This document shows, in pieces, positions 1 to 64,000 of a DNA stretch of 64,000 nt. A program made the position numbers and the translations under genes. The stretch is taken from positions 1,674,001-1,738,000 of the forward strand of contig NZ_CP017812.1 in assembly GCF_001856685.1 (NCBI RefSeq). Direction: 5' to 3'. Origin of the DNA: Boudabousia tangfeifanii (GTDB lineage Bacteria > Actinomycetota > Actinomycetes > Actinomycetales > Actinomycetaceae). Positions within the stretch are counted from its first letter, which is position 1, and the number at the start of each line of letters is the position of its first letter. The notes under the pieces are model-generated. The model was given only the letters and a program-made list of their open reading frames with translations, was not told the origin of the DNA and did no database searches.

Positions 1-50
1 GGAGGTACCGGCTGAGCTGGTGCGCGACGTACAAAGTTAACCTGACTCAT
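1..50 (-). CDS. narJ: NarJ, nitrate reductase assembly chaperone (5' fragment only)
   Basis: An ATG at 50-48 opens a frame that runs off the left edge and reads MSQVNFVRRAPAQPVP. It starts 2 nt after the narH stop codon (53-55), on the same strand, which is where narJ lies in narGHJI operons. NarJ is the cytoplasmic chaperone that helps insert the molybdenum cofactor into NarG before membrane attachment. The identification rests on position alone, because only 16 codons are visible and they carry no family motif. Confidence 0.5.
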   Translation of the reverse strand, partial: MSQVNFVRRAPAQPVP

Positions 51-52
51 GG

Positions 53-1657
53 TTACTTCCTTGTACGCAAGGTGAGGAAGACCTTTTGGTTGCTACCTTC
101 GCCGATGCCACAGCCGGCGCCACATTCGGCGGGGGCGCCGCGGCCTGGGCCGAGGTCGGCTAGGTTGGCAGCGTTCGGGAAGACGCCAGCATCCTTGAAT
201 TCGGCGTATGGTTCGTAGTTTCCTTCGCCGCGTAGTTCCTTGATGCCGCGTGGCTCTTCTGGGTGCGAGGTCGGAATCACGTAACGGTCGTCGTACTTGG
301 CAATGGCCAAGAGACGGTACATGGCTTCTACCTCTTCGCCGCTCATGCCGACAGCTGCCGCGATTTCTTCATCGCCTTGGCCTTCGACTCGAACGGAACG
401 CATGTAAGAGCGCATGGCCGCAAGGCGTCGAAGCGACTTCTCCACAGGAGCGGTGTCACCAGCGGTGAACAGGCCTGCCAGGTATTCCATTGGGATACGC
501 ATCTGGGAGATGGCCGTGAGCAAGACGCGGTGGTCTTCGCCATCGGATCCAGCCTGAGAAACGGCCTCGACCACTGGCGACAATGGCGGGATGTACCAAA
601 CCATTGGCATTGTGCGGTACTCGGGGTGCAATGGGAGCGCCACCTTGTACTTGTGGATTAGGTCGTAAACCGGGGACTGCTGTGCGGCCTCGATGAAGGA
701 GTTTGGCACGCCATCGGCTAGTGCCTGGGAAACTACCTCAGGATCGTATGGGTCTAGCAGCAAGTCACACTGTGCTGGGTAGAGATCCCACTCGTTTTCC
801 ACGCTGGCAGCTTCTTGTACCTTGTCGGCATCGTAAAGTAGCACGCCGAGGTAGCGGAGGCGACCAACGCAGGTTTCGGAACAAATGGTGGGTTCGCCGG
901 CCTCGATACGGGGGTAGCAGAAGGTACATTTTTCTGCCTTGCCCGAATCGTGGTTGAAGTAAACTTTCTTGTAAGGGCAACCGGAAACACACATGCGCCA
1001 ACCGCGGCAAGCATCCTGATCGACGAGGACGATGCCATCTTCGGTGCGCTTGTACATGGCGCCCGAAGGGCAGGAGGAAACACAAGTTGGGTTCAAGCAG
1101 TGCTCACAAATACGTGGCAAGTAGAACATGAAGGTTTCTTCGATCTGAGTCTTTACCTTCAGGTTCATCTGCGAAAGAACCGGGTCCTCGTGCATGGTTT
1201 CTGCCGAACCACCGAGGTCGTCATCCCAGTTTGGACCCCAGGAGATGGTGTCCATGTGTTCGCCAGTGAGCTGCGACTTAGCGCGAGCAACTGGTAGCGA
1301 CTTCGAGTCCTTCGGGGCCGAGAGTAGCTTTTCGTACTCGTAGGTCCAGGGCTCGTAGTAGTCGTCAATCTCTGGCAAGTTCGGGTTTGCGAAGATCTGA
1401 GTGAGCTTCTTGAGGCGACCGCCAGCCTTTGGCTTTAGCTTGCCGCTCGAGGTACGAACCCAGCCACCCTGCCATTTTTCTTGGTCTTCCCAACGTTGTG
1501 GGTAGCCCACACCTGGGCGGGTTTCAACGTTGTTGAACCACATGTACTCGGTGCCTTCACGGTTGGTCCAGGCTTGTTTACAAGTCACTGAACAGGTGTG
1601 GCACCCGATGCACTTGTCGAGGTTCATGACCATCGCGATTTGTGCCATGATTTTCAT
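53..1657 (-). CDS. narH: Respiratory nitrate reductase beta subunit NarH
   Basis: This is the iron-sulfur subunit of the membrane-bound nitrate reductase, which passes electrons from NarI haem to NarG. The 534-residue protein carries the expected cysteine groups: CIGCHTCSVTC near residue 16, CEHCLNPTCVSSCP, CRGWRMCVSGCP and CTFCYPRIEAG...CSETCVG. These match the four Fe-S clusters of NarH, and the CRGWRMC group has the Trp in place of one Cys that is typical of the [3Fe-4S] site. The start ATG overlaps the narG stop codon by one base (TGATG), so translation is probably coupled. Length is slightly above the usual ~510. Another in-frame ATG three codons on (MAQIA) is an alternative start. Confidence 0.97.
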   Translation of the reverse strand: MKIMAQIAMVMNLDKCIGCHTCSVTCKQAWTNREGTEYMWFNNVETRPGVGYPQRWEDQEKWQGGWVRTSSGKLKPKAGGRLKKLTQIFANPNLPEIDDYYEPWTYEYEKLLSAPKDSKSLPVARAKSQLTGEHMDTISWGPNWDDDLGGSAETMHEDPVLSQMNLKVKTQIEETFMFYLPRICEHCLNPTCVSSCPSGAMYKRTEDGIVLVDQDACRGWRMCVSGCPYKKVYFNHDSGKAEKCTFCYPRIEAGEPTICSETCVGRLRYLGVLLYDADKVQEAASVENEWDLYPAQCDLLLDPYDPEVVSQALADGVPNSFIEAAQQSPVYDLIHKYKVALPLHPEYRTMPMVWYIPPLSPVVEAVSQAGSDGEDHRVLLTAISQMRIPMEYLAGLFTAGDTAPVEKSLRRLAAMRSYMRSVRVEGQGDEEIAAAVGMSGEEVEAMYRLLAIAKYDDRYVIPTSHPEEPRGIKELRGEGNYEPYAEFKDAGVFPNAANLADLGPGRGAPAECGAGCGIGEGSNQKVFLTLRTRK

Positions 1658-4600
1658 CAGAATTGCACCTCCTGGCTACGGCGACGGATGACCGTAACTT
1701 CGTCTCGTTGGTTACCGGTGGGGCCAATGTAGTTGAACGCGTAGTTGAACTGGCCGTAGCCACCGATTAGGTGGGAAGGCTTAAGGAAAATACGGGTTAG
1801 CGAGTTGTGGGTACCACCGCGCTTACCGGTAGATTCGTTGAGTGGCGTGTTCATGGTTCGCTCTTGGGCGTGGTGCATGAACACGGTGCCTTCTGGCATA
1901 CGGTGCGAGACCACTGCACGAGCGGAAACTACACCGTTACGGTTAGCAACTTCGATCCATTCGTTGTCGCGGACGCCAATCTTTTCGGCGTCCTTGATGG
2001 ACATCCAGACGGTTTGGCCACCGCGGCCAAGGGTCAGCATGTGCAAGTTATCGAAGTACTGGGAGTGGATTGCCCACTTGTTGTGTACGGTCAGGTAACG
2101 AACAGCAACTTCAGTTTGGCCTTGCCCATTGGTGCCGACGGTGCCTGGGGCTGCTTCCCCGTAAAGGTGGAAGAGGTCCAATGGCGGACGGAAGACTGGC
2201 AAGGTTTCGCCCATGCCCTTCATCCAGTCGTGGTCGAGGAAGAAGTGCTGGCGACCGGTCAAGGTGTGCCATGGCTTTTCGCGTTCGACGTTAATGACGA
2301 AGGCGGAGTAGCGGCGACCACCGTGTTCCGAACCGGACCATTCTGGGCTGGTGACGATCGACATCGGCTTTTCTTGGACATCGCGGAAGGTAATCCGGAC
2401 GTCTTCGGAGGAAGCCGAAAGGTCGCGAGTTTGAGTACCAGTGCGTTCATCTAGACGGGTGAAACCTTGGGTCGCAAGGCGACCGTTGGTAGTACCCGAC
2501 AAACGCAGCATCATTTCTGCGGCCTTCTTGTCGGTATCGATTGCTGGGCGTGGGCCGAGGGCGGTTGGAACCGTACCGTTGACCTTGCCGAGGTGTGCGA
2601 TTTCCTGATCTGGGCTGAACAAGATGCCCTTGGTGCCCATGCCGACCTTTTCAGGTAGTGGGCCAATGGCGTTGTACTTTTCCAAGATCTTGGTGTAGTC
2701 GCGCTCAACCTGGACGATCTTTGGCATGTTGACGCCTGGTACCCAACCGCATTCAGAGCGATCGAGGACGTGGGCGCCTGGGCCGGAGATTTCGTCCGGG
2801 GTATCGTGCGAGAGCGGTACCGAGATAACGTCCTGACGGACACCCAAGTGATCCTTGGCGAAGTCCGAAACGAGGGCGGATAGGTCTTGGAACAGCTTGA
2901 AGTCGGTGCGAGCTTCCCACGGCGGGTTGATGGCCGCGTTGAAGGAGTGCACGTAGGGGTGCATATCGGTCGACGACAAGTCGTACTTTTCGTACCAAGT
3001 CGCTGCCGGCAAGACAATGTCAGAGAACAAGGTGGTGGAGGTGTTGCGGAAGTCCGCGGTCACCATTAGATCCAGCTTGCCCTGTGGTGCTTCTTCTCGC
3101 CAGGTCATCTTCTTGGGACGTGCGCCCTCGGGCAATTCTTCGGCCTGCACGTCGGAGTCTGCACCGATCATGTGACGGAGGAAGAATTCGGTGCCCTTTG
3201 CGGACGAACCGAGGAGGTTGGTACGCCAGTTGAAGAGGATCTTCGGCTGGTTCTGGATGGCATCAGGGTCTTCACAAGCGAACTTGAGTCGTCCTGCTGC
3301 GAGTTCTTCGGAGACGTACTGGCCGGCTGGCTTACCAGCGGCAGCAGCGTCCTCGCCGAGCTGCAAGGAGGAACGATCGAAGGCCGGGTAGGAAGGCATC
3401 CAGCCGCGCTGGGAAGCTTCGACCAAGGTGTCAGCTGCGGTGAGGTCGCCGAAGACTTCACCGGCGCGAGGGCCACCGAGGCGGTCGGCGCGAACGCCGT
3501 CGTAACGCCATTGATCGGTGGTGAAGTACCAGAAACCGGTCGCAATCATTTGACGTGGTGGGCGTACCCAGTCGAGGGCGAAGGAGTACTGCGCCCAACC
3601 GGTCATTGGACGGACCTTTTCCTGACCCACATAGTGAGCCCAACCGCCACCGTTAACACCCTGGGTGCCACACATGGTGGTCAGCGCCAGCATGGTGCGG
3701 TAGATGGTGTCAGCGTGGTAGTAGTGGTTCACGCCGGCACCCATGATGATCATGGAACGACCGTTGGTTTCTTCCGCGTTCTTAGCGAAATCGCGGGCGA
3801 TACGGATGATGGCGTTGGCTGGAACACCGGTGAGTTCTTCGGCCCAAGCTGGGGTGCCGGGCTGGCTGGCATCCTCGTAGCTGGTGGGCCATTCGCCGGG
3901 GAGGCCTTCGCGGGCCACACCGTAGTTGGCTAGCAAGAGGTCGTAAACGGTGGTGACTAGTTTGTCCCCAACGCGCTGAACAGGCACGCCACGCAAGACG
4001 GTACCTGCGCCGACCGGACCAGTTTCAGTTGCCTGGCCAGGAAGGTCGAAACGAGGCAGAGCCACAGTGGCCGTTTCGTGTCCGCCGGTTTCGAACAAGC
4101 TCAAGACTGGGTCAATCCCGTCTAGCTTGAGGTTCCACTTACCCTTACCGGCTTCGCCGTAACGGTCAGCGAGGGTACCGCCTGGATCCTTGACCTGACC
4201 ATCGGCATCCCATACGAGCAGACGCTGCTTAGCGTTTTCGCTGTTACGCAAGGAGGCGTAGGTGCCGTCCTCGGGTAGGTCTGCGGCGGTGAGGAAGTTG
4301 CCGGGGGCGAGGTGGTCACCTTCGGGTTCAAGAGTCAACAAGAATGGGGAATCCGAGTACTTCTGCAGGTACTTGAGGAAGTACGGGGTCTGCTTTTCAG
4401 TGTGGAATTCCTTGAGGATGACGTGGCCCATGGCCTGGGCGAGGGCGCCGTCGGTGCCTGGGTTGACGCGTAGCCATTCGTCCGCGAACTTGGTGTTGTC
4501 GGCATAGTCTGGCGAGACAACGACGACCTTCTGTCCGTGGTAACGAGCTTCGGTCATGAAGTGTGCGTCTGGGGTACGGGTCAACGGAACGTTGGAACCC

Positions 4601-5370
4601 CACATGATGAGGTAGTCGGAGTTGAACCAGTCGCCCGATTCTGGCACGTCGGTCTGGTCACCGAAGACCTGTGGCGAGGCCACTGGAAGGTCGGCGTACC
4701 AGTCGTAGAAGGAGAGGTTAACGCCACCGATTAGCTGGAGGTAACGGGAACCTGCACCGAAGCTGACCATGGACATTGCTGGGAGCACGGTGAAGCCAGC
4801 AATGCGGTCAGGGCCGTATTCCTTAATGGTGGAGACGTTGGCGGCTGCCACGATTTCCATGGCTTCGTCCCAGGTGGTGCGAACCATGCCGCCGCGGCCA
4901 CGAGCCGACTTGTAGGCCTTGACGATCTGGGGATCATCTTGGATGGCCTTCCAAGCCTCTACTGGGTCGCCGAGTTCGGCTTTCTTCTGCCGGTAGGCGT
5001 GAAGCAAAACGGAACGAACGTAGGGGTAACGAATACGAGTTGGTGAGTATTCGTACCAGCTGAAGGCGGCACCACGAGGGCAACCGCGTGGTTCGTAGTC
5101 TGGTAGATCTGGGCCGGTGCTGGGGTAGTCGGTTTCTTGGGATTCCCAGGTGATTACGCCATCTTTGACGTAAACCTTCCAGGAGCAGGAACCGGTGCAG
5201 TTCACACCGTGGGTCGAGCGGACGACCTTGTCGTAGCTGTAGCGCTGACGGTAGAAGGTGTCTGCGGAGCGACCGCCGTCTAGGAAGATGGCGCGGGAGT
5301 CATTGGAGACTTCTCCCCCGCGGAGCCACGACCCTAGCGCCAGTAGCTTTGAAGATTTTGCTTCACTCAT
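1657..5370 (-). CDS. narG: Respiratory nitrate reductase alpha subunit NarG
   Basis: This is the catalytic subunit, reducing nitrate to nitrite at a molybdo-bis(MGD) centre on the cytoplasmic side of the membrane. The 1237 residues match the family length. The N-terminal cluster motif HGVNCTGSC has His54, Cys58 and Cys62, the His/Cys ligands of the FS0 cluster peculiar to NarG-type enzymes, followed by GCPRGAAFSWYEYSPTR. The region with PVASPQVFGDQTDVPES holds the Asp that ligates molybdenum in this family. There is no Tat signal, as expected for NarG. It lies 35 nt after narK and overlaps narH by one base, forming a narKGHJ(I) operon. Its cofactor genes are divergently encoded just upstream of narK. 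Confidence 0.98.
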   Translation of the reverse strand: MSEAKSSKLLALGSWLRGGEVSNDSRAIFLDGGRSADTFYRQRYSYDKVVRSTHGVNCTGSCSWKVYVKDGVITWESQETDYPSTGPDLPDYEPRGCPRGAAFSWYEYSPTRIRYPYVRSVLLHAYRQKKAELGDPVEAWKAIQDDPQIVKAYKSARGRGGMVRTTWDEAMEIVAAANVSTIKEYGPDRIAGFTVLPAMSMVSFGAGSRYLQLIGGVNLSFYDWYADLPVASPQVFGDQTDVPESGDWFNSDYLIMWGSNVPLTRTPDAHFMTEARYHGQKVVVVSPDYADNTKFADEWLRVNPGTDGALAQAMGHVILKEFHTEKQTPYFLKYLQKYSDSPFLLTLEPEGDHLAPGNFLTAADLPEDGTYASLRNSENAKQRLLVWDADGQVKDPGGTLADRYGEAGKGKWNLKLDGIDPVLSLFETGGHETATVALPRFDLPGQATETGPVGAGTVLRGVPVQRVGDKLVTTVYDLLLANYGVAREGLPGEWPTSYEDASQPGTPAWAEELTGVPANAIIRIARDFAKNAEETNGRSMIIMGAGVNHYYHADTIYRTMLALTTMCGTQGVNGGGWAHYVGQEKVRPMTGWAQYSFALDWVRPPRQMIATGFWYFTTDQWRYDGVRADRLGGPRAGEVFGDLTAADTLVEASQRGWMPSYPAFDRSSLQLGEDAAAAGKPAGQYVSEELAAGRLKFACEDPDAIQNQPKILFNWRTNLLGSSAKGTEFFLRHMIGADSDVQAEELPEGARPKKMTWREEAPQGKLDLMVTADFRNTSTTLFSDIVLPAATWYEKYDLSSTDMHPYVHSFNAAINPPWEARTDFKLFQDLSALVSDFAKDHLGVRQDVISVPLSHDTPDEISGPGAHVLDRSECGWVPGVNMPKIVQVERDYTKILEKYNAIGPLPEKVGMGTKGILFSPDQEIAHLGKVNGTVPTALGPRPAIDTDKKAAEMMLRLSGTTNGRLATQGFTRLDERTGTQTRDLSASSEDVRITFRDVQEKPMSIVTSPEWSGSEHGGRRYSAFVINVEREKPWHTLTGRQHFFLDHDWMKGMGETLPVFRPPLDLFHLYGEAAPGTVGTNGQGQTEVAVRYLTVHNKWAIHSQYFDNLHMLTLGRGGQTVWMSIKDAEKIGVRDNEWIEVANRNGVVSARAVVSHRMPEGTVFMHHAQERTMNTPLNESTGKRGGTHNSLTRIFLKPSHLIGGYGQFNYAFNYIGPTGNQRDEVTVIRRRSQEVQF

Positions 5371-5405
5371 GTTTACCTCAACTTTGTGGTTTACGAATAA
5401 GTGGC

Positions 5406-6737
5406 TCAGCCTGGGAACGGAGCGTTCGGGCGAGCGTAGTAGATCCAGGTCAAAACGGTGCAGAGCAAGAAGAATGCTGCCGAACCGAAGAAGAATGCCT
5501 GAGCATCAAGACCGGAGAGGGCCACACCCACGAAGAATGGGCCGAAGGAAGCGATAGCAGAGGTCCAGCCGATGACGCCGCCAGCCTGGCGAGGAGGAAG
5601 AATCATTGGCATCTGCTTGAAGGTGCCGGCGTTACCCACACCGGAGAAGAAGAACATGCCGAGCATGGCGAAGAGGAATGGCCAGAAGTCGGACACGCTG
5701 GTTGGGTGTAGGTAAAGGGCGGCGATGAAGGTAGTGATGGTCATGCCGATACCGGAAACTAGGGTCCAGATTGCCCCGCCGAAGCGGTCACAGAGTGGGC
5801 CGAAAGCGGCGCGCATGGCGGAGCCGATTAGTGGGCCGAGGAAGGCGAAGGTCAAACCCTTTGGTAGGTCGGCTGCCGGAACAGTGCCAGCGAAGTCAGA
5901 AGCAGCACCGAAGGTGTTGTTGATTAGGAGGGCGAACTGGGCGGAGAAGCCGGAGAAAGCACCGAAGGTCATCACGTAAATCAGGGTCATGATCCAGGTG
6001 TTCTTGTTGCCGAAGATATCGATCTGCTGCTTGAAGTTTGCCTTGATCGGCACGTCCTTTAGGTACATGAAAGCAAGGACGGCAGCCAAGATGGTCCATG
6101 GGACGAAGAAGAGGGCGATGTTGGCAACGTAAACGTCACCGGCGTCGGTGCTGACTGGAGCAACCATGCCGAGGCCGAAAAGGCCGGCACCCATTACCCA
6201 AGGGCCGAGAAGCTGAACGAGGGAGACACCGAAGTTACCGATACCTGCCTGCAAGCCGAGGGCGGTTCCCTGCTGAGACTTGGGGAAGAAGTAACCGGTG
6301 GATGGCATGTAGCCGGCGAAGGAACCGCCGCCGATACCGGTCATGGCTGCTAGTGCGAGCAACCACCAGTATGGGGTGGCGGTGTTCTGTACGGCGAAGA
6401 ACCAGCCAACCATTGGGATTAGGAAGAGGAGGGAGGACCAGCCGACAAGTTTACGGGTACCGATGATCGGTGGCATAAACATGTAGATGAGTCGCATGAG
6501 GCCGCCGGAGAGGCCTGGGATAGCAGCCAACCAGTAAAGCTGGGTCTTAGATAGGTCGAAACCAATCTGGTTCAGCTTAGGGGCGATAGCCGAAACTAGG
6601 AACCATACGCAGAAGGCGATGGTGAGCGAGAAGGTGGAAATCCACAGGGTGCGCCAAGCAATTTTCTTGTCCCAGTTTTCTTCCTTGCTGGGGTCCCATC
6701 CTTGTAGGACGCGACCGGAAGTGTCCAGCTGAGCCAT
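5406..6737 (-). CDS. narK: Nitrate/nitrite transporter NarK (MFS)
   Basis: This is a 443-residue major-facilitator protein with about 12 membrane segments that imports nitrate or exchanges it for nitrite for the adjacent reductase. Two nitrate-signature motifs of the NNP family are visible: AGIGNFG in the middle of the protein and SGVGNAGTFKQMP in the second half. The start is supported by a strong ribosome site, GGAGG seven bases before ATG. It is the first gene of the narKGHJ operon, 35 nt before narG. Whether it acts as a nitrate/proton symporter or a nitrate/nitrite antiporter cannot be told from the sequence. Confidence 0.95.
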   Translation of the reverse strand: MAQLDTSGRVLQGWDPSKEENWDKKIAWRTLWISTFSLTIAFCVWFLVSAIAPKLNQIGFDLSKTQLYWLAAIPGLSGGLMRLIYMFMPPIIGTRKLVGWSSLLFLIPMVGWFFAVQNTATPYWWLLALAAMTGIGGGSFAGYMPSTGYFFPKSQQGTALGLQAGIGNFGVSLVQLLGPWVMGAGLFGLGMVAPVSTDAGDVYVANIALFFVPWTILAAVLAFMYLKDVPIKANFKQQIDIFGNKNTWIMTLIYVMTFGAFSGFSAQFALLINNTFGAASDFAGTVPAADLPKGLTFAFLGPLIGSAMRAAFGPLCDRFGGAIWTLVSGIGMTITTFIAALYLHPTSVSDFWPFLFAMLGMFFFSGVGNAGTFKQMPMILPPRQAGGVIGWTSAIASFGPFFVGVALSGLDAQAFFFGSAAFFLLCTVLTWIYYARPNAPFPG

Positions 6738-6972
6738 TTTATTCCTCCAAAATTAAGTAGGCGTAGATCTGCCAAGTTAGGTTGATGTTTATGAGATTAT
6801 TTAACACGGATTTTTTCGTGAAAATATTTGTTCTCTTTTTTACCCTGTTATTTCAACGAAAAATCGGGGCGTTTTTTATTTTCTGTTTTCTTTTTTTGAA
6901 AATACTGGTGTCACTTAATAATTTTCCCGCTAGGATGAGAGTTGTAGTTTTTCGGTTTTTTAAGGAGCCAAA
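6738..6972. promoter_or_regulatory. Divergent AT-rich regulatory region between narK and the molybdenum-cofactor genes
   Basis: This 235-bp spacer must hold the promoters of narK (minus) and mog/moaB (plus). It is much more AT-rich than its surroundings, with several T tracts. At 6782-6795 the sequence TTGATGTTTATGAG matches 8 of 10 defined positions of the FNR box (TTGAT-N4-ATCAA). This would suit oxygen-responsive control of nitrate respiration, but a single imperfect box is weak evidence. The two strong ribosome sites at its ends (GGAGG for narK, AAGGAG for mog) fix both gene starts. Confidence 0.45.
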
Positions 6973-7497
6973 ATGAAGATTAAAGAAAAGCAATTTCATC
7001 GTTTGCCTGAACCGGTAAAGGGTGCGGTGATTACCGTTTCTGATCGTTGCCATCGGGGTACTCGGGAAGATAAATCGGGCCCGCTCGCAGTAGAGATGTT
7101 GGCTGAATATGATGTCATTTGCCCTGCCCCAACTGTGATTCCTGACGAGATCGATTTGATTCAACAGGCGATTAAGGATGCGATTGCCATGGGTGCACGG
7201 GTTGTCTTAACCACGGGTGGCACTGGCGTAACTCCGCGGGATTTGACGCCTGAAGCGACCGCTCCCCTGTTGGTCGCCCAGCTGCCAGGCCTGGCTGAAC
7301 AGGTTCGCAATTACGGTTTGGCAAAGACTCCGCTGGCGGGCTTGTCTCGCGGTTTGGTTGGGGTGACTTCGCGGGAAGCCGATGGGGTTTTGGTGATTAA
7401 CGCTCCAGGTTCTAGTGGTGGTGTTCGCGACACCGTGGACGTCCTCGGCCCACTAGTTCCACATGTTTTGGAACAACTTGGTGGCGGCGATCATTAA
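6973..7497 (+). CDS. mog: Molybdopterin adenylyltransferase, MogA/MoaB family
   Basis: The protein activates molybdopterin by adenylylation before metal insertion, the step before MoeA. The 174 residues show the MogA/MoaB fold signatures: AVITVSDRCHRG near the start, LTTGGTGVTPRDLTPEAT in the middle and NAPGSSGGVRD near the end, with GLAEQVR between. The start ATG follows AAGGAG by six bases. It heads the plus-strand cofactor gene run, divergent from narK. The family name used in different genomes varies (mogA, moaB, moaB2), so the symbol is approximate. Confidence 0.9.
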   Translation: MKIKEKQFHRLPEPVKGAVITVSDRCHRGTREDKSGPLAVEMLAEYDVICPAPTVIPDEIDLIQQAIKDAIAMGARVVLTTGGTGVTPRDLTPEATAPLLVAQLPGLAEQVRNYGLAKTPLAGLSRGLVGVTSREADGVLVINAPGSSGGVRDTVDVLGPLVPHVLEQLGGGDH

Positions 7498-7616
7498 GCC
7501 TCGTCACATCAACTATTTTTCACGACTATTGCCGTGTAAAATGTTGCTGGTTTAATGAGCCCTAACGCCAGGTCGTTTGCGGCTGGTGATTTTGATTGAA
7601 ACAGAAAGGGCAGTCC

Positions 7617-8642
7617 TTGCAGCTGACGGATAAATACGGGCGAGTCGCGACAGATCTTCGCGTCTCGTTAACCGACCGTTGCAACTTGCGCTGTACCTAC
7701 TGTATGCCAGCTGAAGGCTTGGATTGGACCGCCAAAGAAGAGATCCTAACCGATGAGGAAATTCTTCGGCTCCTTAATATTGCGGTCAATACCTTGGGGA
7801 TCACTAAGATTCGTTTTACTGGCGGTGAGCCGTTACTTCGTCGCTCTTTGGTGACATTGGTAGCTGAAGCGGCGAAGCTTTCGGGTCCAAATGGGCGGCC
7901 AGAGCTGAGCTTGACTACAAATGCTTTGGGTTTGGATAAGCAGGCCGAGCAGTTGGCACAGGCTGGTTTGGATCGGGTCAACATTTCTTTGGATTCGGTT
8001 GATCGGCAAACTTATGCGCGTTTGGCTCGTCGTGATCGTTTGCCTGATGTTTTGAAGGGCATTGCTGCCGCTAAAGCAGCTGGTTTAACTCCCATCAAGA
8101 TCAATACTGTGGCGATGAAGGACCAGAATCTGACTCAGGCTGAGCAGCTTCTGACTTTCTGTCTCGAACATGGCTACCAGTTGCGTTTTATTGAACACAT
8201 GCCTTTGGGGCCGCGCCACACTTGGGATCTGTCGAAGGTGGCGACTGCTGCCGAAATTATTGAGATTTTGGAAACGAAGTACCAGTTGCGTCCTCGGCCT
8301 AATCGGGGTTCTGCACCGGCAGAACTTTGGGATGTTTTCCCAAGGGAAGCAATCGACCTCGATGGTATGGAACCACTGGGGTCAGTGGGCATTATTGCTT
8401 CGGTAACGCGCCCGTTCTGCGGGGATTGTGATCGTACTCGTTTGACCGCTGATGGCAGTTTGCGTTCTTGTTTGTTCTCGCTCGAAGAGTTTTCTTTACG
8501 TGATTTGATGCGCGGTGGGGCGAGTGACGAGGAACTAGCGACGGCTTGGGCGCAAACTATGTGGCAAAAGCCGGCTGGGCATGGGATTCACGAAGTCGGT
8601 TTCGAACCGCCCAAGCGCACCATGTCTGCGATCGGCGGTTAG
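7617..8642 (+). CDS. moaA: GTP 3',8-cyclase MoaA (radical SAM)
   Basis: MoaA carries out the first step of molybdenum-cofactor synthesis, converting GTP to the cyclic precursor with MoaC. The radical-SAM motif CNLRCTYC and the GGEPLLR motif are present, and the C-terminal second cluster ligands appear in CGDCDRTRL...SC. The frame is open from a TTG at 7596, but that codon has no ribosome site. A TTG at 7617 lies about eight bases after AGAAAGG and gives the usual N-terminus (LQLTDKYGR), so it is preferred here. The protein lacks the C-terminal GG seen in some MoaA proteins, ending in SAIGG, which still preserves a di-glycine. Confidence 0.95.
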   Translation: MQLTDKYGRVATDLRVSLTDRCNLRCTYCMPAEGLDWTAKEEILTDEEILRLLNIAVNTLGITKIRFTGGEPLLRRSLVTLVAEAAKLSGPNGRPELSLTTNALGLDKQAEQLAQAGLDRVNISLDSVDRQTYARLARRDRLPDVLKGIAAAKAAGLTPIKINTVAMKDQNLTQAEQLLTFCLEHGYQLRFIEHMPLGPRHTWDLSKVATAAEIIEILETKYQLRPRPNRGSAPAELWDVFPREAIDLDGMEPLGSVGIIASVTRPFCGDCDRTRLTADGSLRSCLFSLEEFSLRDLMRGGASDEELATAWAQTMWQKPAGHGIHEVGFEPPKRTMSAIGG

Positions 8643-8702
8643 TCTTTCCGTTCCTTCGGTTTTTTCACGTTTTATTTTTAAGCTATTTGTTTTGGAGGTG
8701 CG

Positions 8703-8966
8703 ATGACTGATTTGAGTCTAAAAGTTCGTTATTTTGCGGGGGCGGCTGCGGCTGCGGGTACCTCGGAACAGGTGCTTGAAGTTAGTGGTGAGTCGACTCT
8801 TGCCGAGGTCGTAACCCGTCTGGGCGAGGATAACCCGGATTTGGCGCGCGTCCTTTCGGTGGCGTCTTTCCTTTCTGAGGGCCAGCCGGTTTCGGATCGG
8901 CAGTTGCCTTTGGCGCAACTTCCGGCCCCGCAGTTGGATGTGCTTCCACCTTTTGCTGGCGGCTAA
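8703..8966 (+). CDS. moaD: Molybdopterin synthase small subunit MoaD (sulfur carrier)
   Basis: This is an 87-residue ubiquitin-like protein ending in PPFAGG. The terminal Gly-Gly is the site that MoeB adenylylates and that is then thiocarboxylated to donate sulfur to precursor Z. The start is backed by GGAGG six bases upstream. It lies 60 nt after moaA, and its partner MoaE is encoded convergently just downstream beyond a shared terminator. Confidence 0.9.
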   Translation: MTDLSLKVRYFAGAAAAAGTSEQVLEVSGESTLAEVVTRLGEDNPDLARVLSVASFLSEGQPVSDRQLPLAQLPAPQLDVLPPFAGG

Positions 8967-9003
8967 TCGTGAGCTTTTCGCCCTCGGCTGGCCATAAACG
9001 AAA

Positions 9004-9055
9004 GCCACCTGCCCATGCTTACTTTGCATGTTTGACAGGTGGCTCTAGTGCTTTT
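9004..9055. terminator. Bidirectional terminator between moaD and moaE
   Basis: A nested hairpin joins AGCCACCTG with CAGGTGGCT, with an inner CATGC/GCATG stem. A T-run follows on the plus side (CTTTTTTG). It separates the convergent moaD and moaE genes. Confidence 0.85.
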
Positions 9056-9060
9056 TTGCC

Positions 9061-9510
9061 CTATGGACAGTTGGACCATTCGTGGCTGCCGTCGGGGAAA
9101 TGTTGGCATTTCCAGATGGGCACGCGCGATTTAACTTCGTCGACAATGTCGGCGAGGGCCTGGAAGGCGGCTTGGCGGTGCGGGGCAGAAACGGCAGCGA
9201 CTAGTGCGGCGTCCCCGATTTGGAGAGTGCCGACGCGGTGTGCCACCCACACGGCGCAGAGTTCGTCGCGGGCGGCGATTTCGGCAGCGATCTGTTTGAT
9301 TTCGGCCTCGGCTGTGGGGTGCATGGAATATTCCAAGAAGGTTACTTCGTCCCCGTGGTCGTGGTTGCGCACCTGCCCGAAGAAAGTGGCGATTGCCCCG
9401 GCGCGCGGATCATTGACCGCGGCCGTGGCGGCGTCTAGGTCGAGGGGCTGATCGCTGATGGTTGCCTCACGTACTTTTGCTGCGATTTCGGCGTTGGTCA
9501 CCGGCATCAT
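9061..9510 (-). CDS. moaE: Molybdopterin synthase large subunit MoaE
   Basis: MoaE is the catalytic subunit that, with thiocarboxylated MoaD, converts precursor Z to molybdopterin. The 149-residue protein has the family motifs GAIATFFGQVRNHD, LEYSMHPTAE, VAHRVGTLQIGD, VSAPHRQAAF and the conserved Lys in EVKSRVPIWKCQ. It starts at one of two adjacent ATGs behind AGAAGGG. It is the only cofactor gene here on the minus strand and shares an intergenic region of about 70 nt with the divergent moeB-like gene. Confidence 0.94.
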   Translation of the reverse strand: MMPVTNAEIAAKVREATISDQPLDLDAATAAVNDPRAGAIATFFGQVRNHDHGDEVTFLEYSMHPTAEAEIKQIAAEIAARDELCAVWVAHRVGTLQIGDAALVAAVSAPHRQAAFQALADIVDEVKSRVPIWKCQHFPDGSHEWSNCP

Positions 9511-9578
9511 CCCTTCTAGACTTGTTTGCTATTTTTAGTAACTGCACTATCTTAACCATCATTTTGAAAGAGAAGCGA

Positions 9579-10361
9579 ATGTCCGCAAATATCACATCAT
9601 CGTGTGCTAACCCGCTTGAGATTCGTCCTCGCGACCTTAGAAATGTCCTGTTGGAGGGTTTTGGCGAGGAAGGTCAACGCGCGCTATATCAGGCAAAGGT
9701 CTTGGTGGTTGGGGCTGGCGGTCTGGGTTCTCCGGTCTTGACTTACTTGGCTGCGGCTGGGGTGGGGCATTTGGGAATCTGTGAATTTGATGTGATTGAA
9801 GAATCAAATTTGCAGCGTCAGTTCTTGCACCCTTATGAGCGTTTGGGCCAGGGTAAGGCGGAGTCTGCGCGGGAGACTTTGCAGGCTTTTGCCCCAGACC
9901 TGTCGGTAGATCTTTTGGGTAAGTTTCCTTTGCTGGCCGAGGGCGAGACTCTGGATAATTCTTGGATAGAGCGTTTGTCCTCGTACCAGTTGATTGTGGA
10001 TGCGGCCGACAATTTTGAAACCAAGTACTCGATTTCTCGGGCTTGCGAGCAACTGGGGGTGCCGCATGTGTGGGGTTCGATTGTGGGCTGGGATTTTTCG
10101 GTTAGTGTTTTTACTCCGGCCCAGGGTAAGGGTTTGCGTGCTTTGTTTCCTGCGATCCCCCCGGCGGGTTCCACTCCGACGGGTGCCGCCAATGGCGTCT
10201 TGGGGGCAGCTTGCGGTCAAGCTGGTGGTGTCATGGCTGGTGAGGTGGTGAAGTTTTTGACTGGCGCGGGCGAACTTTTGACTGGACAGGTGTTGCTGGT
10301 CGATACGCTGCGTAACTCTTGGCAGACGGTTCCTTTTGTGCCGCTAGTGGACTCCAAGTAG
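9579..10361 (+). CDS. moeB: MoeB/ThiF-family adenylyltransferase
   Basis: The E1-like enzyme adenylylates the C-terminus of MoaD. The 260-residue form starts at the ATG at 9579 after AAAGAGAAG. The open frame extends upstream to 9462, but that stretch overlaps moaE and has no family similarity. The nucleotide-binding motif VVGAGGLGSPVLTYLAAAG and the Arg/Asp motif NLQRQFLH are intact. Two features are odd. The zinc-binding CxxC pairs of E. coli MoeB are absent, and the PSCAEGG cysteine found in many actinobacterial MoeZ/MoeB proteins is replaced by PTGAANG. There is no rhodanese domain. It could also serve ThiS, though no thiamine genes are nearby. Confidence 0.85.
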   Translation: MSANITSSCANPLEIRPRDLRNVLLEGFGEEGQRALYQAKVLVVGAGGLGSPVLTYLAAAGVGHLGICEFDVIEESNLQRQFLHPYERLGQGKAESARETLQAFAPDLSVDLLGKFPLLAEGETLDNSWIERLSSYQLIVDAADNFETKYSISRACEQLGVPHVWGSIVGWDFSVSVFTPAQGKGLRALFPAIPPAGSTPTGAANGVLGAACGQAGGVMAGEVVKFLTGAGELLTGQVLLVDTLRNSWQTVPFVPLVDSK

Positions 10362-10407
10362 CCGGTGAGGGCATAGAATAACAAGTGTTGGCTCCGTGGA
10401 AAGGAAA

Positions 10408-11673
10408 ATGATGAATCCGCTTAGTGTTGAGTCTTATTTGGAAAAGATTTTGGCGCCGATTTCTCCCAGTAAAGTGGTGACTGTGCCCCTGTTGGAGGCG
10501 GTTGGTATGGTGGCTGCCGAGGATATGGCAGCTAAGCTGTCGGTGCCACCTTTTACTAACTCGGCGATGGATGGTTTTGCTTTCAATAGCGCGGATCTTT
10601 CTGCTGAGCTGCCGTTTACTTTGCAGGTAGTTGGCGAGGTCGCTGCCGGTTCTGGTGAGGCCTTGCGCTGTGAGGCGGGGCAGGCAATCCGCATTATGAC
10701 TGGTGCTCCCCTGCCGGCTGGTGCCAACACGGTTGTGCCCGTGGAACTCACTGACCAGGAGCCTGGCCCGGCTGATTTGCCTCAGGCTGTGCAGGTGCGT
10801 GAGAGCGTGAAGCCGGGTGCGAATGTGCGTCAGGCTGGTGAGAATGTGCAGCCTGGTGACATTGTGGTTAAGCGCGGTGATGTGCTCAGCCCGGCCGCGT
10901 TGTCGGCTTTGGCTTCGGTTGGTTTTGGACAGGTGCCGGTTTATTCTCGCCCTCGGGTGGCGGTGATTAGCACTGGTGACGAGTTGGTGCCCGCTGGGGT
11001 GGAACCGGGTGCGGGACAGATCCCGGATTCGAACTCGGTTTTGCTTTCGAGTTTGTTGTCGCAGCAGGGGTATGAGGTGCAGGTGACTCCGATTGCCTCT
11101 GATTCTCCAGAGCAACTGTTGGCTGCTTTGCAGGATTTAGCTAATGAGGTTGATTTGATTATTAGCACTGGTGGTGTTTCTGCCGGTGTTTATGATGTGG
11201 TGAAGGCGGCTACTTCACAGCTCGGGGTTGATTTTACTAAGGTGGCGATGCAGCCGGGGAAGCCGCAGGGTTTCGGCATGGTGAATGCTGCCGGTAAGCA
11301 GATTCCGTTCGTGGCTTTGCCTGGTAATCCGGTTTCGGTTTTTGTTTCTTTCCATTTGTTTGTGACCCCGGTTTTGGCTACTTTGCAGGGACGCAGTGGG
11401 GATGCTTTGACGTGGTTGGAGGCGAAGCAGATTTCGGCTCGGATTGTTCATGAGGTGAAGTCTCCTAAGGGCCGTCGTCAGTTCTTCCCGGTGCGTTTCT
11501 TACGGGACGAGGACGGGTTGTGTTGTGAGCGCACCCACGCGTTGGGTTCGGGCTCGCATTTGGTGGCGACTTTGGCTCAGGCGCAGGGTTTGGCGATTAT
11601 TCCGGCGGAAACTTTGCAGTTGCCCGCCGATACCGAGTTGCCGGTGATTGATTTGCGTTTGCCTTGGTTCTAA
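10408..11673 (+). CDS. moeA: Molybdopterin molybdotransferase MoeA
   Basis: MoeA inserts molybdate into adenylylated molybdopterin. Motifs of the family are clear: PPFTNSAMDGFA near the N-terminus, IMTGAPLPAGANTVVP, ISTGDELV, IISTGGVSAGVYDVV, MQPGKPQGFG and ALPGNPVSVFVSFHLFV. The frame opens at a GTG at 10396, but the AAAGGA ribosome site sits inside that extension. Initiation is therefore at ATG 10408 or 10411. At about 420 residues it has the normal length. It lies between moeB and moaC on the same strand. Confidence 0.95.
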   Translation: MMNPLSVESYLEKILAPISPSKVVTVPLLEAVGMVAAEDMAAKLSVPPFTNSAMDGFAFNSADLSAELPFTLQVVGEVAAGSGEALRCEAGQAIRIMTGAPLPAGANTVVPVELTDQEPGPADLPQAVQVRESVKPGANVRQAGENVQPGDIVVKRGDVLSPAALSALASVGFGQVPVYSRPRVAVISTGDELVPAGVEPGAGQIPDSNSVLLSSLLSQQGYEVQVTPIASDSPEQLLAALQDLANEVDLIISTGGVSAGVYDVVKAATSQLGVDFTKVAMQPGKPQGFGMVNAAGKQIPFVALPGNPVSVFVSFHLFVTPVLATLQGRSGDALTWLEAKQISARIVHEVKSPKGRRQFFPVRFLRDEDGLCCERTHALGSGSHLVATLAQAQGLAIIPAETLQLPADTELPVIDLRLPWF

Positions 11674-11712
11674 TATTTTTGTTTTGCTGAGTTTTGAGAG
11701 TTAGAGGAAAAG

Positions 11713-12189
11713 ATGAAGTTTACTCATTTGGATGATGCTGGCCATGCCTACATGGTGGATGTGACCGAGAAGAAGCCGACGGTTCGTCAGGCTACTGCTC
11801 GCGGTCGAGTGCGTGTTTCGAAGCCGATTATGGCTGCTTTGCGTGAGGGCACGGTCCCTAAGGGTGACGTTTTGGCAGTGGCTCGTATTGCGGGGATTAG
11901 TGCGGCTAAGCGGGTGCCCGAGTTGTTGCCTTTGGCGCACACGATTGGGGTGCATGGGGCTTCGGTTGATTTGGAATTGGCCGAGGAACATGTTTTGATT
12001 ACTGCCACGGTTCGCACTGCTGACCGTACTGGGGTGGAAATGGAAGCTTTGACGGCTGTGTCTGTGGCTGCTTTGACTGTGGTGGATATGGTCAAGGGCG
12101 TCGACAAGCTGGTTAGCATCGAAGAGTGTCAGATTGTCGCTAAGAGCGGTGGCCGCTCTGGTGATTGGGTGCGCCCTGAAAATGCCTGA
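11713..12189 (+). CDS. moaC: Cyclic pyranopterin monophosphate synthase MoaC
   Basis: MoaC acts with MoaA in forming the cyclic pyranopterin precursor. The 158-residue protein shows [25 protein letters not shown] and [22 protein letters not shown], the last two containing active-site residues of the family. GAGAGTTAGAGGAAAAG precedes the ATG. Its stop codon overlaps the most likely mobA start, indicating co-translation. Confidence 0.96.
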
Positions 12190-12892
12190 GCTTTCTGCTT
12201 CTTCGGCCCTGTCTTCGTCACTGCCCCCGTTAGAGACTATGTCGTCTGGGAATGGTCGCCAGAACGCTAGCGCTAGAGCTAATGTTCCGCAGGAAAGTTT
12301 TTCCTTGCCTAATTTGGGTTTGGTGTTGTTAGCTGGTGGCACGGGTCGGCGATTGGGTGGTGCTTCGAAGCCTGATCTGACGCTTTCGGGTAACCGTTTG
12401 GTGGATCTGGTTTTGGCTCGTTGCGCGGAAACGTTTCCGGATAGTCCTGTAGTGGTGGTTGCTCCTGAGTCTTTGGATTTGCCTGCTGGCACTTTGCAGA
12501 CTTTGGAGTCTCCACCTTTTGGTGGGCCTGCGGCGGGAGTGGATACTGGCTGGAAGTTTTTGCTTGAGCGTTTTCCGGCTTTGTCATTGGTTGGCGTTTT
12601 ACCGGTTGATGCCCCGCGGGCACCTTTTGCTTTGGCTGCGTTGCTTGCCGCTGCTTCTCCCCTTTCGAGCGCTTCGGGGGCGATGGCCGCGACTGGCGAG
12701 CAGTTGCATCCGACTTTGACTTTGGCTCGGATTAAGGCTTTAACTGCCGAGTATGCGGGGTCAGATGTGCGTGATATGTCTTTGCGGAAGTATTGGCGCC
12801 CATTAGATTTGCCGACTTACCAAGTGCCGGAATTTTTTACTGAGGATATTGATACTCCACAGGATTTAGCTAGGCAACGTGAGGTCGACTAG
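12182..12892 (+). CDS. mobA: Molybdenum cofactor guanylyltransferase, MobA-like
   Basis: The protein attaches GMP to the cofactor, giving the MGD form required by NarG. The nucleotidyltransferase motif [18 protein letters not shown], the PFGGPAAGV segment and [11 protein letters not shown] match MobA-type proteins. The ATG at 12182 overlaps the moaC stop and gives 236 residues. It would add about 40 poorly conserved Ser/Ala-rich residues before the catalytic domain. A later ATG at 12239 would give a more typical N-terminus, so the start is uncertain. Confidence 0.85.
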
Positions 12893-13040
12893 GTCGCCGA
12901 GGGCGAAGGCAAGATACCCGGCGTAGTAGCTGTGCTTGCTTGGTCGGATAGGTAGCTAAGCTTTCCGCTTTTGCCTTTGAGTGTGATGGTTTGTTGGTGT
13001 CATGTGCCGCTTTTGCTTCCTGTTTTTGTTGCGTTAATTA

Positions 13041-13078
13041 GTTGGAGCCCCAACGAGTTTCCTCGTTGGGGCTCCAAC
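13041..13078. terminator. Strong bidirectional terminator between mobA and pckG
   Basis: A 17-bp perfect inverted repeat, GTTGGAGCCCCAACGAG and its complement, has a four-base loop. It lies between the convergent mobA and pckG genes. The rest of the 223-bp gap (12893-13115) shows no gene. Confidence 0.85.
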
Positions 13079-13115
13079 TTTATGCCTGTTTGGCTAGGCG
13101 CTTAGCGCCCAGGAC

Positions 13116-14951
13116 TCACTTGGCGTTGTTGATGCGCTCACGTAGCTTGGCGAGCTGTTCGAGAATACGAGCTGGGACCTTGTCGCCAAACTGCTTGAAG
13201 TATTCTTCGGTTTCAGCTGCTTCTGCATCCCATGCTTCAGGATCGATGGTGTAGAGCTTCTTCCAAGTTTCTTCGTCGAAGTCCTTGAGGCCTTCGATGT
13301 TGAAGTCTTCGAACTTGGGGTAAAGACCGGTTAGGCCTTCAACTGCTTCAACTTCACCGGCGGCGCGACGAACGATCCAGTCGAGAACACGGCTGTTTTC
13401 GCCGTAGCCTGGCCATAGCCAGTTGCCTTCGTCGTCCTTACGGAACCAGTTAACCTGGTATACCTTCGGGAACTTGTCGCCCAACTTGTCCTGCATTTCC
13501 AACCAGTGTGCCCAGTAGTCGGCCATGTGGTAGCCACAGAATGGCAACATAGCGAATGGGTCGTGACGCAAGGAGCCGGCCTTAACGTCGGTGGCGGCTG
13601 CGGTAACTTCGGAGGCAACCGAAGCGCCGATGTAGACGCCGTGTGCTGGTTCGTACTGTTCTGCAACCAATGGAACGTTGGTTGCACGACGGCCACCGAA
13701 GAGGATGGCGTCGATCGGAACACCCTGAGGAGCTTCCCAGTCGTCACAGATGATTGGGCACTGTGCTGCAGGGGTGGTGAAACGCGAGTTCGGGTGAGCA
13801 GCCTTTTCGCGGGAATCTGGGTTCCAGTCCTGGCCCTTCCAGTCGATCAAGTGCTCTGGTGCTGGCATGTCGCAGCCTTCCCACCAAACATCGCCATCAT
13901 CGGTTAGTGCCACGTTGGTGAAGATGGTGTTGCGGTCCATGGTGTCCATGGCCATTGGGTTGGTGTCGTGCGAGGTGCCTGGGGCAACGCCGAAGAAGCC
14001 AGCTTCTGGGTTGATGGCGTAGAGACGGCCATCTGGGCCTGGACGCATCCATGCAATGTCGTCACCAACGGTTTCGACCTTGTAGCCTGGGATGGTTGGC
14101 TGGAGCATGGCGAGGTTGGTCTTACCACATGCCGATGGGAATGCGGCGGTGACGTGGTACTGCTTGCCGGTCTTTTCGTCGGTTAGACGCAAGATGAGCA
14201 TGTGTTCAGCCATCCAGCCGTCACGCTTTGCCATGGTCGAGGCGATACGAAGAGCGAAGCACTTCTTACCGAGTAGGGCGTTGCCGCCGTAACCGGAACC
14301 GTAGGACCAGATTTCGTTGGTCTCTGGGAAGTGGGTGATGTACTTTTCTTCGTTGCATGGCCAAGTGGTATCTTCCTGGCCTGGTTCTAGAGGTGCACCA
14401 ACGGAGTGAACGGCTGGTACCCATTCGCCACCTTCGTTGATGAGATCCATAGCCTTGGCACCCATGCGGGTCATGATGCGCATGTTGCAAACAACGTATG
14501 GGGAGTCAGTTAGTTCGATGCCTAGCTGGCTGATTGGGCCACCCAATGGACCCATGGAGAAAGGAACGACGTACATGGTGCGACCCTTCATGGCACCGTC
14601 GAACTTTTCGTTGAGGATCTTCTTCATTTCGGTTGGGTCGTACCAGTGGTTGGTCGGACCTGCATCTTCTTCCTTTTCGGAGCAGATGAAGGTACGGGAT
14701 TCCACACGAGCCACGTCCGAAGGAAGGGAGCGAGCCAAGAACGAGTTTGGACGCTTTTCTTCGTTGAGGCGGGTGAACATGCCGGATTCCACCATTTCGG
14801 TGGTTAGGCGGTCCCATTCCTCTTGCGAGCCGTCAGCGAAGTAAACAGCTTCTGGCTTAGCTAGTTCAGCAACGCGGGTTACGAATTCTAGGACGTCTTC
14901 CGGAACGTTAGCCGGTGCGACCTCACGAATTTCCTGCGCGGTAACAGTCAT
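13116..14951 (-). CDS. pckG: Phosphoenolpyruvate carboxykinase (GTP)
   Basis: PEPCK converts oxaloacetate and GTP to phosphoenolpyruvate, GDP and CO2, the entry to gluconeogenesis. The 611 residues fit the GTP-dependent family. The nucleotide loop [12 protein letters not shown] with its reactive Cys, the metal-site segment [23 protein letters not shown] and [10 protein letters not shown] are all present. The ATG at 14951 follows AGGAGG by nine bases. The open frame continues 20 codons upstream without a ribosome site. It is a monocistronic unit bounded downstream by the hairpin at 13041-13078. Confidence 0.97.
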
Positions 14952-15256
14952 TATTATTTGCCTCCTATGGGCGCTCGAGTTCCATGGCTTATGCCACAGG
15001 TCTACGGTCACTATTTTGCTACAAGTTGTGGCTGAAAACGTTGTCCTAAAGTCCCATTGCCCAAAAATTTCACTCTACGCGAGGTCTCTCAGCTATAAAC
15101 CGACATTTCACTTTTCTGTAGCGTAGAATACTGGCTCTAGGCTTTTCCTCTTTAGGAACTGTGGGTTTCTAAGCACTCTCTGCAATGATGCAGATAACAA
15201 CTTTTAGTCACTATCACGGTTTGACTATCTATTCGCTTTTTGGAATAGGAGCGGCA

Positions 15257-16033
15257 ATGTTGCCACCTTTTGAGCTGGATTGGTTGCATGGTTCTCCCCT
15301 GCTTACTTTTGGGATCAGCACTCCGCTACTTCCTTTGCTGCTGGGTTCAGTTTTTGTGTTGGTTGCACTGGTGAATGTGGGAGCAAATTTGCGTGACGCT
15401 TCTGGAGTGGCACGTTGGTCGAAACCATTTTTGGTTCCGCTACTGATCGCTATGGCTATCACGTGGTCACTTTCAAGCGCACATACCACACCTGTCAGTT
15501 GGAGTGTTTATCTTCTGATTGGGGCATTGGTTTTCGGTTGGCTTGGTGATGTATTTTTGCTGGCCGAGGGCGACACGTTTTTCCTGTTGGGTCTAGTGTC
15601 ATTTCTGGTAGGCCACGTGTTTTACGCTGCGATCAGCCTGTACTGGCTTTCTCTTTGGGGCTGGCCCAGCCTGGGCAAGATTCTATTCGCCCTCCTTGCC
15701 GGTGGACTCTACGCTTTCTTTGCTTTCCCCTTCATGTACAGCAAAGCCCGCGACGATAGTTTGATAAAGACTTTTCCCATTGCCGTCTTTTTCTATAGCG
15801 GAGTCATTTTGACTGCCACTATCCTGTTCTTGATTGCGCACCTGCAATCCCCCACTTTGGGAACCGAAGCGTGCCTTTGGGGCGCTGCCTTGTTTTTAGT
15901 TTCAGACACTACTTTGTCGAAACAAGTTTTTTATCGTCATTCAAAACTGAGACAAGGAATGTTGATGTGCACCTACCTGGCAGGCCAGTGTCTATTAACT
16001 GGCGGAATTTTGGCGGTTAGCGCAAGTATTTAG
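15257..16033 (+). CDS. YhhN/TMEM86-family membrane protein, possible lysoplasmalogenase
   Basis: This is an integral membrane protein with about eight hydrophobic segments. The conserved family pattern is visible in FGWLGDVFLL, FLVGHVFYA, ALFLVSDTTLS and the C-terminal LAGQCLL. Members of the YhhN/TMEM86 family hydrolyse the vinyl-ether bond of lysoplasmalogens, and the conserved Asp residues in GD and SD are thought to be catalytic. I prefer the ATG at 15257, which has AGGAG six bases upstream, over the ATG at 15185. That choice gives 258 residues. The substrate in this organism is not known from sequence. Confidence 0.8.
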   Translation: MLPPFELDWLHGSPLLTFGISTPLLPLLLGSVFVLVALVNVGANLRDASGVARWSKPFLVPLLIAMAITWSLSSAHTTPVSWSVYLLIGALVFGWLGDVFLLAEGDTFFLLGLVSFLVGHVFYAAISLYWLSLWGWPSLGKILFALLAGGLYAFFAFPFMYSKARDDSLIKTFPIAVFFYSGVILTATILFLIAHLQSPTLGTEACLWGAALFLVSDTTLSKQVFYRHSKLRQGMLMCTYLAGQCLLTGGILAVSASI

Positions 16034-16219
16034 CGTTGACATTTTAACGATTTTCGCAAGTATCTAATTCTTGACAAAGTCAAAAACTTACAACGACTTT
16101 TTCTTGCAATTTCAATGATTTCAGGTGATTTTGCTTAAATTCAACGCGCAAAATTCTTTTTATCGTTCTAGTATCTCTACTTGGGGTGGACAAATATCCA
16201 AAAAATGAAAGGACGATCA
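16034..16219 (+). promoter_or_regulatory. Upstream region of the GH43-SLH gene
   Basis: This is an AT-rich leader of 186 bp. TTGACA occurs at its left end, and TTGACAAAGTCAA, an inverted repeat with 5-bp arms, occurs near 16070. A typical ribosome site (AAAGGA) stands seven bases before the ATG at 16220. The exact promoter is not certain. Confidence 0.35.
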
Positions 16220-18262
16220 ATGCAGAATCTCCATTCGCGCACTCGTCGAGTCCTAGCTGCTGCTGCTTCGGTTACCGTTGCTGCTTCTCTAGGTCTTGCT
16301 GGCGCAACTTCCGCAATGGCTGCTGATAAGCCAGTTGCCAAAGATAAGGCCACTAAGACCGCAACCGCTGAGCCAAAGGCTGCTAAGACTCCTGAGGCAA
16401 AGCCAGCAGCCAAGGCTGAACCCAAGAAGGTTGACAAGGTTCTAGAACACGAGCCTTTCAACAAAGACACCAACTTTGAATACGTTGATAACTTCCCTGA
16501 TCCTGATATCTACTTCGATAAGGACACCAAGACTTACTACGCCTTTTCTACCACTGCAAAAGGCGCATTGGCTCCCGTTGTCACCTCTAAAGATCTCAAG
16601 GTCTGGAGTGACGTTGATGGCTACAAGCCACCAAAGAACCCTAAGAATGGCCGTTACCCTCTAAAGTACCTACGCGCCATGAAGGATAACTGGGGAAATG
16701 CTATTGCCGAGCACTTTGTTGACGGTCTGTTAGATCTTCCAGTTTGGACCTCCGCTCCAAACAGCGATAAAGATGAATCTAATTTCAAGCGCCGTATTTG
16801 GGCCCCAACCGTAGAAAAGTTGGACAACGGCAACTACCTAATGGTTTTCGCTGTCGAACAGGCTCCAGAGAGTAAGACGCTCGGTTACGGACGCTGGTGC
16901 CTCTCCTACGCAGTTGCTACCAAGGAACTAGCTGCTCAGTCTGGTCGTAAGCTCACCCCTGCTGGCCCATACGCTGACACCACTTCGAAGCCGCTCTACT
17001 GCTCCGACGATCCTGCTGGCACCATTGACCCAGATCTCTTCCGCGATCCTAAGACCGGTCAGCTCTACTTGCTAGCTAAGAACGAAGGCAACAACAAGAA
17101 CGGCTTCCCTGGCGGCGCTGCCAAGCTTCACGTCCACAAGGTCAAGCAAAATGGCAACACCATTAGCCTAGAAGGCAAGGACACTGTCCTCAGCTACGCC
17201 CAGATGGAACCATGGCGTGAAGGCTACGAGCCCGGTATGCGTCACACTTGGGAAGGTCTCTTGAACGAGAACCCATCCATGGTTTACTACAAGGGCAAGT
17301 ACTACCTGTTCTACTCGGCTAACGAGTACAAAACTGCCGACTACGCCACTGGATACAGCATCTGCGAAACCCCAATGGGTCCTTGCAAGCGCGTTTCCAC
17401 CCAGCCTCTTTTGAAGGCTGACAAGGCATGGAACCAGCTCGGCCCAGGTGGCGCCAGCGCCTTCGTTGATACCGAAGGCAAGCTCCGTTTGGCCTACCAC
17501 GCTTACCCAGCAAAGATGCGTGACGACAAGGGTAACTTGAAGGACGTTACTAACCTTGATCAGACCCCACGCGTCCTACAGGTCGGCACCCTTGACACCT
17601 ACGACAAGGCTGGCCGTTTGGTAATCACTGAACGTTCGAACCGTCTCCCAGCAGATGTTGCTGCTCCTAAGACCGGTAAGTTCATTGACATCAACAAGAC
17701 CACCGATCACTACGCTGCTATGGTATGGATGGACAAGACTGGTATTGCTACCGGTTGGGCCGCTAAGGGTGGCCGCACCTACCGTCCAACCACTCCAGTA
17801 ACCCGTGAAGCAATGGCTGCCTTCATCTACCGTGCAGCTGGCTCACCAATCTACACTCCTCCAGCAAACTCCGCTGATTGCTTCAAGGACATCTCCAAGA
17901 GCGCCTTCAGCAAGCAGATCTGCTGGATGAAGGAATCGGGCCTTTCGAAGGGTTGGCCAGACAAGACCTTCCGTCCAAACGACCCAATCTCGCGTGAAGC
18001 TATGGCTGCATTCATGTACCGCCTAGCCAAGAGCCCGAAGTTCACCCCTGTTACCAAGGATGGCTTCGTTGACCTCTCCAAGTCCTACTTCAAGAAGGAA
18101 ATGCAGTGGATGCAGGCCGCTGGCATCGCCAACGGTTGGAAGGTCGATGGCAAGCGCGAATACCGCCCAGCCGTGAACGTCAACCGTGACGCTATGGCTG
18201 TCTTCTTGAAGAACATGGTCTCCAAGTACTCGATCAAGTTTGATGGCACTAAGCGCCTCTGA
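16220..18262 (+). CDS. Secreted GH43-like glycosidase with three SLH domains
   Basis: A 680-residue surface protein. Residues 1 to about 35 form a Sec signal peptide (RTRRVLAAAASV...ATSAMA). An Ala/Lys/Pro linker follows, then a five-bladed beta-propeller-like domain to about residue 470. In it NFPDPDIYFDKD, IWAPTVEKLDNGNY and GTIDPDLFRDPKTGQLYLL recall the acidic residues and repeats of GH43 arabinanase/xylosidase-type enzymes. Three SLH domains end the protein, each with the GxxxGW...F/YRP...REAMAAF pattern, so it should bind secondary cell-wall polymer. Specificity cannot be told. The frame opens earlier at 16181, but AAAGGA before 16220 and the signal peptide decide the start. A large hairpin terminates it. 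Confidence 0.8.
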   Translation: MQNLHSRTRRVLAAAASVTVAASLGLAGATSAMAADKPVAKDKATKTATAEPKAAKTPEAKPAAKAEPKKVDKVLEHEPFNKDTNFEYVDNFPDPDIYFDKDTKTYYAFSTTAKGALAPVVTSKDLKVWSDVDGYKPPKNPKNGRYPLKYLRAMKDNWGNAIAEHFVDGLLDLPVWTSAPNSDKDESNFKRRIWAPTVEKLDNGNYLMVFAVEQAPESKTLGYGRWCLSYAVATKELAAQSGRKLTPAGPYADTTSKPLYCSDDPAGTIDPDLFRDPKTGQLYLLAKNEGNNKNGFPGGAAKLHVHKVKQNGNTISLEGKDTVLSYAQMEPWREGYEPGMRHTWEGLLNENPSMVYYKGKYYLFYSANEYKTADYATGYSICETPMGPCKRVSTQPLLKADKAWNQLGPGGASAFVDTEGKLRLAYHAYPAKMRDDKGNLKDVTNLDQTPRVLQVGTLDTYDKAGRLVITERSNRLPADVAAPKTGKFIDINKTTDHYAAMVWMDKTGIATGWAAKGGRTYRPTTPVTREAMAAFIYRAAGSPIYTPPANSADCFKDISKSAFSKQICWMKESGLSKGWPDKTFRPNDPISREAMAAFMYRLAKSPKFTPVTKDGFVDLSKSYFKKEMQWMQAAGIANGWKVDGKREYRPAVNVNRDAMAVFLKNMVSKYSIKFDGTKRL

Positions 18263-18305
18263 TTGAGCCACTGACCGCTAACAAACGTTAGCAACCAGTT
18301 CTCTC

Positions 18306-18374
18306 GCCGAGGGCGACAAGGAACGATAAGTTTCCGGATCTAATCCGGCGCTTATCCCCCTTGTCGCCCTCGGT
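18306..18374 (+). terminator. Long hairpin terminator of the GH43-SLH gene
   Basis: CCGAGGGCGACAAGG pairs with CCTTGTCGCCCTCGG. Inside it ATAAG and CTTAT, and CCGGAT and ATCCGG, pair in turn, giving an extended stem followed by TATTTTAAT. Confidence 0.85.
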
Positions 18375-18465
18375 ATTTTAATGCAAGAAGTACGACAAAA
18401 AAGATAAAAATAGCCGAATCTCAGGCTAAGTAAAAGGTTAAGAGCTACCAAGGATAAGAAATAAC

Positions 18466-18506
18466 TTTGGGGGCGGAATCCTGGGTAAATGGATTCCGCC
18501 CCCAAA
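18466..18506. terminator. 16-bp perfect hairpin downstream of trpB
   Basis: TTTGGGGGCGGAATCC and its exact complement are separated by nine bases. It lies 86 bp after the trpB stop codon. It probably terminates trpB on the minus strand and backs up the GH43 terminator on the plus strand. Confidence 0.75.
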
Positions 18507-18591
18507 TAGGTTTTCAAGCCCACAACGTACGGTTAAAACCCCACTAAAAAGGTGAAGCTAATGACCGTCGCAGACTAAATGTGTCAAGCGA

Positions 18592-19800
18592 TCAGAGTCC
18601 GAGACGCTCGGCCACATAGTCGACGTCCTTATCGCCACGGCCCGAAAGGTTAGCCACCACGATCTTGTCGGAGTCTAGTTCCTTCGCTAGCTGGCAGGCG
18701 TAAGCAACTGCGTGCGACGATTCGAGTGCCGGGATAATACCCTCCGACTTGGACAGCTGGCTAAACGCAGCCAGAGCAGCCTGATCGTCACAAGTTACAT
18801 AATTGACTCGGCCGCTGTCACGCAAAGCGGCGTGCTGCGGGCCAACGCCTGGATAATCCAGACCGGAAGCAATCGAGTGAACCGGCGAAGGTTCACCATT
18901 TTCTTCCTGGAGCACCAGAGTGTTCATGCCGTGAATGAAACCAGCCGATCCCTTAGCCATGGTGGCCGCGTGACGCTGCCCATCAAGTCCTTCACCAGCG
19001 GGCTCAACCCCGTAAAGAGCAACTTCACTCTCTGGCAAGAAGGCATCAAAGAGGCCCATCGCGTTCGAGCCACCGCCAACACAAGCCACTAGCGCATCTG
19101 GCAGACGCCCCTCGGCCTTAAGCATTTGCTCCTTAACTTCCTTCCCCACCACGGACTGGAAGTCACGAACCATCGAAGGATACGGATCTGGGCCCACCAC
19201 CGAACCGATGCAAAACATGGTGTCTTCATAGTCGGCAGCATAAGTATCGAATGCCGAGTCAACAGCTTCCTTCAAAGAACGACCACCATGAGAAACCGGC
19301 ACCACCTTAGCGCCCAGCAACTGCATGCGGATTACGTTCGGATGCTGCTTTTCCACGTCAATCTCACCCATGTGAACTTCACATTCGAGACCGAGAAGCG
19401 CGGCAGCGGTAGCTAGTGCCACCCCATGCTGACCCGCACCGGTTTCAGCAATCACCTTGCGCTTGCCCATACGCTTAGCCAAAAGTACTTCGCCGAGGCA
19501 GTGGTTAATCTTGTGGGAACCAGAATGGTTCAAATCCTCACGCTTGAGGTAAATCTTGGCGCCACCGACCTCGCGAGTAAGATTCTCAGCAAAATAAAGC
19601 AAAGACGGGCGGCCAACATAGTTGACCAGTAAGTCACGGTAAGCTGCCTGAAATTCTGGATCATTAGCTGCTTTCGCATAAGCTTCTCGCACCTGCGCGA
19701 TAGGCTTAACCAAATGTGGGGGCAACTCTGCCCCACCGTAAGCGCCAAAGTAACCGTTTTCATCTGCACGGAAAACCTGAGAGGAATTTTCCTGTGTCAT
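18592..19800 (-). CDS. trpB: Tryptophan synthase beta chain
   Basis: TrpB condenses indole with serine to give tryptophan, using pyridoxal phosphate. The 402-residue protein has the PLP-lysine motif LNHSGSHKINHCLGE, the ETGAGQHG and VACVGGGSNAMG phosphate-binding loops, and the C-terminal NLSGRGDKD, all typical of TrpB1. The ATG at 19800 follows AAGGAGA. The open frame upstream of it covers the attenuator and is not coding. No trpA or other trp gene is adjacent: 18263-18591 holds only terminators, and the next gene upstream is divergent fetB. The partner alpha chain must be elsewhere. The gene is preceded by an apparent transcription attenuator. Confidence 0.96.
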   Translation of the reverse strand: MTQENSSQVFRADENGYFGAYGGAELPPHLVKPIAQVREAYAKAANDPEFQAAYRDLLVNYVGRPSLLYFAENLTREVGGAKIYLKREDLNHSGSHKINHCLGEVLLAKRMGKRKVIAETGAGQHGVALATAAALLGLECEVHMGEIDVEKQHPNVIRMQLLGAKVVPVSHGGRSLKEAVDSAFDTYAADYEDTMFCIGSVVGPDPYPSMVRDFQSVVGKEVKEQMLKAEGRLPDALVACVGGGSNAMGLFDAFLPESEVALYGVEPAGEGLDGQRHAATMAKGSAGFIHGMNTLVLQEENGEPSPVHSIASGLDYPGVGPQHAALRDSGRVNYVTCDDQAALAAFSQLSKSEGIIPALESSHAVAYACQLAKELDSDKIVVANLSGRGDKDVDYVAERLGL

Positions 19801-19844
19801 TTTTTCTCTCCTTGTTGTTTTGTTTTGCCCAAGGAGACAACAAA

Positions 19845-19868
19845 AAATCGCCCCCTTTGAGGCGATCA
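19845..19868 (-). terminator. trp attenuator terminator
   Basis: On the minus strand ATCGCCTC pairs with GGGGCGAT around a four-base loop and is followed by six T residues. It lies between the leader peptide and trpB. An upstream AGGCG in the leader can pair instead with its 5' arm (CGCCT), forming an antiterminator. Confidence 0.8.
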
Positions 19869-19894
19869 CTTTTGCACGAGAAAGAGCCGCCTAA

Positions 19895-19927
19895 CTAGGC
19901 GCGCCACCAGTTCTTTAAGTGCATCAT
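19895..19927 (-). CDS. trpL: trp leader peptide MMHLKNWWRA
   Basis: A ten-codon frame on the minus strand reads MMHLKNWWRA and contains two adjacent Trp codons just before its stop. Overlapping and following it, CGCC-TAGTTA-GGCG can form the pause hairpin and AGGCG...CGCCT the antiterminator, with the terminator next. This arrangement is the classic sensor of charged tRNA-Trp. The ribosome site before the ATG is weak, which is the main doubt; two consecutive ATG codons are available. Confidence 0.75.
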   Translation of the reverse strand: MMHLKNWWRA

Positions 19928-20062
19928 GGCGGAAACAATAACACGTCTTTTGCTTTCTAGGCAAATGGAAAATATATGCCAAACCAAACTCACAAATGAG
20001 AGACTGCTTAACTATTACTCTCTGGGGTGGACAGTACTATATGGAACTAGTAGAACTTCCTC

Positions 20063-20806
20063 ATGGCTATCTCAACTACTGCACTACTCCACACCCTAAT
20101 TGGGTGTGCCATTTTCTTGGCGCTAACCCTAGCGATCCAAAAATGGTACGGAGTACAGCTCGGTTGGCAGCCACTCATCGCCGGACTTCGGGCAGTAATC
20201 CAGCTAGCTGCACTTTCACTAATTCTGCACGGCATTTTCGACAATATTTACCTTGCCTGGGTCTTCGTGGGTGTCATGATGCTAATTGCCTCACTAACAT
20301 CAATGCGACGCTCGAAAGGCCTCATTTACGGGGCAATTGCTGCCCCCGCCGGCATTGTCGTGTCAGCTTCAATCACCATCATTGCGATTTTCGCCATCCA
20401 CATGCTGGACTTTAGCGTCTCTCACCTAATCGCCGTTGGTGGCATCGTCACCGGCAACTGCATGAGCGCCGCCACCCTCACCGGTCGACGCTTCATGGCC
20501 TCCTCTAAAGCTATGCGCGGTGAAATCGAAGGCTGGCTCGCCCTCGGTGCACCACCACAGCGAGCATTCCTAGACGTCTCACGTGTGTCCATCCGCGAAA
20601 TGCTGATCCCCAAAATCGACCAAACCAAAAACACCGGCCTTGTGACCCTACCAGGGGCCTTCGTTGGTGCCCTCATGGGTGGAGCCGTCCCCATCGAAGC
20701 AGCACAGTTCCAAATCGTGGTACTCATTTCGATCATGTTTGCCTCAACCTTAACCGCAACCATCCAAACCATGATCCTCTCGCGAGCCACCAAACTCTCA
20801 ATCTGA
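20063..20806 (+). CDS. FetB/UPF0014-family ABC permease
   Basis: This is a 247-residue membrane protein with about seven hydrophobic segments. The signature QTKNTGLVTLPGAFVGALMGG belongs to the FetB/YbbM (UPF0014) family, where the E. coli FetAB pair exports iron. A second conserved stretch, IVTGNCMSAATLTG, is also typical. No ATPase of the FetA type lies next to it on either side, which is unusual, so its energising partner must be encoded elsewhere. There is no clear ribosome site before ATG 20063. A TACTAT hexamer at 20035-20040 could be a -10 box giving a leader of under 20 bases. Confidence 0.8.
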   Translation: MAISTTALLHTLIGCAIFLALTLAIQKWYGVQLGWQPLIAGLRAVIQLAALSLILHGIFDNIYLAWVFVGVMMLIASLTSMRRSKGLIYGAIAAPAGIVVSASITIIAIFAIHMLDFSVSHLIAVGGIVTGNCMSAATLTGRRFMASSKAMRGEIEGWLALGAPPQRAFLDVSRVSIREMLIPKIDQTKNTGLVTLPGAFVGALMGGAVPIEAAQFQIVVLISIMFASTLTATIQTMILSRATKLSI

Positions 20807-20891
20807 GCTCGCGCCACAAAGCCCCAATCTGAACCCGACTCCCCTGCTAGGAAAACCCCAAGCTCCCCAAAGTTACTTGCATCGCCTAGGC

Positions 20892-20920
20892 TTGCCGCTG
20901 TGGTAGCCGGCTTTTAGAGT
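20892..20920 (+). promoter_or_regulatory. Promoter for a leaderless mscS transcript
   Basis: TTGCCG at 20892-20897 and TAGAGT at 20915-20920 are 17 bp apart. The -10 hexamer ends seven bases before the ATG at 20928, where transcription would start. No ribosome site is visible before the ATG, which fits a leaderless mRNA, a common type in actinobacteria. Confidence 0.5.
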
Positions 20921-20927
20921 AGTACAC

Positions 20928-21791
20928 ATGAAAAATCCTGGTCTTGCTGCCCTCACCATGGCAGGAGCCTTGCGTGGGCTCACGGTTTTCGTAATTGGCC
21001 TTTTGCTTGCCTTTGCGGTGGCCTTCCTCGTGCGACAGTTCATGCGTTGGCGTGGACGCGGCTCAAGTTCGCGCCGTATTCTCAGCCGAGTACTTTTCTG
21101 GGTCCTCGCGCTATTGTCGTTAATGGCAGCTCTAACAGTGGTTTTCCCGTCGATTAACCCGGTCGACGTCCTCGGCGGTTTGGGAGTCATTTCGGTGGCC
21201 GCCGGTATCGCCTTCCAGACCGTCCTCGGCAATATGTTTGCCGGCATGGTGATCCTCTCCCGCGACCGCTTCCGCGTAGGCGACCAAGTGATTGTCGGCG
21301 AAAACGCGGGCACCATCACCCAGATTCATCTTTCTTCCACAATCATCCGCACCTTCGACGGGCAGTTGGTGATTATTCCGAACACCATCATGCATTCCAC
21401 CCAAGTGGTAGTTCAGACCGGGTTCGAGCGGATCCGCACCTGCGTGCGCGTCGCCCTTTCAACCAGCGCCGATTTTGATCAGGCGCAAGCAGTGGCCGAA
21501 AAGACCATGCGAAACCTCGACCTCGTAATGAATGAGCCAGCCCCACGGGCCATGTTTTCAGAAGTGGGCACCGAGTCCGTCACCATGGAGCTGCTCTTCT
21601 GGTCAGGATCGACCAAGCTCGAGTCACGCGAAGCCACCGACACCATTATTCGTACCGTCGTTTCTGCCTTGCAGGCCGAGGGCGTGCCCCTAGCGACCAG
21701 TGGCCTAGAAAATGCCAAACTCATCGCCAGCCGCGCTTTCCCCAACGAAAGCGCCGGCAAACCAAATGCCAAAACCGAGGTCAGCAAATAG
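20928..21791 (+). CDS. MscS-family mechanosensitive channel
   Basis: A 287-residue small-conductance mechanosensitive channel protein that would release solutes on hypo-osmotic shock. Two or three N-terminal membrane helices are followed by the pore-lining helix GGLGVISVAAGIAFQTVLGNMFAG, rich in Gly and Ala. The beta domain comes next with RFRVGDQVIVGENAGTITQI and VIIPNTIMHSTQV. Length and order are those of a basic MscS protein. It is monocistronic, ending at a strong hairpin. Confidence 0.9.
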   Translation: MKNPGLAALTMAGALRGLTVFVIGLLLAFAVAFLVRQFMRWRGRGSSSRRILSRVLFWVLALLSLMAALTVVFPSINPVDVLGGLGVISVAAGIAFQTVLGNMFAGMVILSRDRFRVGDQVIVGENAGTITQIHLSSTIIRTFDGQLVIIPNTIMHSTQVVVQTGFERIRTCVRVALSTSADFDQAQAVAEKTMRNLDLVMNEPAPRAMFSEVGTESVTMELLFWSGSTKLESREATDTIIRTVVSALQAEGVPLATSGLENAKLIASRAFPNESAGKPNAKTEVSK

Positions 21792-21802
21792 TCGATAAAG
21801 CT

Positions 21803-21836
21803 TTGGGGTGCTAAGTTCGTAAACTTAGCACCCCAA
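21803..21836. terminator. Bidirectional terminator between mscS and the CoA-disulfide reductase gene
   Basis: TTGGGGTGCTAAGTT pairs with AACTTAGCACCCCAA around a short loop. It lies in the 77-bp gap between convergent genes. Confidence 0.85.
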
Positions 21837-21868
21837 ATTGTTTTCGCGAGATAGAAAGACTAGTTCTC

Positions 21869-23563
21869 TCAGGCCTGCTGGGCGTCCCGCTCTTGCTTGC
21901 GCTGCCAGGCGCTCCAAGAGGTGTAACCACCGTCGAGGTTAGTGGCTGCCAAATCATGTGCCTTCAAGATCTGCACGGCGGTGTGCCCACGCACGCCCAC
22001 CGCACAGTGCACCACGATTTCCTTTCCATTAGCGAGCTCTCGCACCTCGTCGATACGATCACGCAAATCGTCCAGTGGCACGTTTACTGCCTGCGGGATG
22101 TTGCCACGCTCGAACTCGCCCACGGTTCGCACGTCTAGCACCAAATGACCATCAGCCTGCTTCTGCGCGAGGTCATGAATATCAACGCTGGATGTCACGC
22201 CGCTAGCCAAGTTATCAGCCACGAAGCCGAGCATGGTAATCGGATCCTTGGCAGAACCAAACTGAGGGGCGTAAGCCAAGTCAATACCAGCCAAGTCGGT
22301 TGCCAGTAAACCGCCCGCAATCGCCGTAGCAATCACGTCGATTCGCTTATCCGCTCCGGCCCCACCGACTGCCTGCGCGCCTAGAATTTCGAGGGTCTTG
22401 GGATCATAAACCAGCTTCAATGCCAGTTTTTCCGCACCCGGGTAATAGGTAGCGTGGTTGAACGGGTGAGTATGGATGGTGGCCACTTCCCGCCCATTTG
22501 CCTTTGCTTTGCGCTCATTCCAACCGGTAGCAGCAACCGTCAAACCGAGGACGCCCACCACCGCCGTGCCCAATACTCCGGCGGTCTTGCGAACTTGGCC
22601 ATCACCGTTGCTCGGAGCCAAGCCAACAATAATGTCAGCCACCGCGCGACCATCACGGTTCGCACTATTGGCCAAAGGAATATGAACTGGAGCTCCATCA
22701 ATCCGGTCACGCTTAACCACCGCGTCCCCAACCGCAAAGATATCGGGGTCACTAGTCCGTTGGCTCTCGTCGACCACGATGCCACCACGCTGATCGGTTT
22801 CGAGGCCGGCATCCTTCGCAATATTGGTATCTGGACGAACGCCCACTGCGATAATCACCATTTCGGCCGGAACTTGCTTCCCCGACTTAAGCACTACGGC
22901 GTCCTCGGTAATCTCAGTGGCCTGATCGTTAGTGACCACCTTAATCCCTTGGTCGATCAGGTGATTTTCCACCATTGCCGCCATCTCATCATCGAGTGGC
23001 GCCAAAATCTGAGGAGCCGCTTCCACCAAAGTGACCTCAATGCCACGCTTGTGCAAGTTCTCAGCTAGTTCGAGGCCGATAAAGCCTGCGCCGAGCAATG
23101 CGGCAGTCTTTGGTTTGGTCTGTACCTGCGCCATAATGGCATCCACATCGGCCACATTCCGCAAAGTCAAACCGCGTTCCGCCCCTGGCATGGGTGGCAC
23201 AAAAGGCTTAGCCCCAGGAGCCAAAATTAGCTGATCGTACTCGAAGGTTTTCTCGCCCTCGGGAGTATTAGCGGTGACTTCTTTGCGTTCACGATCAATC
23301 TTCACCGCATCATGTTGCACCAAAACATCAAGGTTAAAGCGCGACTTGAGAGATTTTGGCGTCTGTAGCAATAGTGCGTCACGTTCCTCAATCACCCCAC
23401 CGGCATAGTAGGGCAAACCACAGTTCGCGAAAGAAACATGTTCCCCACGTTCCAGAATGGTAATCTCTGCGTTTTCGTCAAGACGACGAAGGCGGGTGGC
23501 CGCTGACATTCCACCAGCAACACCACCGATAATCAGTACTTTACGAGCATTGTTAGCAGTCAT
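21869..23563 (-). CDS. CoA-disulfide/per- or polysulfide reductase with C-terminal rhodanese domain
   Basis: A 564-residue flavoprotein. Residues 1 to about 450 are a pyridine-nucleotide-disulfide reductase with FAD motif IIGGVAGGMSAATRLRR, the single redox Cys in HVSFANCGLPYY typical of CoA-disulfide reductase, the NAD(P) motif LLGAGFIGLELAENL and IFAVGDA. Residues about 465-555 are a rhodanese domain with active Cys in VHCAVGVRGHTA. Such fusions reduce CoA persulfide or polysulfide and handle reactive sulfur. It lies 50 bp after a small Cys-rich gene on the same strand, and both are behind a promoter with a CsoR/CstR-like palindrome. That context suggests induction by reactive sulfur species. 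Confidence 0.9.
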   Translation of the reverse strand: MTANNARKVLIIGGVAGGMSAATRLRRLDENAEITILERGEHVSFANCGLPYYAGGVIEERDALLLQTPKSLKSRFNLDVLVQHDAVKIDRERKEVTANTPEGEKTFEYDQLILAPGAKPFVPPMPGAERGLTLRNVADVDAIMAQVQTKPKTAALLGAGFIGLELAENLHKRGIEVTLVEAAPQILAPLDDEMAAMVENHLIDQGIKVVTNDQATEITEDAVVLKSGKQVPAEMVIIAVGVRPDTNIAKDAGLETDQRGGIVVDESQRTSDPDIFAVGDAVVKRDRIDGAPVHIPLANSANRDGRAVADIIVGLAPSNGDGQVRKTAGVLGTAVVGVLGLTVAATGWNERKAKANGREVATIHTHPFNHATYYPGAEKLALKLVYDPKTLEILGAQAVGGAGADKRIDVIATAIAGGLLATDLAGIDLAYAPQFGSAKDPITMLGFVADNLASGVTSSVDIHDLAQKQADGHLVLDVRTVGEFERGNIPQAVNVPLDDLRDRIDEVRELANGKEIVVHCAVGVRGHTAVQILKAHDLAATNLDGGYTSWSAWQRKQERDAQQA

Positions 23564-23613
23564 CTTTAACCGTCCTTATGGTTGACCAGAAGCTTTGTTG
23601 AAGTCTTTCGGCG

Positions 23614-23745
23614 TTAGTTGTTGGCGTCTTGATCGCAAGTGCATCGTTGATCTTGCGGCACGCTAGCCATCACTTGATCTGCATGCATTCCACAACCAGT
23701 CCAAGTAGTTTTGCGGCATTTGGGGCAAATAATTGGGCTACACAT
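23614..23745 (-). CDS. Small cysteine-rich protein (43 aa), putative zinc ribbon-like
   Basis: A 43-residue frame with ATG 23745 behind AAGGAG encodes a protein with CPKCRKTTWTGCG, MHADQVM and a C-terminal RCTC motif. The two CxxC/CxC groups suggest metal or persulfide binding. I recall short proteins of this pattern (CPKC..TTW.GCG.H.DQVM) as common uncharacterised actinobacterial proteins, often near sulfur or redox genes, but have no assigned function for them. It is the first gene after the palindromic promoter and precedes the CoA-disulfide reductase gene by 50 bp. It is too short to appear in ordinary gene calls. Confidence 0.8.
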   Translation of the reverse strand: MCSPIICPKCRKTTWTGCGMHADQVMASVPQDQRCTCDQDANN

Positions 23746-23765
23746 AGTTACTCCTTAATCTTGGG

Positions 23766-23804
23766 ATACCCCTCAATAATATACCCCCGGGGGTATCTAC
23801 TCAA
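23766..23804 (-). promoter_or_regulatory. Promoter with CsoR/CstR-like operator in its spacer
   Basis: Read on the minus strand, TTGAGT (23799-23804) and TATTAT (23776-23781) form -35 and -10 boxes 17 bp apart. The perfect palindrome ATACCCCCGGGGGTAT (23781-23796) fills the spacer. A further half-site ATACCCC stands at 23766-23772. G/C-tract palindromes flanked by TAT are the operators of CsoR-family repressors, including the persulfide sensor CstR. No csoR or cstR gene is in the window. Confidence 0.75.
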
Positions 23805-24144
23805 CTTTTATTTGCCTATTCCATTTTTCCTAAGAGGGCAAACATTCTCAAGGAAAAGACAGCGTGACGTTTCTTGTGCATAAATATTCAGCTCTGCCAC
23901 AACACCTTCCTCAACCACTAAACCCATCACGCTCACCCAGTTTTGCGCCAACCACTCTCGAAGCTACAGAAAAATCCCTACTGCCAACACAGTACTTAAT
24001 GCCCACTTTGACGATCAAAACATGAACGTGAGGAAAAAATCAGCATTTTTGCACAGCTACACTTTTACGAAAATAGGAAAAGAATTGTATACTCATACAA
24101 AATGTTTATTTACGTAAACACCATCCCGAACACAAGGAAGTGTG
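23805..24144 (+). promoter_or_regulatory. Upstream region of the GH84 gene with two inverted repeats
   Basis: There is no gene in these 340 bp. Two adjacent inverted repeats lie close to the start: TTGTATACTCATACAA (24085-24100) and TGTTTATTTACGTAAACA (24103-24120). Either could be a repressor site. The ribosome site AAGGAAG follows before ATG 24145. Confidence 0.45.
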
Positions 24145-27100
24145 ATGATTAAACGCGTATTGTCTGGATTGTTGGGCTTCGCGCTAGCGGTGACGCTAGT
24201 GGGACTCCAACCATTTCAAGCGATTGCCATTGCGGCTCCGCTTGACTATGAAATCTACCCAACGCCGCATACCATTTCTTACCAAGATGGCGATTTCATT
24301 CTCCGCAATGAAGCCAATTTGGTAACTGATTCTAAGGTCGATTTGGCCACCAAGAATCGTGCGAAAGAAGCTTTGGGTAAGGCTGGGATCACTGCCACCG
24401 AGAGTGGCGCAGTAGCTCCTAACAAGCTCAACGTACTTGTCGGCATGACCGCTGACAGTGCGGCAGCAAAGTTCATTAAGGAAGCTGGAGTCAGCACTAG
24501 CGAAACGCTAGCCAAGGCCGACTCTTACGTCCTCGTCATTAAGAACGGCACCATTGCAGTGCAAGGTAAGGACGAAGACGGTACCTTCTATGGCACCACT
24601 ACCCTGTACCACATCTTGGCACAGCTACCAAGCTTCCGAGTACGTAACTTGGTCATCCACGACTGGGCCGACGTGCTAAGCCGCGGCTTCATCGAAGGCT
24701 ACTACGGTAACCCTTGGTCGAAGCAGGATCGCATCAACCTAATGAAGTTCGGTGGCTACTACAAGCTAAACTCCTACTTCTACGCTCCTAAGGACGACCC
24801 GAAGCACAACGCAAAGTGGCGTGAACTTTACACTCCTGAAGAACTAAACGATATTCGCGAAATGGCCGAGGCCGGTAACGCTTCGAAGACTCGCTTCGTT
24901 TACGCTTTGCACCCCTTCATGAACTCGCCAATGCGTTTCGATAGCAACTACGATGCCGATTTCAAGGTTTTGACTGCTAAGTACAAGCAGGTTATCGACT
25001 CTGGCGTTCGTGAAATCGCTTTGTTGGCCGACGATGCTCGCAACTTCGGTCACGCAAACTACAAGCGTTTGCTTGAAGATCTCACCAAGTTCTTGAAGAA
25101 GGAACAGGCTAACTACCCTGACCTCAAGATCACTCTTCCTTTCTGCGTTGTTGACTACATGGGTTGGGGCCACGCCGAATACTCGGAATTCCCTGCCAAT
25201 GTTCAGATCATCATGACTGGTGGTCGTGTTTGGGGCGAAGTCACCAACAACTTCACCCAGCGCTTCACCTCCACCGCAGGCCGTGGCCCATACTTGTGGA
25301 TCAACTGGCCTTGCACCGACAACTCGAACCGCCACCTCATCATGGGTGGTAACGCTTCCTTCTTGCACCCAGGTGTTCAGCCACAGAATATCCAGGGCAT
25401 CGTGCTTAACCCGATGGAACACTCGGAGCCTTCCAAGGTAGCTATCTTCGCTAACGCGGAATACTCTTGGAACATTTGGCAGTCCAATGAAAAGGCCGAG
25501 CAGGTTTGGCAGGACGGTTTCCGTCACGCCGACCACATGACCGCTGTTGACACCGAAGCTTCCCGCGCTCTTCGCGAACTTTCGAAGCACATGATCAACC
25601 AGGCCATGGACTCCCGTGTGGTTGCTCTTAACGAATCGGTGGAACTTGCTCCTAAGCTCCGCGCTTTCTTGGACAAGTTGGCTGCCAATACCTTCACCGA
25701 TGAAGATGCCGATCAGATTGCCGCTGAGTTCACCTTGTTGCGTCACTCTGCTGACACCTTCCTTGCCAACCCAGGCACCCCGGTGATGCGCGACCAGATG
25801 CGTCCTTTCTTGCAGTCTTTCCAGGACACCGGCGATGCCGCAGTTTCCTTCATGAATGCGCTAAAGGCCGCTAAGCGAGGCGACTCCGCTGCTCTAATGC
25901 AGGAATACAACAAGGGTCTTGCCCAGTTGAACGCTTCCCGTTCACACACCTTCCGTTCCAAGATGAACCAGCAGGTTGCCGCTGAAGTTGGCGTCCAGCA
26001 CATCGTTCCATTCTTGAACAAGGTCCGTGACGACTTGGCTCGCCGAGTTAACGAAACTGCTGACCCAGACTTAGTCACCTCTCGTTACATCACCAACCGT
26101 ACCGATAACCCTGAAGGTCAAGTTGCGAACGTTTTCGATAACAACACCTCAACTCAGTTGCTTTACAAGAACCCAGCCACAATCGCTAACGGTGAATACG
26201 TTGGTGTCTTGTACAACCGCCCAATCGAACTAAAGTCTTACAAGTTCGAACTTGGTCGTAACGGCAACTTGGGTGATACCTTCAAGAAGGCCAAGGTACA
26301 GATCACCGAGGACGGCACCAAATGGGTCGACCTCGATCGTGAAGTACTTTCCGACCCTTCCACTGTGAAGAAGGAAAATGTTAACCGTACTGTTCGCGGT
26401 ATCCGCGTGATTTCCACCGAGGAAAAGACCAACACCTGGCTCGGTGTACGCGACATTGTCATCAACCCTGAAGATGCTCCTGCTCCAGTTGGCAAGATCA
26501 CTGGTCAGTACTCCAGCAACGGCATTGCTCCTCGTCAGGGCACCCTTGACAAGCTTGGCGATGGCAATGACGAATCTGAAGCAATGTTTGCGAAGAATCC
26601 TTACGAACAACCTGATCGTGATTCGATCCCAGCAAACGCTAATGTCACTTTGACTTTGCCTCGCCCAACTGAGGTTGGCAACGTTCACATTGCACAAGGC
26701 GTTTCCCGTGCAAGCGACGTGCCGAACAAGGCTGTGCTTGAAGCTCAGGGCGAGGATGGTAACTGGACTGAAGTTGCTCCGCTAGAAAAGATCCAGCGTC
26801 AGGACATTGCCGTTAACCGCACTGTTAAGGCATTGCGTATCGTTAACAAGGAAAAGGTCAACATTTGGTGGCGTCTAGGCGAATTCACCGCTAAGGCACC
26901 GGTGCGCGACACCGCAGGCACCGAAAATGTCTACACTGACCTTGAAAACCACAATTTGACCGCACGCCTTTCCGAAGGCAAGGCCGAGATTGTTACCCCA
27001 GCTCAAGTTTCCCTTGCTGCTGGTAAGTACGTTGGTTTGAAGTTGGATGCGATTCGTAACGTCACCAAGATTGAGGTTAACCCCAATAGCTTGCCTGATG

Positions 27101-30100
27101 GTCTCGAACTGCAGTACTCGAAGAATACTTTGCAGTGGGAACCAGTTCCTGCCGGTTTCCAGAACGCTGACGCTCGTTACATCCGAATCGTCAACAAGGG
27201 ATCGGATGCCAAGGAACTCAACCTACAGAAGTTCTTGGTTGGTTACGAAGAAATTGGTGCTTACAAGGTCGAATCCACCATCGATCGTCACCCACGCTGG
27301 GGCGGCGATGACATGCGTGTTCGCGACAACGTAGCTAATGTCTTCGACGGTAACCTTAAGACTGATGCCATTATCTCGGGCTACCCGAAGACTGGTAAGA
27401 CCATTACCTTCGATTTGGGTCGCACCCGTACCTTCAAGTCTTTGCGTTACTACATCAATGAGAACGCCAAGAACTACATCCGTGACGGTGTCTTCGAAGT
27501 TTCGGCTGATGGTAACGAACCTTGGACCAAGGTGCTAACCGTCGGCGATGGCGAAGAAAACAACACTTGGGATGACACTAATGCGAAGGATGCCACTTAC
27601 CTAACTCACGATTCCCAGAACCCTGGCAACATGTATGCCGAGAATGCTGAGATTCCGAACGTTAAGGGTCGTTTCCTCCGCTTCCGCGCAACCACCAACT
27701 ACGATCACCGCTTCGTTGGTTTCAATGAACTACAGATCAACGGTGGCGAGTACGTCTCCCCAACCGTCAAGCGCGACATTATTAGCAACTCCGCTGAAGT
27801 TCCAAACCGCATCGTCGAGAACGCTCTCGATGGCAACCTGGGTACTTCTTGGAAGCCTGCTAATAACTCGGGCGAAATGACTTACCGTCTATCTGAACCA
27901 CAGCCAGTTAAGGCCATCCGTTTCATTTCGGCTGGCACCCCATCGAATGCTGCTGTCAAGGCACAGTTGTGGGACATTGCTTCTGGTCAGGTTTCGGAAG
28001 TTGATTTCGGTACTTTGAACCAGGCAATCTCTGAGTTCAATGTTCCTGATGGCAAGTACTTGCTACAGACCAAGTTGACTTGGAATGGCACTCAGCCAGA
28101 GATCTCTCGCATCATCCCAGTTAACAAGAAGGTAACTGTTGACAAGGAGCCATTGCGTGCCGAGGTCGCCAAGGTTCCAGCTTTGGATCCTTACACGGCA
28201 GCAAGCCGTGAGAAGGCAGAGCAGGCTTTGCGCGTTGCCAAGGCAGAACTTAACAATGAGTATGCTTCCCAAGCTAGCGTTGATGCTGCTCTAGGCGCTC
28301 TCAAGGGTGCGATTGCAGGCCTTGAAAAGAAGGCTGATGTTGCTCCACTGCAGGCACTAGTTGATGAGGATATTCAGAATCCAGATTCAACCTATGAAGA
28401 TGCTCCTTACACCGAGTACCAGAATGCTCGTGCTCGCGCGCTTAAGACCCTTGAGTTGGCTGATAACCTCAGCCAGGCTGATGCAGATGCTGCTTTGGCA
28501 GACTTGCAGCGCGCTAAGGATGGGTTGCGTTACTCCTTCAAACAGAAGGAACTTACTGAAGTTCAGTTGGCTGACTTGGAAAAGTTCGTTGCTGAAACTC
28601 CTGAAAACACCTACACCGCTGATAGTTTGCAGGCGCTTAAGGACGCTATGAAGCAAGCTAAGGCAAAGGTGGAAGGTGATAAGGAAGGTGCTCGCCAGGT
28701 TCCTAGCGTTTACCCACCAGTTCGCGCAAAGCTTGCCGAGCTAAAGGACGCTTTGAAGCCATATGAGCCAGAGCCGACTCCTGAACCGACTAAGGAACCA
28801 ACTCCTGAGCCGACTAAGGAACCAACTCCTGAGCCAACCAAGGAGCCTACTCCTGAGCCAACCAAGGAGCCTACCGTCGAACCTACCGTTGAACCGACTG
28901 TAGAACCGACTCCTGAGCCGACTAAGGAGCCAACTCCTGAGCCGACCAAGGAACCTACCGTTGAACCGACTGTAGAACCGACTCCTGAAGCAACTAAGGA
29001 ACCAACTCCTGAACCGACCAAGGAACCAACTCCAGAGCCGACCAAGGAACCAACTCCGGCTCCTAAGCCTCCGGTAAAGCCAACTCCGGAACAGCCGAAG
29101 CCTCCGGTTAAGCCAGAACCTACCAAGGAACCGGCACCGAAGCCTCAGCCACCGGTCAAGCCAACTCCAGAGCAGCCAAAGCCTCCGGTAAAGCCTGCAC
29201 CGACTCCGGCTCCGAAGCCTCCGGTAAAGCCAGAACCGACTCCGGCTCCGAAGCCTCCGGTAAAGCCAGAGCCAACCCCGGTTTTGCCTGATCCGAAGCC
29301 TGAGCCGAAGCCGCTTCCTCCGGTTAAGCCTCAGCCTCCGGTAAAGCCTGAACCGACCCCGGCCCCGGTCAAGCCTGAGCCAAAGCCACAGCCAAAGCCA
29401 GAGCCGAAACCGACCCCGGTCAAGCCTGAGCCAAAGCCACAGCCAAAGCCAGAGCCGAAACCGACCCCGGTCAAGCCTGAACCTAAGCCACAGCCCAAGC
29501 CAGAGCCGAAACCGACCCCGGTCAAGCCTGAACCTAAGCCGCAGCCAAAGCCAGAGCCGAAGCCGACCCCGGTTAAGCCTGAACCTAAGCCGCAGCCAAA
29601 GCCAGAGCCGAAGCCGACCCCGGTTAAGCCTGAGCCAAAGCCTGTGCCTAAGCCAGAGCCGAAGCCGACCCCGGTGAAGCCTGTGCCGGTGAAGCCGGTT
29701 CCTAAGCCGGCGCCTAAGCCTGTGCCTGAGGTTTTGGATCCGTTCTTGGTTCGTGCCTCTGTTCCTGTTTTCTCGGTTGCGAAGGATGTGCCTTCTGGTG
29801 CGTTGTTTGCTGGTGAGATTAAGTGGATGTATGAGGCTGGTATTACTACTGGTTTTAATTCGGATCAGACTTTCCGTCCTGCGGTTGGGATTGATCGTGA
29901 GGCGATGGCGGCGTTCTTGTATCGTTTGGCTGGTCGTCCTGATGTGAAGGGTTATCGTCCGGTCTTTAAGGATGTGGATCAGAAGCGGACTTTGTTCTGG
30001 CGTGAGATTCAGTGGATGCATGAGGCTGGTATTACTACTGGTTGGGCTGATGGTACTTATCGTCCGTATCAGCCGGTTAATCGTGATGCGATGGCGGCGT

Positions 30101-30357
30101 TTATGTATCGTTTCTGTGCGAAGTTTGAAGATAAGTGTTCGAAGCATGTTAACCCTAATAAGTTGGTGGTTAATGAGCCGGTTCCGTTTAGGGATGTGAA
30201 TGCTAAGACTTTGCATCATAAGGCGATTGCGTGGATGCGTCGTGCGAATATTTCGACTGGTTGGGCTGATGGTACTTATCGTCCGGTTCAGCCGATTGAG
30301 CGTCGTGCGATGGCCGCTTTCATCTTCCGTATGGTCCACAACGGTACGGTGAAGTAA
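24145..30357 (+). CDS. Giant cell-surface GH84 beta-N-acetylglucosaminidase/hyaluronidase-like protein with FIVAR, Pro-rich repeats and SLH domains
   Basis: A 2070-residue exported protein. It has a signal peptide (1 to about 32), a GH84 N-domain, then the catalytic domain (about 175-480) with [16 protein letters not shown], the [15 protein letters not shown] segment and the paired acids Asp296-Asp297 in [10 protein letters not shown]. These correspond to the GH84 catalytic pair of clostridial NagH/NagJ. F5/8C (CBM32)-like modules follow at roughly 640-780, 1055-1190 and 1210-1310, then two FIVAR-like helical repeats (about 1335-1530). A Pro/Glu/Thr/Lys repeat region spans about 1540-1865, and three SLH domains run to the C-terminus. 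It probably trims GlcNAc from host glycans while bound to the wall. The SLH part has different codon use. GTG 24142 is adjacent, but ATG 24145 suits AAGGAAG. Confidence 0.9.
28768..29700 (+). repeat. Coding tandem repeats: TPEPTKEP block then 51-bp KP-rich units
   Basis: Within the GH84 gene an eight-codon unit (TPEPTKEP and variants PTVEPTVE) repeats to about 29060. Mixed [12 protein letters not shown] units follow. From about 29364 there are six near-identical 51-bp units encoding [17 protein letters not shown]. It should form a stiff, wall-spanning spacer. Units differ by few silent changes, so copy number is likely variable between strains. Confidence 0.9.
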
Positions 30358-30383
30358 AGCGTCTTAGCTAGCTTCAAATAGCA

Positions 30384-30422
30384 TTGTTGCCCCCACCTGG
30401 AAACACCAGATGGGGGCAACAA
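30384..30422 (+). terminator. Terminator of the GH84 gene
   Basis: TTGTTGCCCCCA pairs with TGGGGGCAACAA, with an inner CTGG/CCAG pair. It starts 27 bp after the stop codon. Confidence 0.85.
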
Positions 30423-30730
30423 ACAATTCACCAACAATGCTCTTGCACTAAATCGTTACGCATACACAGCATCGCTACGTTGCGCCAGCTTCCGCGCTAA
30501 TAGCTCTAATAGTGAAGGCGTCTTCCCAGCCCCTACCCCGTTGCCCCAGAAATATTAGTCAGGTACGCCCTCTGAGCCTTCCAAGTAAACCGTTGTGTTT
30601 AACTAAAGCGCTCAGAGATAAATCGATGGCCGAACTTTCAAACAGCAACTACCTAAAATTTTCAGTTAATCAATACTTCAGCTTGATTACCCATTTCCAG
30701 CAAAACTGCCATGCTGAACGCCAAAAGCTT
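30423..30730. other. Gene-free stretch
   Basis: About 308 bp without a supported gene. An 83-codon plus-strand frame inside it lacks a ribosome site and has no recognisable features. I see no RNA gene or repeat here. Confidence 0.5.
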
Positions 30731-31321
30731 TCATTCCTCTCGAGTTTGGCGCAGCTGTTTTAACCAACCCTCTTTTAACGCTTCAAACTGTCGTGGGTCG
30801 GTTAAGTGAATCGCCACGGGAAAATTAGGGTCATCGATGGCCTGACGATAAAAGCGACGTTTACGACGAACGGTCCGAAACCACCACAAGAGGATTGAAT
30901 CGGTAGAAAACAACTGTCTTAAAGTTTCTACGTTTCCGTTACAGATTTCTTCCTGATCCCAAAGCCGCTGTAGGCTTCTTTTAAGCAGGCGTCCAAATGT
31001 TACCAACGGAGAATAATCTAAGATAATGACTAGATCCGTTCGCGGGATTACTTTATGACTCAGCACCTGGGAGTATCCAGCCATTACCCATTCAGATTGA
31101 CTCAGCAACTGATCTGCTAAGTGTTCCTGTTGTGCGATCTCCCGTACGGTCCATTTTGCTTCACTAGCTGGTGCCCAACGAATGTCAACGTCAAAATCAA
31201 TATACGGACAGTTAAGAATCTGCGCTAGCTCTGCAGCTCCGGTACTTTTTCCAGCCCCCGTTACCCCGATTAACAAAATACGTTTAGATGCCAGAATCTG
31301 TTCCACATTTTTGGGCCGCAA
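30731..31321 (-). CDS. P-loop nucleotide kinase-like protein
   Basis: A 196-residue cytoplasmic protein with Walker A motif GVTGAGKSTGA near residue 18 and a DFDVDIRW segment where small-molecule kinases bind substrate. The layout resembles adenylate-kinase-like proteins annotated as DNA topology modulation (FlaR-type) kinases, with a late Arg-rich lid (RRKRRFYRQ). The substrate is unknown. The start is a TTG behind GGAGAAG; an internal GTG five codons later is an alternative. Convergent with the GH84 gene. Confidence 0.65.
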   Translation of the reverse strand: MRPKNVEQILASKRILLIGVTGAGKSTGAAELAQILNCPYIDFDVDIRWAPASEAKWTVREIAQQEHLADQLLSQSEWVMAGYSQVLSHKVIPRTDLVIILDYSPLVTFGRLLKRSLQRLWDQEEICNGNVETLRQLFSTDSILLWWFRTVRRKRRFYRQAIDDPNFPVAIHLTDPRQFEALKEGWLKQLRQTREE

Positions 31322-31367
31322 GATTATCTCTTCTCCTAGATGCCTCGATCAAAGAACTACCAACAAG

Positions 31368-31640
31368 CTAAAACCAAGTAGTAATAACGATTGACCCCAA
31401 CAAGATCACGGCAAACACTAACGCCAAGGTAAGTAAGTTTGCCCTATTTGGTTTATAGCGGTTCACAATCCAAACCCACAGGTATGCAAAAAATAAAAGA
31501 AATGCACCAGAAATGACGTAAGCATACCAAGGTGCAGCCTGCAGATACATAGTTACGGCTTGAGTCACCCAAAGAATAAACCCCAACAAAGTCGCATGTC
31601 CATAAGTGAACTTTTCAGCCAAATCATTCCGCTCCGGCAT
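31368..31640 (-). CDS. Small membrane protein, three predicted helices
   Basis: A 90-residue protein with three hydrophobic segments (about 17-35, 40-58 and 70-88) and a short basic loop NRYKPNRAN. AAGGAG stands seven bases before the ATG, supporting a real gene. I do not recognise the family. It lies 46 bp upstream of the kinase-like gene on the same strand, so they may be co-transcribed. Confidence 0.6.
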   Translation of the reverse strand: MPERNDLAEKFTYGHATLLGFILWVTQAVTMYLQAAPWYAYVISGAFLLFFAYLWVWIVNRYKPNRANLLTLALVFAVILLGSIVITTWF

Positions 31641-32117
31641 GCTTTCTCCTTTGCCAGCGAACCAAATTCAACACTCTAATCTTACAACTTGTCAGAAAAA
31701 ATAACGTTGATCAGGCTATCAAGCTGGGTCCACTAAAAGTTAATCCGCTCAGCTTTGACCGTAATCAATGCTGGGCGGCGTTAATGCTGATACTTTCTAG
31801 ACAATTTGGATACAATATGAAGCCCTGACGAAACCGCTTTCGTGCGGGCTTTTTCCCTTGATATCGAGGGAAAGCGCCACTCGCATATAGCGAGGCGAGC
31901 CTGCCGGTACAGCTGCTTTAAACCAACCGTATATCACCTGTCATGCCGATACGAAATAAACAACCCATTTGAACAGGTTGGCCACTGCCTGCGTTTCGGG
32001 GTTTGCCGATCCGTGCTACATCTCTTTCACTCTTTGAAGCGCTTGTAGTAAATAAAATTTTAGATATCGTTGCATGTGGAGAGAGTGAGGCTTGTCCCAA
32101 TGTCGCTTTTTTCTGCC
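31641..32117. other. Gene-free boundary region between chromosome and mobile DNA
   Basis: These 477 bp have no supported gene. A compact hairpin terminator sits at 31820-31851, followed at once by the inverted repeat TTTCCC-N10-GGGAAA (31852-31873), a pattern that recurs at 33237 and, more loosely, near 63000. Sequence to the left belongs to chromosomal-type genes and to the right to remnants and recombinases. The left end of the mobile region probably lies here or up to 33.1 kb. I see no tRNA gene or obvious att core. Confidence 0.4.
31820..31853 (+). terminator. Nested hairpin with T-run
   Basis: AAGCCC pairs with GGGCTT outside and ACGAAA with TTTCGT inside, then TTTTT. No clear gene precedes it on the plus strand. 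Confidence 0.6.
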
Positions 32118-32359
32118 TCATTGAATTCTATCGCTTGAGATTGTAGACCCATCAGCGCTAGCAGCAATAAAATGTGTTTGTCCTTCTGTCCAGATATCGA
32201 AAATCCGATCTACCGCGGAGATTCCCCACCACGTGAACTTAAAATCGGGTAGGCAAGTGTCTGATTTTTAGTAAGTCGTGCATGTGGACCATTTTTAACT
32301 TCAATTCCACAAATGCCACCTCGTTCTTTAAAGGTCTGTAAATACTTGTCTGACAATTT
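32118..32359 (-). pseudogene. Frameshifted C-terminal remnant of a polymorphic toxin (restriction-endonuclease-like)
   Basis: Just after the stop of the 136-codon gene the minus strand continues, in the same frame, with KLSDKYLQTFKERGG and then GIEVKNGPHARLTKNQ, ending at a TAG at 32210. One base out of register the reading resumes as VDRIFDIWTEGQTHFIAAS and stops at 32118. The ExK core in an IEVKNGPxAxLTxNQ context is what one sees at the C-terminus of Rhs/CDI-type toxins with a restriction-endonuclease fold, usually shortly before the end of the protein. It lacks the N-terminal delivery part and a start codon. I read it as an orphan, broken toxin tip; the family match is from memory of such motifs. 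Confidence 0.55.
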
Positions 32360-32761
32360 CTATTTAATATAAAATTCTTTATAGCTTATTGCCTGAAACA
32401 GATTTATCTCTTTAGGCTGCCAAGGAAACCAGACCAAAATATCACTATTATTTTTATCAAGGCCCACTACCTGAGAGATGATTTCTCTCGAGTCATATTG
32501 ATGCAACCCTACGATATCTTCTATGAGATATCCAAGAGACTTCTCCGATATTACAGAAATGCTTTCATTTGTTTCAGAGTTAAATAACTCAATCTTCCAC
32601 TTTTCGGGTGGTGGCAATCGAAAAATAGCCTTCATCTTCCCAATAATTGAAGTTGGCGGATCTGCCTCATTTTCGGTATTTACCCGTTTAACTCTTAGGT
32701 AGTCCCAAGATGAGAACTCGCTTACAATTTCAGGGTTGCGGATCGTATACATAGCTTCCAT
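32360..32761 (-). CDS. Hypothetical protein, possible immunity protein of a toxin cassette
   Basis: A protein of about 133 residues without signal or membrane segment, mixed charge, Trp-rich (SSWDYL, EKWKIEL, VWFPWQP). I do not recognise the family. Its position directly before an orphan toxin C-terminus on the same strand fits the layout of toxin/immunity arrays, in which immunity genes and displaced toxin tips alternate. If so it would protect against a toxin that is no longer present. The frame opens at TTG 32770; ATG 32761 or ATG 32752 are likelier starts, with GAGGGG in front. Base composition is AT-rich relative to the phage genes. Confidence 0.5.
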   Translation of the reverse strand: MEAMYTIRNPEIVSEFSSWDYLRVKRVNTENEADPPTSIIGKMKAIFRLPPPEKWKIELFNSETNESISVISEKSLGYLIEDIVGLHQYDSREIISQVVGLDKNNSDILVWFPWQPKEINLFQAISYKEFYIK

Positions 32762-32784
32762 ACCCCTCAACTTGATTACGCTCC

Positions 32785-33027
32785 ATGTTAAAGAATTTTG
32801 ACGGTACAGGTGTCCCGTGTCAAGCTTTGTGGCAGGGCCAGATCATCGTCGCTAACCTCAGCAGAACCACTCCTGCCCTCGACTACCAAGGCCACAAGGC
32901 TAACGAGGTCATCTTCACCGGACGTTCAGGTAGTGATCAGATGGAAGGGCAGCGCTACGGCCTCATCCCCGAGGAAGTCGTGACAAGCTCAAAGGAAAAC
33001 TGGCAAAATCAGGTTGAACTGTTCTAA
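32785..33027 (+). CDS. Hypothetical protein or gene remnant (80 aa)
   Basis: The 80-codon frame has protein-like composition (GTGVPCQALWQGQIIVANLS, GLIPEEVV) but no recognisable domain. There is no ribosome site before ATG 32785, and a stop codon lies only four codons upstream. It may be the 3' part of a longer mobile-element gene whose beginning was lost when the toxin remnant was joined to it. Confidence 0.35.
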   Translation: MLKNFDGTGVPCQALWQGQIIVANLSRTTPALDYQGHKANEVIFTGRSGSDQMEGQRYGLIPEEVVTSSKENWQNQVELF

Positions 33028-33558
33028 GACGGGAACCAGAAAAAGCTAACCACTGACGCAAAGCCATACCCCTAAACGGTTAGCCGTACTGTAAAGCGTT
33101 TAGGCATACTCCTAAACGCTTAGCCCCTCGGCCACCCCAAAACTGGATGAAATCACCAGCACCAGAGCACCCTCGGCCCGCCAACCGCCACCTCAGCCCT
33201 CACCAGCCCCCGGGCACGAAAAAGCCGGGCACCCGCTTTCCCGCAATATCAAGGGAAAACAGGCCACCCGGCCAACGCCAGCCCAAAAACGGCGTGTATC
33301 CGTTTGGACTGGATAATGGATACTTCTCTATCCAAACGGATACACCAAAACGGATAAGGTTCGGCACGGGGTAAAACTGGACGTTTTTCAGTCAAACTGG
33401 ACGTTTTTGGGCCAGATTGGATGTTTTAGCCTGCAACTGGATGCGGGCGGTTTTGGTTGGCGCCGTCAAGTGCTGTCAAGAGGCAGGGGCATGAAAATAG
33501 GCTTAGCCGACCAATGGTGGTCTGCCAAGCCTGCTGATGATGTTGCCGTTGAGTCGGG
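33028..33558. repeat. Repeat-dense non-coding region downstream of the serine recombinases
   Basis: No gene is supported in these 531 bp, but they are full of short repeats. CCTAAACG(C/G)TTAG occurs three times at 33072-33124, two copies forming the inverted pair AAGCGTTTAGG / CCTAAACGCTT. GTGTATCCGTTTGG (33294-33307) is inverted at 33332-33345, and CAAAACGGATAA follows. AACTGGACGTTTTT occurs twice, with two decayed copies, at about 33375-33445. TTTCCC-N10-GGGAAA is at 33237-33258. This could be a recombinase target, a partition site or an origin. Confidence 0.6.
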
Positions 33559-35139
33559 CTAGTCGATCTGTGGTGTCACCGTTTGTCCGTCCCGGAAGGT
33601 GAAGCAGATTTGCCCATCTGGTTGGGCGGTGGCGTGGTCGATGAGTGTGTGGAACAGGAGAGGTGTGAAGGTCACCTGCTCTTGTGTAAGGTCAGTGAGG
33701 CTTCGGCGGTAGAAGTCGTACCGGGTTTTACGTTCCCGGATCTCGTTGACTTGTTCTTGGAGTTGGGAGTGTTTGGCTTGCGCCTGGTCATAGGCGCAGG
33801 TGGCGGCCGCATACTTCTGGTCGTACTCCCCTGCCGTGAGGGTGGCGTTCGCTCCTTTTTCTACCAGGTCGGCTAGTGCCTGGCTTGCCGCGTTGAGAAC
33901 GGCCCAGGCGATTTCGACTTCGGCTTCCAGCCCGCTGGTATCGAACAGGTCAGCGCTTACCTGCTCCACCAGTGTCAGGGGGTCTTTGCCGTTGGCGTGG
34001 AGCATGGTGGCTAGGGCGGTTTCGAAGGCTTTCTCGATCTGGTCTGTGGTGTAATGCCTGGTTGTGCAGTGGGTGTGCTGCTCATATTTCGCTGAGCAGC
34101 GCCAGATGCGTTTTTCGTTCTTCGTCCCCGCATGCCAGGTCTTAGGGGTGAAGAACGCCCCACACTGACCACAGACAATACTGTGGGATAAGACGTGTTT
34201 GCGTGAACGCCGCCCCTTGCTTTGTGCCAGTTGGGTTTGGACGAAGTCCCATACGAGCGGGTCGATAATCGCCTCATGTGAACCAGTCACATAGTACTGG
34301 GGAACTTCACCGTTATTCTTCACCAGTTCCTTGGTTAAGAAATCCTTGGTATAGGTCTTTTGTAGTAGCGCGTCACCCTTGTAGCGTTCGTTAGTCAAGA
34401 TGGAGCGCACAGCGGTGCGTGACCACTGGGTTTTACCTCGGGCAGTCAGCCTGCCCCGCTCGGTAAGTATCCGGGCGATCTCACGTAGGGATTTTCCTTC
34501 CAGGAACAGTGAGTAGATTTCACGCACCGTTTTGGCTTGTTCCTCGTTGATAACCGGCTGACCATCCTCACCACGGTCATATCCCAAGAAGGACCCAAAC
34601 GGCATCGTCACCTTCCCATCGGCAAAGCGTTTCCTATGCCCCCAAGTCACGTTCTCGCTAATGGAGCGGGCTTCTTCCTGAGCTAGGGAGGACATGATGG
34701 TGATGAGCAGTTCACCCTTGGAATCCAGAGTCCAAATATTCTCACGCTGAAAGTAGACCTCAACGCCTTTGTCTTTGAGCTTGCGCACGGTGGTCAGGGA
34801 GTCGACGGTGTTACGGGCGAAGCGTGAGACGCTCTTGGTGACAATCAGGTCAATCTTGCCCGCCAGGGCGTCAGCAACCATGGTTTGAAAGCCTGCACGT
34901 TTCGCTGTGGAGGTGCCGGTGATGCCTTCATCGGTGTAGACCTTGACCAGTTCCCAGCCCGGATGGTCGGTGATATAGGTGGTGTAGTAATCCACCTGCG
35001 CCTGATAACTCGAGACCTGGTCTTCATTATCGGTTGACACACGCGCATACCCCGCCACCCGCTTCAAAGCGGTAGCACTCAAGGGTTTGCCAGTGTGCAG
35101 GGCGCGCGTGGCAGGAATCTTGGTAACAGTCGGACTCAC
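33559..35139 (-). CDS. Large serine recombinase (second of a tandem pair)
   Basis: A 526-residue site-specific recombinase. The N-terminal resolvase domain has GYARVSTDNEDQ with the nucleophilic Ser, YTDEGITGTS, the LIVTKSVSRFARNTVD motif with catalytic Arg residues, and the long helix. A recombinase domain and a zinc beta-ribbon (CGQCGAFF...WRCSAKYEQHTHC) follow, then a coiled-coil-like stretch rich in Ala, Gln and Glu. Its start overlaps the stop of the upstream recombinase by four bases. Integration or excision of the adjoining prophage, or inversion of a segment, are plausible jobs. Tandem serine recombinases may need each other, as CcrA/CcrB do. Confidence 0.92.
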   Translation of the reverse strand: MSPTVTKIPATRALHTGKPLSATALKRVAGYARVSTDNEDQVSSYQAQVDYYTTYITDHPGWELVKVYTDEGITGTSTAKRAGFQTMVADALAGKIDLIVTKSVSRFARNTVDSLTTVRKLKDKGVEVYFQRENIWTLDSKGELLITIMSSLAQEEARSISENVTWGHRKRFADGKVTMPFGSFLGYDRGEDGQPVINEEQAKTVREIYSLFLEGKSLREIARILTERGRLTARGKTQWSRTAVRSILTNERYKGDALLQKTYTKDFLTKELVKNNGEVPQYYVTGSHEAIIDPLVWDFVQTQLAQSKGRRSRKHVLSHSIVCGQCGAFFTPKTWHAGTKNEKRIWRCSAKYEQHTHCTTRHYTTDQIEKAFETALATMLHANGKDPLTLVEQVSADLFDTSGLEAEVEIAWAVLNAASQALADLVEKGANATLTAGEYDQKYAAATCAYDQAQAKHSQLQEQVNEIRERKTRYDFYRRSLTDLTQEQVTFTPLLFHTLIDHATAQPDGQICFTFRDGQTVTPQID

Positions 35140-36431
35140 TTAAACACCCCTCCATCAGGTGTCGTGTTTTCTTCTTTGTGGTTTTCGGCTAGTTGTTTGG
35201 CTTGGGCGAGGCTCACCTGTACGGTCGTGCCGCTTTGTAGGTGGAAGTGCAGCGTTGCAGTCTGGGTATCAACCGTGATGTGTTGGATCTGTTCCCACAC
35301 CACCCCCTCACTAAAGGTTTCAATCTGGAGGGCGTGAATGGTAGCGGCATGCAGGTGGGCCTCACGGATGGTGGGAGCCTTACAAGGGTTACCTTTCCCC
35401 AGGCAGGCGGACCAGCATTTCCACACTTTGTACGAGCCGCCCTGGGTGTACTTGGTTTTACGGTGAAACGCTTTGCCGCACTCGCCACAAATCACCCTCC
35501 CGGTAAAGCAACCGGTGTTGAGGGATGGGACTGCGCCTTTACCCAGGGTGCGCCGACGCTGAATCTCAGCCTGCACTGCCTTGAAAGTATCCCGGTCGAT
35601 GATGGGCGGGTGCGTGTCTTTAGCGTAATACTTGGGGAGTTCGCCTTTGTTAGTGCGCTGGGGGCCACGGATGCCGTCGAGGTAGTGTTTTTGCATGAGC
35701 GTATCGCCCATGTAGCGTTCGTTTTCGAGCATCCGGCGGATGACCATCGCATCAATCTTTTTCCCTCGTTTGCCCCGTATGCCCTCACGGTAGAGCTGGT
35801 CGGCTAGTTTGTCTGGGGAGATACCTTCAAGGTAGGAGGTAAAGACCCGCCGCACGATGGGTGCCTCGCGCGGATTGATATGGAACTGGGTGCCATCCCA
35901 GTCATACCCGTACAAGTAGTGGCTATTAGGCTTACCCTGCTCATAGTTACGACGGATCGACCACTTGACCGCCTCACTATTAGCCTCAGACTCACCCTGG
36001 GCGAAAGACGCCAGGAGGGTTAGGAGTAGTTCCCCGTCGGTAGTGGCCGTGGAAATGTTTTCGCGTTCGAACCGAACTTCCACCCCCAAAGCGCTCAGTT
36101 CACGGCAGGTCGCCAGCACGTCCACCGTATTACGCCCCAGACGCGAGATCGACTTGGTCAAAACCAGATCAACCTCACCAGCTCTACAAGCGGCCATCAG
36201 GTCCTGGAAGCCGTCACGGTTTTGGTTAGTACCACTTTTACCGTTATCGACAAAGACCCCAACGTAGTGCCAGGTCGGGGTGGATTCAATCAGGTGCATG
36301 TAATACGAGACCTGGGCGGCCAGCGAATGCGGGGAACGCTCGTTCAGTGCGCTGATACGCGCATAAGCCGCCACCCGCACCCGGCGCGGAGTTTGAAGGG
36401 GTGGGCGGATGCGTTCAATACGGGCCATCAT
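35136..36431 (-). CDS. Large serine recombinase (first of a tandem pair)
   Basis: A 431-residue serine recombinase with AYARISALNERS (catalytic Ser), FVDNGKSGTNQNRDGF, LVLTKSISRLGRNTVDVL, a recombinase domain with YKGD-like RYMGDTLMQKHYL, and a zinc ribbon (CGECGKAFHRK...WKCWSACLGKGNPC). It lacks most of the C-terminal coiled coil present in its neighbour and is about 95 residues shorter. It shares limited similarity with the neighbour, so the two are not a recent duplication. Overlaps: one base with the small gene upstream and four with the recombinase downstream. Confidence 0.92.
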   Translation of the reverse strand: MMARIERIRPPLQTPRRVRVAAYARISALNERSPHSLAAQVSYYMHLIESTPTWHYVGVFVDNGKSGTNQNRDGFQDLMAACRAGEVDLVLTKSISRLGRNTVDVLATCRELSALGVEVRFERENISTATTDGELLLTLLASFAQGESEANSEAVKWSIRRNYEQGKPNSHYLYGYDWDGTQFHINPREAPIVRRVFTSYLEGISPDKLADQLYREGIRGKRGKKIDAMVIRRMLENERYMGDTLMQKHYLDGIRGPQRTNKGELPKYYAKDTHPPIIDRDTFKAVQAEIQRRRTLGKGAVPSLNTGCFTGRVICGECGKAFHRKTKYTQGGSYKVWKCWSACLGKGNPCKAPTIREAHLHAATIHALQIETFSEGVVWEQIQHITVDTQTATLHFHLQSGTTVQVSLAQAKQLAENHKEENTTPDGGVFK

Positions 36432-36682
36432 TACGCTCCTTTCACGTGTTGTTCTGGTGTATCCATGTGGCTTAATAACTCACTTGAAACCCCAAATAAG
36501 TCCAGTGCAGTGCCGGCATGAAAAGAGGCAATAAAAGCCCCCGGGATCGCCTCGTCTACACGCTCCTTCACGGCCAGCAGATCCGCAGGCGTCAGTGCCC
36601 CCAGGGCGTGAAGCGCAACGAGGTGATGCCACACTGTTTGGTAGTGCGCCTCTGCCAAAGCCTCTGGCATGGCGGCGCTCAT
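36431..36682 (-). CDS. Small helical protein of the recombinase operon (SHOCT-like)
   Basis: An 83-residue protein, mostly helical by composition. The LVALHALGALTPADLLAVKERVDEAIP stretch resembles the SHOCT pattern (a short helix, then a Gly-Ala-Leu-Thr turn followed by Asp/Glu). Small SHOCT proteins often precede recombinase genes in Firmicutes elements, and the same position here supports a role as accessory or directionality factor, but this is inference. Overlaps the recombinase start by one base and the upstream gene by four. Confidence 0.6.
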   Translation of the reverse strand: MSAAMPEALAEAHYQTVWHHLVALHALGALTPADLLAVKERVDEAIPGAFIASFHAGTALDLFGVSSELLSHMDTPEQHVKGA

Positions 36683-37104
36683 GAGGCCACCTCAACGAAA
36701 CGGTGACGGATATAGCAGGCGTGCGAACAGTACTTACGCGCCCTCCTGCCATAAACCCGGCAGCGACTGCCGCACCCCAGGCAGGTGAACTTACGCCACG
36801 CACCGCCACGAGTCTGTGCTTGGTGGGTGCGCCACCACGCCTGGCGGTGAGATGGGCAGCAAAACAACGCCCCCGCACGCATCCCTTCAAGAGGAGCCGC
36901 GCAATAACGGCAATAGGCCCCTAACAACACCAGGTTCTTATCCACCTCAAGGTCGGGATAAGCCCGCCGGCAATAGCCACGTACCAGCTCCGCGTCCAAG
37001 CCCAGGCATTGTGCAACGCGCACATACGAACCACCCGCACCAGCCAAAACGTCGATATGAGCCTTATCAGCCGACGTGAGTTTGCGTTTCACACCTTCCC
37101 TCAT
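36679..37104 (-). CDS. HTH/zinc-finger protein heading the recombinase operon
   Basis: A 141-residue protein. Residues about 8-50 look like a helix-turn-helix (TSADKAHIDVLAGAGGSYVRVAQCLGLD). Then come two Cys/His clusters, CRYCAAP...FCCPSHRQAWW and CLGCGSRCRVYGRRARKYCSHACYIRHR, the second resembling treble-clef fingers. DNA binding is likely. It is the first gene of a four-gene operon in which every junction overlaps, so it may regulate or assist the recombinases. The start at 37104 has only a weak ribosome site. Confidence 0.6.
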   Translation of the reverse strand: MREGVKRKLTSADKAHIDVLAGAGGSYVRVAQCLGLDAELVRGYCRRAYPDLEVDKNLVLLGAYCRYCAAPLEGMRAGALFCCPSHRQAWWRTHQAQTRGGAWRKFTCLGCGSRCRVYGRRARKYCSHACYIRHRFVEVAS

Positions 37105-37195
37105 CAGTGCTGCCCTCCAGTGCCAAAATTCAATGAATGTTCACCACTTGGCGACGGCACACAGCAGGTGTTAACCACCCACCCACAAGGCACAC

Positions 37196-37243
37196 AAAAA
37201 GCGCCCCCACCCAGCCACATAAAAGTGACGAGATGGGGGACTA
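37196..37243 (-). terminator. Terminator at the end of cargo cassette 1
   Basis: On the minus strand CCCCCAT...GTGGGGG forms the stem and GCGCTTTTT follows. Its plus-strand left part, ACAAAAAGCGCCCCCACCCA, is nearly the same as at 41156-41177, the terminator of the phage late operon at the other end of the cassette. Confidence 0.65.
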
Positions 37244-37341
37244 AAAGATAGTATGAGGGCCGATTTTAGAAAGCAAAGTGAATCTCAAATAAACTTAGCG
37301 AAGATACATACGTCTATGCTTGATACCCTCTAGTTTTGCTC

Positions 37342-37827
37342 TCAGGGGCAATTGACCTCTACGTTTTCTTGAAATCCAGAGGGGTCACCCATTTTTGCTC
37401 TATTGAGATAATCTGCGAAAACTCTACGAGTCGCATCATCTGCACGCTGTGGACTCATGTATCCCATCTGGGGAACTTTTTCAAGCTGTTTTAATGCGTT
37501 GTTGGCTCTCCCCTTATCTGTTGTATAGGTTTTCAACCATTCTTTTTCCCACGCGCATTCAAAGTACAAAGATGCACGACTGTCGCCGTATCCACTTTGA
37601 TAAGCTCCTCCCTTTTCTTCACCTTCCATTTTATTGGGCGCGATATAACCTTGAGGCCATTCGAGATTTTTAACCGAGTCTTGATACTCTTTTTGGATCT
37701 GATCATAACTAAGAATCTTACGTTCTGATGAAGTCGACTGATCGGATAATTCAGAACTGCATCCACTCGTTCCCAGAATGACGGCAGTGGAAGTAGCTAG
37801 GGCAAGAAATATCTTTATGTATTTCAT
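37342..37827 (-). CDS. Putative lipoprotein of cargo cassette 1
   Basis: A 161-residue exported lipoprotein. The N-terminus (KIFLALATSTAVILGTSGC) has a lipobox LGTSGC, so Cys23 would be acylated and the protein tethered outside the membrane. The rest is soluble and charged, with two further Cys (YFECAWEKEW and the C-terminal NCP). I do not recognise the family. It ends the five-gene run that begins with the secreted protein at 41023 and starts 30 bp after the permease stop. In bacteriocin clusters small lipoproteins of this kind often give self-protection, which is only a guess here. Confidence 0.7.
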   Translation of the reverse strand: MKYIKIFLALATSTAVILGTSGCSSELSDQSTSSERKILSYDQIQKEYQDSVKNLEWPQGYIAPNKMEGEEKGGAYQSGYGDSRASLYFECAWEKEWLKTYTTDKGRANNALKQLEKVPQMGYMSPQRADDATRRVFADYLNRAKMGDPSGFQENVEVNCP

Positions 37828-37857
37828 TTTGCAACCTTTCGAAGTGATTAGATAGTT

Positions 37858-39060
37858 TTATCTTAATGCCAATGCTGGTTCTAGTCGCGCCGCCTTTATC
37901 GCAGGAAGTATGCTTCCGAGAATTGCCGTTATTGTCGCTGCCAAAACCGCATAGACCGCTGCCGCATAGGGATACAAGGGAGGGTCGATAGGTGAGCCAA
38001 CTGGCAGCACAAAAGGGATCAATTGGATGAGTAATATTGAGAATATCACTGCAATTAGCGACACGACCACGGCAAGCAAAATCGATGATCCTAATACCAG
38101 CCACGCGACTGAACTTCGACTTGCCCCTAATGCACGTCGAATTAGCAATTCATGTGATCGCTGTTCTAAAGTTGATAAGCCAATATTAATAAGACCAATC
38201 ATTGAGACTATTAGCAAAAGCAATGCTGTGCTGAAAAATGACATCTGAATAACATACAAAACACTGGCATATGATTGCCCCGAATCCACCCTAGAAATCT
38301 CATCTGCCTTGCCACCTATAGAGTCCGATAGTTTGTCATTCAAGAATGAGACTTTTTCTTCTTTAGAAGTGCTATTTGAAGTATCATGCCAAAGAACACT
38401 CCCGCTATCCGTTTCTAACAAATGGGGTATTAAAGAACTTATGCCAGCTATATTAAGATATATTCGAGCATCTGGGACACCATCGTTTACAACGCCTACT
38501 ACGGGAATTGGCGTAGGATTCAGCGAGTTTTTATTCGCAACAAACGCAAATTGTCGATACGGGAAAACCTCATTTGCAGACTGATTAACAACAGCCTCCA
38601 AGCGGGGAAAGACATTCTCATTTTCTAACCATCGTCCTTTTAACAATGGCAGCCTGTAAATGTAATTATATTTACTTGAAATATAAATAGGGTCCACGTT
38701 ACGAGGCGAAGACATGATTTCCCTAATTTCTTGTTGATTTGGAGCTGCTTTCGTCCCAACACCAAAAGTCAACGCTTGTTTCGGGTTTAAAACTAAAGCC
38801 AAATTAGCTTCAGGAACGTCAATACTATTTAGGAATCGTGCTAACAATTGTGGATTCGCTAAACCTCTAGCAGTAATCGAAACCCGGTATGTAGGGTCCC
38901 TACCATAGAGTTGCTCAGTGGTTCCCAATAAATAGGAACGTCCAATCGTACCAACCAGCACTGAACAAATTATCGCGACAATACCAATGAACATCGACAA
39001 CCCTGTCAATGTTGTACGCATCGGAGCTACTTTAAGATCTTTCCATAACATCCGCAGCAT
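37858..39060 (-). CDS. MacB/FtsX-type ABC permease of cargo cassette 1
   Basis: A 400-residue permease with one N-terminal membrane helix (TTLTGLSMFIGIVAIICSVL), a large extracytoplasmic domain of about 230 residues and three C-terminal helices. IGLSTLEQRSHELLIRRALGASRSS is the cytoplasmic coupling segment typical of MacB/FtsX proteins. Such transporters act as mechanotransducers or efflux pumps for peptides and antibiotics, working with the ATPase and adaptor encoded directly upstream. It overlaps the ATPase gene by 29 bp, and its own ribosome site GGAAGG lies in that gene. Confidence 0.85.
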   Translation of the reverse strand: MLRMLWKDLKVAPMRTTLTGLSMFIGIVAIICSVLVGTIGRSYLLGTTEQLYGRDPTYRVSITARGLANPQLLARFLNSIDVPEANLALVLNPKQALTFGVGTKAAPNQQEIREIMSSPRNVDPIYISSKYNYIYRLPLLKGRWLENENVFPRLEAVVNQSANEVFPYRQFAFVANKNSLNPTPIPVVGVVNDGVPDARIYLNIAGISSLIPHLLETDSGSVLWHDTSNSTSKEEKVSFLNDKLSDSIGGKADEISRVDSGQSYASVLYVIQMSFFSTALLLLIVSMIGLINIGLSTLEQRSHELLIRRALGASRSSVAWLVLGSSILLAVVVSLIAVIFSILLIQLIPFVLPVGSPIDPPLYPYAAAVYAVLAATITAILGSILPAIKAARLEPALALR

Positions 39061-39736
39061 GCATTATCCTTCCCTGAGACATAACAAAGGTATGGTCACA
39101 TGTCGTAGCTAGTTCGGAATCATGCGTTACCAGCAGAAGCGTGGTCTGCATTTGTGAAACTAATTTATGTAATATAGCCATTACTTGCGTACTTGTAGAT
39201 GTATCTAGCGCACCTGTAGGCTCATCACAAATTAACAGTTTTGGACTAGTAACTAACGCTCTCGCAATTGCCACCCGTTGTTGCTCACCTCCAGATAACT
39301 TGCCTGGAAATTCATGCGCACGGGCATTAAGGCCAACTTGCATTAAAGCATGATTTATCAATCGTTTTCGAATCCTAGGTGTAGGGCGATCGGGAAGATA
39401 CATCAATGCCAGCTCAACATTCTCAAAAACGTTTAAATGCCTAATCAAAGAATAATTCTGAAAAACAAACCCTATGCTTTCAGCCCTCAGTTCTGATAAA
39501 TTACGGTCTTTTAGTGTCGCAACATCAGTGCCTTGATAAATAAACCTTCCAGTATAGGCAGCGTTAAGGAGACCAACGATAGACGCCAAAGATGTTTTAC
39601 CCGAACCAGACTTACCTACTAAAGCATAGCTTTTACCAACCTCAAGCTCGAGCGACACACTGTCAACGGTTCGTAGTATTTGACCGTTGCCTAGCTCAAC
39701 TTCTGCCGATACGTTTGTTAACGACACTAACGACAT
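39032..39736 (-). CDS. MacB/LolD-type ABC ATPase of cargo cassette 1
   Basis: A 234-residue ATP-binding subunit: Walker [15 protein letters not shown]-loop [12 protein letters not shown], signature [15 protein letters not shown], Walker [13 protein letters not shown] and the switch His in VTHDSE. The EPTGALD form is characteristic of the MacB/LolD branch. It begins four bases after the adaptor gene stop. Together with the adaptor and permease it forms a MacAB-like exporter for a Gram-positive envelope. Confidence 0.92.
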
Positions 39737-39740
39737 ATTT

Positions 39741-40616
39741 CTACTCTCGCGGATCTAGATTTGGGGCAATTGCGCTTATTTTTTCTCCTTCTTTCAACCC
39801 TGAGGTAATCTCAATAAAAGCTCCGTCATTAACCCCCAAACCTACTTCCACAGCTTCAGCTTTCCCCGTACTAATTAAAGTAACTTTCCCTTTAAAGGCG
39901 CGGCCTGCAACGGCGCTTATAGGCACAGCTAGAACGTTATTACGTTTAACACCATGAAGAACTAATGTAGCTTGCTGGCCAGTACGAACGGGTACAGACT
40001 TATCAATTAAACACAAAAAGCCACCAGGGTTACTTATGGAGTTGCCATTTTCGGATATAGCACCACTCTCCGATCCGTTCCCCTCAGAATTTTGAGCTAA
40101 CACCAAAGCTCCGCATTCTGATGGCCCTAGTCCATTTTGAATTTGAAACGACCCCTGGACACCAGAGGCTTCTCCTAGGCCAGATGCAGATTCATCTTGA
40201 AACGCCAACGAGAACCCCTCATATCTAAGTTCAACTACCGGGAATCGACTTGGTAAATCTGTAGAAGCATCTGAAATCTTGACAACTTTTGCATCTACGG
40301 GTGAGACTAACTGAACATCACTATTCAAAGCTAATACATCACCTTTTTTGACTATAGAACCCACCGGCACCTTGGGAACAAAAGATCCTTGTTTACTCGT
40401 TTCAACAATAAAATTTGAAACCGACTCTACAGACGAATGGGTGGAATACGTTGCAACAAGATCTTTTTTCTCTACAGTTAGCACAGCACTCTTGCTAACA
40501 TCTCGACTGGAGTTTTCTGCAAGTTCCCCACTTGTGGTGTCGGCACCGCAACCACTGATTACGAGTGCCGACACCAGCAAGCAGAAAGCAAGCTTACTTA
40601 GCTTTGCAACTTTCAC
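39741..40616 (-). CDS. MacA-like adaptor lipoprotein of cargo cassette 1
   Basis: A 291-residue exported protein with a lipobox (SALVISGC, Cys23). It has a split biotinyl-lipoyl-like region (PKVPVGSIVKKGDVLAL and LVSPVDAKVVKI) and a C-terminal barrel with NVLAVPISAVAGRAFKGKVTLI and VEVGLGVNDGAFIEITSGLKEGEKI. This is the order of HlyD/MacA adaptors. The helical hairpin of Gram-negative forms is missing and replaced by a Ser/Gly/Asn-rich insert with two Cys. It follows the secreted-protein gene by 14 bp. Confidence 0.8.
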   Translation of the reverse strand: MKVAKLSKLAFCLLVSALVISGCGADTTSGELAENSSRDVSKSAVLTVEKKDLVATYSTHSSVESVSNFIVETSKQGSFVPKVPVGSIVKKGDVLALNSDVQLVSPVDAKVVKISDASTDLPSRFPVVELRYEGFSLAFQDESASGLGEASGVQGSFQIQNGLGPSECGALVLAQNSEGNGSESGAISENGNSISNPGGFLCLIDKSVPVRTGQQATLVLHGVKRNNVLAVPISAVAGRAFKGKVTLISTGKAEAVEVGLGVNDGAFIEITSGLKEGEKISAIAPNLDPRE

Positions 40617-40630
40617 TGCACTGAACCCAA

Positions 40631-41023
40631 TCAGTAAGTGAGATCTCCGCCCCAGTTGATGTCACACCACCAGCTGCAGGCCTTCATTCTTCCCTGGAAA
40701 GCGAAACGAGTATTCTTCTTAACCCTATCCCAGGATTTCGCACCAACCGCATTCCACTGCAAGGTATCGGTGAATTGCGGTCCACCAGATACCTTCATAT
40801 TACGCAACCCAAGCCGAAGATGCCCTGACGGCATGTCGTTAATGCTGAGACTGATAGGACCATCATAGGTGTGCGTACGAGTGTAATCGTATTTCACAAG
40901 GGAACCCGACTTGTTCAGCTGTCCACCGACATACGAGTTGTCAGCGTACGCAAGCCCGGTTCCACCAATCGCAAGCAGCAAGGCGGTAGTACCTGCCACA
41001 ATTGGCATTCGTAACTTTTTCAT
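40631..41023 (-). CDS. Small secreted protein of cargo cassette 1 (candidate bacteriocin-like effector)
   Basis: A 130-residue precursor with a Sec signal peptide (KKLRMPIVAGTTALLLAI...GLAYA) and a mature part of about 103 residues. The mature part is rich in Gly, Ser, Thr, Tyr and aromatic residues, with a C-terminal disulfide candidate in KACSWWCDINWGG. The real start is ATG 41023, behind GGAGGG; upstream codons are not coding. It is not a recognised family. Position directly before a dedicated MacAB-like exporter and a lipoprotein suggests the cluster handles or defends against this protein. The cassette-2 protein at 60061-60462 has the same size and layout but little visible sequence similarity. 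Confidence 0.75.
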   Translation of the reverse strand: MKKLRMPIVAGTTALLLAIGGTGLAYADNSYVGGQLNKSGSLVKYDYTRTHTYDGPISLSINDMPSGHLRLGLRNMKVSGGPQFTDTLQWNAVGAKSWDRVKKNTRFAFQGRMKACSWWCDINWGGDLTY

Positions 41024-41080
41024 GTTTCCCTCCATCATTGGCTGAAAATAGTGTGTAGAAAGATAACTTCCCACGTGCTT

Positions 41081-41121
41081 AGTGTAGCACAAATCACCCG
41101 CATGTGTCTACAGTTACACAT
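41081..41121 (-). promoter_or_regulatory. Promoter and inverted repeat upstream of cargo cassette 1
   Basis: On the minus strand TAGACA (41105-41110) and TACACT (41081-41086) are 18 bp apart. ATGTGT-N8-ACACAT (41102-41121) overlaps the -35 box and could bind a repressor. The cassette therefore probably has its own transcription, separate from the phage late operon. Confidence 0.5.
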
Positions 41122-41155
41122 TTCTTTCTAAATTACTATTTTATTTATAAATACA

Positions 41156-41206
41156 ACACAAAAAAGCGCCCCCACCCAACCCCAGAGGGGTTAGATGAGG
41201 GCGCAT
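41156..41206 (-). terminator. Terminator of the phage late operon
   Basis: On the minus strand GCGCCC pairs with GGGCGC and AACCCC with GGGGTT, followed by six T residues. It begins 24 bp after the endolysin stop codon. Confidence 0.85.
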
Positions 41207-41230
41207 GAATAGGGTTGAAGCCCGGCTGTT

Positions 41231-41998
41231 TTAGTAGCCGAGCTTCCGATTCACTAGGGCTTGAACAGCCTTGTAGTTGGCTCCGAGGCGTCGTTTGCGT
41301 TCGTCTCCGTTGCCGTAGTCGCCTCGGATGACCGCATCGGCTAAAGCATTCAGGTTAGGCCCAGTGGAGGCGGGCGCTGTGCCGTAGCCTAGGCGCTGGT
41401 TCACAATCGCCTGCACCGCCGAATACTTGGAGCCCAGGCGGCGCTTGCGTTCCTCGCCATTGCCGTAGTCGCCGCGTAGTACCGCGTCTGCTAGGGCGTT
41501 GAGGTCACCAGAAGGAGCAGTTGCGGTGGTGGCGGGTTTGGCGTTGCCGCTACCTCCACTGAGCCAGGGTGCGAGTACACGTGTGGGTGGGTAGTAGCGT
41601 CCTGGGCAGTCCGTGGACGTGCAGTCCTTGTGGCCCAGGATGGTCAGTGGCCCATGCTTGGCTTGCAGGTCTCGAATCAGCTCAGCCACGGTGGCTTTGT
41701 CGGCGTCGGAGCAGCGGGGGTTGCATTCGATACCGATGGACTCAAGGTTCTTCACCCAGTTACCCGCATGATAGGCAGTGTCCCCGTCCGCAACCAGTTG
41801 TGCGACGCGTCCGGCCTCAGCCACGTAGTGGGCACTGGTGTTGTTGCCGCCGCGTTCGAACCAGCGGATAGTGCCCTCAAAGGTGGGGTGTTTGGCGGGG
41901 TCATCCCAGTGATGCACCACAATGTATTTGATGCGGTGGCCTTGGCGGCCTGTCGTGAATGCGGTGGCGTCGTGGGAATGGTCAATCGTGTAAGACAT
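41231..41998 (-). CDS. Phage endolysin: N-acetylmuramoyl-L-alanine amidase with two CW_7 repeats
   Basis: A 255-residue lysin. The amidase_2 domain (about 1-160) has zinc ligands in YIVVHHWDD and LGHKDCTSTDCPG and the GIECNPR segment. Two wall-binding CW_7 (Cpl-7-like) repeats of about 42 residues follow a short linker; each reads NALADAV(L/I)RGDYGNG and ends in VN(Q/R)(R/K)LGY. ATG 41998 follows AAGGAGA; the longer open frame to 42100 overlaps the small holin-like gene. It is the last gene of the late operon and cuts the cell wall at lysis. Confidence 0.95.
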   Translation of the reverse strand: MSYTIDHSHDATAFTTGRQGHRIKYIVVHHWDDPAKHPTFEGTIRWFERGGNNTSAHYVAEAGRVAQLVADGDTAYHAGNWVKNLESIGIECNPRCSDADKATVAELIRDLQAKHGPLTILGHKDCTSTDCPGRYYPPTRVLAPWLSGGSGNAKPATTATAPSGDLNALADAVLRGDYGNGEERKRRLGSKYSAVQAIVNQRLGYGTAPASTGPNLNALADAVIRGDYGNGDERKRRLGANYKAVQALVNRKLGY

Positions 41999-42027
41999 GA
42001 GAATCTCCTTAGGTAGTGGATTGGTTT

Positions 42028-42186
42028 TTAGGGTTGGACGATCACGTGCAACCAGACGAGCACGGTCAGTAGCGGGGTGATGACCTGGTCCCATACCCAC
42101 CAGCCCACCCCCACCACAGCAGCGAACGAACCGGTGGTTGCCAAAGCAGTGAGGATGGGCGTGAGGTGAGAGTGGGGTTTAGTCAC
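42028..42186 (-). CDS. Small holin-like membrane protein (52 aa)
   Basis: A 52-codon frame starting at GTG 42186 overlaps the stop of the upstream holin gene. The product has one or two hydrophobic segments (ILTALATTGSFAAVVGVGWW and ITPLLTVLVWLHVIV) after a short polar N-terminus. Its place between holin and endolysin suggests a second holin or lysis regulator. It is too short for standard gene calls and has no family I recognise. Confidence 0.6.
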   Translation of the reverse strand: MTKPHSHLTPILTALATTGSFAAVVGVGWWVWDQVITPLLTVLVWLHVIVQP

Positions 42187-42742
42187 CTCCACCACCTGCC
42201 TCGTCATCTGGTGTGGATTTGGTGGTGTGGGTCAGGGGTTTGCGCACCTCACTGATAGGCACCTCAGGCTTAGGAATGCGCGGGCGCGGCACCACCGACA
42301 GGTCCTGATCTGCCCGGGCATGGCGTCCATGAGCGCTATTGCTTTCAGGATCGTGGTCGGTGAGAGTGGCCAGAGCCTGCTGGAACTTGGGTGGTACTGG
42401 CAGGCCGAGGACTGTGGCGTTTTCAATCAGGGAGATGCCTTCGTTGGCGATGTAGAAGAAGATCACCGCACCGCGAAGCACCCCCACCCCACCAAGCACA
42501 TGGGTATCCATCAACTGGGCTAGGGCAACGAAGGCGAGGATGAGCATCTTGCCAAACAGCCCCTTAAACCCAACCGCGCTAGAAAGGCGGCGGGTGGCGA
42601 TGGCTGCCATCACGCCGGAGATGTAGTCGGCAGTGATGAACGCGAGCAGGGTGTAGAGCAGAGCATCGGGAGTGCCAAACACCCAACCAGCCCCCGCCCC
42701 GATGGCAGTGGCGATGGTGCGTAGATAGTGGTCTAGTGGCAT
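42179..42742 (-). CDS. Phage holin (toxin-secretion/phage-lysis type)
   Basis: A 187-residue protein with three to four membrane segments in the first 115 residues. The family motif TLLAFITADYISGVMAAIATRRLSS and GLFGKMLIL...FFYIANEGISLIENA is that of the phage_holin_4 family (Bacillus/Clostridium type). A long polar tail rich in Pro, Arg and His follows. It forms the membrane lesions through which the endolysin passes. The gene lies directly upstream of a second small membrane protein and the endolysin. Confidence 0.88.
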   Translation of the reverse strand: MPLDHYLRTIATAIGAGAGWVFGTPDALLYTLLAFITADYISGVMAAIATRRLSSAVGFKGLFGKMLILAFVALAQLMDTHVLGGVGVLRGAVIFFYIANEGISLIENATVLGLPVPPKFQQALATLTDHDPESNSAHGRHARADQDLSVVPRPRIPKPEVPISEVRKPLTHTTKSTPDDEAGGGGD

Positions 42743-42776
42743 GAGAAATCAGTTCCTTCCAAGAAATGGGTAAGCG

Positions 42777-42807
42777 AAAGCCCCGAGGCTTATTTGCCGT
42801 CGGGGCT
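42777..42807 (-). terminator. Hairpin at the end of the small Pro-rich phage gene
   Basis: AAGCCCCGA pairs with TCGGGGCTT across 13 bases. It overlaps the stop codon of the gene at 42790-42924 and may attenuate transcription into the lysis genes. Confidence 0.5.
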
Positions 42808-42924
42808 TGGTGGGATTGTCAGGGTGTGGGTTTCGGGCTCCACCAGAGGCGGTGGAGGCTCTGCCTGCTGTGGCGTTAGTGGCTGAGCGACCACAGGCTC
42901 TGGCGGGGTGGGATCAATATCCAT
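42790..42924 (-). CDS. Small Pro-rich phage protein (44 aa)
   Basis: The start overlaps the stop of the DUF1617-like gene (TGATG). The product begins MDIDPTPPEPVVAQP and is nearly a third Pro, with Glu and Thr. No function is known. Small XkdX-type genes often sit here in tail modules, but this one lacks their signature. Confidence 0.5.
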   Translation of the reverse strand: MDIDPTPPEPVVAQPLTPQQAEPPPPLVEPETHTLTIPPSPDGK

Positions 42925-43358
42925 CAAGCACCCTCCTTGACAGTGGCTTGCTCGAGCGCGTCGCAGAGCAGGTCATAGGCGGTGGCATCAGGTCCTTTGA
43001 AGGTTCCCGGGTAATCTGCCAGTGCTTTGGCCAAGACCCGGTATTGCTCCTCATACAAGGACGGGACAGCAACCGTCTCGTTCATCAGCGCCCCATGTTC
43101 GCCTGCGAACTCGCTGGACTGACTGGGGTCTTTGAGGGTGAAGCCGCCGGCCTCATCCAGGACAATCTCGCCAGTTTCGTCGAGGGTGGCGTATTGGCGG
43201 GCTAGCTCCACCTCACTAGCACCCAAAGCTTCAAGGTGGGTAAGCAAGGCAGTGTGGAGTTTAGTTCTAGCCCGTGATGCCGCTCCAGCAAGCTCTAGCC
43301 CATCAAGCAGGCCGGTAACGGCAGGGAGGGTGTGGTTGGGGATTTTCAGTGTTGGCAT
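42924..43358 (-). CDS. DUF1617-like phage protein
   Basis: A 144-residue soluble protein of the late operon. The pattern PTLKIPNHTL at the N-terminus, two central helices (RARTKLHTALLTHLEAL; VELARQYATLDETGEI) and a C-terminal EEQYRVLAKALADYP resembles DUF1617 proteins, which occur near tail and lysis genes of siphophages. ATG 43358 is chosen because AAAGGAG precedes it. The function is unknown. Confidence 0.6.
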   Translation of the reverse strand: MPTLKIPNHTLPAVTGLLDGLELAGAASRARTKLHTALLTHLEALGASEVELARQYATLDETGEIVLDEAGGFTLKDPSQSSEFAGEHGALMNETVAVPSLYEEQYRVLAKALADYPGTFKGPDATAYDLLCDALEQATVKEGA

Positions 43359-43377
43359 GGATGCTCCTTTAGGTTGG

Positions 43378-46140
43378 TTAGCTGAGGTTGGTGGATATAG
43401 TGGATAGGCCGGTGTTTGGGTAGGAGGTCCAAGAAACATTGGATCCCCCGATACGGTGAATCTCTTGGACCCAACCTTTGTTGAAGTAGCCGATCAAACT
43501 GTTGACGCGGCTGATGACTTCGGTGAGGCGTTTGGTTATTTGGGTGACCGAGTAGATGTAGTTGTCGCTGACCAAAAACAAGGCTCCGCTGGAGAAGGCA
43601 ACTTGGGAGCGAGTGTTCTCGCTACACCAAGCCGGCAAGAGAGTGCGGTTAATCGAGGAGTCAACCAACTTGATGCCACGCTTGGTTGTTGTCATCACCT
43701 TGTTGCCACCCAGGTGCAAATCCACACCCAAATGCAAACCCCTAGAGCCCATCACTGAGCCTTTCGGGTCAAGGGTGAGGAGCACGAAGTGGTCATTAGA
43801 GCCAGCCCCATACGTCCAAGCCGCATAGGAGGCATCCTTAGAGAGCATGGTGTTCAGGCCCTTAACATGCTCGGGCTGGTTTTTGAACCCGGCCTCGCCC
43901 ATCTGCCCAATGTACTTCGACCCGTAGTAAAACTGCAAACCCAAACTGGAGACTTTGCCCGTCAGGGTATTGCCGTCATACCAGCGGATCTCCGTAGGGC
44001 TAATACGGATTGAAGATGACCATCCGGCTAGGCCAACTTGGATGGCATTCGTTGCGAGCTTGTCAGCCGTAATACTCCTGGCCCCAATCCGGCCCGCAGA
44101 CAGCGTGCCGGTGGTGATCTTGCCAGCATCCAAGGAAGCGATCTTCGCGCTCGTGATCGCGGCATCCTTGATCATGGCGTTGGTGATGAACCCATTACGG
44201 ATGGTGAGCTTCTCCGATGTGATACTGCCGGTTCTAATCCGAGCAGCGTCGAGGTAGCCTGTGCGGATTTTGCCCGCATCCAGGAAGGCGATTTTCGCGC
44301 TGTCGATCGAAGCGTCTTTGATCATCGCCCCCGTGATTACTGCCTGGTCAATGGTGGTTTGACCGGTGATGTGAACCTTGGCCCCGTCGATGAGGATGCC
44401 CTCACGCGAGATGTTGATTTGGTTGATGACCTTCTCTTTTTCCACCCTTAGGTTCACAGCATCAGAAAGTTGGGTGATAGAAGATCTGGCCCCTTGGATG
44501 AGGCTGCCGACTACTACCTGGTAGTCCTCTAAGTGCTGGGCGTTCTCGGCTGCTTTATCAACTGCTTCTTGAGCTTTAACAGTAGCGAGTTTTGTTTCTC
44601 TTGCTACTTGCCGCACACGAGCTTTAGCTTCACTACCAGACTTAGCTGCCTCATCAGCCACCCCCTTTACCTGGGAAACCACTACTTCAGCCTCATCAAG
44701 ACGCCACTTAGCTCCCTCCCACGTCAAATCCGTCGAGATGGGATACCAGTCGTAACGATTGTTTACCTGTTTGTAGATCCAAATCTCCTGCTTCTCACCA
44801 TTCGTCTTAAACCACACGTCACCCGGGCGCGGATCCTTAGGGATATCGGTGCCGTAGTGGTTACGGTTTTTACCATTCGCCGCCACCAACGCACTATCGG
44901 CTTTCCCACCAGCAGCACTAGCCGCATCAAAGGCCTGGTCCGCCCGCGCCATAGCATTACCCGCCACGGTGCCAATAGCCCCGGCCTGGGCAGAGGCATC
45001 AAGGGCCGCACCCATCGCGCCAGAAGCAAGGTTGACCGCGCGGGCGGATTGGCTTGTGATTCGCGGGGTGAAGGAACCCAGCGTCACCTGCGCATATCCG
45101 TTGGTGAGGGGGTTGTATTGGTAGGCCACCACCCGCGCCGACACATCCACACCAGCATCCAGGTCCTTGACCGTGACCACGTCACCGATTGCCACACTCT
45201 CCAAAGCACGCAAATGCTGATATTCTCGTGTAGAAGCGAGGTCAACTAGGTTCACTGTCCAGGTTCGGGTTGGCTCATCAACGCGGTGGAGGGTGAACTG
45301 TTCCTTGGCTGCCCGTCGTAGTGCTGTTTCGGCCTGTTTTGGTGGTAGTGCGTCCTCAGCGGTGGCTCCGTTTGGGGTGGCGGTGGATTTGATGTGATCA
45401 AACTTCACCACCGCAATACGGGGGTGAGGGTATTGGCCAAGTTTTCTCGAGTCGACCCATTTCTCCGGAAGCATCAGGCCATCAAACCCCACCGGCACGA
45501 TGCGGGTGACCACGGTTGAGTAGTCCACTGACGCGGTCATGGACAGCAGGTTCTTACCTGCCCGGATTTGCACCCCGTTATCCGCCCCGCGCCTGGCAAC
45601 TAAAGAGAGGTGGGTGTTGTTGCGGATCAGCTCCCCACCCCAGCGGTTCACGATCCCGTTATCAAGGTCGGGGTCCATCAGGACTGATGCCACAGACACC
45701 CTAACGAGGCGGGCTGAGGCACGAGTACTCAGGTTGCTGGTTGCGGTAAAGGGGTGCTTGAACTGCGCCCCAGCAAGGACGCGGTTCAAAGCACCGTTGG
45801 CGTCTTCGTTTATGAGGTTGGTATCCATCAAAAGGTTTGCAGCCAAGTCATAGAACACATGCTGCGCCGTCACATGCACCTGGTGATGCTCGCTGGTCTG
45901 GAGGTGGTGGATGCGGAAAAACTGGCCCCCAAGTACTGGTGCTGGGCAGCGCACCAAGTTCCCCACCTGCAAGGATGAGGATCCTTTGGCTGTGAGTGGG
46001 TAGTCGAACTCCAGGCAGAAAGCGCCACCGAGTTCTTCAGTCACAATCGGGTTGATGATCTGGGCGTCCAATACTGCTAGGCCGTTGTCTGTCGTGACAT
46101 CTGTCTTGGGGATCGCGTTTGCGGGGTGTGTGGTGATCAT
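43378..46140 (-). CDS. Phage tail-tip/tail endopeptidase-like protein with SAKI-type repeats
   Basis: A 920-residue structural protein at the tail tip. The N-terminal ~380 residues (AVLDAQIINPIVTEELGGAF, LVRCPAPVLGGQFFRIH) resemble the prophage-tail/endopeptidase tail family that caps Dit. A helical stretch follows, then beta-helical repeats with DASIDSAKIAFLDAGKIRTG, DAARIRTGSITSEKL and DAAITSAKIASLDAGKITTG. The C-terminal region probably contacts the host. Start overlaps the Dit gene stop by four bases. Host-range evolution usually acts on this part. Confidence 0.85.
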   Translation of the reverse strand: MITTHPANAIPKTDVTTDNGLAVLDAQIINPIVTEELGGAFCLEFDYPLTAKGSSSLQVGNLVRCPAPVLGGQFFRIHHLQTSEHHQVHVTAQHVFYDLAANLLMDTNLINEDANGALNRVLAGAQFKHPFTATSNLSTRASARLVRVSVASVLMDPDLDNGIVNRWGGELIRNNTHLSLVARRGADNGVQIRAGKNLLSMTASVDYSTVVTRIVPVGFDGLMLPEKWVDSRKLGQYPHPRIAVVKFDHIKSTATPNGATAEDALPPKQAETALRRAAKEQFTLHRVDEPTRTWTVNLVDLASTREYQHLRALESVAIGDVVTVKDLDAGVDVSARVVAYQYNPLTNGYAQVTLGSFTPRITSQSARAVNLASGAMGAALDASAQAGAIGTVAGNAMARADQAFDAASAAGGKADSALVAANGKNRNHYGTDIPKDPRPGDVWFKTNGEKQEIWIYKQVNNRYDWYPISTDLTWEGAKWRLDEAEVVVSQVKGVADEAAKSGSEAKARVRQVARETKLATVKAQEAVDKAAENAQHLEDYQVVVGSLIQGARSSITQLSDAVNLRVEKEKVINQINISREGILIDGAKVHITGQTTIDQAVITGAMIKDASIDSAKIAFLDAGKIRTGYLDAARIRTGSITSEKLTIRNGFITNAMIKDAAITSAKIASLDAGKITTGTLSAGRIGARSITADKLATNAIQVGLAGWSSSIRISPTEIRWYDGNTLTGKVSSLGLQFYYGSKYIGQMGEAGFKNQPEHVKGLNTMLSKDASYAAWTYGAGSNDHFVLLTLDPKGSVMGSRGLHLGVDLHLGGNKVMTTTKRGIKLVDSSINRTLLPAWCSENTRSQVAFSSGALFLVSDNYIYSVTQITKRLTEVISRVNSLIGYFNKGWVQEIHRIGGSNVSWTSYPNTGLSTISTNLS

Positions 46141-46823
46141 TGGTTCCTCCAGCCAGGCTCGATGACGAGCCGCTCAATACCGGCATCGATAACAACCTTG
46201 TTCAATCCAGGAGACAGGTACGGGAAACCACCTCGCATGTACTGGTTTTGCGCCACCAGTCCCTTCCGACACTCCATGAGAGAACTGTCGACAGTCAGGG
46301 AGTCAGCGTGGATGGTCAAATCAACGCGCGTCGTTCCCATCACGAAAAACACCGAACCAGACCCATAAACCGTCACAACGGGCCTGGAGTAAACATTCCC
46401 TGGATTGATGATCGTCCCAGTCTTGGTCAATGTCACCGGAGCGACCCCCGCCAAGTAAGCAAATGGGTCACAGGTGAGGGTGGCTTGGAACTGACCCATC
46501 AAAGGCGAAAGTCGGGTTAACTCACTCAGGGTGGCATTTTTGATCTGGTAGAAGACGGTGGGGTCGTGGCGGAAAGCAATCCGCTTCGCGTTCGACAACG
46601 CGGTGATGGCTTTGCGCCACGCCCCCATCACATCACCAGAGCGGATGATCAGGTCGAGGGTGATAACCCGATCATTCCACCCTTGCTCGCGGGTCAACGT
46701 GCCTTCGCGCCCTGGCACCACAATCTGCTCCACCACCCGCACCGCCGGACTCATCTTCACCGGAGCCGCCAGGTGGAGGCCTAGGTCGCGTCTGGCATGG
46801 ATGGTTCCATCCAACGTGAACAT
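46137..46823 (-). CDS. Distal tail protein (Dit), siphophage tail family
   Basis: A 228-residue protein lying between tape measure and tail tip, the position of Dit in siphophages. VEQIVVPGREGTLTREQGWNDRVITLDLIIRS is the typical N-terminal ring-domain pattern of this family. It forms the hexameric hub joining tail tube and tip. Confidence 0.85.
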   Translation of the reverse strand: MFTLDGTIHARRDLGLHLAAPVKMSPAVRVVEQIVVPGREGTLTREQGWNDRVITLDLIIRSGDVMGAWRKAITALSNAKRIAFRHDPTVFYQIKNATLSELTRLSPLMGQFQATLTCDPFAYLAGVAPVTLTKTGTIINPGNVYSRPVVTVYGSGSVFFVMGTTRVDLTIHADSLTVDSSLMECRKGLVAQNQYMRGGFPYLSPGLNKVVIDAGIERLVIEPGWRNQ

Positions 46824-46836
46824 GCCCCTCTCCTTT

Positions 46837-49509
46837 CTAAATAGTGAGTGATGGGTTTCGGCGAGCTAGACCGGCTAGGCCTTGGTCGATGCGGGGCGCG
46901 AGGCGACCAACCAGAGTGCCGTCATCCAGTACCACCCGAATATCCATGCCCCGTAGTAGTGCGGGCACGACCTCCTCCACTACAGACCGCACTCCATCAG
47001 CCGACAGGCCGGCAGGCGTTGAGGATGACAGGCTCGAAGTACTCACGCCTTCAGCCATCTGATCTAAAGCAGCGAACTGGGCCTGGGTCTTGACATCCAC
47101 TGGGACGTCCAGACCCTCGGTGAGGTCGGCGAACGCGGCGTCGATATCAGCAGCCATCTCGTTGGCGGCTTTGGTGGCGCGCCCTGCGTTGTCGTCGATA
47201 CCGGCGGCGAGGCCTCGTGCGAGCATTTCACCGGCCCACGCCATCTTCCTAGACGGGGAATGAATCCCGAAGAATGACGTAATCCCGTCCCAAATACTTG
47301 AGGCCCATGAGGACACCTGGTTCCATAGCCATCCGGCGAGGCCTTGGATGCCGTTCCACAAGCCCCGCACCAAATTCCCACCCACACTCACCATCTGACT
47401 TACGCCCTGCCCAAACGCCGAGACAATCCCCGAAACAATCTGTGGGATCGCAGAGACGATTGTGCTGATGATGGTAGGCAGATTACGAATAAGCGCAGTC
47501 AGTAGGGTGACGCCCATCATCATCAGCTGTGGAATATGAGCGCTAATCGCGTTCAACACCGAGCTGATGATTCTGGGGATGGCGGAAACAATAGTGGCGA
47601 TGATCGTCGGAAGAGCCTCCACCAGTGCGACGAACAGTTCGATGCCAGCATCAATGAGCAGCGGCAACGCCCCGAGGACCGCGTTGATGATGGCGTCAAT
47701 AATCTCCGGCAATACTGCCACGATCGTTTCGATAATCGTTGGTAGGGCTTCGACCAGACTGGTGAGTAGGGTGATTCCTGCTTCGATGATCTGCGGGATC
47801 GCACCCACCAAAAACTCCAGCAGTGACTCAATGAGTGCTGGTAGTGCTTCGATGAGCACGGGGATGGCTTCGATGATGCCTTGGGCTAAACCGGTCACCA
47901 ACTGCAGAGCAGCATCAAGCAGCAACGGCAGGTTGTCGATGAGTGCTTGGACGATTCCGACGATTGCGGCAATAGCCGCCGGAATCAACTCCGGCAGCGC
48001 CTGGCCGATACCGGATGCCAACGTGGCGACCATGGTGGCAGCCGCCGTCGTCAGCTCCGGCAACAACTCCAAGATTCCTTGGACGAGGGCGATGAGTAGT
48101 CCGGTTGCGGCCTCGGTAATCGCAGGCAAAGCCTGAATCAAACCATCAGCCAGGCTGGTGACAATCCGCAACGCAGCATCCAAAAACGCAGGCAACTGCT
48201 CGCTGATGAAGGCGAGGGCTTCTTGGATGACCTGCCCAAGGGCGGTAATCAGCCCATCCACACCATCCTTCTCAAACGCCTCAGACAGTGCGCTTACCCA
48301 GCCGTTGACCATCGGCATCACCGAGCCTGAGAGCATTTCGGTCAGCCCACCAGCCAACTGGCCCTTCAAATTGGCGACGCCATCTTGGAGTGTGGAGAGT
48401 TGTCCGTTGAAGGTTTTGGACTGATTCTCCATAGCCCCATAAAACCGGCCACCCTCAGCCGTAGCACTCTCGAAGGCCTGGGCGACCATCTCAGCGCTGA
48501 TAGCGCCCTTACTCATCTCATCCTTGAGCTCACCGATGCTTTTGCCGGTCTTGCGGGAGATTTCTTCGAGGGGGTTGAAGCCGGCGTTGATCATCTGCAT
48601 CAAATCCTGGCCCGTCAGTTTCCCTGCGGATGAGACCTGAGCAAACGCCAAAGACAAAGAACTAAATTTTTCTTTGTCGCCTTGGGCCACATCCCCAAGC
48701 ATCCCCATGTACTTCTGCGCATCATTGGCGCTGATACCAAAGGACATGAGGGTGCGGGTCGCATCAGCCAAATCCTGCATACCGTATGGCGTGGAGGCAG
48801 CTTTGGCTTTGAGGTCGGCGACGAGTTTGTGGGCCTTGGCCTCATCCCCAAGCATCGTGGTGAACGAGGCCGTGTAGGACTCCATGGTCGCGTTGTACTG
48901 GACGCCATCTTTCATCGCGTCCACGAACCCACGCCCCACGGCTTTGATAGCACTGCCGATGGCTTTGACCCCGGCGACGATGGCCTCACTGGCGAGGTTG
49001 GCTTTGAGTACGTCGCCGAAGGAGAGGGCTTTCTTGCCGGTGCCGTCGAGTTCGCTCCCTAGGCCATCAACAGAGTGCTCAAGCTTGTCAGTGTCTTTGG
49101 CTGCGTCCCTAGCGTCGTCCCCAGCATTATCAGCGTTATCCCCGAAGGAGCTGAGGGCTTTGTTGTTGTCCTCCAACTCGCCTTCAAGGTCAGCCAACGC
49201 CGCCTTCGCATTATTCAACTGGGTCTGCCAGGCCAGGGTGCGCCGGTCAGTCTCCCCGAAGTTCGTCGCAGCGTTTTTCAAGGCTGCTTCGAGGGTGTTG
49301 ATCTTGTCCTTCTGAGCGCTGATTTGCTCAGCCAGAACTTTGCCTTTAGCGGCGTACTTGGCTTGGGCATCATCAGAGCGTTTGAACTGGGCATCCACCA
49401 GCTTCATCTCAGAGCCGAGTACGCGGAAGGACGCGTTGATCTCAGTGATCGCCTTCTTGAACTCCCGCTCACCCTGGAGCGCGATCTTCAGTCCAAAATC
49501 TTCAGCCAT
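46837..49509 (-). CDS. Phage tail tape measure protein
   Basis: An 890-residue protein that sets tail length and sits inside the tail tube. The N-terminal ~200 residues are coiled coil (LALQGEREFKKAITEINASF and many Ala/Lys/Glu heptads). A tape-measure domain follows (MQDLADATRTLMSFGISANDAQKYMGMLGDV). About ten hydrophobic repeats of 35-40 residues then occur, such as LPTIIETIVAVLPEIIDAI. These hydrophobic segments may enter the host membrane during DNA ejection. The family match is clear; the number of repeats differs among phages. Confidence 0.92.
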   Translation of the reverse strand: MAEDFGLKIALQGEREFKKAITEINASFRVLGSEMKLVDAQFKRSDDAQAKYAAKGKVLAEQISAQKDKINTLEAALKNAATNFGETDRRTLAWQTQLNNAKAALADLEGELEDNNKALSSFGDNADNAGDDARDAAKDTDKLEHSVDGLGSELDGTGKKALSFGDVLKANLASEAIVAGVKAIGSAIKAVGRGFVDAMKDGVQYNATMESYTASFTTMLGDEAKAHKLVADLKAKAASTPYGMQDLADATRTLMSFGISANDAQKYMGMLGDVAQGDKEKFSSLSLAFAQVSSAGKLTGQDLMQMINAGFNPLEEISRKTGKSIGELKDEMSKGAISAEMVAQAFESATAEGGRFYGAMENQSKTFNGQLSTLQDGVANLKGQLAGGLTEMLSGSVMPMVNGWVSALSEAFEKDGVDGLITALGQVIQEALAFISEQLPAFLDAALRIVTSLADGLIQALPAITEAATGLLIALVQGILELLPELTTAAATMVATLASGIGQALPELIPAAIAAIVGIVQALIDNLPLLLDAALQLVTGLAQGIIEAIPVLIEALPALIESLLEFLVGAIPQIIEAGITLLTSLVEALPTIIETIVAVLPEIIDAIINAVLGALPLLIDAGIELFVALVEALPTIIATIVSAIPRIISSVLNAISAHIPQLMMMGVTLLTALIRNLPTIISTIVSAIPQIVSGIVSAFGQGVSQMVSVGGNLVRGLWNGIQGLAGWLWNQVSSWASSIWDGITSFFGIHSPSRKMAWAGEMLARGLAAGIDDNAGRATKAANEMAADIDAAFADLTEGLDVPVDVKTQAQFAALDQMAEGVSTSSLSSSTPAGLSADGVRSVVEEVVPALLRGMDIRVVLDDGTLVGRLAPRIDQGLAGLARRNPSLTI

Positions 49510-49627
49510 GAGGGGTTCCTTATGTGGTAAAGCGTGGATAATGGAGATGGAATTTCAAAATGGCTAGTCAGCTGACGTTCCCGCATAATGACAAGAGCCA
49601 TTTCAGTTTGAACAAGGAGAGTTCCTG

Positions 49628-50350
49628 ATGGGTTTTTGGTCTCGACTACTCAGCTTGGAAAATCCTGATACGGTCGATAAATCAATGAAAAATATCCCCA
49701 TAAGGGGTGAAATCGGATACTACGGTCTTGAGGATTGGTGGTTACATGAACTTAATGAGTCAGAACGAAAGCTCATCATCAATACCTACAAACCAATGGG
49801 TACATCTAATTCAAAATCCACACTCTTAATGAATGAAGTAAAGTCATCGCAAACTACTGCATTTTGGTTGTCAGTTTTAGCTGGATGGTTTAAGCCGAAC
49901 GACCCCGAGCAGTCTAGATTGATCCTGAAGATTGCTGATAAAGCTTGGCAAGTTAAGGATGACCTATCACCAGCGACCGGAGACGACGCGATTTTTTCAA
50001 AGCATCTAGCCCTTGGGGCCTTGGCAGAAATTTATTATCGTTTTCGTGAAAATCCACTACTTCTTGAACGTTGCATAGCTGCCGCTCGGATGCAAGTAGA
50101 AATGCAGTCAGAGGCAATGAAAGCCCACATTAGGCAAGAAAAGCGTCTTGCCGCACCTGGAAAGAAAAACCAACCAATTATTTATCCCAGTCACAAAGGG
50201 TTCAAAAGGCTGGCAATTATTCTTGAAAAAGAAAAACGCTATGAAGACGCCCTTGAACTGCTGGAGGAAGCTGCAACTAGTAAATGGGATGGCGATTGGG
50301 ATAAACGAATCGAGCGAATCAAAAAGAAAGCTCGCTCCCAAAAATGTTGA
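49628..50350 (+). CDS. Plus-strand moron gene of unknown function
   Basis: A 240-residue protein on the opposite strand to all surrounding late genes, AT-richer than they are, with AAGGAG before its ATG. It begins MGFWSRLLSLENPDTVDKSM and is soluble and helical. The C-terminal half (KGFKRLAIILEKEKRYEDALELLEEAA) resembles a TPR-like helix pair. I know no family for it. It occupies the gap between the tail chaperone and tape measure genes, ending eight bases from the gpGT frameshift stop. Such independently placed genes in prophages often alter the lysogen. Confidence 0.7.
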   Translation: MGFWSRLLSLENPDTVDKSMKNIPIRGEIGYYGLEDWWLHELNESERKLIINTYKPMGTSNSKSTLLMNEVKSSQTTAFWLSVLAGWFKPNDPEQSRLILKIADKAWQVKDDLSPATGDDAIFSKHLALGALAEIYYRFRENPLLLERCIAAARMQVEMQSEAMKAHIRQEKRLAAPGKKNQPIIYPSHKGFKRLAIILEKEKRYEDALELLEEAATSKWDGDWDKRIERIKKKARSQKC

Positions 50351-50357
50351 AAATCAT

Positions 50358-50971
50358 CTAAATCCCGTATGGGATAACGTCGTCAATAAACGTTTCCCGC
50401 ACAGGGGTCGCGGTGCCGGTGTGTTGGCGGTGGCATTCGATCAGGTCAAGTAGTAGGCCGAGGGGCATGTGCCAGGTTTCCGCCTGCCCCAAACCCAGGA
50501 CAGTTACGCCCCAGTGGAGCAGGCGGATGAACGTGGCCTCATCACTGTCTGCTACTCGGCCTGCTGGTCTTTTCCCACCGGTTCCTGGGAGACAACCTCA
50601 CGCCTGGTGCCGTTCACCAAAGCGGCCGTGATGGCCTCACGGTAGCCAGCCAAATCAGCCGGACACGTCAGCAACTCAACCAGGTCTTCGGTGAGCAACT
50701 CCTGCTTGTCCTCAGGATGGGCAAAGTTGTGGATTTGGATGCCCTGGTTAGCCAGCAGGGTGACGATCCAGATGATCTCACCCAAGGCTTGGTCCATATC
50801 CTCACCCGTGAGGAGTTTTTCACCGAGCTGGTCTAGTCCGCCGTAGCGGGCCGCGATCTTACGTGTCGCCCCCGTCGAGAGGACGAGGGTGTACTCACGG
50901 CCTGCGATGGTCACAGAAGCGGTGCGGCCATCGAGTGCGGGGTTTTCCATGGTCAAGGTTTCGCTACTCAT
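50358..50971 (-). CDS. Tail assembly chaperone gpGT, made by -1 frameshift
   Basis: Near the end of the upstream chaperone frame the minus strand contains GGGAAAA, in the register G-GGA-AAA needed for -1 slippage (50570-50576). Reading on in the -1 frame gives a further 70 or so codons (RPAGRVADSDEATFIRLL, LLLDLIECHRQ, RETFIDDVIPYG) to a TAG at 50358-50360. This extension corresponds to the T domain of gpG-gpGT pairs that load the tape measure protein. The extension has no start codon of its own. Confidence 0.8.
50552..50971 (-). CDS. Tail assembly chaperone gpG
   Basis: A 139-residue protein between major tail protein and tape measure, the place of the G-type chaperone. Features are an N-terminal strand region (VTIAGREYTLVLSTGATRKIAARYGG) and a helical domain (QALGEIIWIVTLLANQG, LTEDLVELLTCPADLAGYREAI). 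It ends EPVGKDQQAE; the slippery heptamer lies six codons before this stop. It works with the frameshifted gpGT product. Confidence 0.82.
   Translation of the reverse strand: MSSETLTMENPALDGRTASVTIAGREYTLVLSTGATRKIAARYGGLDQLGEKLLTGEDMDQALGEIIWIVTLLANQGIQIHNFAHPEDKQELLTEDLVELLTCPADLAGYREAITAALVNGTRREVVSQEPVGKDQQAE
50570..50576 (-). promoter_or_regulatory. Programmed -1 frameshift slippery site GGGAAAA
   Basis: The heptamer reads G GGA AAA in the gpG frame, an X-XXY-YYZ sequence. Both frames continue sensibly across it, one stopping at 50552 and the other at 50358. Confidence 0.8.
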
Positions 50972-50994
50972 GATTCAGTCTTCTCCTTCCTGCC

Positions 50995-51588
50995 TCAGGC
51001 GCCCTTGGGGGTGATGGTGGGTTCGTAAACCTTCTTGTACCAATCCGTAATCGTCTGGGCCTTGACTCCATCGGCTCCTTCGGTGACTTCGGCCTTCCAC
51101 GGGTGCAGGCCGTTCTTCTCCGCCTTGTTACGCCGCATGATCGTCCCCTCAATCGAAGGGGTCGCAAAACTAATGCTGTCGCCCTTGGTGTTCAGGGATG
51201 TGGCGGGCGGTGCGAACTTGACCCGATAGAGCCAAAAGTACGTGTACTTACCGTTGGAGCGGCGGGCGCGGAAAGAGATAGCGACCGGCTTGGCCCCATC
51301 CTCACTTGTGGCGACCAGGACCTTATTGTCATCGAGGGTGCAGCCGGTCAATTCCGCTGCGACCTCGGGCTTGAGATCATCAATGCCCAGGGTGAGGGTG
51401 CCGGATTTGAACTCCTTGACCACCTCTGATGCACCGTCGTCGGCGTAGAGGATGGCCTCTGCTAGTTCGACAGACAACTCTGCGGAGATTGCTTTGGCTA
51501 GGGGCTTGGGAGTGGCGTAGGTTTCCTCACCACTCTCGTTTTCGGTGATGGTTGCGTAGTAAAGCTTGTCAAGACCAATCGTGGCCAT
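50995..51588 (-). CDS. Major tail tube protein
   Basis: A 197-residue structural protein of the phage tail tube. The pattern GLDKLYYATITEN, AISAELSVELAEAILYADDG, SGTLTLGIDDLKPEVAAELTG and FRARRSNGKYTYFWLYRVKF is typical of the phi13/TP901-1-type major tail proteins. ATG 51588 follows GGAGG by eight bases and is preferred to 51612. Located directly upstream of the chaperone gene. Confidence 0.88.
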   Translation of the reverse strand: MATIGLDKLYYATITENESGEETYATPKPLAKAISAELSVELAEAILYADDGASEVVKEFKSGTLTLGIDDLKPEVAAELTGCTLDDNKVLVATSEDGAKPVAISFRARRSNGKYTYFWLYRVKFAPPATSLNTKGDSISFATPSIEGTIMRRNKAEKNGLHPWKAEVTEGADGVKAQTITDWYKKVYEPTITPKGA

Positions 51589-51642
51589 GGCGATGTCCTC
51601 CTTCAAAGACAAATGCGGGTGGATATGAAAAGACCCCCAGAC

Positions 51643-51981
51643 TTAGTGGGGGTCTACTGCGAGGGCGACTTCGATGACGTAATGGTGGTAACCGGCCTCT
51701 GGGTCATGCCCGATGTAGCGGCGCTCGGTAATCGTCAGGCCGGCGTTGCGGAGCATTGGTGGGATGTTGGTGGCGTGCAGTTTGTAACTGCCGGTAGTGA
51801 AAATGTTGACCCGCACGTACTGGATCTCCACACCAGGCGCGTTGTCTGCGTGCAGGTCATACACATCGGCCAAGGGTGTTAAGACGATGTAGTTGCCTAC
51901 CTGTTGGGGTGGGAAAGAACCGGTGAACACTGGCATGCCAAGCCCGTTAAACAACCGCATCAGCAACTCAAGGCACTCCAT
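51643..51981 (-). CDS. Tail terminator/completion-like protein
   Basis: A 112-residue protein just before the major tail protein gene and after the gp10-like gene, where the tail terminator (DUF806/gp17-like) lies in this class of phage. The sequence has GLGMPVFTGSFPPQQVGNYIVL and YVRVNIFTTGSYKLHATNIPPML. The name rests on position and general pattern rather than a diagnostic motif. Confidence 0.6.
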   Translation of the reverse strand: MECLELLMRLFNGLGMPVFTGSFPPQQVGNYIVLTPLADVYDLHADNAPGVEIQYVRVNIFTTGSYKLHATNIPPMLRNAGLTITERRYIGHDPEAGYHHYVIEVALAVDPH

Positions 51982-51986
51982 TTACC

Positions 51987-52418
51987 TCACCCGCCTTTCA
52001 TCCGGTTGTGCAGGACTTGTTTCATCGCTTCTAAGCAGGCACGGCGAGATGAGGCTCTGGCTGGGCGCAGGAATGGGCGTGGCGTTTGCCCGGCCTTGCC
52101 GTATTCGAGGACATTGGCGATCAGGGCGTTCGGCCTATCATCCCTGCGGTTCTCGGTGAAGCCGACTTTCACATTGTGATCACCCCGCCTATCCACCCTC
52201 GCCGGAGACAAACCGAGCGCACCAAGGAGTTGGCCGGTAGAGCGAGACTTGCCCTTCGTGCCAGAACCGATTGCGGCACTCAGGTTGCCTCTTACTTTAG
52301 CTTCGACTACGCGGCCGCCGGCAGTGACAGCCTCTTCGGCGATGTCGGGCATTGCTGTGGTGATGTGTGCGAATTGTTCCAACGTTTTGGTGGGCATTTT
52401 GATGCTGCTTTTAGCCAC
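51987..52418 (-). CDS. HK97 gp10-like head-tail protein
   Basis: A 143-residue basic protein. The VTAGGRVVEAKVRGNLSAAIG stretch, a Gly-Lys-Ser-rich loop and VKVGFTENRRDDRPNALIANVLEYG...PRPFLRPA are the pattern of the HK97-gp10 family, in which the PRPFLRPA motif near the C-terminus is conserved. It acts at the head-tail junction. It overlaps the upstream connector by eight bases. Confidence 0.85.
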   Translation of the reverse strand: MAKSSIKMPTKTLEQFAHITTAMPDIAEEAVTAGGRVVEAKVRGNLSAAIGSGTKGKSRSTGQLLGALGLSPARVDRRGDHNVKVGFTENRRDDRPNALIANVLEYGKAGQTPRPFLRPARASSRRACLEAMKQVLHNRMKGG

Positions 52419-52743
52419 GGTGCACCTCCTTGCGTAGGAACAGGATGAGGTAGCGGCCTCGGTTTTTCACGTTCTCAATCCCCATGATCGTGAACGTGTT
52501 TCGTTCGATGAACACCTGCCCTCCGACCACTGGGGTGAACCCCTTGGGGGTGCGGATGGTTGCCATGGCATCGACTTGGTGAAAACCAGCAAGGTTCGCC
52601 CACCTAGTCGTAGCAGAACGCTCCTCAAACGCCCCACGCCACTCATGACCACTGCGCGAAGCCGGGCGGGCAAACCCCTCCCTATCGGCAATCATCTGCG
52701 AATCCAAGAAAAGCATGCGCGTACTTAAACGACCAACACCCAT
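52411..52743 (-). CDS. Head closure (stopper) protein
   Basis: A 110-residue protein in the connector block. It has a beta-barrel-like composition (ADREGFARPASRSGHEWRGAF, QVFIERNTFTIMGIENVKNRGRYLILFL). Position between the gp6-like and gp10-like genes is that of SPP1 gp16/head-closure proteins. ATG 52743 follows GGAGG; an ATG two codons upstream is possible. Confidence 0.65.
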   Translation of the reverse strand: MGVGRLSTRMLFLDSQMIADREGFARPASRSGHEWRGAFEERSATTRWANLAGFHQVDAMATIRTPKGFTPVVGGQVFIERNTFTIMGIENVKNRGRYLILFLRKEVHRG

Positions 52744-52764
52744 CACCACTCACCTCCCTCTTTT

Positions 52765-53097
52765 TTAGACTTTCCAATCGCGATCCAGAATCAGTAGCCG
52801 GTTGACGGTCTCCCACACCCGGGCGGCGGCATGCGTGTTATCAGCGAAAAACCCGCCGGTCGAGCCGTCCCTGGATTCGTAGAAGTGGGTGGCCAGCATG
52901 ATCACCGCACGGTATGTCGACTCCGACAACGGGTGATGCTCGTAGTGGCCTGGGGGCAGGTGCTGGTAGGAGGTGGCGTAATCCAATCCCGCCTGAATCA
53001 GTTCACCCAGCAACTCATCATCCTGGGAATGCTCAAGCACCAGATTGGCCTTGAGCGCCGACAGGAACTCGCCTTGGTTAAACATGCGTGACATGGC
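52765..53097 (-). CDS. Head-tail connector adaptor, gp6/gp15-like
   Basis: A helical protein of about 110 residues directly after the capsid gene in transcription order. FLSALKANLVLEHSQDDELLGELIQAGLDYATSYQ and STYRAVIMLATHFYESRDG match the pattern of DNA-packaging/head-tail connector proteins (Phage_gp6). The start at ATG 53097 is likelier than 53121; a further ATG lies three codons on. Confidence 0.8.
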   Translation of the reverse strand, partial: AMSRMFNQGEFLSALKANLVLEHSQDDELLGELIQAGLDYATSYQHLPPGHYEHHPLSESTYRAVIMLATHFYESRDGSTGGFFADNTHAAARVWETVNRLLILDRDWKV

Positions 53098-53132
53098 TTT
53101 ACGCCACCTCCCCTCCAACAACTGGCAGTGGG

Positions 53133-54350
53133 TTACTGCTTCTGAACAAGGACCTTGACGGCTTCAGGCAGAATCAACTTGCCATCCACGCGTTGGGTTG
53201 CCATGAAACCCACCTGCCCCGTCGTCGCAAACAACTCGTTCAAACGCTTGAAAGAGCGGCCCGCACGGTCGGCAATCCAGTAGTAGGACAGGTCACCGAA
53301 GGCCACAGTCTTCGCGCCCGCCTTGAGTTCGGGAACGAAGGAGCTGGTGTGGATGGGGCGGCCAAGGATCATGTCCGGCGCGCTTGCTGTGAGGGCGGGC
53401 TGCCACAGGTACTGGCCCTGATTGTCCTTCAGCTTCCGGATGGCTTTGACTGTGGAGTCGTTGGTCAGCCACACGGCGTTCTTCCGATACGGGGCACGCA
53501 GCGCATAGAACAAGTCAATGAGTTCGTCTGCGGTGATCGCGGTCTGGCCGGCAGCCTTGAGGCCTTCTTCTGCTCCGCCGGTCTTGTGGAAGATACCGGT
53601 GGGCTTATTAGACCCATCCCCAACAAGGAACGCTTCTTCCTCAGCAGCACCGATACGACGGCCGAACTCGTTTGCCAGGTAAGCCTCGATGTTGAACGCA
53701 GAGTCAGCCAGGAGTTCTTCACTGACCTTGATGAAGGTGGAGAGTTTATAAGCCCCCAAGGTGACCTGTTTGAACGCTTCGTCAGATTCTTGGACTGCTG
53801 CGCCTTCGTCGAGCCAGTCGGCCTTACCGTGGGTGGCAACCACCGGGATCTTACGATCACCACTGGTGGTGGTAATCCGCTTAGCCAACCCACGGATGAT
53901 GTTTTCTTCCTGAAGGGCTTCTACGAGGGTGCGTTCGAACTCGTCCGGCACCAAGTAGCCGCCTTCAGTGTCCGCGCCTTCTTTGAGGGCGTTGCGCACT
54001 TCGAAGGGGTTGGTGGCCATGCGCATGGCGTTCCAAAAGTTCTCGCGGTATTCATCCGTAGCCCGGAACGGCACATGCTTATGTCCCTCAGGAGCCACGG
54101 ACCCAGGGGTCATCGCCAAAGGCGCGGCCACCGGCTTAGACAACTGGGTGTCAAGTTCAGCGGCGCGTTCTGCTCGGGCGATCTCGCGGCCGAGGGCTTC
54201 GATTTCGGCTTCCATACGACCATAGGTTTCATCGTCCTCAGCGGTCAGGATGCCGTTGTTCGTGGCCTGGCGCTCGGTGAGGAAGGCCTTGGCTTTCTCC
54301 CAGGTGCTTGCGCGCCGGGTTCGCAGGTCGTTAATCATTGTTGTAGTCAT
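53133..54350 (-). CDS. Major capsid protein, HK97 family
   Basis: A 405-residue capsid protein. The first ~100 residues form a coiled-coil scaffold (delta) domain that the adjacent protease should remove. The HK97 fold follows with GGYLVPDEFERTLVEALQEENIIRGLAK, AFKQVTLGAYKLSTFIKVSEELLADS, EEEAFLVGDGSNKPTGIF and GRPIHTSSFVPE. Order and length are standard for the HK97-like major capsid protein. Confidence 0.95.
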   Translation of the reverse strand: MTTTMINDLRTRRASTWEKAKAFLTERQATNNGILTAEDDETYGRMEAEIEALGREIARAERAAELDTQLSKPVAAPLAMTPGSVAPEGHKHVPFRATDEYRENFWNAMRMATNPFEVRNALKEGADTEGGYLVPDEFERTLVEALQEENIIRGLAKRITTTSGDRKIPVVATHGKADWLDEGAAVQESDEAFKQVTLGAYKLSTFIKVSEELLADSAFNIEAYLANEFGRRIGAAEEEAFLVGDGSNKPTGIFHKTGGAEEGLKAAGQTAITADELIDLFYALRAPYRKNAVWLTNDSTVKAIRKLKDNQGQYLWQPALTASAPDMILGRPIHTSSFVPELKAGAKTVAFGDLSYYWIADRAGRSFKRLNELFATTGQVGFMATQRVDGKLILPEAVKVLVQKQ

Positions 54351-54407
54351 GGTGTGTGTCCTTTCAAAACACGAAGGTGGGTATGAGAAAAGCCCCGGCC
54401 AAGGCGG

Positions 54408-55211
54408 CTAGGGCTTCAAGGAATCGAGGGCGGTCAGGAGATTTGAGACCTGCCTGCCAGAGGGCGGCGGATCAGGAGTAACAGGCCCTGCTACCAGTGG
54501 GAGTGGTTCTTGACCACCAGTACGGTCTGCGTTGATGGCATCCAACAGCGAGTTCGTGACGGCACGGCGAGAGAACACCATCGCCGCCAAGGGCTTGTCG
54601 GGCTGGGCGGTTGGGAAAGGGCTGCCAGGGCTGATCAGTCCGTCTGCGAAACCCAGCTCGATGGCCTTGTTCGCGTCCATCCAAGTCTCCGCATTCATCA
54701 ACTCACTAAGCTCCACGCGGCTCAAGTGGCTGCGCAGTTCGTAGGCGTTGAGGATGGATTCTTTGACTTCAGCCAGCATGTTGATAGCGCGGAGCATTTC
54801 CTCGCTGTCGCCGATGGCGGCGGTCATGGGGTTGTGAATCATCATCATCGCCACCGGACTCATCAACACCTCGCTACCCGCCATGGCAATCACACTGGCG
54901 GCGCTGGCTGCGAGGCCGTCAATTTTGACGGTGACGTGCCCTGGGTAGTCCATGAGCATCGAATAAATCTCGGCAGCCGCAATCACATCCCCACCAGGGC
55001 TGTTAATCCACACAACAATGTCGCCATTCCCGCTCATGAGTTCATCGCGGAAAGCGGCCGGTGTGGCCTCGTCTCCGAACCAAGACTCAGGCGCGATCGG
55101 CCCGCGCAGCTCCAGTACGCGTTTGCCATCTGGTGCGGTGGTGTAGTCCCAAAATCGCCTGGCATTATTCAGGGTTTTCGGTGTGGGGTCGGCTCTCATT
55201 GTCGCCGTCAT
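54408..55211 (-). CDS. ClpP-like head maturation protease
   Basis: A 267-residue prohead protease of the ClpP-like class. SPGGDVIAAAEIYSML, the nucleophile region GLAASAASVIAMAGS, the His in MMIHNPMT and the Asp-containing ETWMDANKAIELGFADG match this class. It cleaves the capsid scaffold domain during maturation. ATG 55211 follows GGAGG; the frame continues upstream into portal sequence without a site. The gene overlaps the portal 3' end by 47 bp. Confidence 0.93.
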   Translation of the reverse strand: MTATMRADPTPKTLNNARRFWDYTTAPDGKRVLELRGPIAPESWFGDEATPAAFRDELMSGNGDIVVWINSPGGDVIAAAEIYSMLMDYPGHVTVKIDGLAASAASVIAMAGSEVLMSPVAMMMIHNPMTAAIGDSEEMLRAINMLAEVKESILNAYELRSHLSRVELSELMNAETWMDANKAIELGFADGLISPGSPFPTAQPDKPLAAMVFSRRAVTNSLLDAINADRTGGQEPLPLVAGPVTPDPPPSGRQVSNLLTALDSLKP

Positions 55212-56502
55212 CTGTATCCTCCTTAGGGGCGATCTCTGTTTCTTCCATCGGTTCTCTGGACTGTTGGGTTTGGCGGTGGGTGTAGTAGCTACCCGCTTGG
55301 TTGAGTGGGAGCATGTTGCCGTTGACCAGGTAGAGGTCCCCACCTTGGTCTTCGGGGATGAGGTCGAGGTTTTCGAGTTGGCGGATGTCGTTGGCGCTCA
55401 TCCACCCGTTCTGCCGAGCAACCGCATACCCCTGCATCCGGCTCGCGTAATCCCCACGCAACAGGCCCTCAAGATTGAAGGCGATGGAGTACTTCTCCCG
55501 GTCAGCCCCGGTGAGGAGTGTTTTAGTGAGGGCTTGTTCCCACCTGATCACCCACGGGTCGAGCGTGTATTTCACGAACTCAAGGGACTGCTGCTCAATG
55601 TTGCTGAAACTCGATTTTTCGAGGTCTCCGACCATGTGGGGTGGGATGCGGAAGATACGGGCGATTTCGTTGATCTGGAACTTGCGGGTCTCTAAGAACT
55701 GCGCCTGCTCGGGGCTAATCCCAATCGGCGTGTACTTCATCCCCTCCTCGAGCACCGCGATCTTGCCCGCATTCTCGCTCCCGCCGAAGGTGGACTGCCA
55801 CGACTCGCGCACCCTTGCTGGGTCACGAATCGTGCCCGGATGCTCAAGCACCCCACCAGGCGCGGCCCCGTTGGCAAAGAACCTCGCCCCGTATTCCTCG
55901 CAGGCCAGTCCCATGCCAATCGCGTTCCTAGCCATCTGAATAGGCGAATACCCAACCAGCCCATCAAATCCGAGCCCGGGAATGTGGAGGACATCGGCTG
56001 GGGATAAAACAACCACCGGCGGTTTACCGGCGGTCTGAGGACGATACGTGTACCTGAGCAGCCCGGTGTCGGGGTCACGGTCAACCACCATCTGGGATGG
56101 CAGCAACGGGTAAAGACCGATGACCTCACCCCGGCCGTTGCGGATGACCTGGGCGTAAGCATTACCCCACAGCAGCAGATGGGTCATGAGGGTCTCGCGA
56201 AACACAAACGACGTCATCTCAGCATTCGGCTCATCATGCAACACCCGATACAAAGGATGGCCGACTGCTCTCTCAGAGCCACCAGTGCTGCCTTCACGTT
56301 CTTGATAGAGGTGCAGTGGCAAGGACGCGACGGCTTCGGCCAGGATTCGCACGCATGCGTAGACGGCGGTCATCTGCATCGCAGACCGCTCCGTTACCGA
56401 CTTACCGCTACTAGTTGGAGATGCGAAGAACTCAGTATTGGTCAACGACCAGCTATTGGTCGGCTCCGGTAGTTTGAAGCCGAGCCAAGATAGGAAGCCC
56501 AT
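55165..56502 (-). CDS. Phage portal protein
   Basis: A 445-residue portal protein of the HK97/PBSX-type family, forming the ring through which DNA is packed. Visible are SAMQMTAVYACVRILAEAVASLPLHLYQ, MTHLLLWGNAYAQVIRNGRGEVIGLYPL, GFDGLVGYSPIQMARNAIG and RIPPHMVGDLEKSSFSNIEQQSLEFV, all typical. A Pro/Glu/Asp-rich tail follows. GAAAGGA precedes the ATG. It normally lies next to the terminase gene; here 4 kb of cargo separates them. Confidence 0.95.
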   Translation of the reverse strand: MGFLSWLGFKLPEPTNSWSLTNTEFFASPTSSGKSVTERSAMQMTAVYACVRILAEAVASLPLHLYQEREGSTGGSERAVGHPLYRVLHDEPNAEMTSFVFRETLMTHLLLWGNAYAQVIRNGRGEVIGLYPLLPSQMVVDRDPDTGLLRYTYRPQTAGKPPVVVLSPADVLHIPGLGFDGLVGYSPIQMARNAIGMGLACEEYGARFFANGAAPGGVLEHPGTIRDPARVRESWQSTFGGSENAGKIAVLEEGMKYTPIGISPEQAQFLETRKFQINEIARIFRIPPHMVGDLEKSSFSNIEQQSLEFVKYTLDPWVIRWEQALTKTLLTGADREKYSIAFNLEGLLRGDYASRMQGYAVARQNGWMSANDIRQLENLDLIPEDQGGDLYLVNGNMLPLNQAGSYYTHRQTQQSREPMEETEIAPKEDTDDGDNESRPHTENPE

Positions 56503-56558
56503 GCGTTTATTCCTTTCAGGGAGGACAATGGAAAAAGGAAGCAGCGTGTTTTAGTGCG

Positions 56559-57046
56559 GTGGTGAGTCTGGTGTGGTGGCTAGTAGGAGCCGTACTTGTG
56601 TTGTTCCTTTGGCATGAGGTCGAGGAATACCGAGTTTTGCTGCCATGGATACACCGCAACCGTGAACACCTGCCCGCACTGATGCCGAATCTGAGGCCCC
56701 AAACGGTAGCGTTCACACTGATCGCCCTTGAAGAGTTGACGCTATTGAGCGTGATCGCACTGCTTTTGCCGCCGGTGTGGTTCACGGCCGCCACGATTGC
56801 TACGGATTTTGCCTCGCCGTTCATTGCATCCAGATTCTGGTGACCTACCATCGTGGCTGTTTCCTGCCTCTGTGGTCTGCCCCCATCCAGTTACCGATCG
56901 TGGCACTACTGATATGGGGCATGTCCCATCACCACAGCAGCGGTCTGCTTACCGCCACCCTCATCATGATCGACGCCATGGTACTGAACCTGGTGCTCAT
57001 GCATGCTCTGACCGCCTACAACAGCAGTAGGCTCCGCTGGTCGTAG
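56559..57046 (+). pseudogene. Frameshifted HXXEE-type membrane protein gene
   Basis: The plus strand encodes a membrane protein in two frames. The first (56559-56843) has FLWHEVEEYRVLLPW, an H-x-x-E-E motif, and TFTLIALEELTLL-like helices. The second, which must be entered around 56,800-56,840, continues with AVHCIQILVTYHRGCFLPLWSAP and two more helices to a stop at 57046. HXXEE proteins have just this order: HxxEE, a second E-E, then a His-x-x-Gln/Arg-Tyr/Pro-Gly stretch. A one-base indel would restore the frame. The gene is a passenger, opposite to the late genes, and its end overlaps the duplicated terminase tail. Confidence 0.6.
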
Positions 57047-57171
57047 ACTGACTCGCTAGTGGGGCCTGTTTCGCATCTGATAGCCCGGTCTAGGTCCATG
57101 ATGGTGGCGACGACACCGTCAATCTTCTCGGTGGATTTTTCTTTGTCGGATTTGATGTTCCCAGTTGGGCT
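57016..57171 (-). pseudogene. Duplicate of the 3' end of the terminase gene
   Basis: These 156 bp align without gaps to 60565-60720, the end of the large terminase gene (constant offset 3549). Both copies are in frame to a TAG stop. The copy here reads GNIKSDKEKSTEKIDGVV, then TIMDLDRAIRC, ending QRSLLLL; the intact gene has GNIKPDKEKSTEKIDGVV and ends KRGLLII. By eye about 39 of 49 residues agree. Similarity stops sharply at 57171, beyond which no terminase sequence follows and an in-frame TGA occurs. The two copies bracket cargo cassette 2. Confidence 0.85.
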
Positions 57172-57267
57172 TCAGTGCATACATAAATATTTCAACAGAT
57201 ATTATTGCTATAAGGGTAGTTATTTCATTAGCAGTGTTCAGTGGAAGTATTAGAAGATCTACTCCTA

Positions 57268-57939
57268 TTAGACGCTGGTCAAGATGGGTTTAATGCCGCG
57301 GAAAGTATACACATATGTGAATACGCAAACAGTCCACAAACTGACCGAAAAAATACCTCCATACATAAAGGTTGATTCGAAATAATGTAGCGCGCCACTT
57401 GGCATCCAATACAACATACCGCTCGACTGTCCCAGCCAATAAAGTACCACCCACACCGGCAAACTTAGCCGCCCGTATTTGTGCCCAATTAGGGCTATGG
57501 TAAGCATCGTCAAGCTTAGGATAATAATCCCTTGTAGGCCGCTAAACATCTGAAACCCGACGCCATGTGAGAAGAATTCTTTATCAAATACCAGCTGACT
57601 AGGACGGAATTTAAATCTGGGAGCACTCCAGATACTCCACATCACCCCGAGCGGAGATACCAACAAAATCAGAACAGAAATAAACAAAATTTCGGTGAAA
57701 GCTCGCAGTCGCATTGGGCGAGGGCTATTCAACTCCACCCAGGGCATTCGCGGCAAAAAACAAAGCAAAGCTACCCATGTGAACACCAATACTGCGATGG
57801 TAGACGGCTTCACGGCAACAACAAAACCTGATGAGGGCAGATAAAATATAATCCCTACTTGGTGCGCCACGTAAACAGCTAATACCCATGCGCATACACT
57901 AACAATCACCGGATAGAGAAAGCCAGGTCTTGGTTTCAT
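57268..57939 (-). CDS. Membrane protein of cargo cassette 2
   Basis: A 223-residue protein with six hydrophobic segments and no soluble domain. It is the last gene of the run beginning at 60462 and lies 12 bp after the larger permease. The family is not recognised. The likeliest role is the second membrane subunit of the ABC transporter formed with the ATPase at 59304-60047. Confidence 0.65.
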   Translation of the reverse strand: MKPRPGFLYPVIVSVCAWVLAVYVAHQVGIIFYLPSSGFVVAVKPSTIAVLVFTWVALLCFLPRMPWVELNSPRPMRLRAFTEILFISVLILLVSPLGVMWSIWSAPRFKFRPSQLVFDKEFFSHGVGFQMFSGLQGIIILSLTMLTIALIGHKYGRLSLPVWVVLYWLGQSSGMLYWMPSGALHYFESTFMYGGIFSVSLWTVCVFTYVYTFRGIKPILTSV

Positions 57940-57951
57940 CTACTCAATCCC

Positions 57952-59286
57952 TTACCTGAAATTTTCCTTACTTAACTTGCAGGTGGCGATGGAGTCTCGA
58001 TGCTTAAGTAACCATTGCTGATATTCGGCTGTGGACAATTTAGTCAGGAAGGCCAGTTGTGGGCTTTCATCAGCCGAAATTGTGTGTTCGTTTTCCTGCC
58101 CAGTTTCCTCGTTGACACCATAAACGAGATCCATTGGCAGCTTCGCACGCAACAGCAGGGAATTTCGCAAATCGTCATAAAACTGAGCTTGATTTGAGCA
58201 AGCGCTGGCATGCCCGCTACTTGCGAAAATGTTGTAGGCAATATTGCTAAAAGTCACCTGCTCCCATTCTTGGCGAGTTTTGAAGTTACCAGGATTTTGC
58301 AGAGTAAGCGGGCCAATAATCGCACCTTCAGCAAAACCGATTGGGGTTTTAGGGTCAACCCAAGCGTTGGGTAACTGTGCAAATAATTGCTGGAAATGCT
58401 CCTTCAAACTAGGTATTAGTGTTGCTTGGGCAATAGGCAAGCACAAACGATACTCGCCTATTACCTCACACTTTTGACGATCGTCCTCGTACTTGGTTAC
58501 TACCGGAGACATCAAAATGCTGGACGCAAACACAAGCGCAGGCGCCAGAAGATATACTAAACCGACAATGGCAAAGCTCCTCCGCCCCGTAAGCGCATAG
58601 GAATTGAAACGCATCAGCGCATACACCCCGCAAACACTTAGCAGAACGAAGTAAACCAAACGAATCAGCTCAGTGGACATCACAAAATCAGTGGGGTAAC
58701 TCACTAGGCTAGTACCCCACATAAACGCTAGCGAGAGGCTCGACTTACCGGTTCCTGCCAATAAATATACGTTCATAATAACCGGCACAAAAACCACTAA
58801 CGCAGACAAAAGTGGGGTAAGCACGAGCTTCCATTTAGGCGGCAACAGGTTAGCTAAAACCATCGCCAATGTTGCCGCAGCAAACAACGAGATTATCAAA
58901 ACAAGAAAAGCTATCAAGTCTATGAGCCTAAACCTCACTGCTGCGCTGCGTACTAACATATAGCCCCAGCCGAGTATAGGTCCAACTACTGCTGCGCCCC
59001 ATATCGTAAATGCAAAAGGAAGGATTCGACGGGTAGGCGAGAGCACTGTGAGCGGCCCAATCACCACTGACTTTTTACCTTGCGGGTCAAAAAATATGGC
59101 AGCTGCCAACCCGATAATCACCACAGGTACGATTAGCTGCTCTTGCAGCTGAGGAATTACCACTCGTAAATCTGGGTTCGGCCAGGTGGGAATGAGTGCC
59201 ACCGATTGCACCAGACACACCAGAGCTAAAAAGGCAGTCAGACCCAATAGCCACCAGGTTTTTATAGGGAAAATCAGTCCACGCAT
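57952..59286 (-). CDS. ABC-2-like permease of cargo cassette 2 with large extracytoplasmic domain
   Basis: A 444-residue membrane protein with about seven hydrophobic segments in the first 270 residues. A C-terminal soluble domain of about 170 residues follows the last helix, with Cys in KCEVIGEYRLCLP, GHASACSNQ and SIATCKLS that could form two disulfides outside the cell. It lies 17 bp after the ATPase gene. No family is recognised, but an ATPase of the BcrA type directly before it makes a transporter role likely. The extracellular Cys-rich domain could bind the small secreted protein encoded first in the cassette. Confidence 0.7.
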   Translation of the reverse strand: MRGLIFPIKTWWLLGLTAFLALVCLVQSVALIPTWPNPDLRVVIPQLQEQLIVPVVIIGLAAAIFFDPQGKKSVVIGPLTVLSPTRRILPFAFTIWGAAVVGPILGWGYMLVRSAAVRFRLIDLIAFLVLIISLFAAATLAMVLANLLPPKWKLVLTPLLSALVVFVPVIMNVYLLAGTGKSSLSLAFMWGTSLVSYPTDFVMSTELIRLVYFVLLSVCGVYALMRFNSYALTGRRSFAIVGLVYLLAPALVFASSILMSPVVTKYEDDRQKCEVIGEYRLCLPIAQATLIPSLKEHFQQLFAQLPNAWVDPKTPIGFAEGAIIGPLTLQNPGNFKTRQEWEQVTFSNIAYNIFASSGHASACSNQAQFYDDLRNSLLLRAKLPMDLVYGVNEETGQENEHTISADESPQLAFLTKLSTAEYQQWLLKHRDSIATCKLSKENFR

Positions 59287-59303
59287 CAGCCTTAGCCTTT
59301 CCC

Positions 59304-60047
59304 CTACTGCCTATTCGGAATACGCGCCAAAGCCGCCTGATACCCACATTCGAGGATGTTCAACCCTGGTGAAGGATTGCGCTCGCCCAAAGCATTAAGG
59401 TCATCCACTGTACCGTCAAAAGCAATCAGTCCTGAGTTCATCACCAACACACGGCTGGCCACTGCCGCTAAATCCTCTACTAAATGCGTAGAAATCAAAA
59501 TCACAGATTCACGCGACAATTCAAGCAGAAGGTTACGGATACCGGCCCGTTGTAGCGGATCTAAACCCACCGTCGGCTCGTCCAACAGAGCAACGCGAGG
59601 GCGATGCACCAGCGCACAGGCAATACCTAGGCGCTGGCGCATCCCACCCGAAAGTGAACGAGCTAACACGTTAGCTTTTCCACCCAAATGGGTAATCTCA
59701 AGAATCTCACTAATGGCTTTACCAGCTTCATTCCTATCGATACCATGCGCCCACGCTGCATAAATGAGGTTGCGCTCGACTGTAACAAAATCCATCACAT
59801 CGAAATGCTGTGGTAAATAGCCTAGCAGCCGTTTTTCTGAGCGATCCATTCGAGTTAGAGACTTACCGTTGATAAGGATTTCGCCTTTCTGCAAAGGTAA
59901 CATTCCCACCACAGATTTCATCAACGTTGATTTGCCCGCACCGTTAGGTCCCAAAAGCCCGTAAACCCCAGGCTCGGCGCGTAGCGAAACCCCTTTTAGT
60001 GCATGAAAATTGCGATAGGAAAAATGCAGATTGCGAATTTCAATCAT
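59304..60047 (-). CDS. BcrA/CcmA-type ABC ATPase of cargo cassette 2
   Basis: A 247-residue ATPase: Walker A GLLGPNGAGKSTLMK, Q-loop LGYLPQHFDVM, signature LSGGMRQRLGIACAL, Walker B VALLDEPTVGLDP and switch His in STHLVED. This branch (drug, bacteriocin or lantibiotic export and immunity) differs from the MacB-type ATPase of cassette 1, so the two cassettes are not duplicates. The gene follows the secreted-protein gene by 13 bp. Confidence 0.92.
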   Translation of the reverse strand: MIEIRNLHFSYRNFHALKGVSLRAEPGVYGLLGPNGAGKSTLMKSVVGMLPLQKGEILINGKSLTRMDRSEKRLLGYLPQHFDVMDFVTVERNLIYAAWAHGIDRNEAGKAISEILEITHLGGKANVLARSLSGGMRQRLGIACALVHRPRVALLDEPTVGLDPLQRAGIRNLLLELSRESVILISTHLVEDLAAVASRVLVMNSGLIAFDGTVDDLNALGERNPSPGLNILECGYQAALARIPNRQ

Positions 60048-60060
60048 GCGAAATCACGGC

Positions 60061-60462
60061 CTACAGTTGAATGTCAGGCGAATACTTCACTGCTCCAGTT
60101 GAAGACTCAACATAAGTGTACACATATGCGCCTTTACCAGCAGTTGAAGTTTTCGCAGAAACATCGAGTTGAATCGTATTTACTGGGCCCTTCTGATTAA
60201 CTGCCAAGCGAGTGTCTGGCCCCCAGTTGTTAGTCCACATGCTAACCCGGACCCAGTCCACCGTATTGATACACCCATGCCGTCCACCAATACCTTTTAC
60301 GTAACTACCTGAAATGGTAGGACGGTAACTGTAAAGTTCACAAGGCACATGCGCCCTGCTGCGCTCGGCAGCATTAGCTATTGAAATACCACCCACAGTA
60401 CCGATAGTCAACGCAGTAATCAATGCAAGTCCCGAGAACTTCCTAATTGCTGAATACTTCAT
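60061..60462 (-). CDS. Small secreted protein of cargo cassette 2 (candidate bacteriocin-like effector)
   Basis: A 133-residue precursor. The signal peptide (KYSAIRKFSGLALITALTI...ISIANA) is followed by a mature part of about 101 residues with two Cys (CELYSYRPTISGS and GGRHGCINTVDWV). The remainder is beta-rich with Thr, Ser, Val and Tyr. AAGGAGC precedes the ATG. It has its own strong promoter and heads a run with an ABC transporter. I do not recognise the family; it is not clearly a lactococcin 972 homologue. Size and arrangement parallel the secreted protein of cassette 1. Confidence 0.75.
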   Translation of the reverse strand: MKYSAIRKFSGLALITALTIGTVGGISIANAAERSRAHVPCELYSYRPTISGSYVKGIGGRHGCINTVDWVRVSMWTNNWGPDTRLAVNQKGPVNTIQLDVSAKTSTAGKGAYVYTYVESSTGAVKYSPDIQL

Positions 60463-60509
60463 TGTTAGCTCCTTTGCTATTCAAATTAATTGGAAGTATT
60501 TGCATTTTC

Positions 60510-60538
60510 ATTGTACTTTACATCATCTAATAAATCAA
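60510..60538 (-). promoter_or_regulatory. Promoter of cargo cassette 2
   Basis: On the minus strand TTGATT (60533-60538) and TACAAT (60510-60515) are exactly 17 bp apart in an AT-rich 100-bp gap. The start codon follows after about 40 bases. Confidence 0.7.
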
Positions 60539-60564
60539 TCATGATTAAATACTTTTCATGTTTT

Positions 60565-62172
60565 CTATATAATCAGCAATCCTCGCTTATCGTAGACGCT
60601 CTCGCTGGCTGGCCCGGCCCCGCATCTGATCGCGCGGTCTAGGCCCATGATGGTGGCCACCACGCCGTCAATCTTCTCGGTGGATTTTTCTTTGTCGGGT
60701 TTGATGTTCCCGGCGGGGTCGGTGCGGACGAAGATGTTGTCCATCATCCACCTAAGCACCGGGTGACCATCATGGGTCAACTTGCCCTCGAGCACCAGCT
60801 TCATCAGCTCCTTAGTCGGCGGAGACATGTCTTTGAAGCCTTGCCCGAAGGGCACGACGGTTAGGCCCATGTGGTCGAGGTTTTGGGTCATTTGGACTGC
60901 GCCCCACCGGTCGAACGCCACCTCACGCAAATCAAACTCCTCACTGATTTGCTCGATGGCTTGTTCAATCGCCGCGTAGTGGACCACGTTCCCTTCAGTG
61001 AGGTTCAAGAAGCCTTGACGTGCCCAAAGGTCGTATGGAACCCGGTCACGTAAGACTCGGCGGTCGATGTTGTCTTCTGGGATCCAAAAATGCGGCACCA
61101 CAAAGTACGGCTCATCAACGTCTTCTGGTGGGAAGACTTGAACGAACGCCGTGATATCCGTGGTGGATGAGAGGTCGAGACCGCCGTAGCAGACCCGGCC
61201 CCGCAGTTGCTCTGGCCGGAAGTCACGCTTGCATGCGTCCCACGCTGCCATGGGCATCCACCGCACGGACTGTTTCACCCACTGGTTCAACCTGAGTTGG
61301 CGGAAGGAGTTTTCTTCGGCCGGGTTCTGCTTTGCCGACTCACACGCTGCCCGCACTTTGTCGATACCGACCGTGATGCCTAGGGATGGGTTGGCTTTCG
61401 CCCACACAGCCTCATTCGTCCAGTCATCGTCGGTGTCTGCGCCGTAGATGACTGGGTAGAACGTCGGGTCAATCTTGCGGCCCTCGAGGATGTCCTGAGC
61501 CTTCTGGTGCGTCTCGTAGCAAATCGAGTTGGTGTCTGACCCGGCTGTGGTGATCAGGAAGTAGAGGGGTTGGGTGCGCGCATCCCCGGAGCCTTTGGTC
61601 ATGACGTCGAATAGGCGGCGGTCGGGCTGGGTGTGCAGCTCGTCAAAGACGACGCCGTGAATGTTGAACCCGTGCTTCGAGTAGGCCTCGGCAGAGAGAA
61701 CTTGGTAGAAGCTGTTGGTGGGCTGGAAGACGATGCGCTTCTGGCTGGCCAGAATCTTCACCCGGCGTGAGAGGGCCGGTGAGTTGCGGACCATGTCTGC
61801 TGCGACCTCGAACACGATGGAGGCTTGCTGTCGGTCTGCAGCGCACCCGTAGACCTCCGCGCGCTCCTCACCATCCCCACACGTGAGCAACAAGGCCACG
61901 GCTGCGGCGAGCTCTGATTTGCCCATCTTTTTGGGTATCTCAACGTAGGCGGTGTTGAACTGCCGGTATCCATCGGGTTTGAGGGTGCCGAACAGGTCAC
62001 GAATGATCTGCTCTTGCCAGTCGATCAGTTCGAAGGGTTTGCCTGCCCAGCGGCCCTTGGTGTGGGTCAGGGCCTGGATGAACGCGACCGCATAATCAGC
62101 AGCCTTGCGGTCGTAGTGGGAGCCTTCGGCCATGAAACGAGTCGGCTCATAGTTCTCAAGGCGACGCATCAT
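60565..62172 (-). CDS. Phage terminase large subunit
   Basis: A 535-residue packaging motor. The ATPase part shows the terminase Walker A-like VEIPKKMGKSELAAAVALLL, the Walker B region NIHGVVFDELHTQPDRRLFDVM and the coupling motif LYFLITTAGSD. The nuclease part has CYGGLDLSSTTDITAFV and EVAFDRWGAVQ. This is the Terminase_1/HK97-like group. No small terminase gene is seen directly upstream in the window. Its last 52 codons, with stop, are duplicated at 57016-57171. Confidence 0.95.
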   Translation of the reverse strand: MMRRLENYEPTRFMAEGSHYDRKAADYAVAFIQALTHTKGRWAGKPFELIDWQEQIIRDLFGTLKPDGYRQFNTAYVEIPKKMGKSELAAAVALLLTCGDGEERAEVYGCAADRQQASIVFEVAADMVRNSPALSRRVKILASQKRIVFQPTNSFYQVLSAEAYSKHGFNIHGVVFDELHTQPDRRLFDVMTKGSGDARTQPLYFLITTAGSDTNSICYETHQKAQDILEGRKIDPTFYPVIYGADTDDDWTNEAVWAKANPSLGITVGIDKVRAACESAKQNPAEENSFRQLRLNQWVKQSVRWMPMAAWDACKRDFRPEQLRGRVCYGGLDLSSTTDITAFVQVFPPEDVDEPYFVVPHFWIPEDNIDRRVLRDRVPYDLWARQGFLNLTEGNVVHYAAIEQAIEQISEEFDLREVAFDRWGAVQMTQNLDHMGLTVVPFGQGFKDMSPPTKELMKLVLEGKLTHDGHPVLRWMMDNIFVRTDPAGNIKPDKEKSTEKIDGVVATIMGLDRAIRCGAGPASESVYDKRGLLII

Positions 62173-62270
62173 GGTTTGCTCCCTTCAAGGTTGGTGGCTT
62201 GCGGTAGTTCTCTGTGCGGGAACCGGCTGGACTAATGGCGGCTGGTAAGTGATTGCAGGGCATAGAAAAG

Positions 62271-62295
62271 GCCCCACCAACTTAGTGGAGCATCA
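62271..62295 (-). terminator. Hairpin downstream of the gene at 62353-62907
   Basis: On the minus strand GCTCCAC pairs with GTGGGGC across seven bases, with a short T run next to it. It separates this gene from the terminase transcription unit. Confidence 0.55.
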
Positions 62296-62352
62296 GCGTG
62301 GCGAAAAGGCGGCCAGCCCGCCCGCCTGGGTGGGTCTGGCTGGTGTGGCCGG

Positions 62353-62907
62353 TTAGGCGTTGTTGATGGCCCAGGTCAGGGCTTCTGGGTAAGCCTCGGG
62401 GCGCATGTAGTTGTTGTCGAAGCCTTCCTCGTTCCAGGTGGCCAGCTCGTAGATGCCGCCCGGTTGTTTGGTGTAGATGGCGGGGACTTTGCGCCACCCG
62501 GTTGCGTTGGCCCAGGTGGTGTAGATCAGCGCGTACTTGCCTGCCCCGACGGGGATCCAGACGTTGTCGATGCCGTGGGTTCCCACCCGGGACGCCTCAT
62601 CCTCATCATTGATGGTTTGTGGGGCGGGGTCGATGACCATCTGGTCGGCCTCGGTGTAGACCTCGCCCTCACTGGCTACCACTTGGGTGATGCCTTCGCT
62701 GTGTGCGGCATCCAGGCCGGCTTGGAAGGCGGCTTCCATCAGGTGGCGCAGGGACTCGATGGTCATTTGTGCCCAGTCGAACCCGTCCGAGCCCCTCGAT
62801 AGGAGTGTGTCGATGCCGGCGTATTCGTTGGCCTTGGCGATGGCCTCGAGGCGGATGCGAAGCTCCCCAGTGCTGATCTCCTTCGCGGTGGTGTTCTTGG
62901 TGCTCAT
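62353..62907 (-). CDS. Hypothetical phage protein with DUF6900-like N-terminus
   Basis: A 184-residue soluble protein. Residues about 15-60 (RLEAIAKANEYAGIDTLL, GFDWAQMTIESLRHLMEAAFQAG) follow the pattern I associate with DUF6900, a short domain common in phage and plasmid proteins. The C-terminal part is acidic and Trp-rich (TTWANATGWRKVP), ending YPEALTWAINN. The next small phage protein ends in a similar AIAWAMNN, suggesting a shared tail domain. A conserved promoter module precedes it. The function is unknown. Confidence 0.65.
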   Translation of the reverse strand: MSTKNTTAKEISTGELRIRLEAIAKANEYAGIDTLLSRGSDGFDWAQMTIESLRHLMEAAFQAGLDAAHSEGITQVVASEGEVYTEADQMVIDPAPQTINDEDEASRVGTHGIDNVWIPVGAGKYALIYTTWANATGWRKVPAIYTKQPGGIYELATWNEEGFDNNYMRPEAYPEALTWAINNA

Positions 62908-62950
62908 CGTGGTTACCCTTTCACTCTCTCAGAGGCTGTTCCCCTGCGTT

Positions 62951-63038
62951 CTTCGTTGTGTAACCATTTACGCTTAGAAACACACTCTTATCCAGTCGTT
63001 TCCCCTTGTAATTGCAGGGAAAACTAGCGGTGTACATC
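62951..63038 (-). promoter_or_regulatory. Conserved phage promoter/leader module, copy 1
   Basis: On the minus strand GATGTACACC, then CCCTGCAA, GGGAAACGACTGGATAA and GTTACACAA occur in the same order and nearly the same spacing as in copy 2 at 63434-63524. It lies between the terminator of one small gene and the start of the next (ATG 62907). Confidence 0.65.
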
Positions 63039-63067
63039 CCTCTTGAGTAGCCCGGTTTTGGGTGTAA

Positions 63068-63107
63068 AAAGACCGCAGCCACCAAGCATTGGGTGGTGCG
63101 GCTGAGG
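63068..63107 (-). terminator. Terminator of the gene at 63130-63408
   Basis: On the minus strand GCCGCA-CCACC pairs with GGTGG-CTGCGG and TCTTTTT follows. Confidence 0.7.
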
Positions 63108-63129
63108 TGTGCTGTGCGGGGCGAGGGTG

Positions 63130-63408
63130 TTAGTTGTTCATGGCCCAGGCGATCGCCGAGCCGTTGTCCGCGAAGTACTCATCCGAGGCGGCTTCGAGGC
63201 TCAGCGCGCATTCGCTTACCGGCCGGGCGTCCTTGCCCCACCCGGGGATCGGGGCTTCGACCAGGCGGTAGGTTTCGGCCTGCCAGCCGTTGCGGGTGCC
63301 GTCGAAGTAGCGGTAGGTGGCGACCAGGACGCGATCGCCGTGTTGGAGGATGATGCGCTGGGCGGTGGTCTCGGCCAGGGTCTCCATCGTGGTCTTCGTG
63401 GTGTTCAT
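63130..63408 (-). CDS. Hypothetical phage protein (92 aa)
   Basis: A small soluble protein beginning MNTTKTTMETLAETTAQR, with HGDRVLVATYRYFDGTRNGWQAETY and a C-terminus EYFADNGSAIAWAMNN. The C-terminal motif resembles the end of the neighbouring 184-residue protein. GAAAGG precedes ATG 63408; the longer frame to 63459 reads through promoter sequence. Transcribed from its own copy of the conserved promoter module. No function is known. Confidence 0.65.
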   Translation of the reverse strand: MNTTKTTMETLAETTAQRIILQHGDRVLVATYRYFDGTRNGWQAETYRLVEAPIPGWGKDARPVSECALSLEAASDEYFADNGSAIAWAMNN

Positions 63409-63433
63409 TGTGCTTGCCTTTCGGTGTAGGTGT

Positions 63434-63524
63434 CTTGTTCTTGTGTAACTATTAGTCACTTACACCGGCAGGTTTATCCAGTCGTTTCCCGCTTATTTGC
63501 AGGGGTTTTCTTGAGGTGTACATC
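63434..63524 (-). promoter_or_regulatory. Conserved phage promoter/leader module, copy 2
   Basis: It has the same blocks as copy 1: GATGTACACC, CCCTGCAA, GGGAAACGACTGGATAA and GTTACACAAG. The intervening bases differ. This pattern of conserved blocks in variable surroundings suggests binding sites for a phage regulator or polymerase. Confidence 0.65.
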
Positions 63525-63534
63525 TCTATCAAAA

Positions 63535-63572
63535 CGCTGGCCAGCACCCCGGTTTGTGGGCACTGGCCAGCG
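63535..63572 (-). terminator. Terminator of the DUF4314-domain gene
   Basis: CGCTGGCCAG and CTGGCCAGCG form a 10-bp stem, flanked on the minus strand by TTTTG. It begins six bases after the stop codon. Confidence 0.75.
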
Positions 63573-63577
63573 CTGAT

Positions 63578-64000
63578 TTAGAGGAGGGTGTAGGAGTCCT
63601 CCCCAGGCACCAGCCCCAGAGTGGAACCGTCATCCCACGCAACATGCAGCGTCCCTAGGTCATCAACATGGTTGATGGTGCCCTCGGTACCTGGGGCGAG
63701 GGTGGTGTAAGGGTCACTCGTGTCATCGAGGCGAACCCTGCGCCCCACCAGTGACGCCTTCGCCGCAGGCTGGGCATCCTCGGCTGGTGGGGTGCGCCAG
63801 GCAGCCGACCCAGCAAGGTCACCCATCAGCGTCTTGCGTAGCGCCTTGTGCTCAGGTCCAATGAAGCCTAGGCGGAGTAGGAAGCAGCGCATCGCATACC
63901 TTGGATTGCTTTCCTCCTTGGGCTTAGCAGTCACCCGTTTGGCATCCCTGGCCATGGTGAGCATCGCCCCAACAAGCTGCGTGAGGGCGTGAGCCTCAGA
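63578..64000 (-). CDS. Phage protein with C-terminal DUF4314-like domain (5' end outside window)
   Basis: The frame is open from the right edge without a stop: before the first ATG at 63964 it reads SEAHALTQLVGA. The gene therefore very likely starts beyond the window. RYAMRCFLLRLGFIGPEHKALRKTLM is a conserved-looking helical pair known from C-terminal parts of large phage proteins. The final ~50 residues (GRRVRLDDTSDPYTTLAPGTEGTI, DDGSTLGLVPGEDSY) match the DUF4314 beta-barrel pattern. Function of the whole protein cannot be judged from this part. Confidence 0.7.
   Translation of the reverse strand, partial: SEAHALTQLVGAMLTMARDAKRVTAKPKEESNPRYAMRCFLLRLGFIGPEHKALRKTLMGDLAGSAAWRTPPAEDAQPAAKASLVGRRVRLDDTSDPYTTLAPGTEGTINHVDDLGTLHVAWDDGSTLGLVPGEDSYTLL

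Follow-up and report, generated by a model that had tools for sequence, protein, structure and literature searches.

The large terminase subunit (TerL) gene of a prophage in Boudabousia tangfeifanii is whole, yet its last 156 bases recur downstream, with four cargo genes between the two copies. How cargo came to stand between two ends of a gene needed for packaging is the question that this locus raises. We addressed it in a window of 64,000 nucleotides (contig NZ_CP017812.1, positions 1,674,001 to 1,738,000; Table 1) and in related prophages. The reading we favor, at a probability of roughly 80%, is that recombination between related phages left a scar here, in a cargo slot bounded by TerL and the portal gene.

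The repeat of the TerL 3' end and the cargo between its copies

An initial annotation of this DNA had placed the two copies at a constant offset of 3549 bases, which base-by-base alignment confirmed: 122 of 156 bases are identical without gaps, against 67 matches at the next best ungapped placement of the repeat on the plus strand of the whole 64-kb window. The similarity is well beyond chance (blastn, 84% over 128 b, E = 1.7e-36). Both copies read openly to a stop codon in the TerL frame, as had been noted, and the protein identity estimated by eye at about 80% proved to be 80% over 50 residues. The annotation had the similarity ending abruptly on one side only, whereas we find that copy 2 has a limit on each side, the stop codon and a point near 57175, beyond which similarity is no higher than chance. 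The copies, 78% identical overall, have no exact end in common, and in pairwise counts over 47 codons no single TerL stands out as the clear nearest match to copy 2.

The region between the copies had been described as a promoter, a secreted protein and an ABC transporter. The proteins were borne out and extended to a secreted-looking 133-residue protein, an ABC transporter ATPase and two membrane-type proteins, and the promoter-like TTGATT-17-TACAAT site is not significant by itself, as the scan found 4 such sites compared with 6.1 in shuffled sequences. A simple scan, which is weak for demonstrating absence, listed no terminator-like site on the minus strand from the cargo stop to the portal gene. 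Between 57000 and 60499 most 500-b bins have a G+C content of 45-51%, as opposed to 58-60% in the phage genes.

Table 1. Genes, repeat copies and breakpoints at the TerL-portal locus (window coordinates).
Feature	Position	Strand	Basis
TerL, large terminase subunit, 535 aa, whole	60565..62172	-	TerL_nuclease 4e-49, TerL_ATPase 1e-20
Copy 1, TerL 3' end joined to the whole gene	60565..60720	-	122/156 bases identical to copy 2
Recent exchange tract, left breakpoint (by comparison with the G073 prophage)	60601..60630	.	change-point fit, best 60616
Promoter-like site before the cargo	60510..60538	-	TTGATT-17-TACAAT, 9/12, not above shuffles
Cargo 1, secreted-looking (by eye) 133-aa protein	60061..60462	-	no Pfam/NCBIfam match
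Cargo 2, ABC transporter ATPase	59304..60047	-	ABC_tran 6.6e-30
Cargo 3, 444-aa membrane-type (by eye) protein	57952..59286	-	no Pfam/NCBIfam match
Recent exchange tract, right breakpoint	57370..57385	.	change-point fit, best 57370
Cargo 4, 223-aa membrane-type (by eye) protein	57268..57939	-	no Pfam/NCBIfam match
Copy 2, leftover TerL 3' end without attached TerL	57016..57171	-	alignment and open TerL frame
HXXEE gene remnant, convergent, older slot cargo, frameshifted	56520..57030	+	HXXEE 3e-7 on first part; frames
Portal protein, other border of the slot	55165..56502	-	portal_HK97 9e-93

Cassette-free relatives and the resident TerL end

Comparison with three cassette-free prophages (G086, G102 and G114) establishes the order without the cassette: TerL runs directly into a convergent HXXEE gene, which is followed by the portal gene. 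In the window it is copy 2 that abuts the HXXEE gene, with the whole TerL and the cassette upstream. Since copy 2 borders HXXEE, which borders TerL directly in the cassette-free prophages, gene order identifies copy 2 as the older, resident TerL end. The HXXEE genes of these three prophages are only 45% identical to that of a further relative, zg-1166 (L005), and they therefore represent the ancestral order and not the actual recipient. Decay of HXXEE is likewise evident by comparison, the gene being frameshifted in the window and interrupted by a stop in L176 and L177, while it is open in L005, G102, G086 and G114. The second prophage of the same genome, whose TerL is 96% alike to that of the window prophage, has the order TerL-TfoX-portal with no second tail, and the cassette is missing from the slot in this prophage, in L005 and in L006. 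Among the loci examined, no related phage holds both copies as parts of normal genes without cargo.

These arrangements suggest the following course. In an ancestor with TerL, a convergent HXXEE gene overlapping the TerL end and then the portal gene, DNA of a related phage with its own TerL and new cargo would have been joined to the resident TerL within its tail. A whole TerL would have come in, so that packaging was kept, and the resident one would have been reduced to about its last 50 codons, now copy 2, which still adjoins the older HXXEE cargo; HXXEE would have decayed afterwards, and the cassette would later have been exchanged again between such phages through a crossover in the TerL tail. 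The partners were probably co-resident or co-infecting phages, and the joint was presumably made by illegitimate recombination.

If the TerL end had been duplicated in tandem within a single phage and cargo had entered between the copies afterwards, this would likewise yield two in-frame ends and would fit the two-ended structure common to the three cassette prophages. We nevertheless consider it very unlikely: copy 2 borders HXXEE just as TerL does in cassette-free prophages, which marks it as a resident end, portal codons are fused to the tail in L005, and among 163 loci we saw no cassette-free phage in which two ends lie side by side.

Retention of copy 2 for a function of its own, such as supplying the 3' end of HXXEE or a site for RNA processing or termination, might be suggested by the overlap of convergent slot genes with the TerL end (~11-27 b) and by the lack of internal stops in copy 2 of the window, L085, L175-L177 and L005. 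HXXEE, however, needs only ~15 b of it and is itself broken in cassette prophages, and no terminator-like site in copy 2 came out of the scan. Over 47 codons compared between the window and L177, changed and silent codons number 8 and 8 in copy 2 but 2 and 7 in copy 1, and we regard such a function as very improbable.

Recent exchange of the cassette and a second event

Divergence at fourfold-degenerate sites between the window and the G073 prophage differs sharply between backbone and cargo. Whereas 29-34% of these sites differ in TerL (81/241), portal (60/201) and capsid (58/199), only 2-3% differ in the four cargo genes (2/73, 3/128, 6/222 and 3/104); by this measure the cassette has recently been exchanged. 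The left breakpoint of the exchanged tract lies within the last 11-21 codons of TerL, and the cargo thus did bring a replacement tail end. The other breakpoint falls inside a cargo gene, and copy 2 was rejected as an arm of this recent exchange. Additionally, two other cassette prophages have in common a block of 5420 b, reaching from inside TerL to inside the portal gene, with 6 differences, compared with 64/873 and 62/715 differences directly outside it.

A separate event with other cargo is found in L005, where TerL-TfoX is followed by about 11 portal codons fused to a TerL tail, and then by HXXEE and portal. In a donor of the prophage-2 type the same 11 letters occur both in the portal start and in the TerL tail, and the L005 joint is one letter off this shared 11. 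The TerL codon at which the joint lies is not the same in L005 as in the window, and portal sequence stands at the L005 joint.

The initial annotation had weighed two origins. Recombination between two related phages at this point is supported by the TerL-HXXEE order in cassette-free relatives, by a cassette that diverges far less than the backbone and by the separate event in zg-1166. The other proposal, a cassette that enters the end of terminase and supplies a replacement tail, survives only in its second half, in that the exchanged tract holds the last 11-21 TerL codons. Taken as a site-specific mobile element that targets the terminase 3' end and restores it with its own copy, like integrase elements at tRNA genes, it would also account for the in-frame duplication and for the position of the second cargo in L005, again before a TerL tail. 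Such an element is nonetheless very unlikely, as none of the four cargo genes matches a recombinase in Pfam or NCBIfam (three of the four proteins have no match at all), the copies have no identical end, the exchange did not end in copy 2, and the joints in the window and L005 differ in the manner described above.

The TerL-portal slot across the family and in decayed prophages

The gap between TerL and portal measures at least 375 b in 26 of 29 family loci, one of which was re-measured, and holds genes of many kinds; it is only 26-73 b in L213, L229 and L231. Most of these cargo-sized gaps follow a single TerL tail, which further argues against a site-specific cassette. The TerL-portal gap is best described as a cargo slot of these HK97-type prophages.

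To check whether orphan TerL tails are a detection artefact, decayed prophages were searched with 108-aa queries, taken from the 5' as well as the 3' end of the gene. The search gave 33 rows with 3' ends, representing at most 26 independent cases, compared with a single row with a 5' end. Non-independent rows are two from one locus (G048), one from the split TerL of G116, three from one locus in G054, G141 and G024, two from one locus in G154 and G101, and the copy-2 rows of G000 and G073, which are one event; the remnants G000:615983 and G073:C1:22931 have 285 b in common at 94%. Seven rows were omitted from the first TerL list (2 below 45% identity and 5 second pieces of listed loci) and seven from the second (6 below 50%, and G182, which at 70% over 27 residues would have counted as a further orphan tail). 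For the portal gene, 18 heads were found compared with 4 rows from later parts, although three of the 18 rows (G060 and G088) and three of the 4 may be contig breaks. Here the first list omits rows below 50%, together with two second pieces (one at 50% in G048, one of 18 residues in G107) and a match of 24 residues in G097, and the second omits all rows at or below 44%. That remnants lean toward TerL ends and portal starts suggests retention by hosts of what lies between. More speculative, and in our view doubtful, is a family-wide loading dock, in which TerL ends and portal starts would act as homology arms, cargo would be swapped between phages and even genera, and dead prophages would leave the dock (TerL end, cargo and portal start) in the chromosome for reloading.

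Comparison with known systems

By analogy, the slot would work like known morons and phage hotspots. A moron, as defined in a passage of a review (PMC3029335), is made up of genes added between neighbors that stand side by side in relatives; the extra genes between TerL and portal fit this in being absent in relatives and of lower G+C. The cassette differs in having four genes with an ABC transporter, a promoter-like site not above shuffles and no terminator in the simple scan, and in a leftover TerL end that reveals the direction of loading. Hotspots of the P2/P4 type are likewise small loci (~1-5 kb) of high turnover between two conserved phage genes, and an excerpt on them proposes exchange by homologous recombination; here, in contrast, the borders are TerL and portal, the hosts are others and most cargo is without a defense match. 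The same review (PMC3029335) gives, in the part consulted, a general account of mosaic joints made by illegitimate or short-homology recombination. Gene order is kept and joints lie near gene ends in our case as well, but part of the replaced gene was left behind, so that old and new ends can be distinguished.

Genes between terminase and portal occur also in the actinobacterial Gordonia phage GMA6, where they are given as one departure from the usual gene order, in a passage that describes neither slot turnover nor a duplicated TerL end (PMC4524720). According to excerpts on each, CSP3 has a moron between its terminase subunit genes and a Campylobacter prophage has a partial gene copy beside the whole gene. 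Single parts of the picture are thus already in print, while among open PMC texts we found no paper on a TerL-portal slot or on such a scar. Hosts are known to retain pieces of dead prophages, and a review of domestication states, in the part seen, that cargo is less conserved than structural genes (PMC6379469); here, by contrast, the remnants cluster around the cargo slot. The locus would serve as a legible record of cargo loading that leaves phage packaging unharmed, and a slot between two easily recognized genes offers a place to find unknown antibacterial, defense and transport genes of Actinomycetaceae prophages.

Cargo proteins

The cassette putatively encodes an antibacterial protein and the means of its export or of immunity to it, is presumably expressed in the lysogen, and its genes are possibly bacteria-killing. 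A by-eye guess that the 133-residue protein is a bacteriocin of the lactococcin 972 type was dropped, as it matches no Pfam or NCBIfam family. This protein has one homologue besides itself, in Boudabousia marimammalium, and a further round of homologue search gave nothing new; its structure prediction, from an alignment of two sequences, has a mean pLDDT of 41. The 444-residue protein has homologues at 98% and 46%, with no relative among the phage or plasmid records searched. In PADLOC the two cargo proteins tried from the window had no match, and one gene in L244 matched PD-T4-5 (3.5e-9).

The duplicated terminase end and the probable older slot

The last 156 bases of the gene for the large terminase subunit (TerL) of this HK97-type prophage were present twice, on either side of a four-gene cargo cassette. 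Base-by-base ungapped alignment of the end of the whole gene (copy 1) with the leftover end (copy 2) gave 122 of 156 identical bases, the runner-up on the forward strand of the window reaching 67 (blastn, 84% over 128 bases, E = 1.7e-36). The duplicated end is a genuine recombination scar, left by phages at a cargo slot (the gap between TerL and portal); this bears out both the repeat and one of the two origins proposed in the initial annotation, recombination between related phages. Its one-sided, abrupt end of similarity was not upheld: at copy 2 similarity falls to chance level on both sides.

In three other genomes (G086, G102, and G114) TerL is followed directly by a convergent gene for a 165-aa HXXEE protein and then by portal, with a single TerL end and no cassette within the stretch examined. 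Since it is copy 2 that adjoins the HXXEE gene in the window, we read copy 2 and HXXEE as probably the older slot, the complete TerL and the cassette being more recent. The HXXEE proteins of these genomes share only 45% identity with their counterpart in L005 (Actinomycetaceae bacterium zg-1166), so that these genomes stand for the gene order and not for the actual recipient. The HXXEE gene is frameshifted in the window and carries a stop codon in loci L176 and L177; its reading frame is intact in L005 and G102, and an open ORF is also present in G086 and G114. With 47 codons compared for each copy between the window and L177, copy 2 showed 8 silent and 8 changed codons and copy 1 showed 7 and 2, respectively; copy 2 is under relaxed constraint.

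Features of the prophage region (window coordinates)
Feature	Position	Strand
Two adjacent recombinase-like genes, serine type by eye, at one prophage end	33559-36431	-
Second cargo set, between lysin-like gene and two recombinases	37342-41092	-
240-aa gene, opposite strand amid tail genes	49628-50350	+
Tract without any difference from G073 prophage (1123 bases)	52020-53142	
Portal	55165-56502	-
Convergent HXXEE gene, then portal	beyond copy 2	
Copy 2 of TerL 3' end	57016-57171	
Cargo 4: 223-aa membrane-type protein	between TerL copies	-
Cargo 3: 444-aa membrane-type protein	between TerL copies	-
Cargo 2: ABC ATPase	between TerL copies	-
Cargo 1: secreted-looking 133-aa protein	between TerL copies	-
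Copy 1 of TerL 3' end	60565-60720	
TerL	60565-62172	-

A candidate cargo promoter is plausible, without significance, and we infer the function of the cargo from gene context. A four-gene set in the order of the cassette and 48-72% identical to it occurs in G019, where the 19.9 kb examined gave no match to TerL, portal, or capsid of the window's phage; this setting fits a putative host origin of the cassette. The second cargo set comprises a secreted-looking 153-aa protein, an accessory protein, an ABC ATPase, an FtsX/MacB-type permease, and a lipoprotein-like gene, the first and last having no Pfam match. No clear family was found for the 240-aa gene, in whose place the second prophage of this genome (prophage 2) carries ~440 bases of different sequence.

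Recent exchange of the cassette

We found the cassette in the prophage of the window, in the G073 prophage (14,277 bases of which are identical to IMG/VR contig 2788500611), and in IMG/VR 2788500612, three prophages in all; 200 Actinomycetaceae genomes were covered with the 444-aa protein as query. A 98% homologue of the 444-aa protein is recorded from Boudabousia liubingyangii. Fourfold-site differences between the window and G073 were 33.6% for TerL (81/241), 29.9% for portal (60/201), and 29.1% for capsid (58/199), and 2.7, 2.3, 2.7, and 2.9% for the cargo genes (2/73, 3/128, 6/222, and 3/104). Change-point fits placed the left breakpoint within TerL (60601-60630) and the right within cargo 4 (57370-57385), indicating that the last 11-21 TerL codons moved together with cargo. 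Given the latter position, copy 2 is excluded as an arm of the recent exchange. Between the two IMG/VR prophages, a 5420-base block that starts within TerL and ends within portal has 6 differences, compared with 64/873 and 62/715 in its flanks; in this case the crossovers fell in TerL and portal, and the entire slot was transferred. Elsewhere, the tract identical to G073, whose adjacent genes differ by 12-17%, represents another recent exchange.

A separate event in L005

In L005 a whole TerL and TfoX-like cargo precede the same tail-HXXEE-portal end as in the window, and prophage 2, which lacks a second tail, has TerL, a TfoX gene (TfoX_N, 1.9e-9), and portal. At the L005 joint (TCAAACCCAAC) the sequence upstream of TfoX passes into ~11 codons of portal start and directly into the TerL tail. 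The 11 letters TCAAACCCGAC occur twice in prophage 2, in the TerL tail and at the portal start, and recombination at a short shared sequence is the simplest explanation of the joint. Because the L005 and window joints lie at different TerL codons, we count them as two events. Additionally, L246:4589-12541 (G116) holds TerL residues 2-400 and 327-530 ~6 kb apart (overlap 74% identical over 224 bases), with metabolic-looking genes between them, an event similar to these two but with TerL broken.

The slot in relatives

We examined 163 TerL loci (the window, two stretches of its own genome, and the 80 top-ranking loci from each of two scans). The TerL-portal gap exceeded 400 bases in 48, a portal match was absent in 4, and two TerL tails in a window-like arrangement occurred in 3 (window, L005, and L085). 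From the 66 family genomes that gave a match we chose the 29 best loci in which TerL is near-complete; there the gap was 26-73 bases in 3 (L213, L229, and L231) and at least 375 bases in 26, including L210 (~526 bases). These 26 are not independent, as 11 have the same small membrane gene or a variant thereof, and L228 and L230 show no clear gene. Slot cargo included HXXEE; TfoX; an ArsP-type permease with phosphatase-like and thioredoxin-like genes; a GNAT-like gene; a lipoprotein; and unknowns (thioredoxin-like, GNAT-like, and lipoprotein assigned by eye). Where a slot gene is convergent, it extends ~11-27 bases into the TerL end.

The slot works like phage morons and hotspots, and genes between terminase and portal are already reported for single phages such as Gordonia phage GMA6 (PMC4524720). 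The literature searched (open PMC texts) yielded no description of a TerL-portal slot in Actinomycetaceae, of a readable direction of cargo loading, or of a remnant skew towards the slot.

In G050 (C1:647479-650109), G034 (C18:53898-56519), G108, and G174 the TerL match is interrupted near residue 85 and resumes ~1 kb on; for G050 and G034 the two segments are joined in a single open frame, of 962 or 890 aa, suggestive of an intein.

Remnants of decayed prophages

Searching 213 family genomes with 108-aa queries from both TerL ends retained 55 N-terminal and 87 C-terminal rows. Within 4 kb, a C-terminal partner was missing for 1 of the former and an N-terminal partner for 33 of the latter (at most 26 independent cases). 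Under the slot idea portal starts should show the same skew; among 73 portal head rows, 18 had no later part, and among 59 later-part rows, 4 had no head; contig breaks may account for three in each class. Slot remnants may have been retained by selection, biased deletion being an alternative.

Open cargo genes were seen in remnants L241 (secreted protein with Ntox35 toxin domain, E = 1.2e-6), L259 (ArsP permease, 4e-66), and L244 (Abi-like, 3e-5, just below Pfam's cut-off; PD-T4-5, 3.5e-9), with no clear slot cargo in other remnants, e.g., L205, L237, and L248. Transport by insertion elements is a further alternative to selective retention. The G090 remnant (L259) holds a 2797-base block, spanning roughly TerL residue 413 through portal residue 54, that is 98.6% identical to the prophage slot of G032, from another genus. 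This slot (L259:4274-8817) is flanked by a transposase gene on one side and by a repeat of the element's last 433 bases (99.8%) on the other, block and element apparently sitting within a glycoside hydrolase gene (ISL3 type and hydrolase assigned by eye). The ArsP-type slot and flanking element apparently moved as one unit.

Secreted-looking proteins of 127-215 aa, mutually alike by eye, follow TerL remnants at L238:5975-6806, L243:6853-7688, and L251:6185-6589, accompanied in L238 and L243 by an 81-83-aa membrane-type protein; they had no significant Pfam match and are possibly one bacteriocin type. In the window's own genome (L166:9966-10347) a TerL tail directly abuts an inner piece of portal, and 285 bases of this locus are found again at 94% in G073 (L247).
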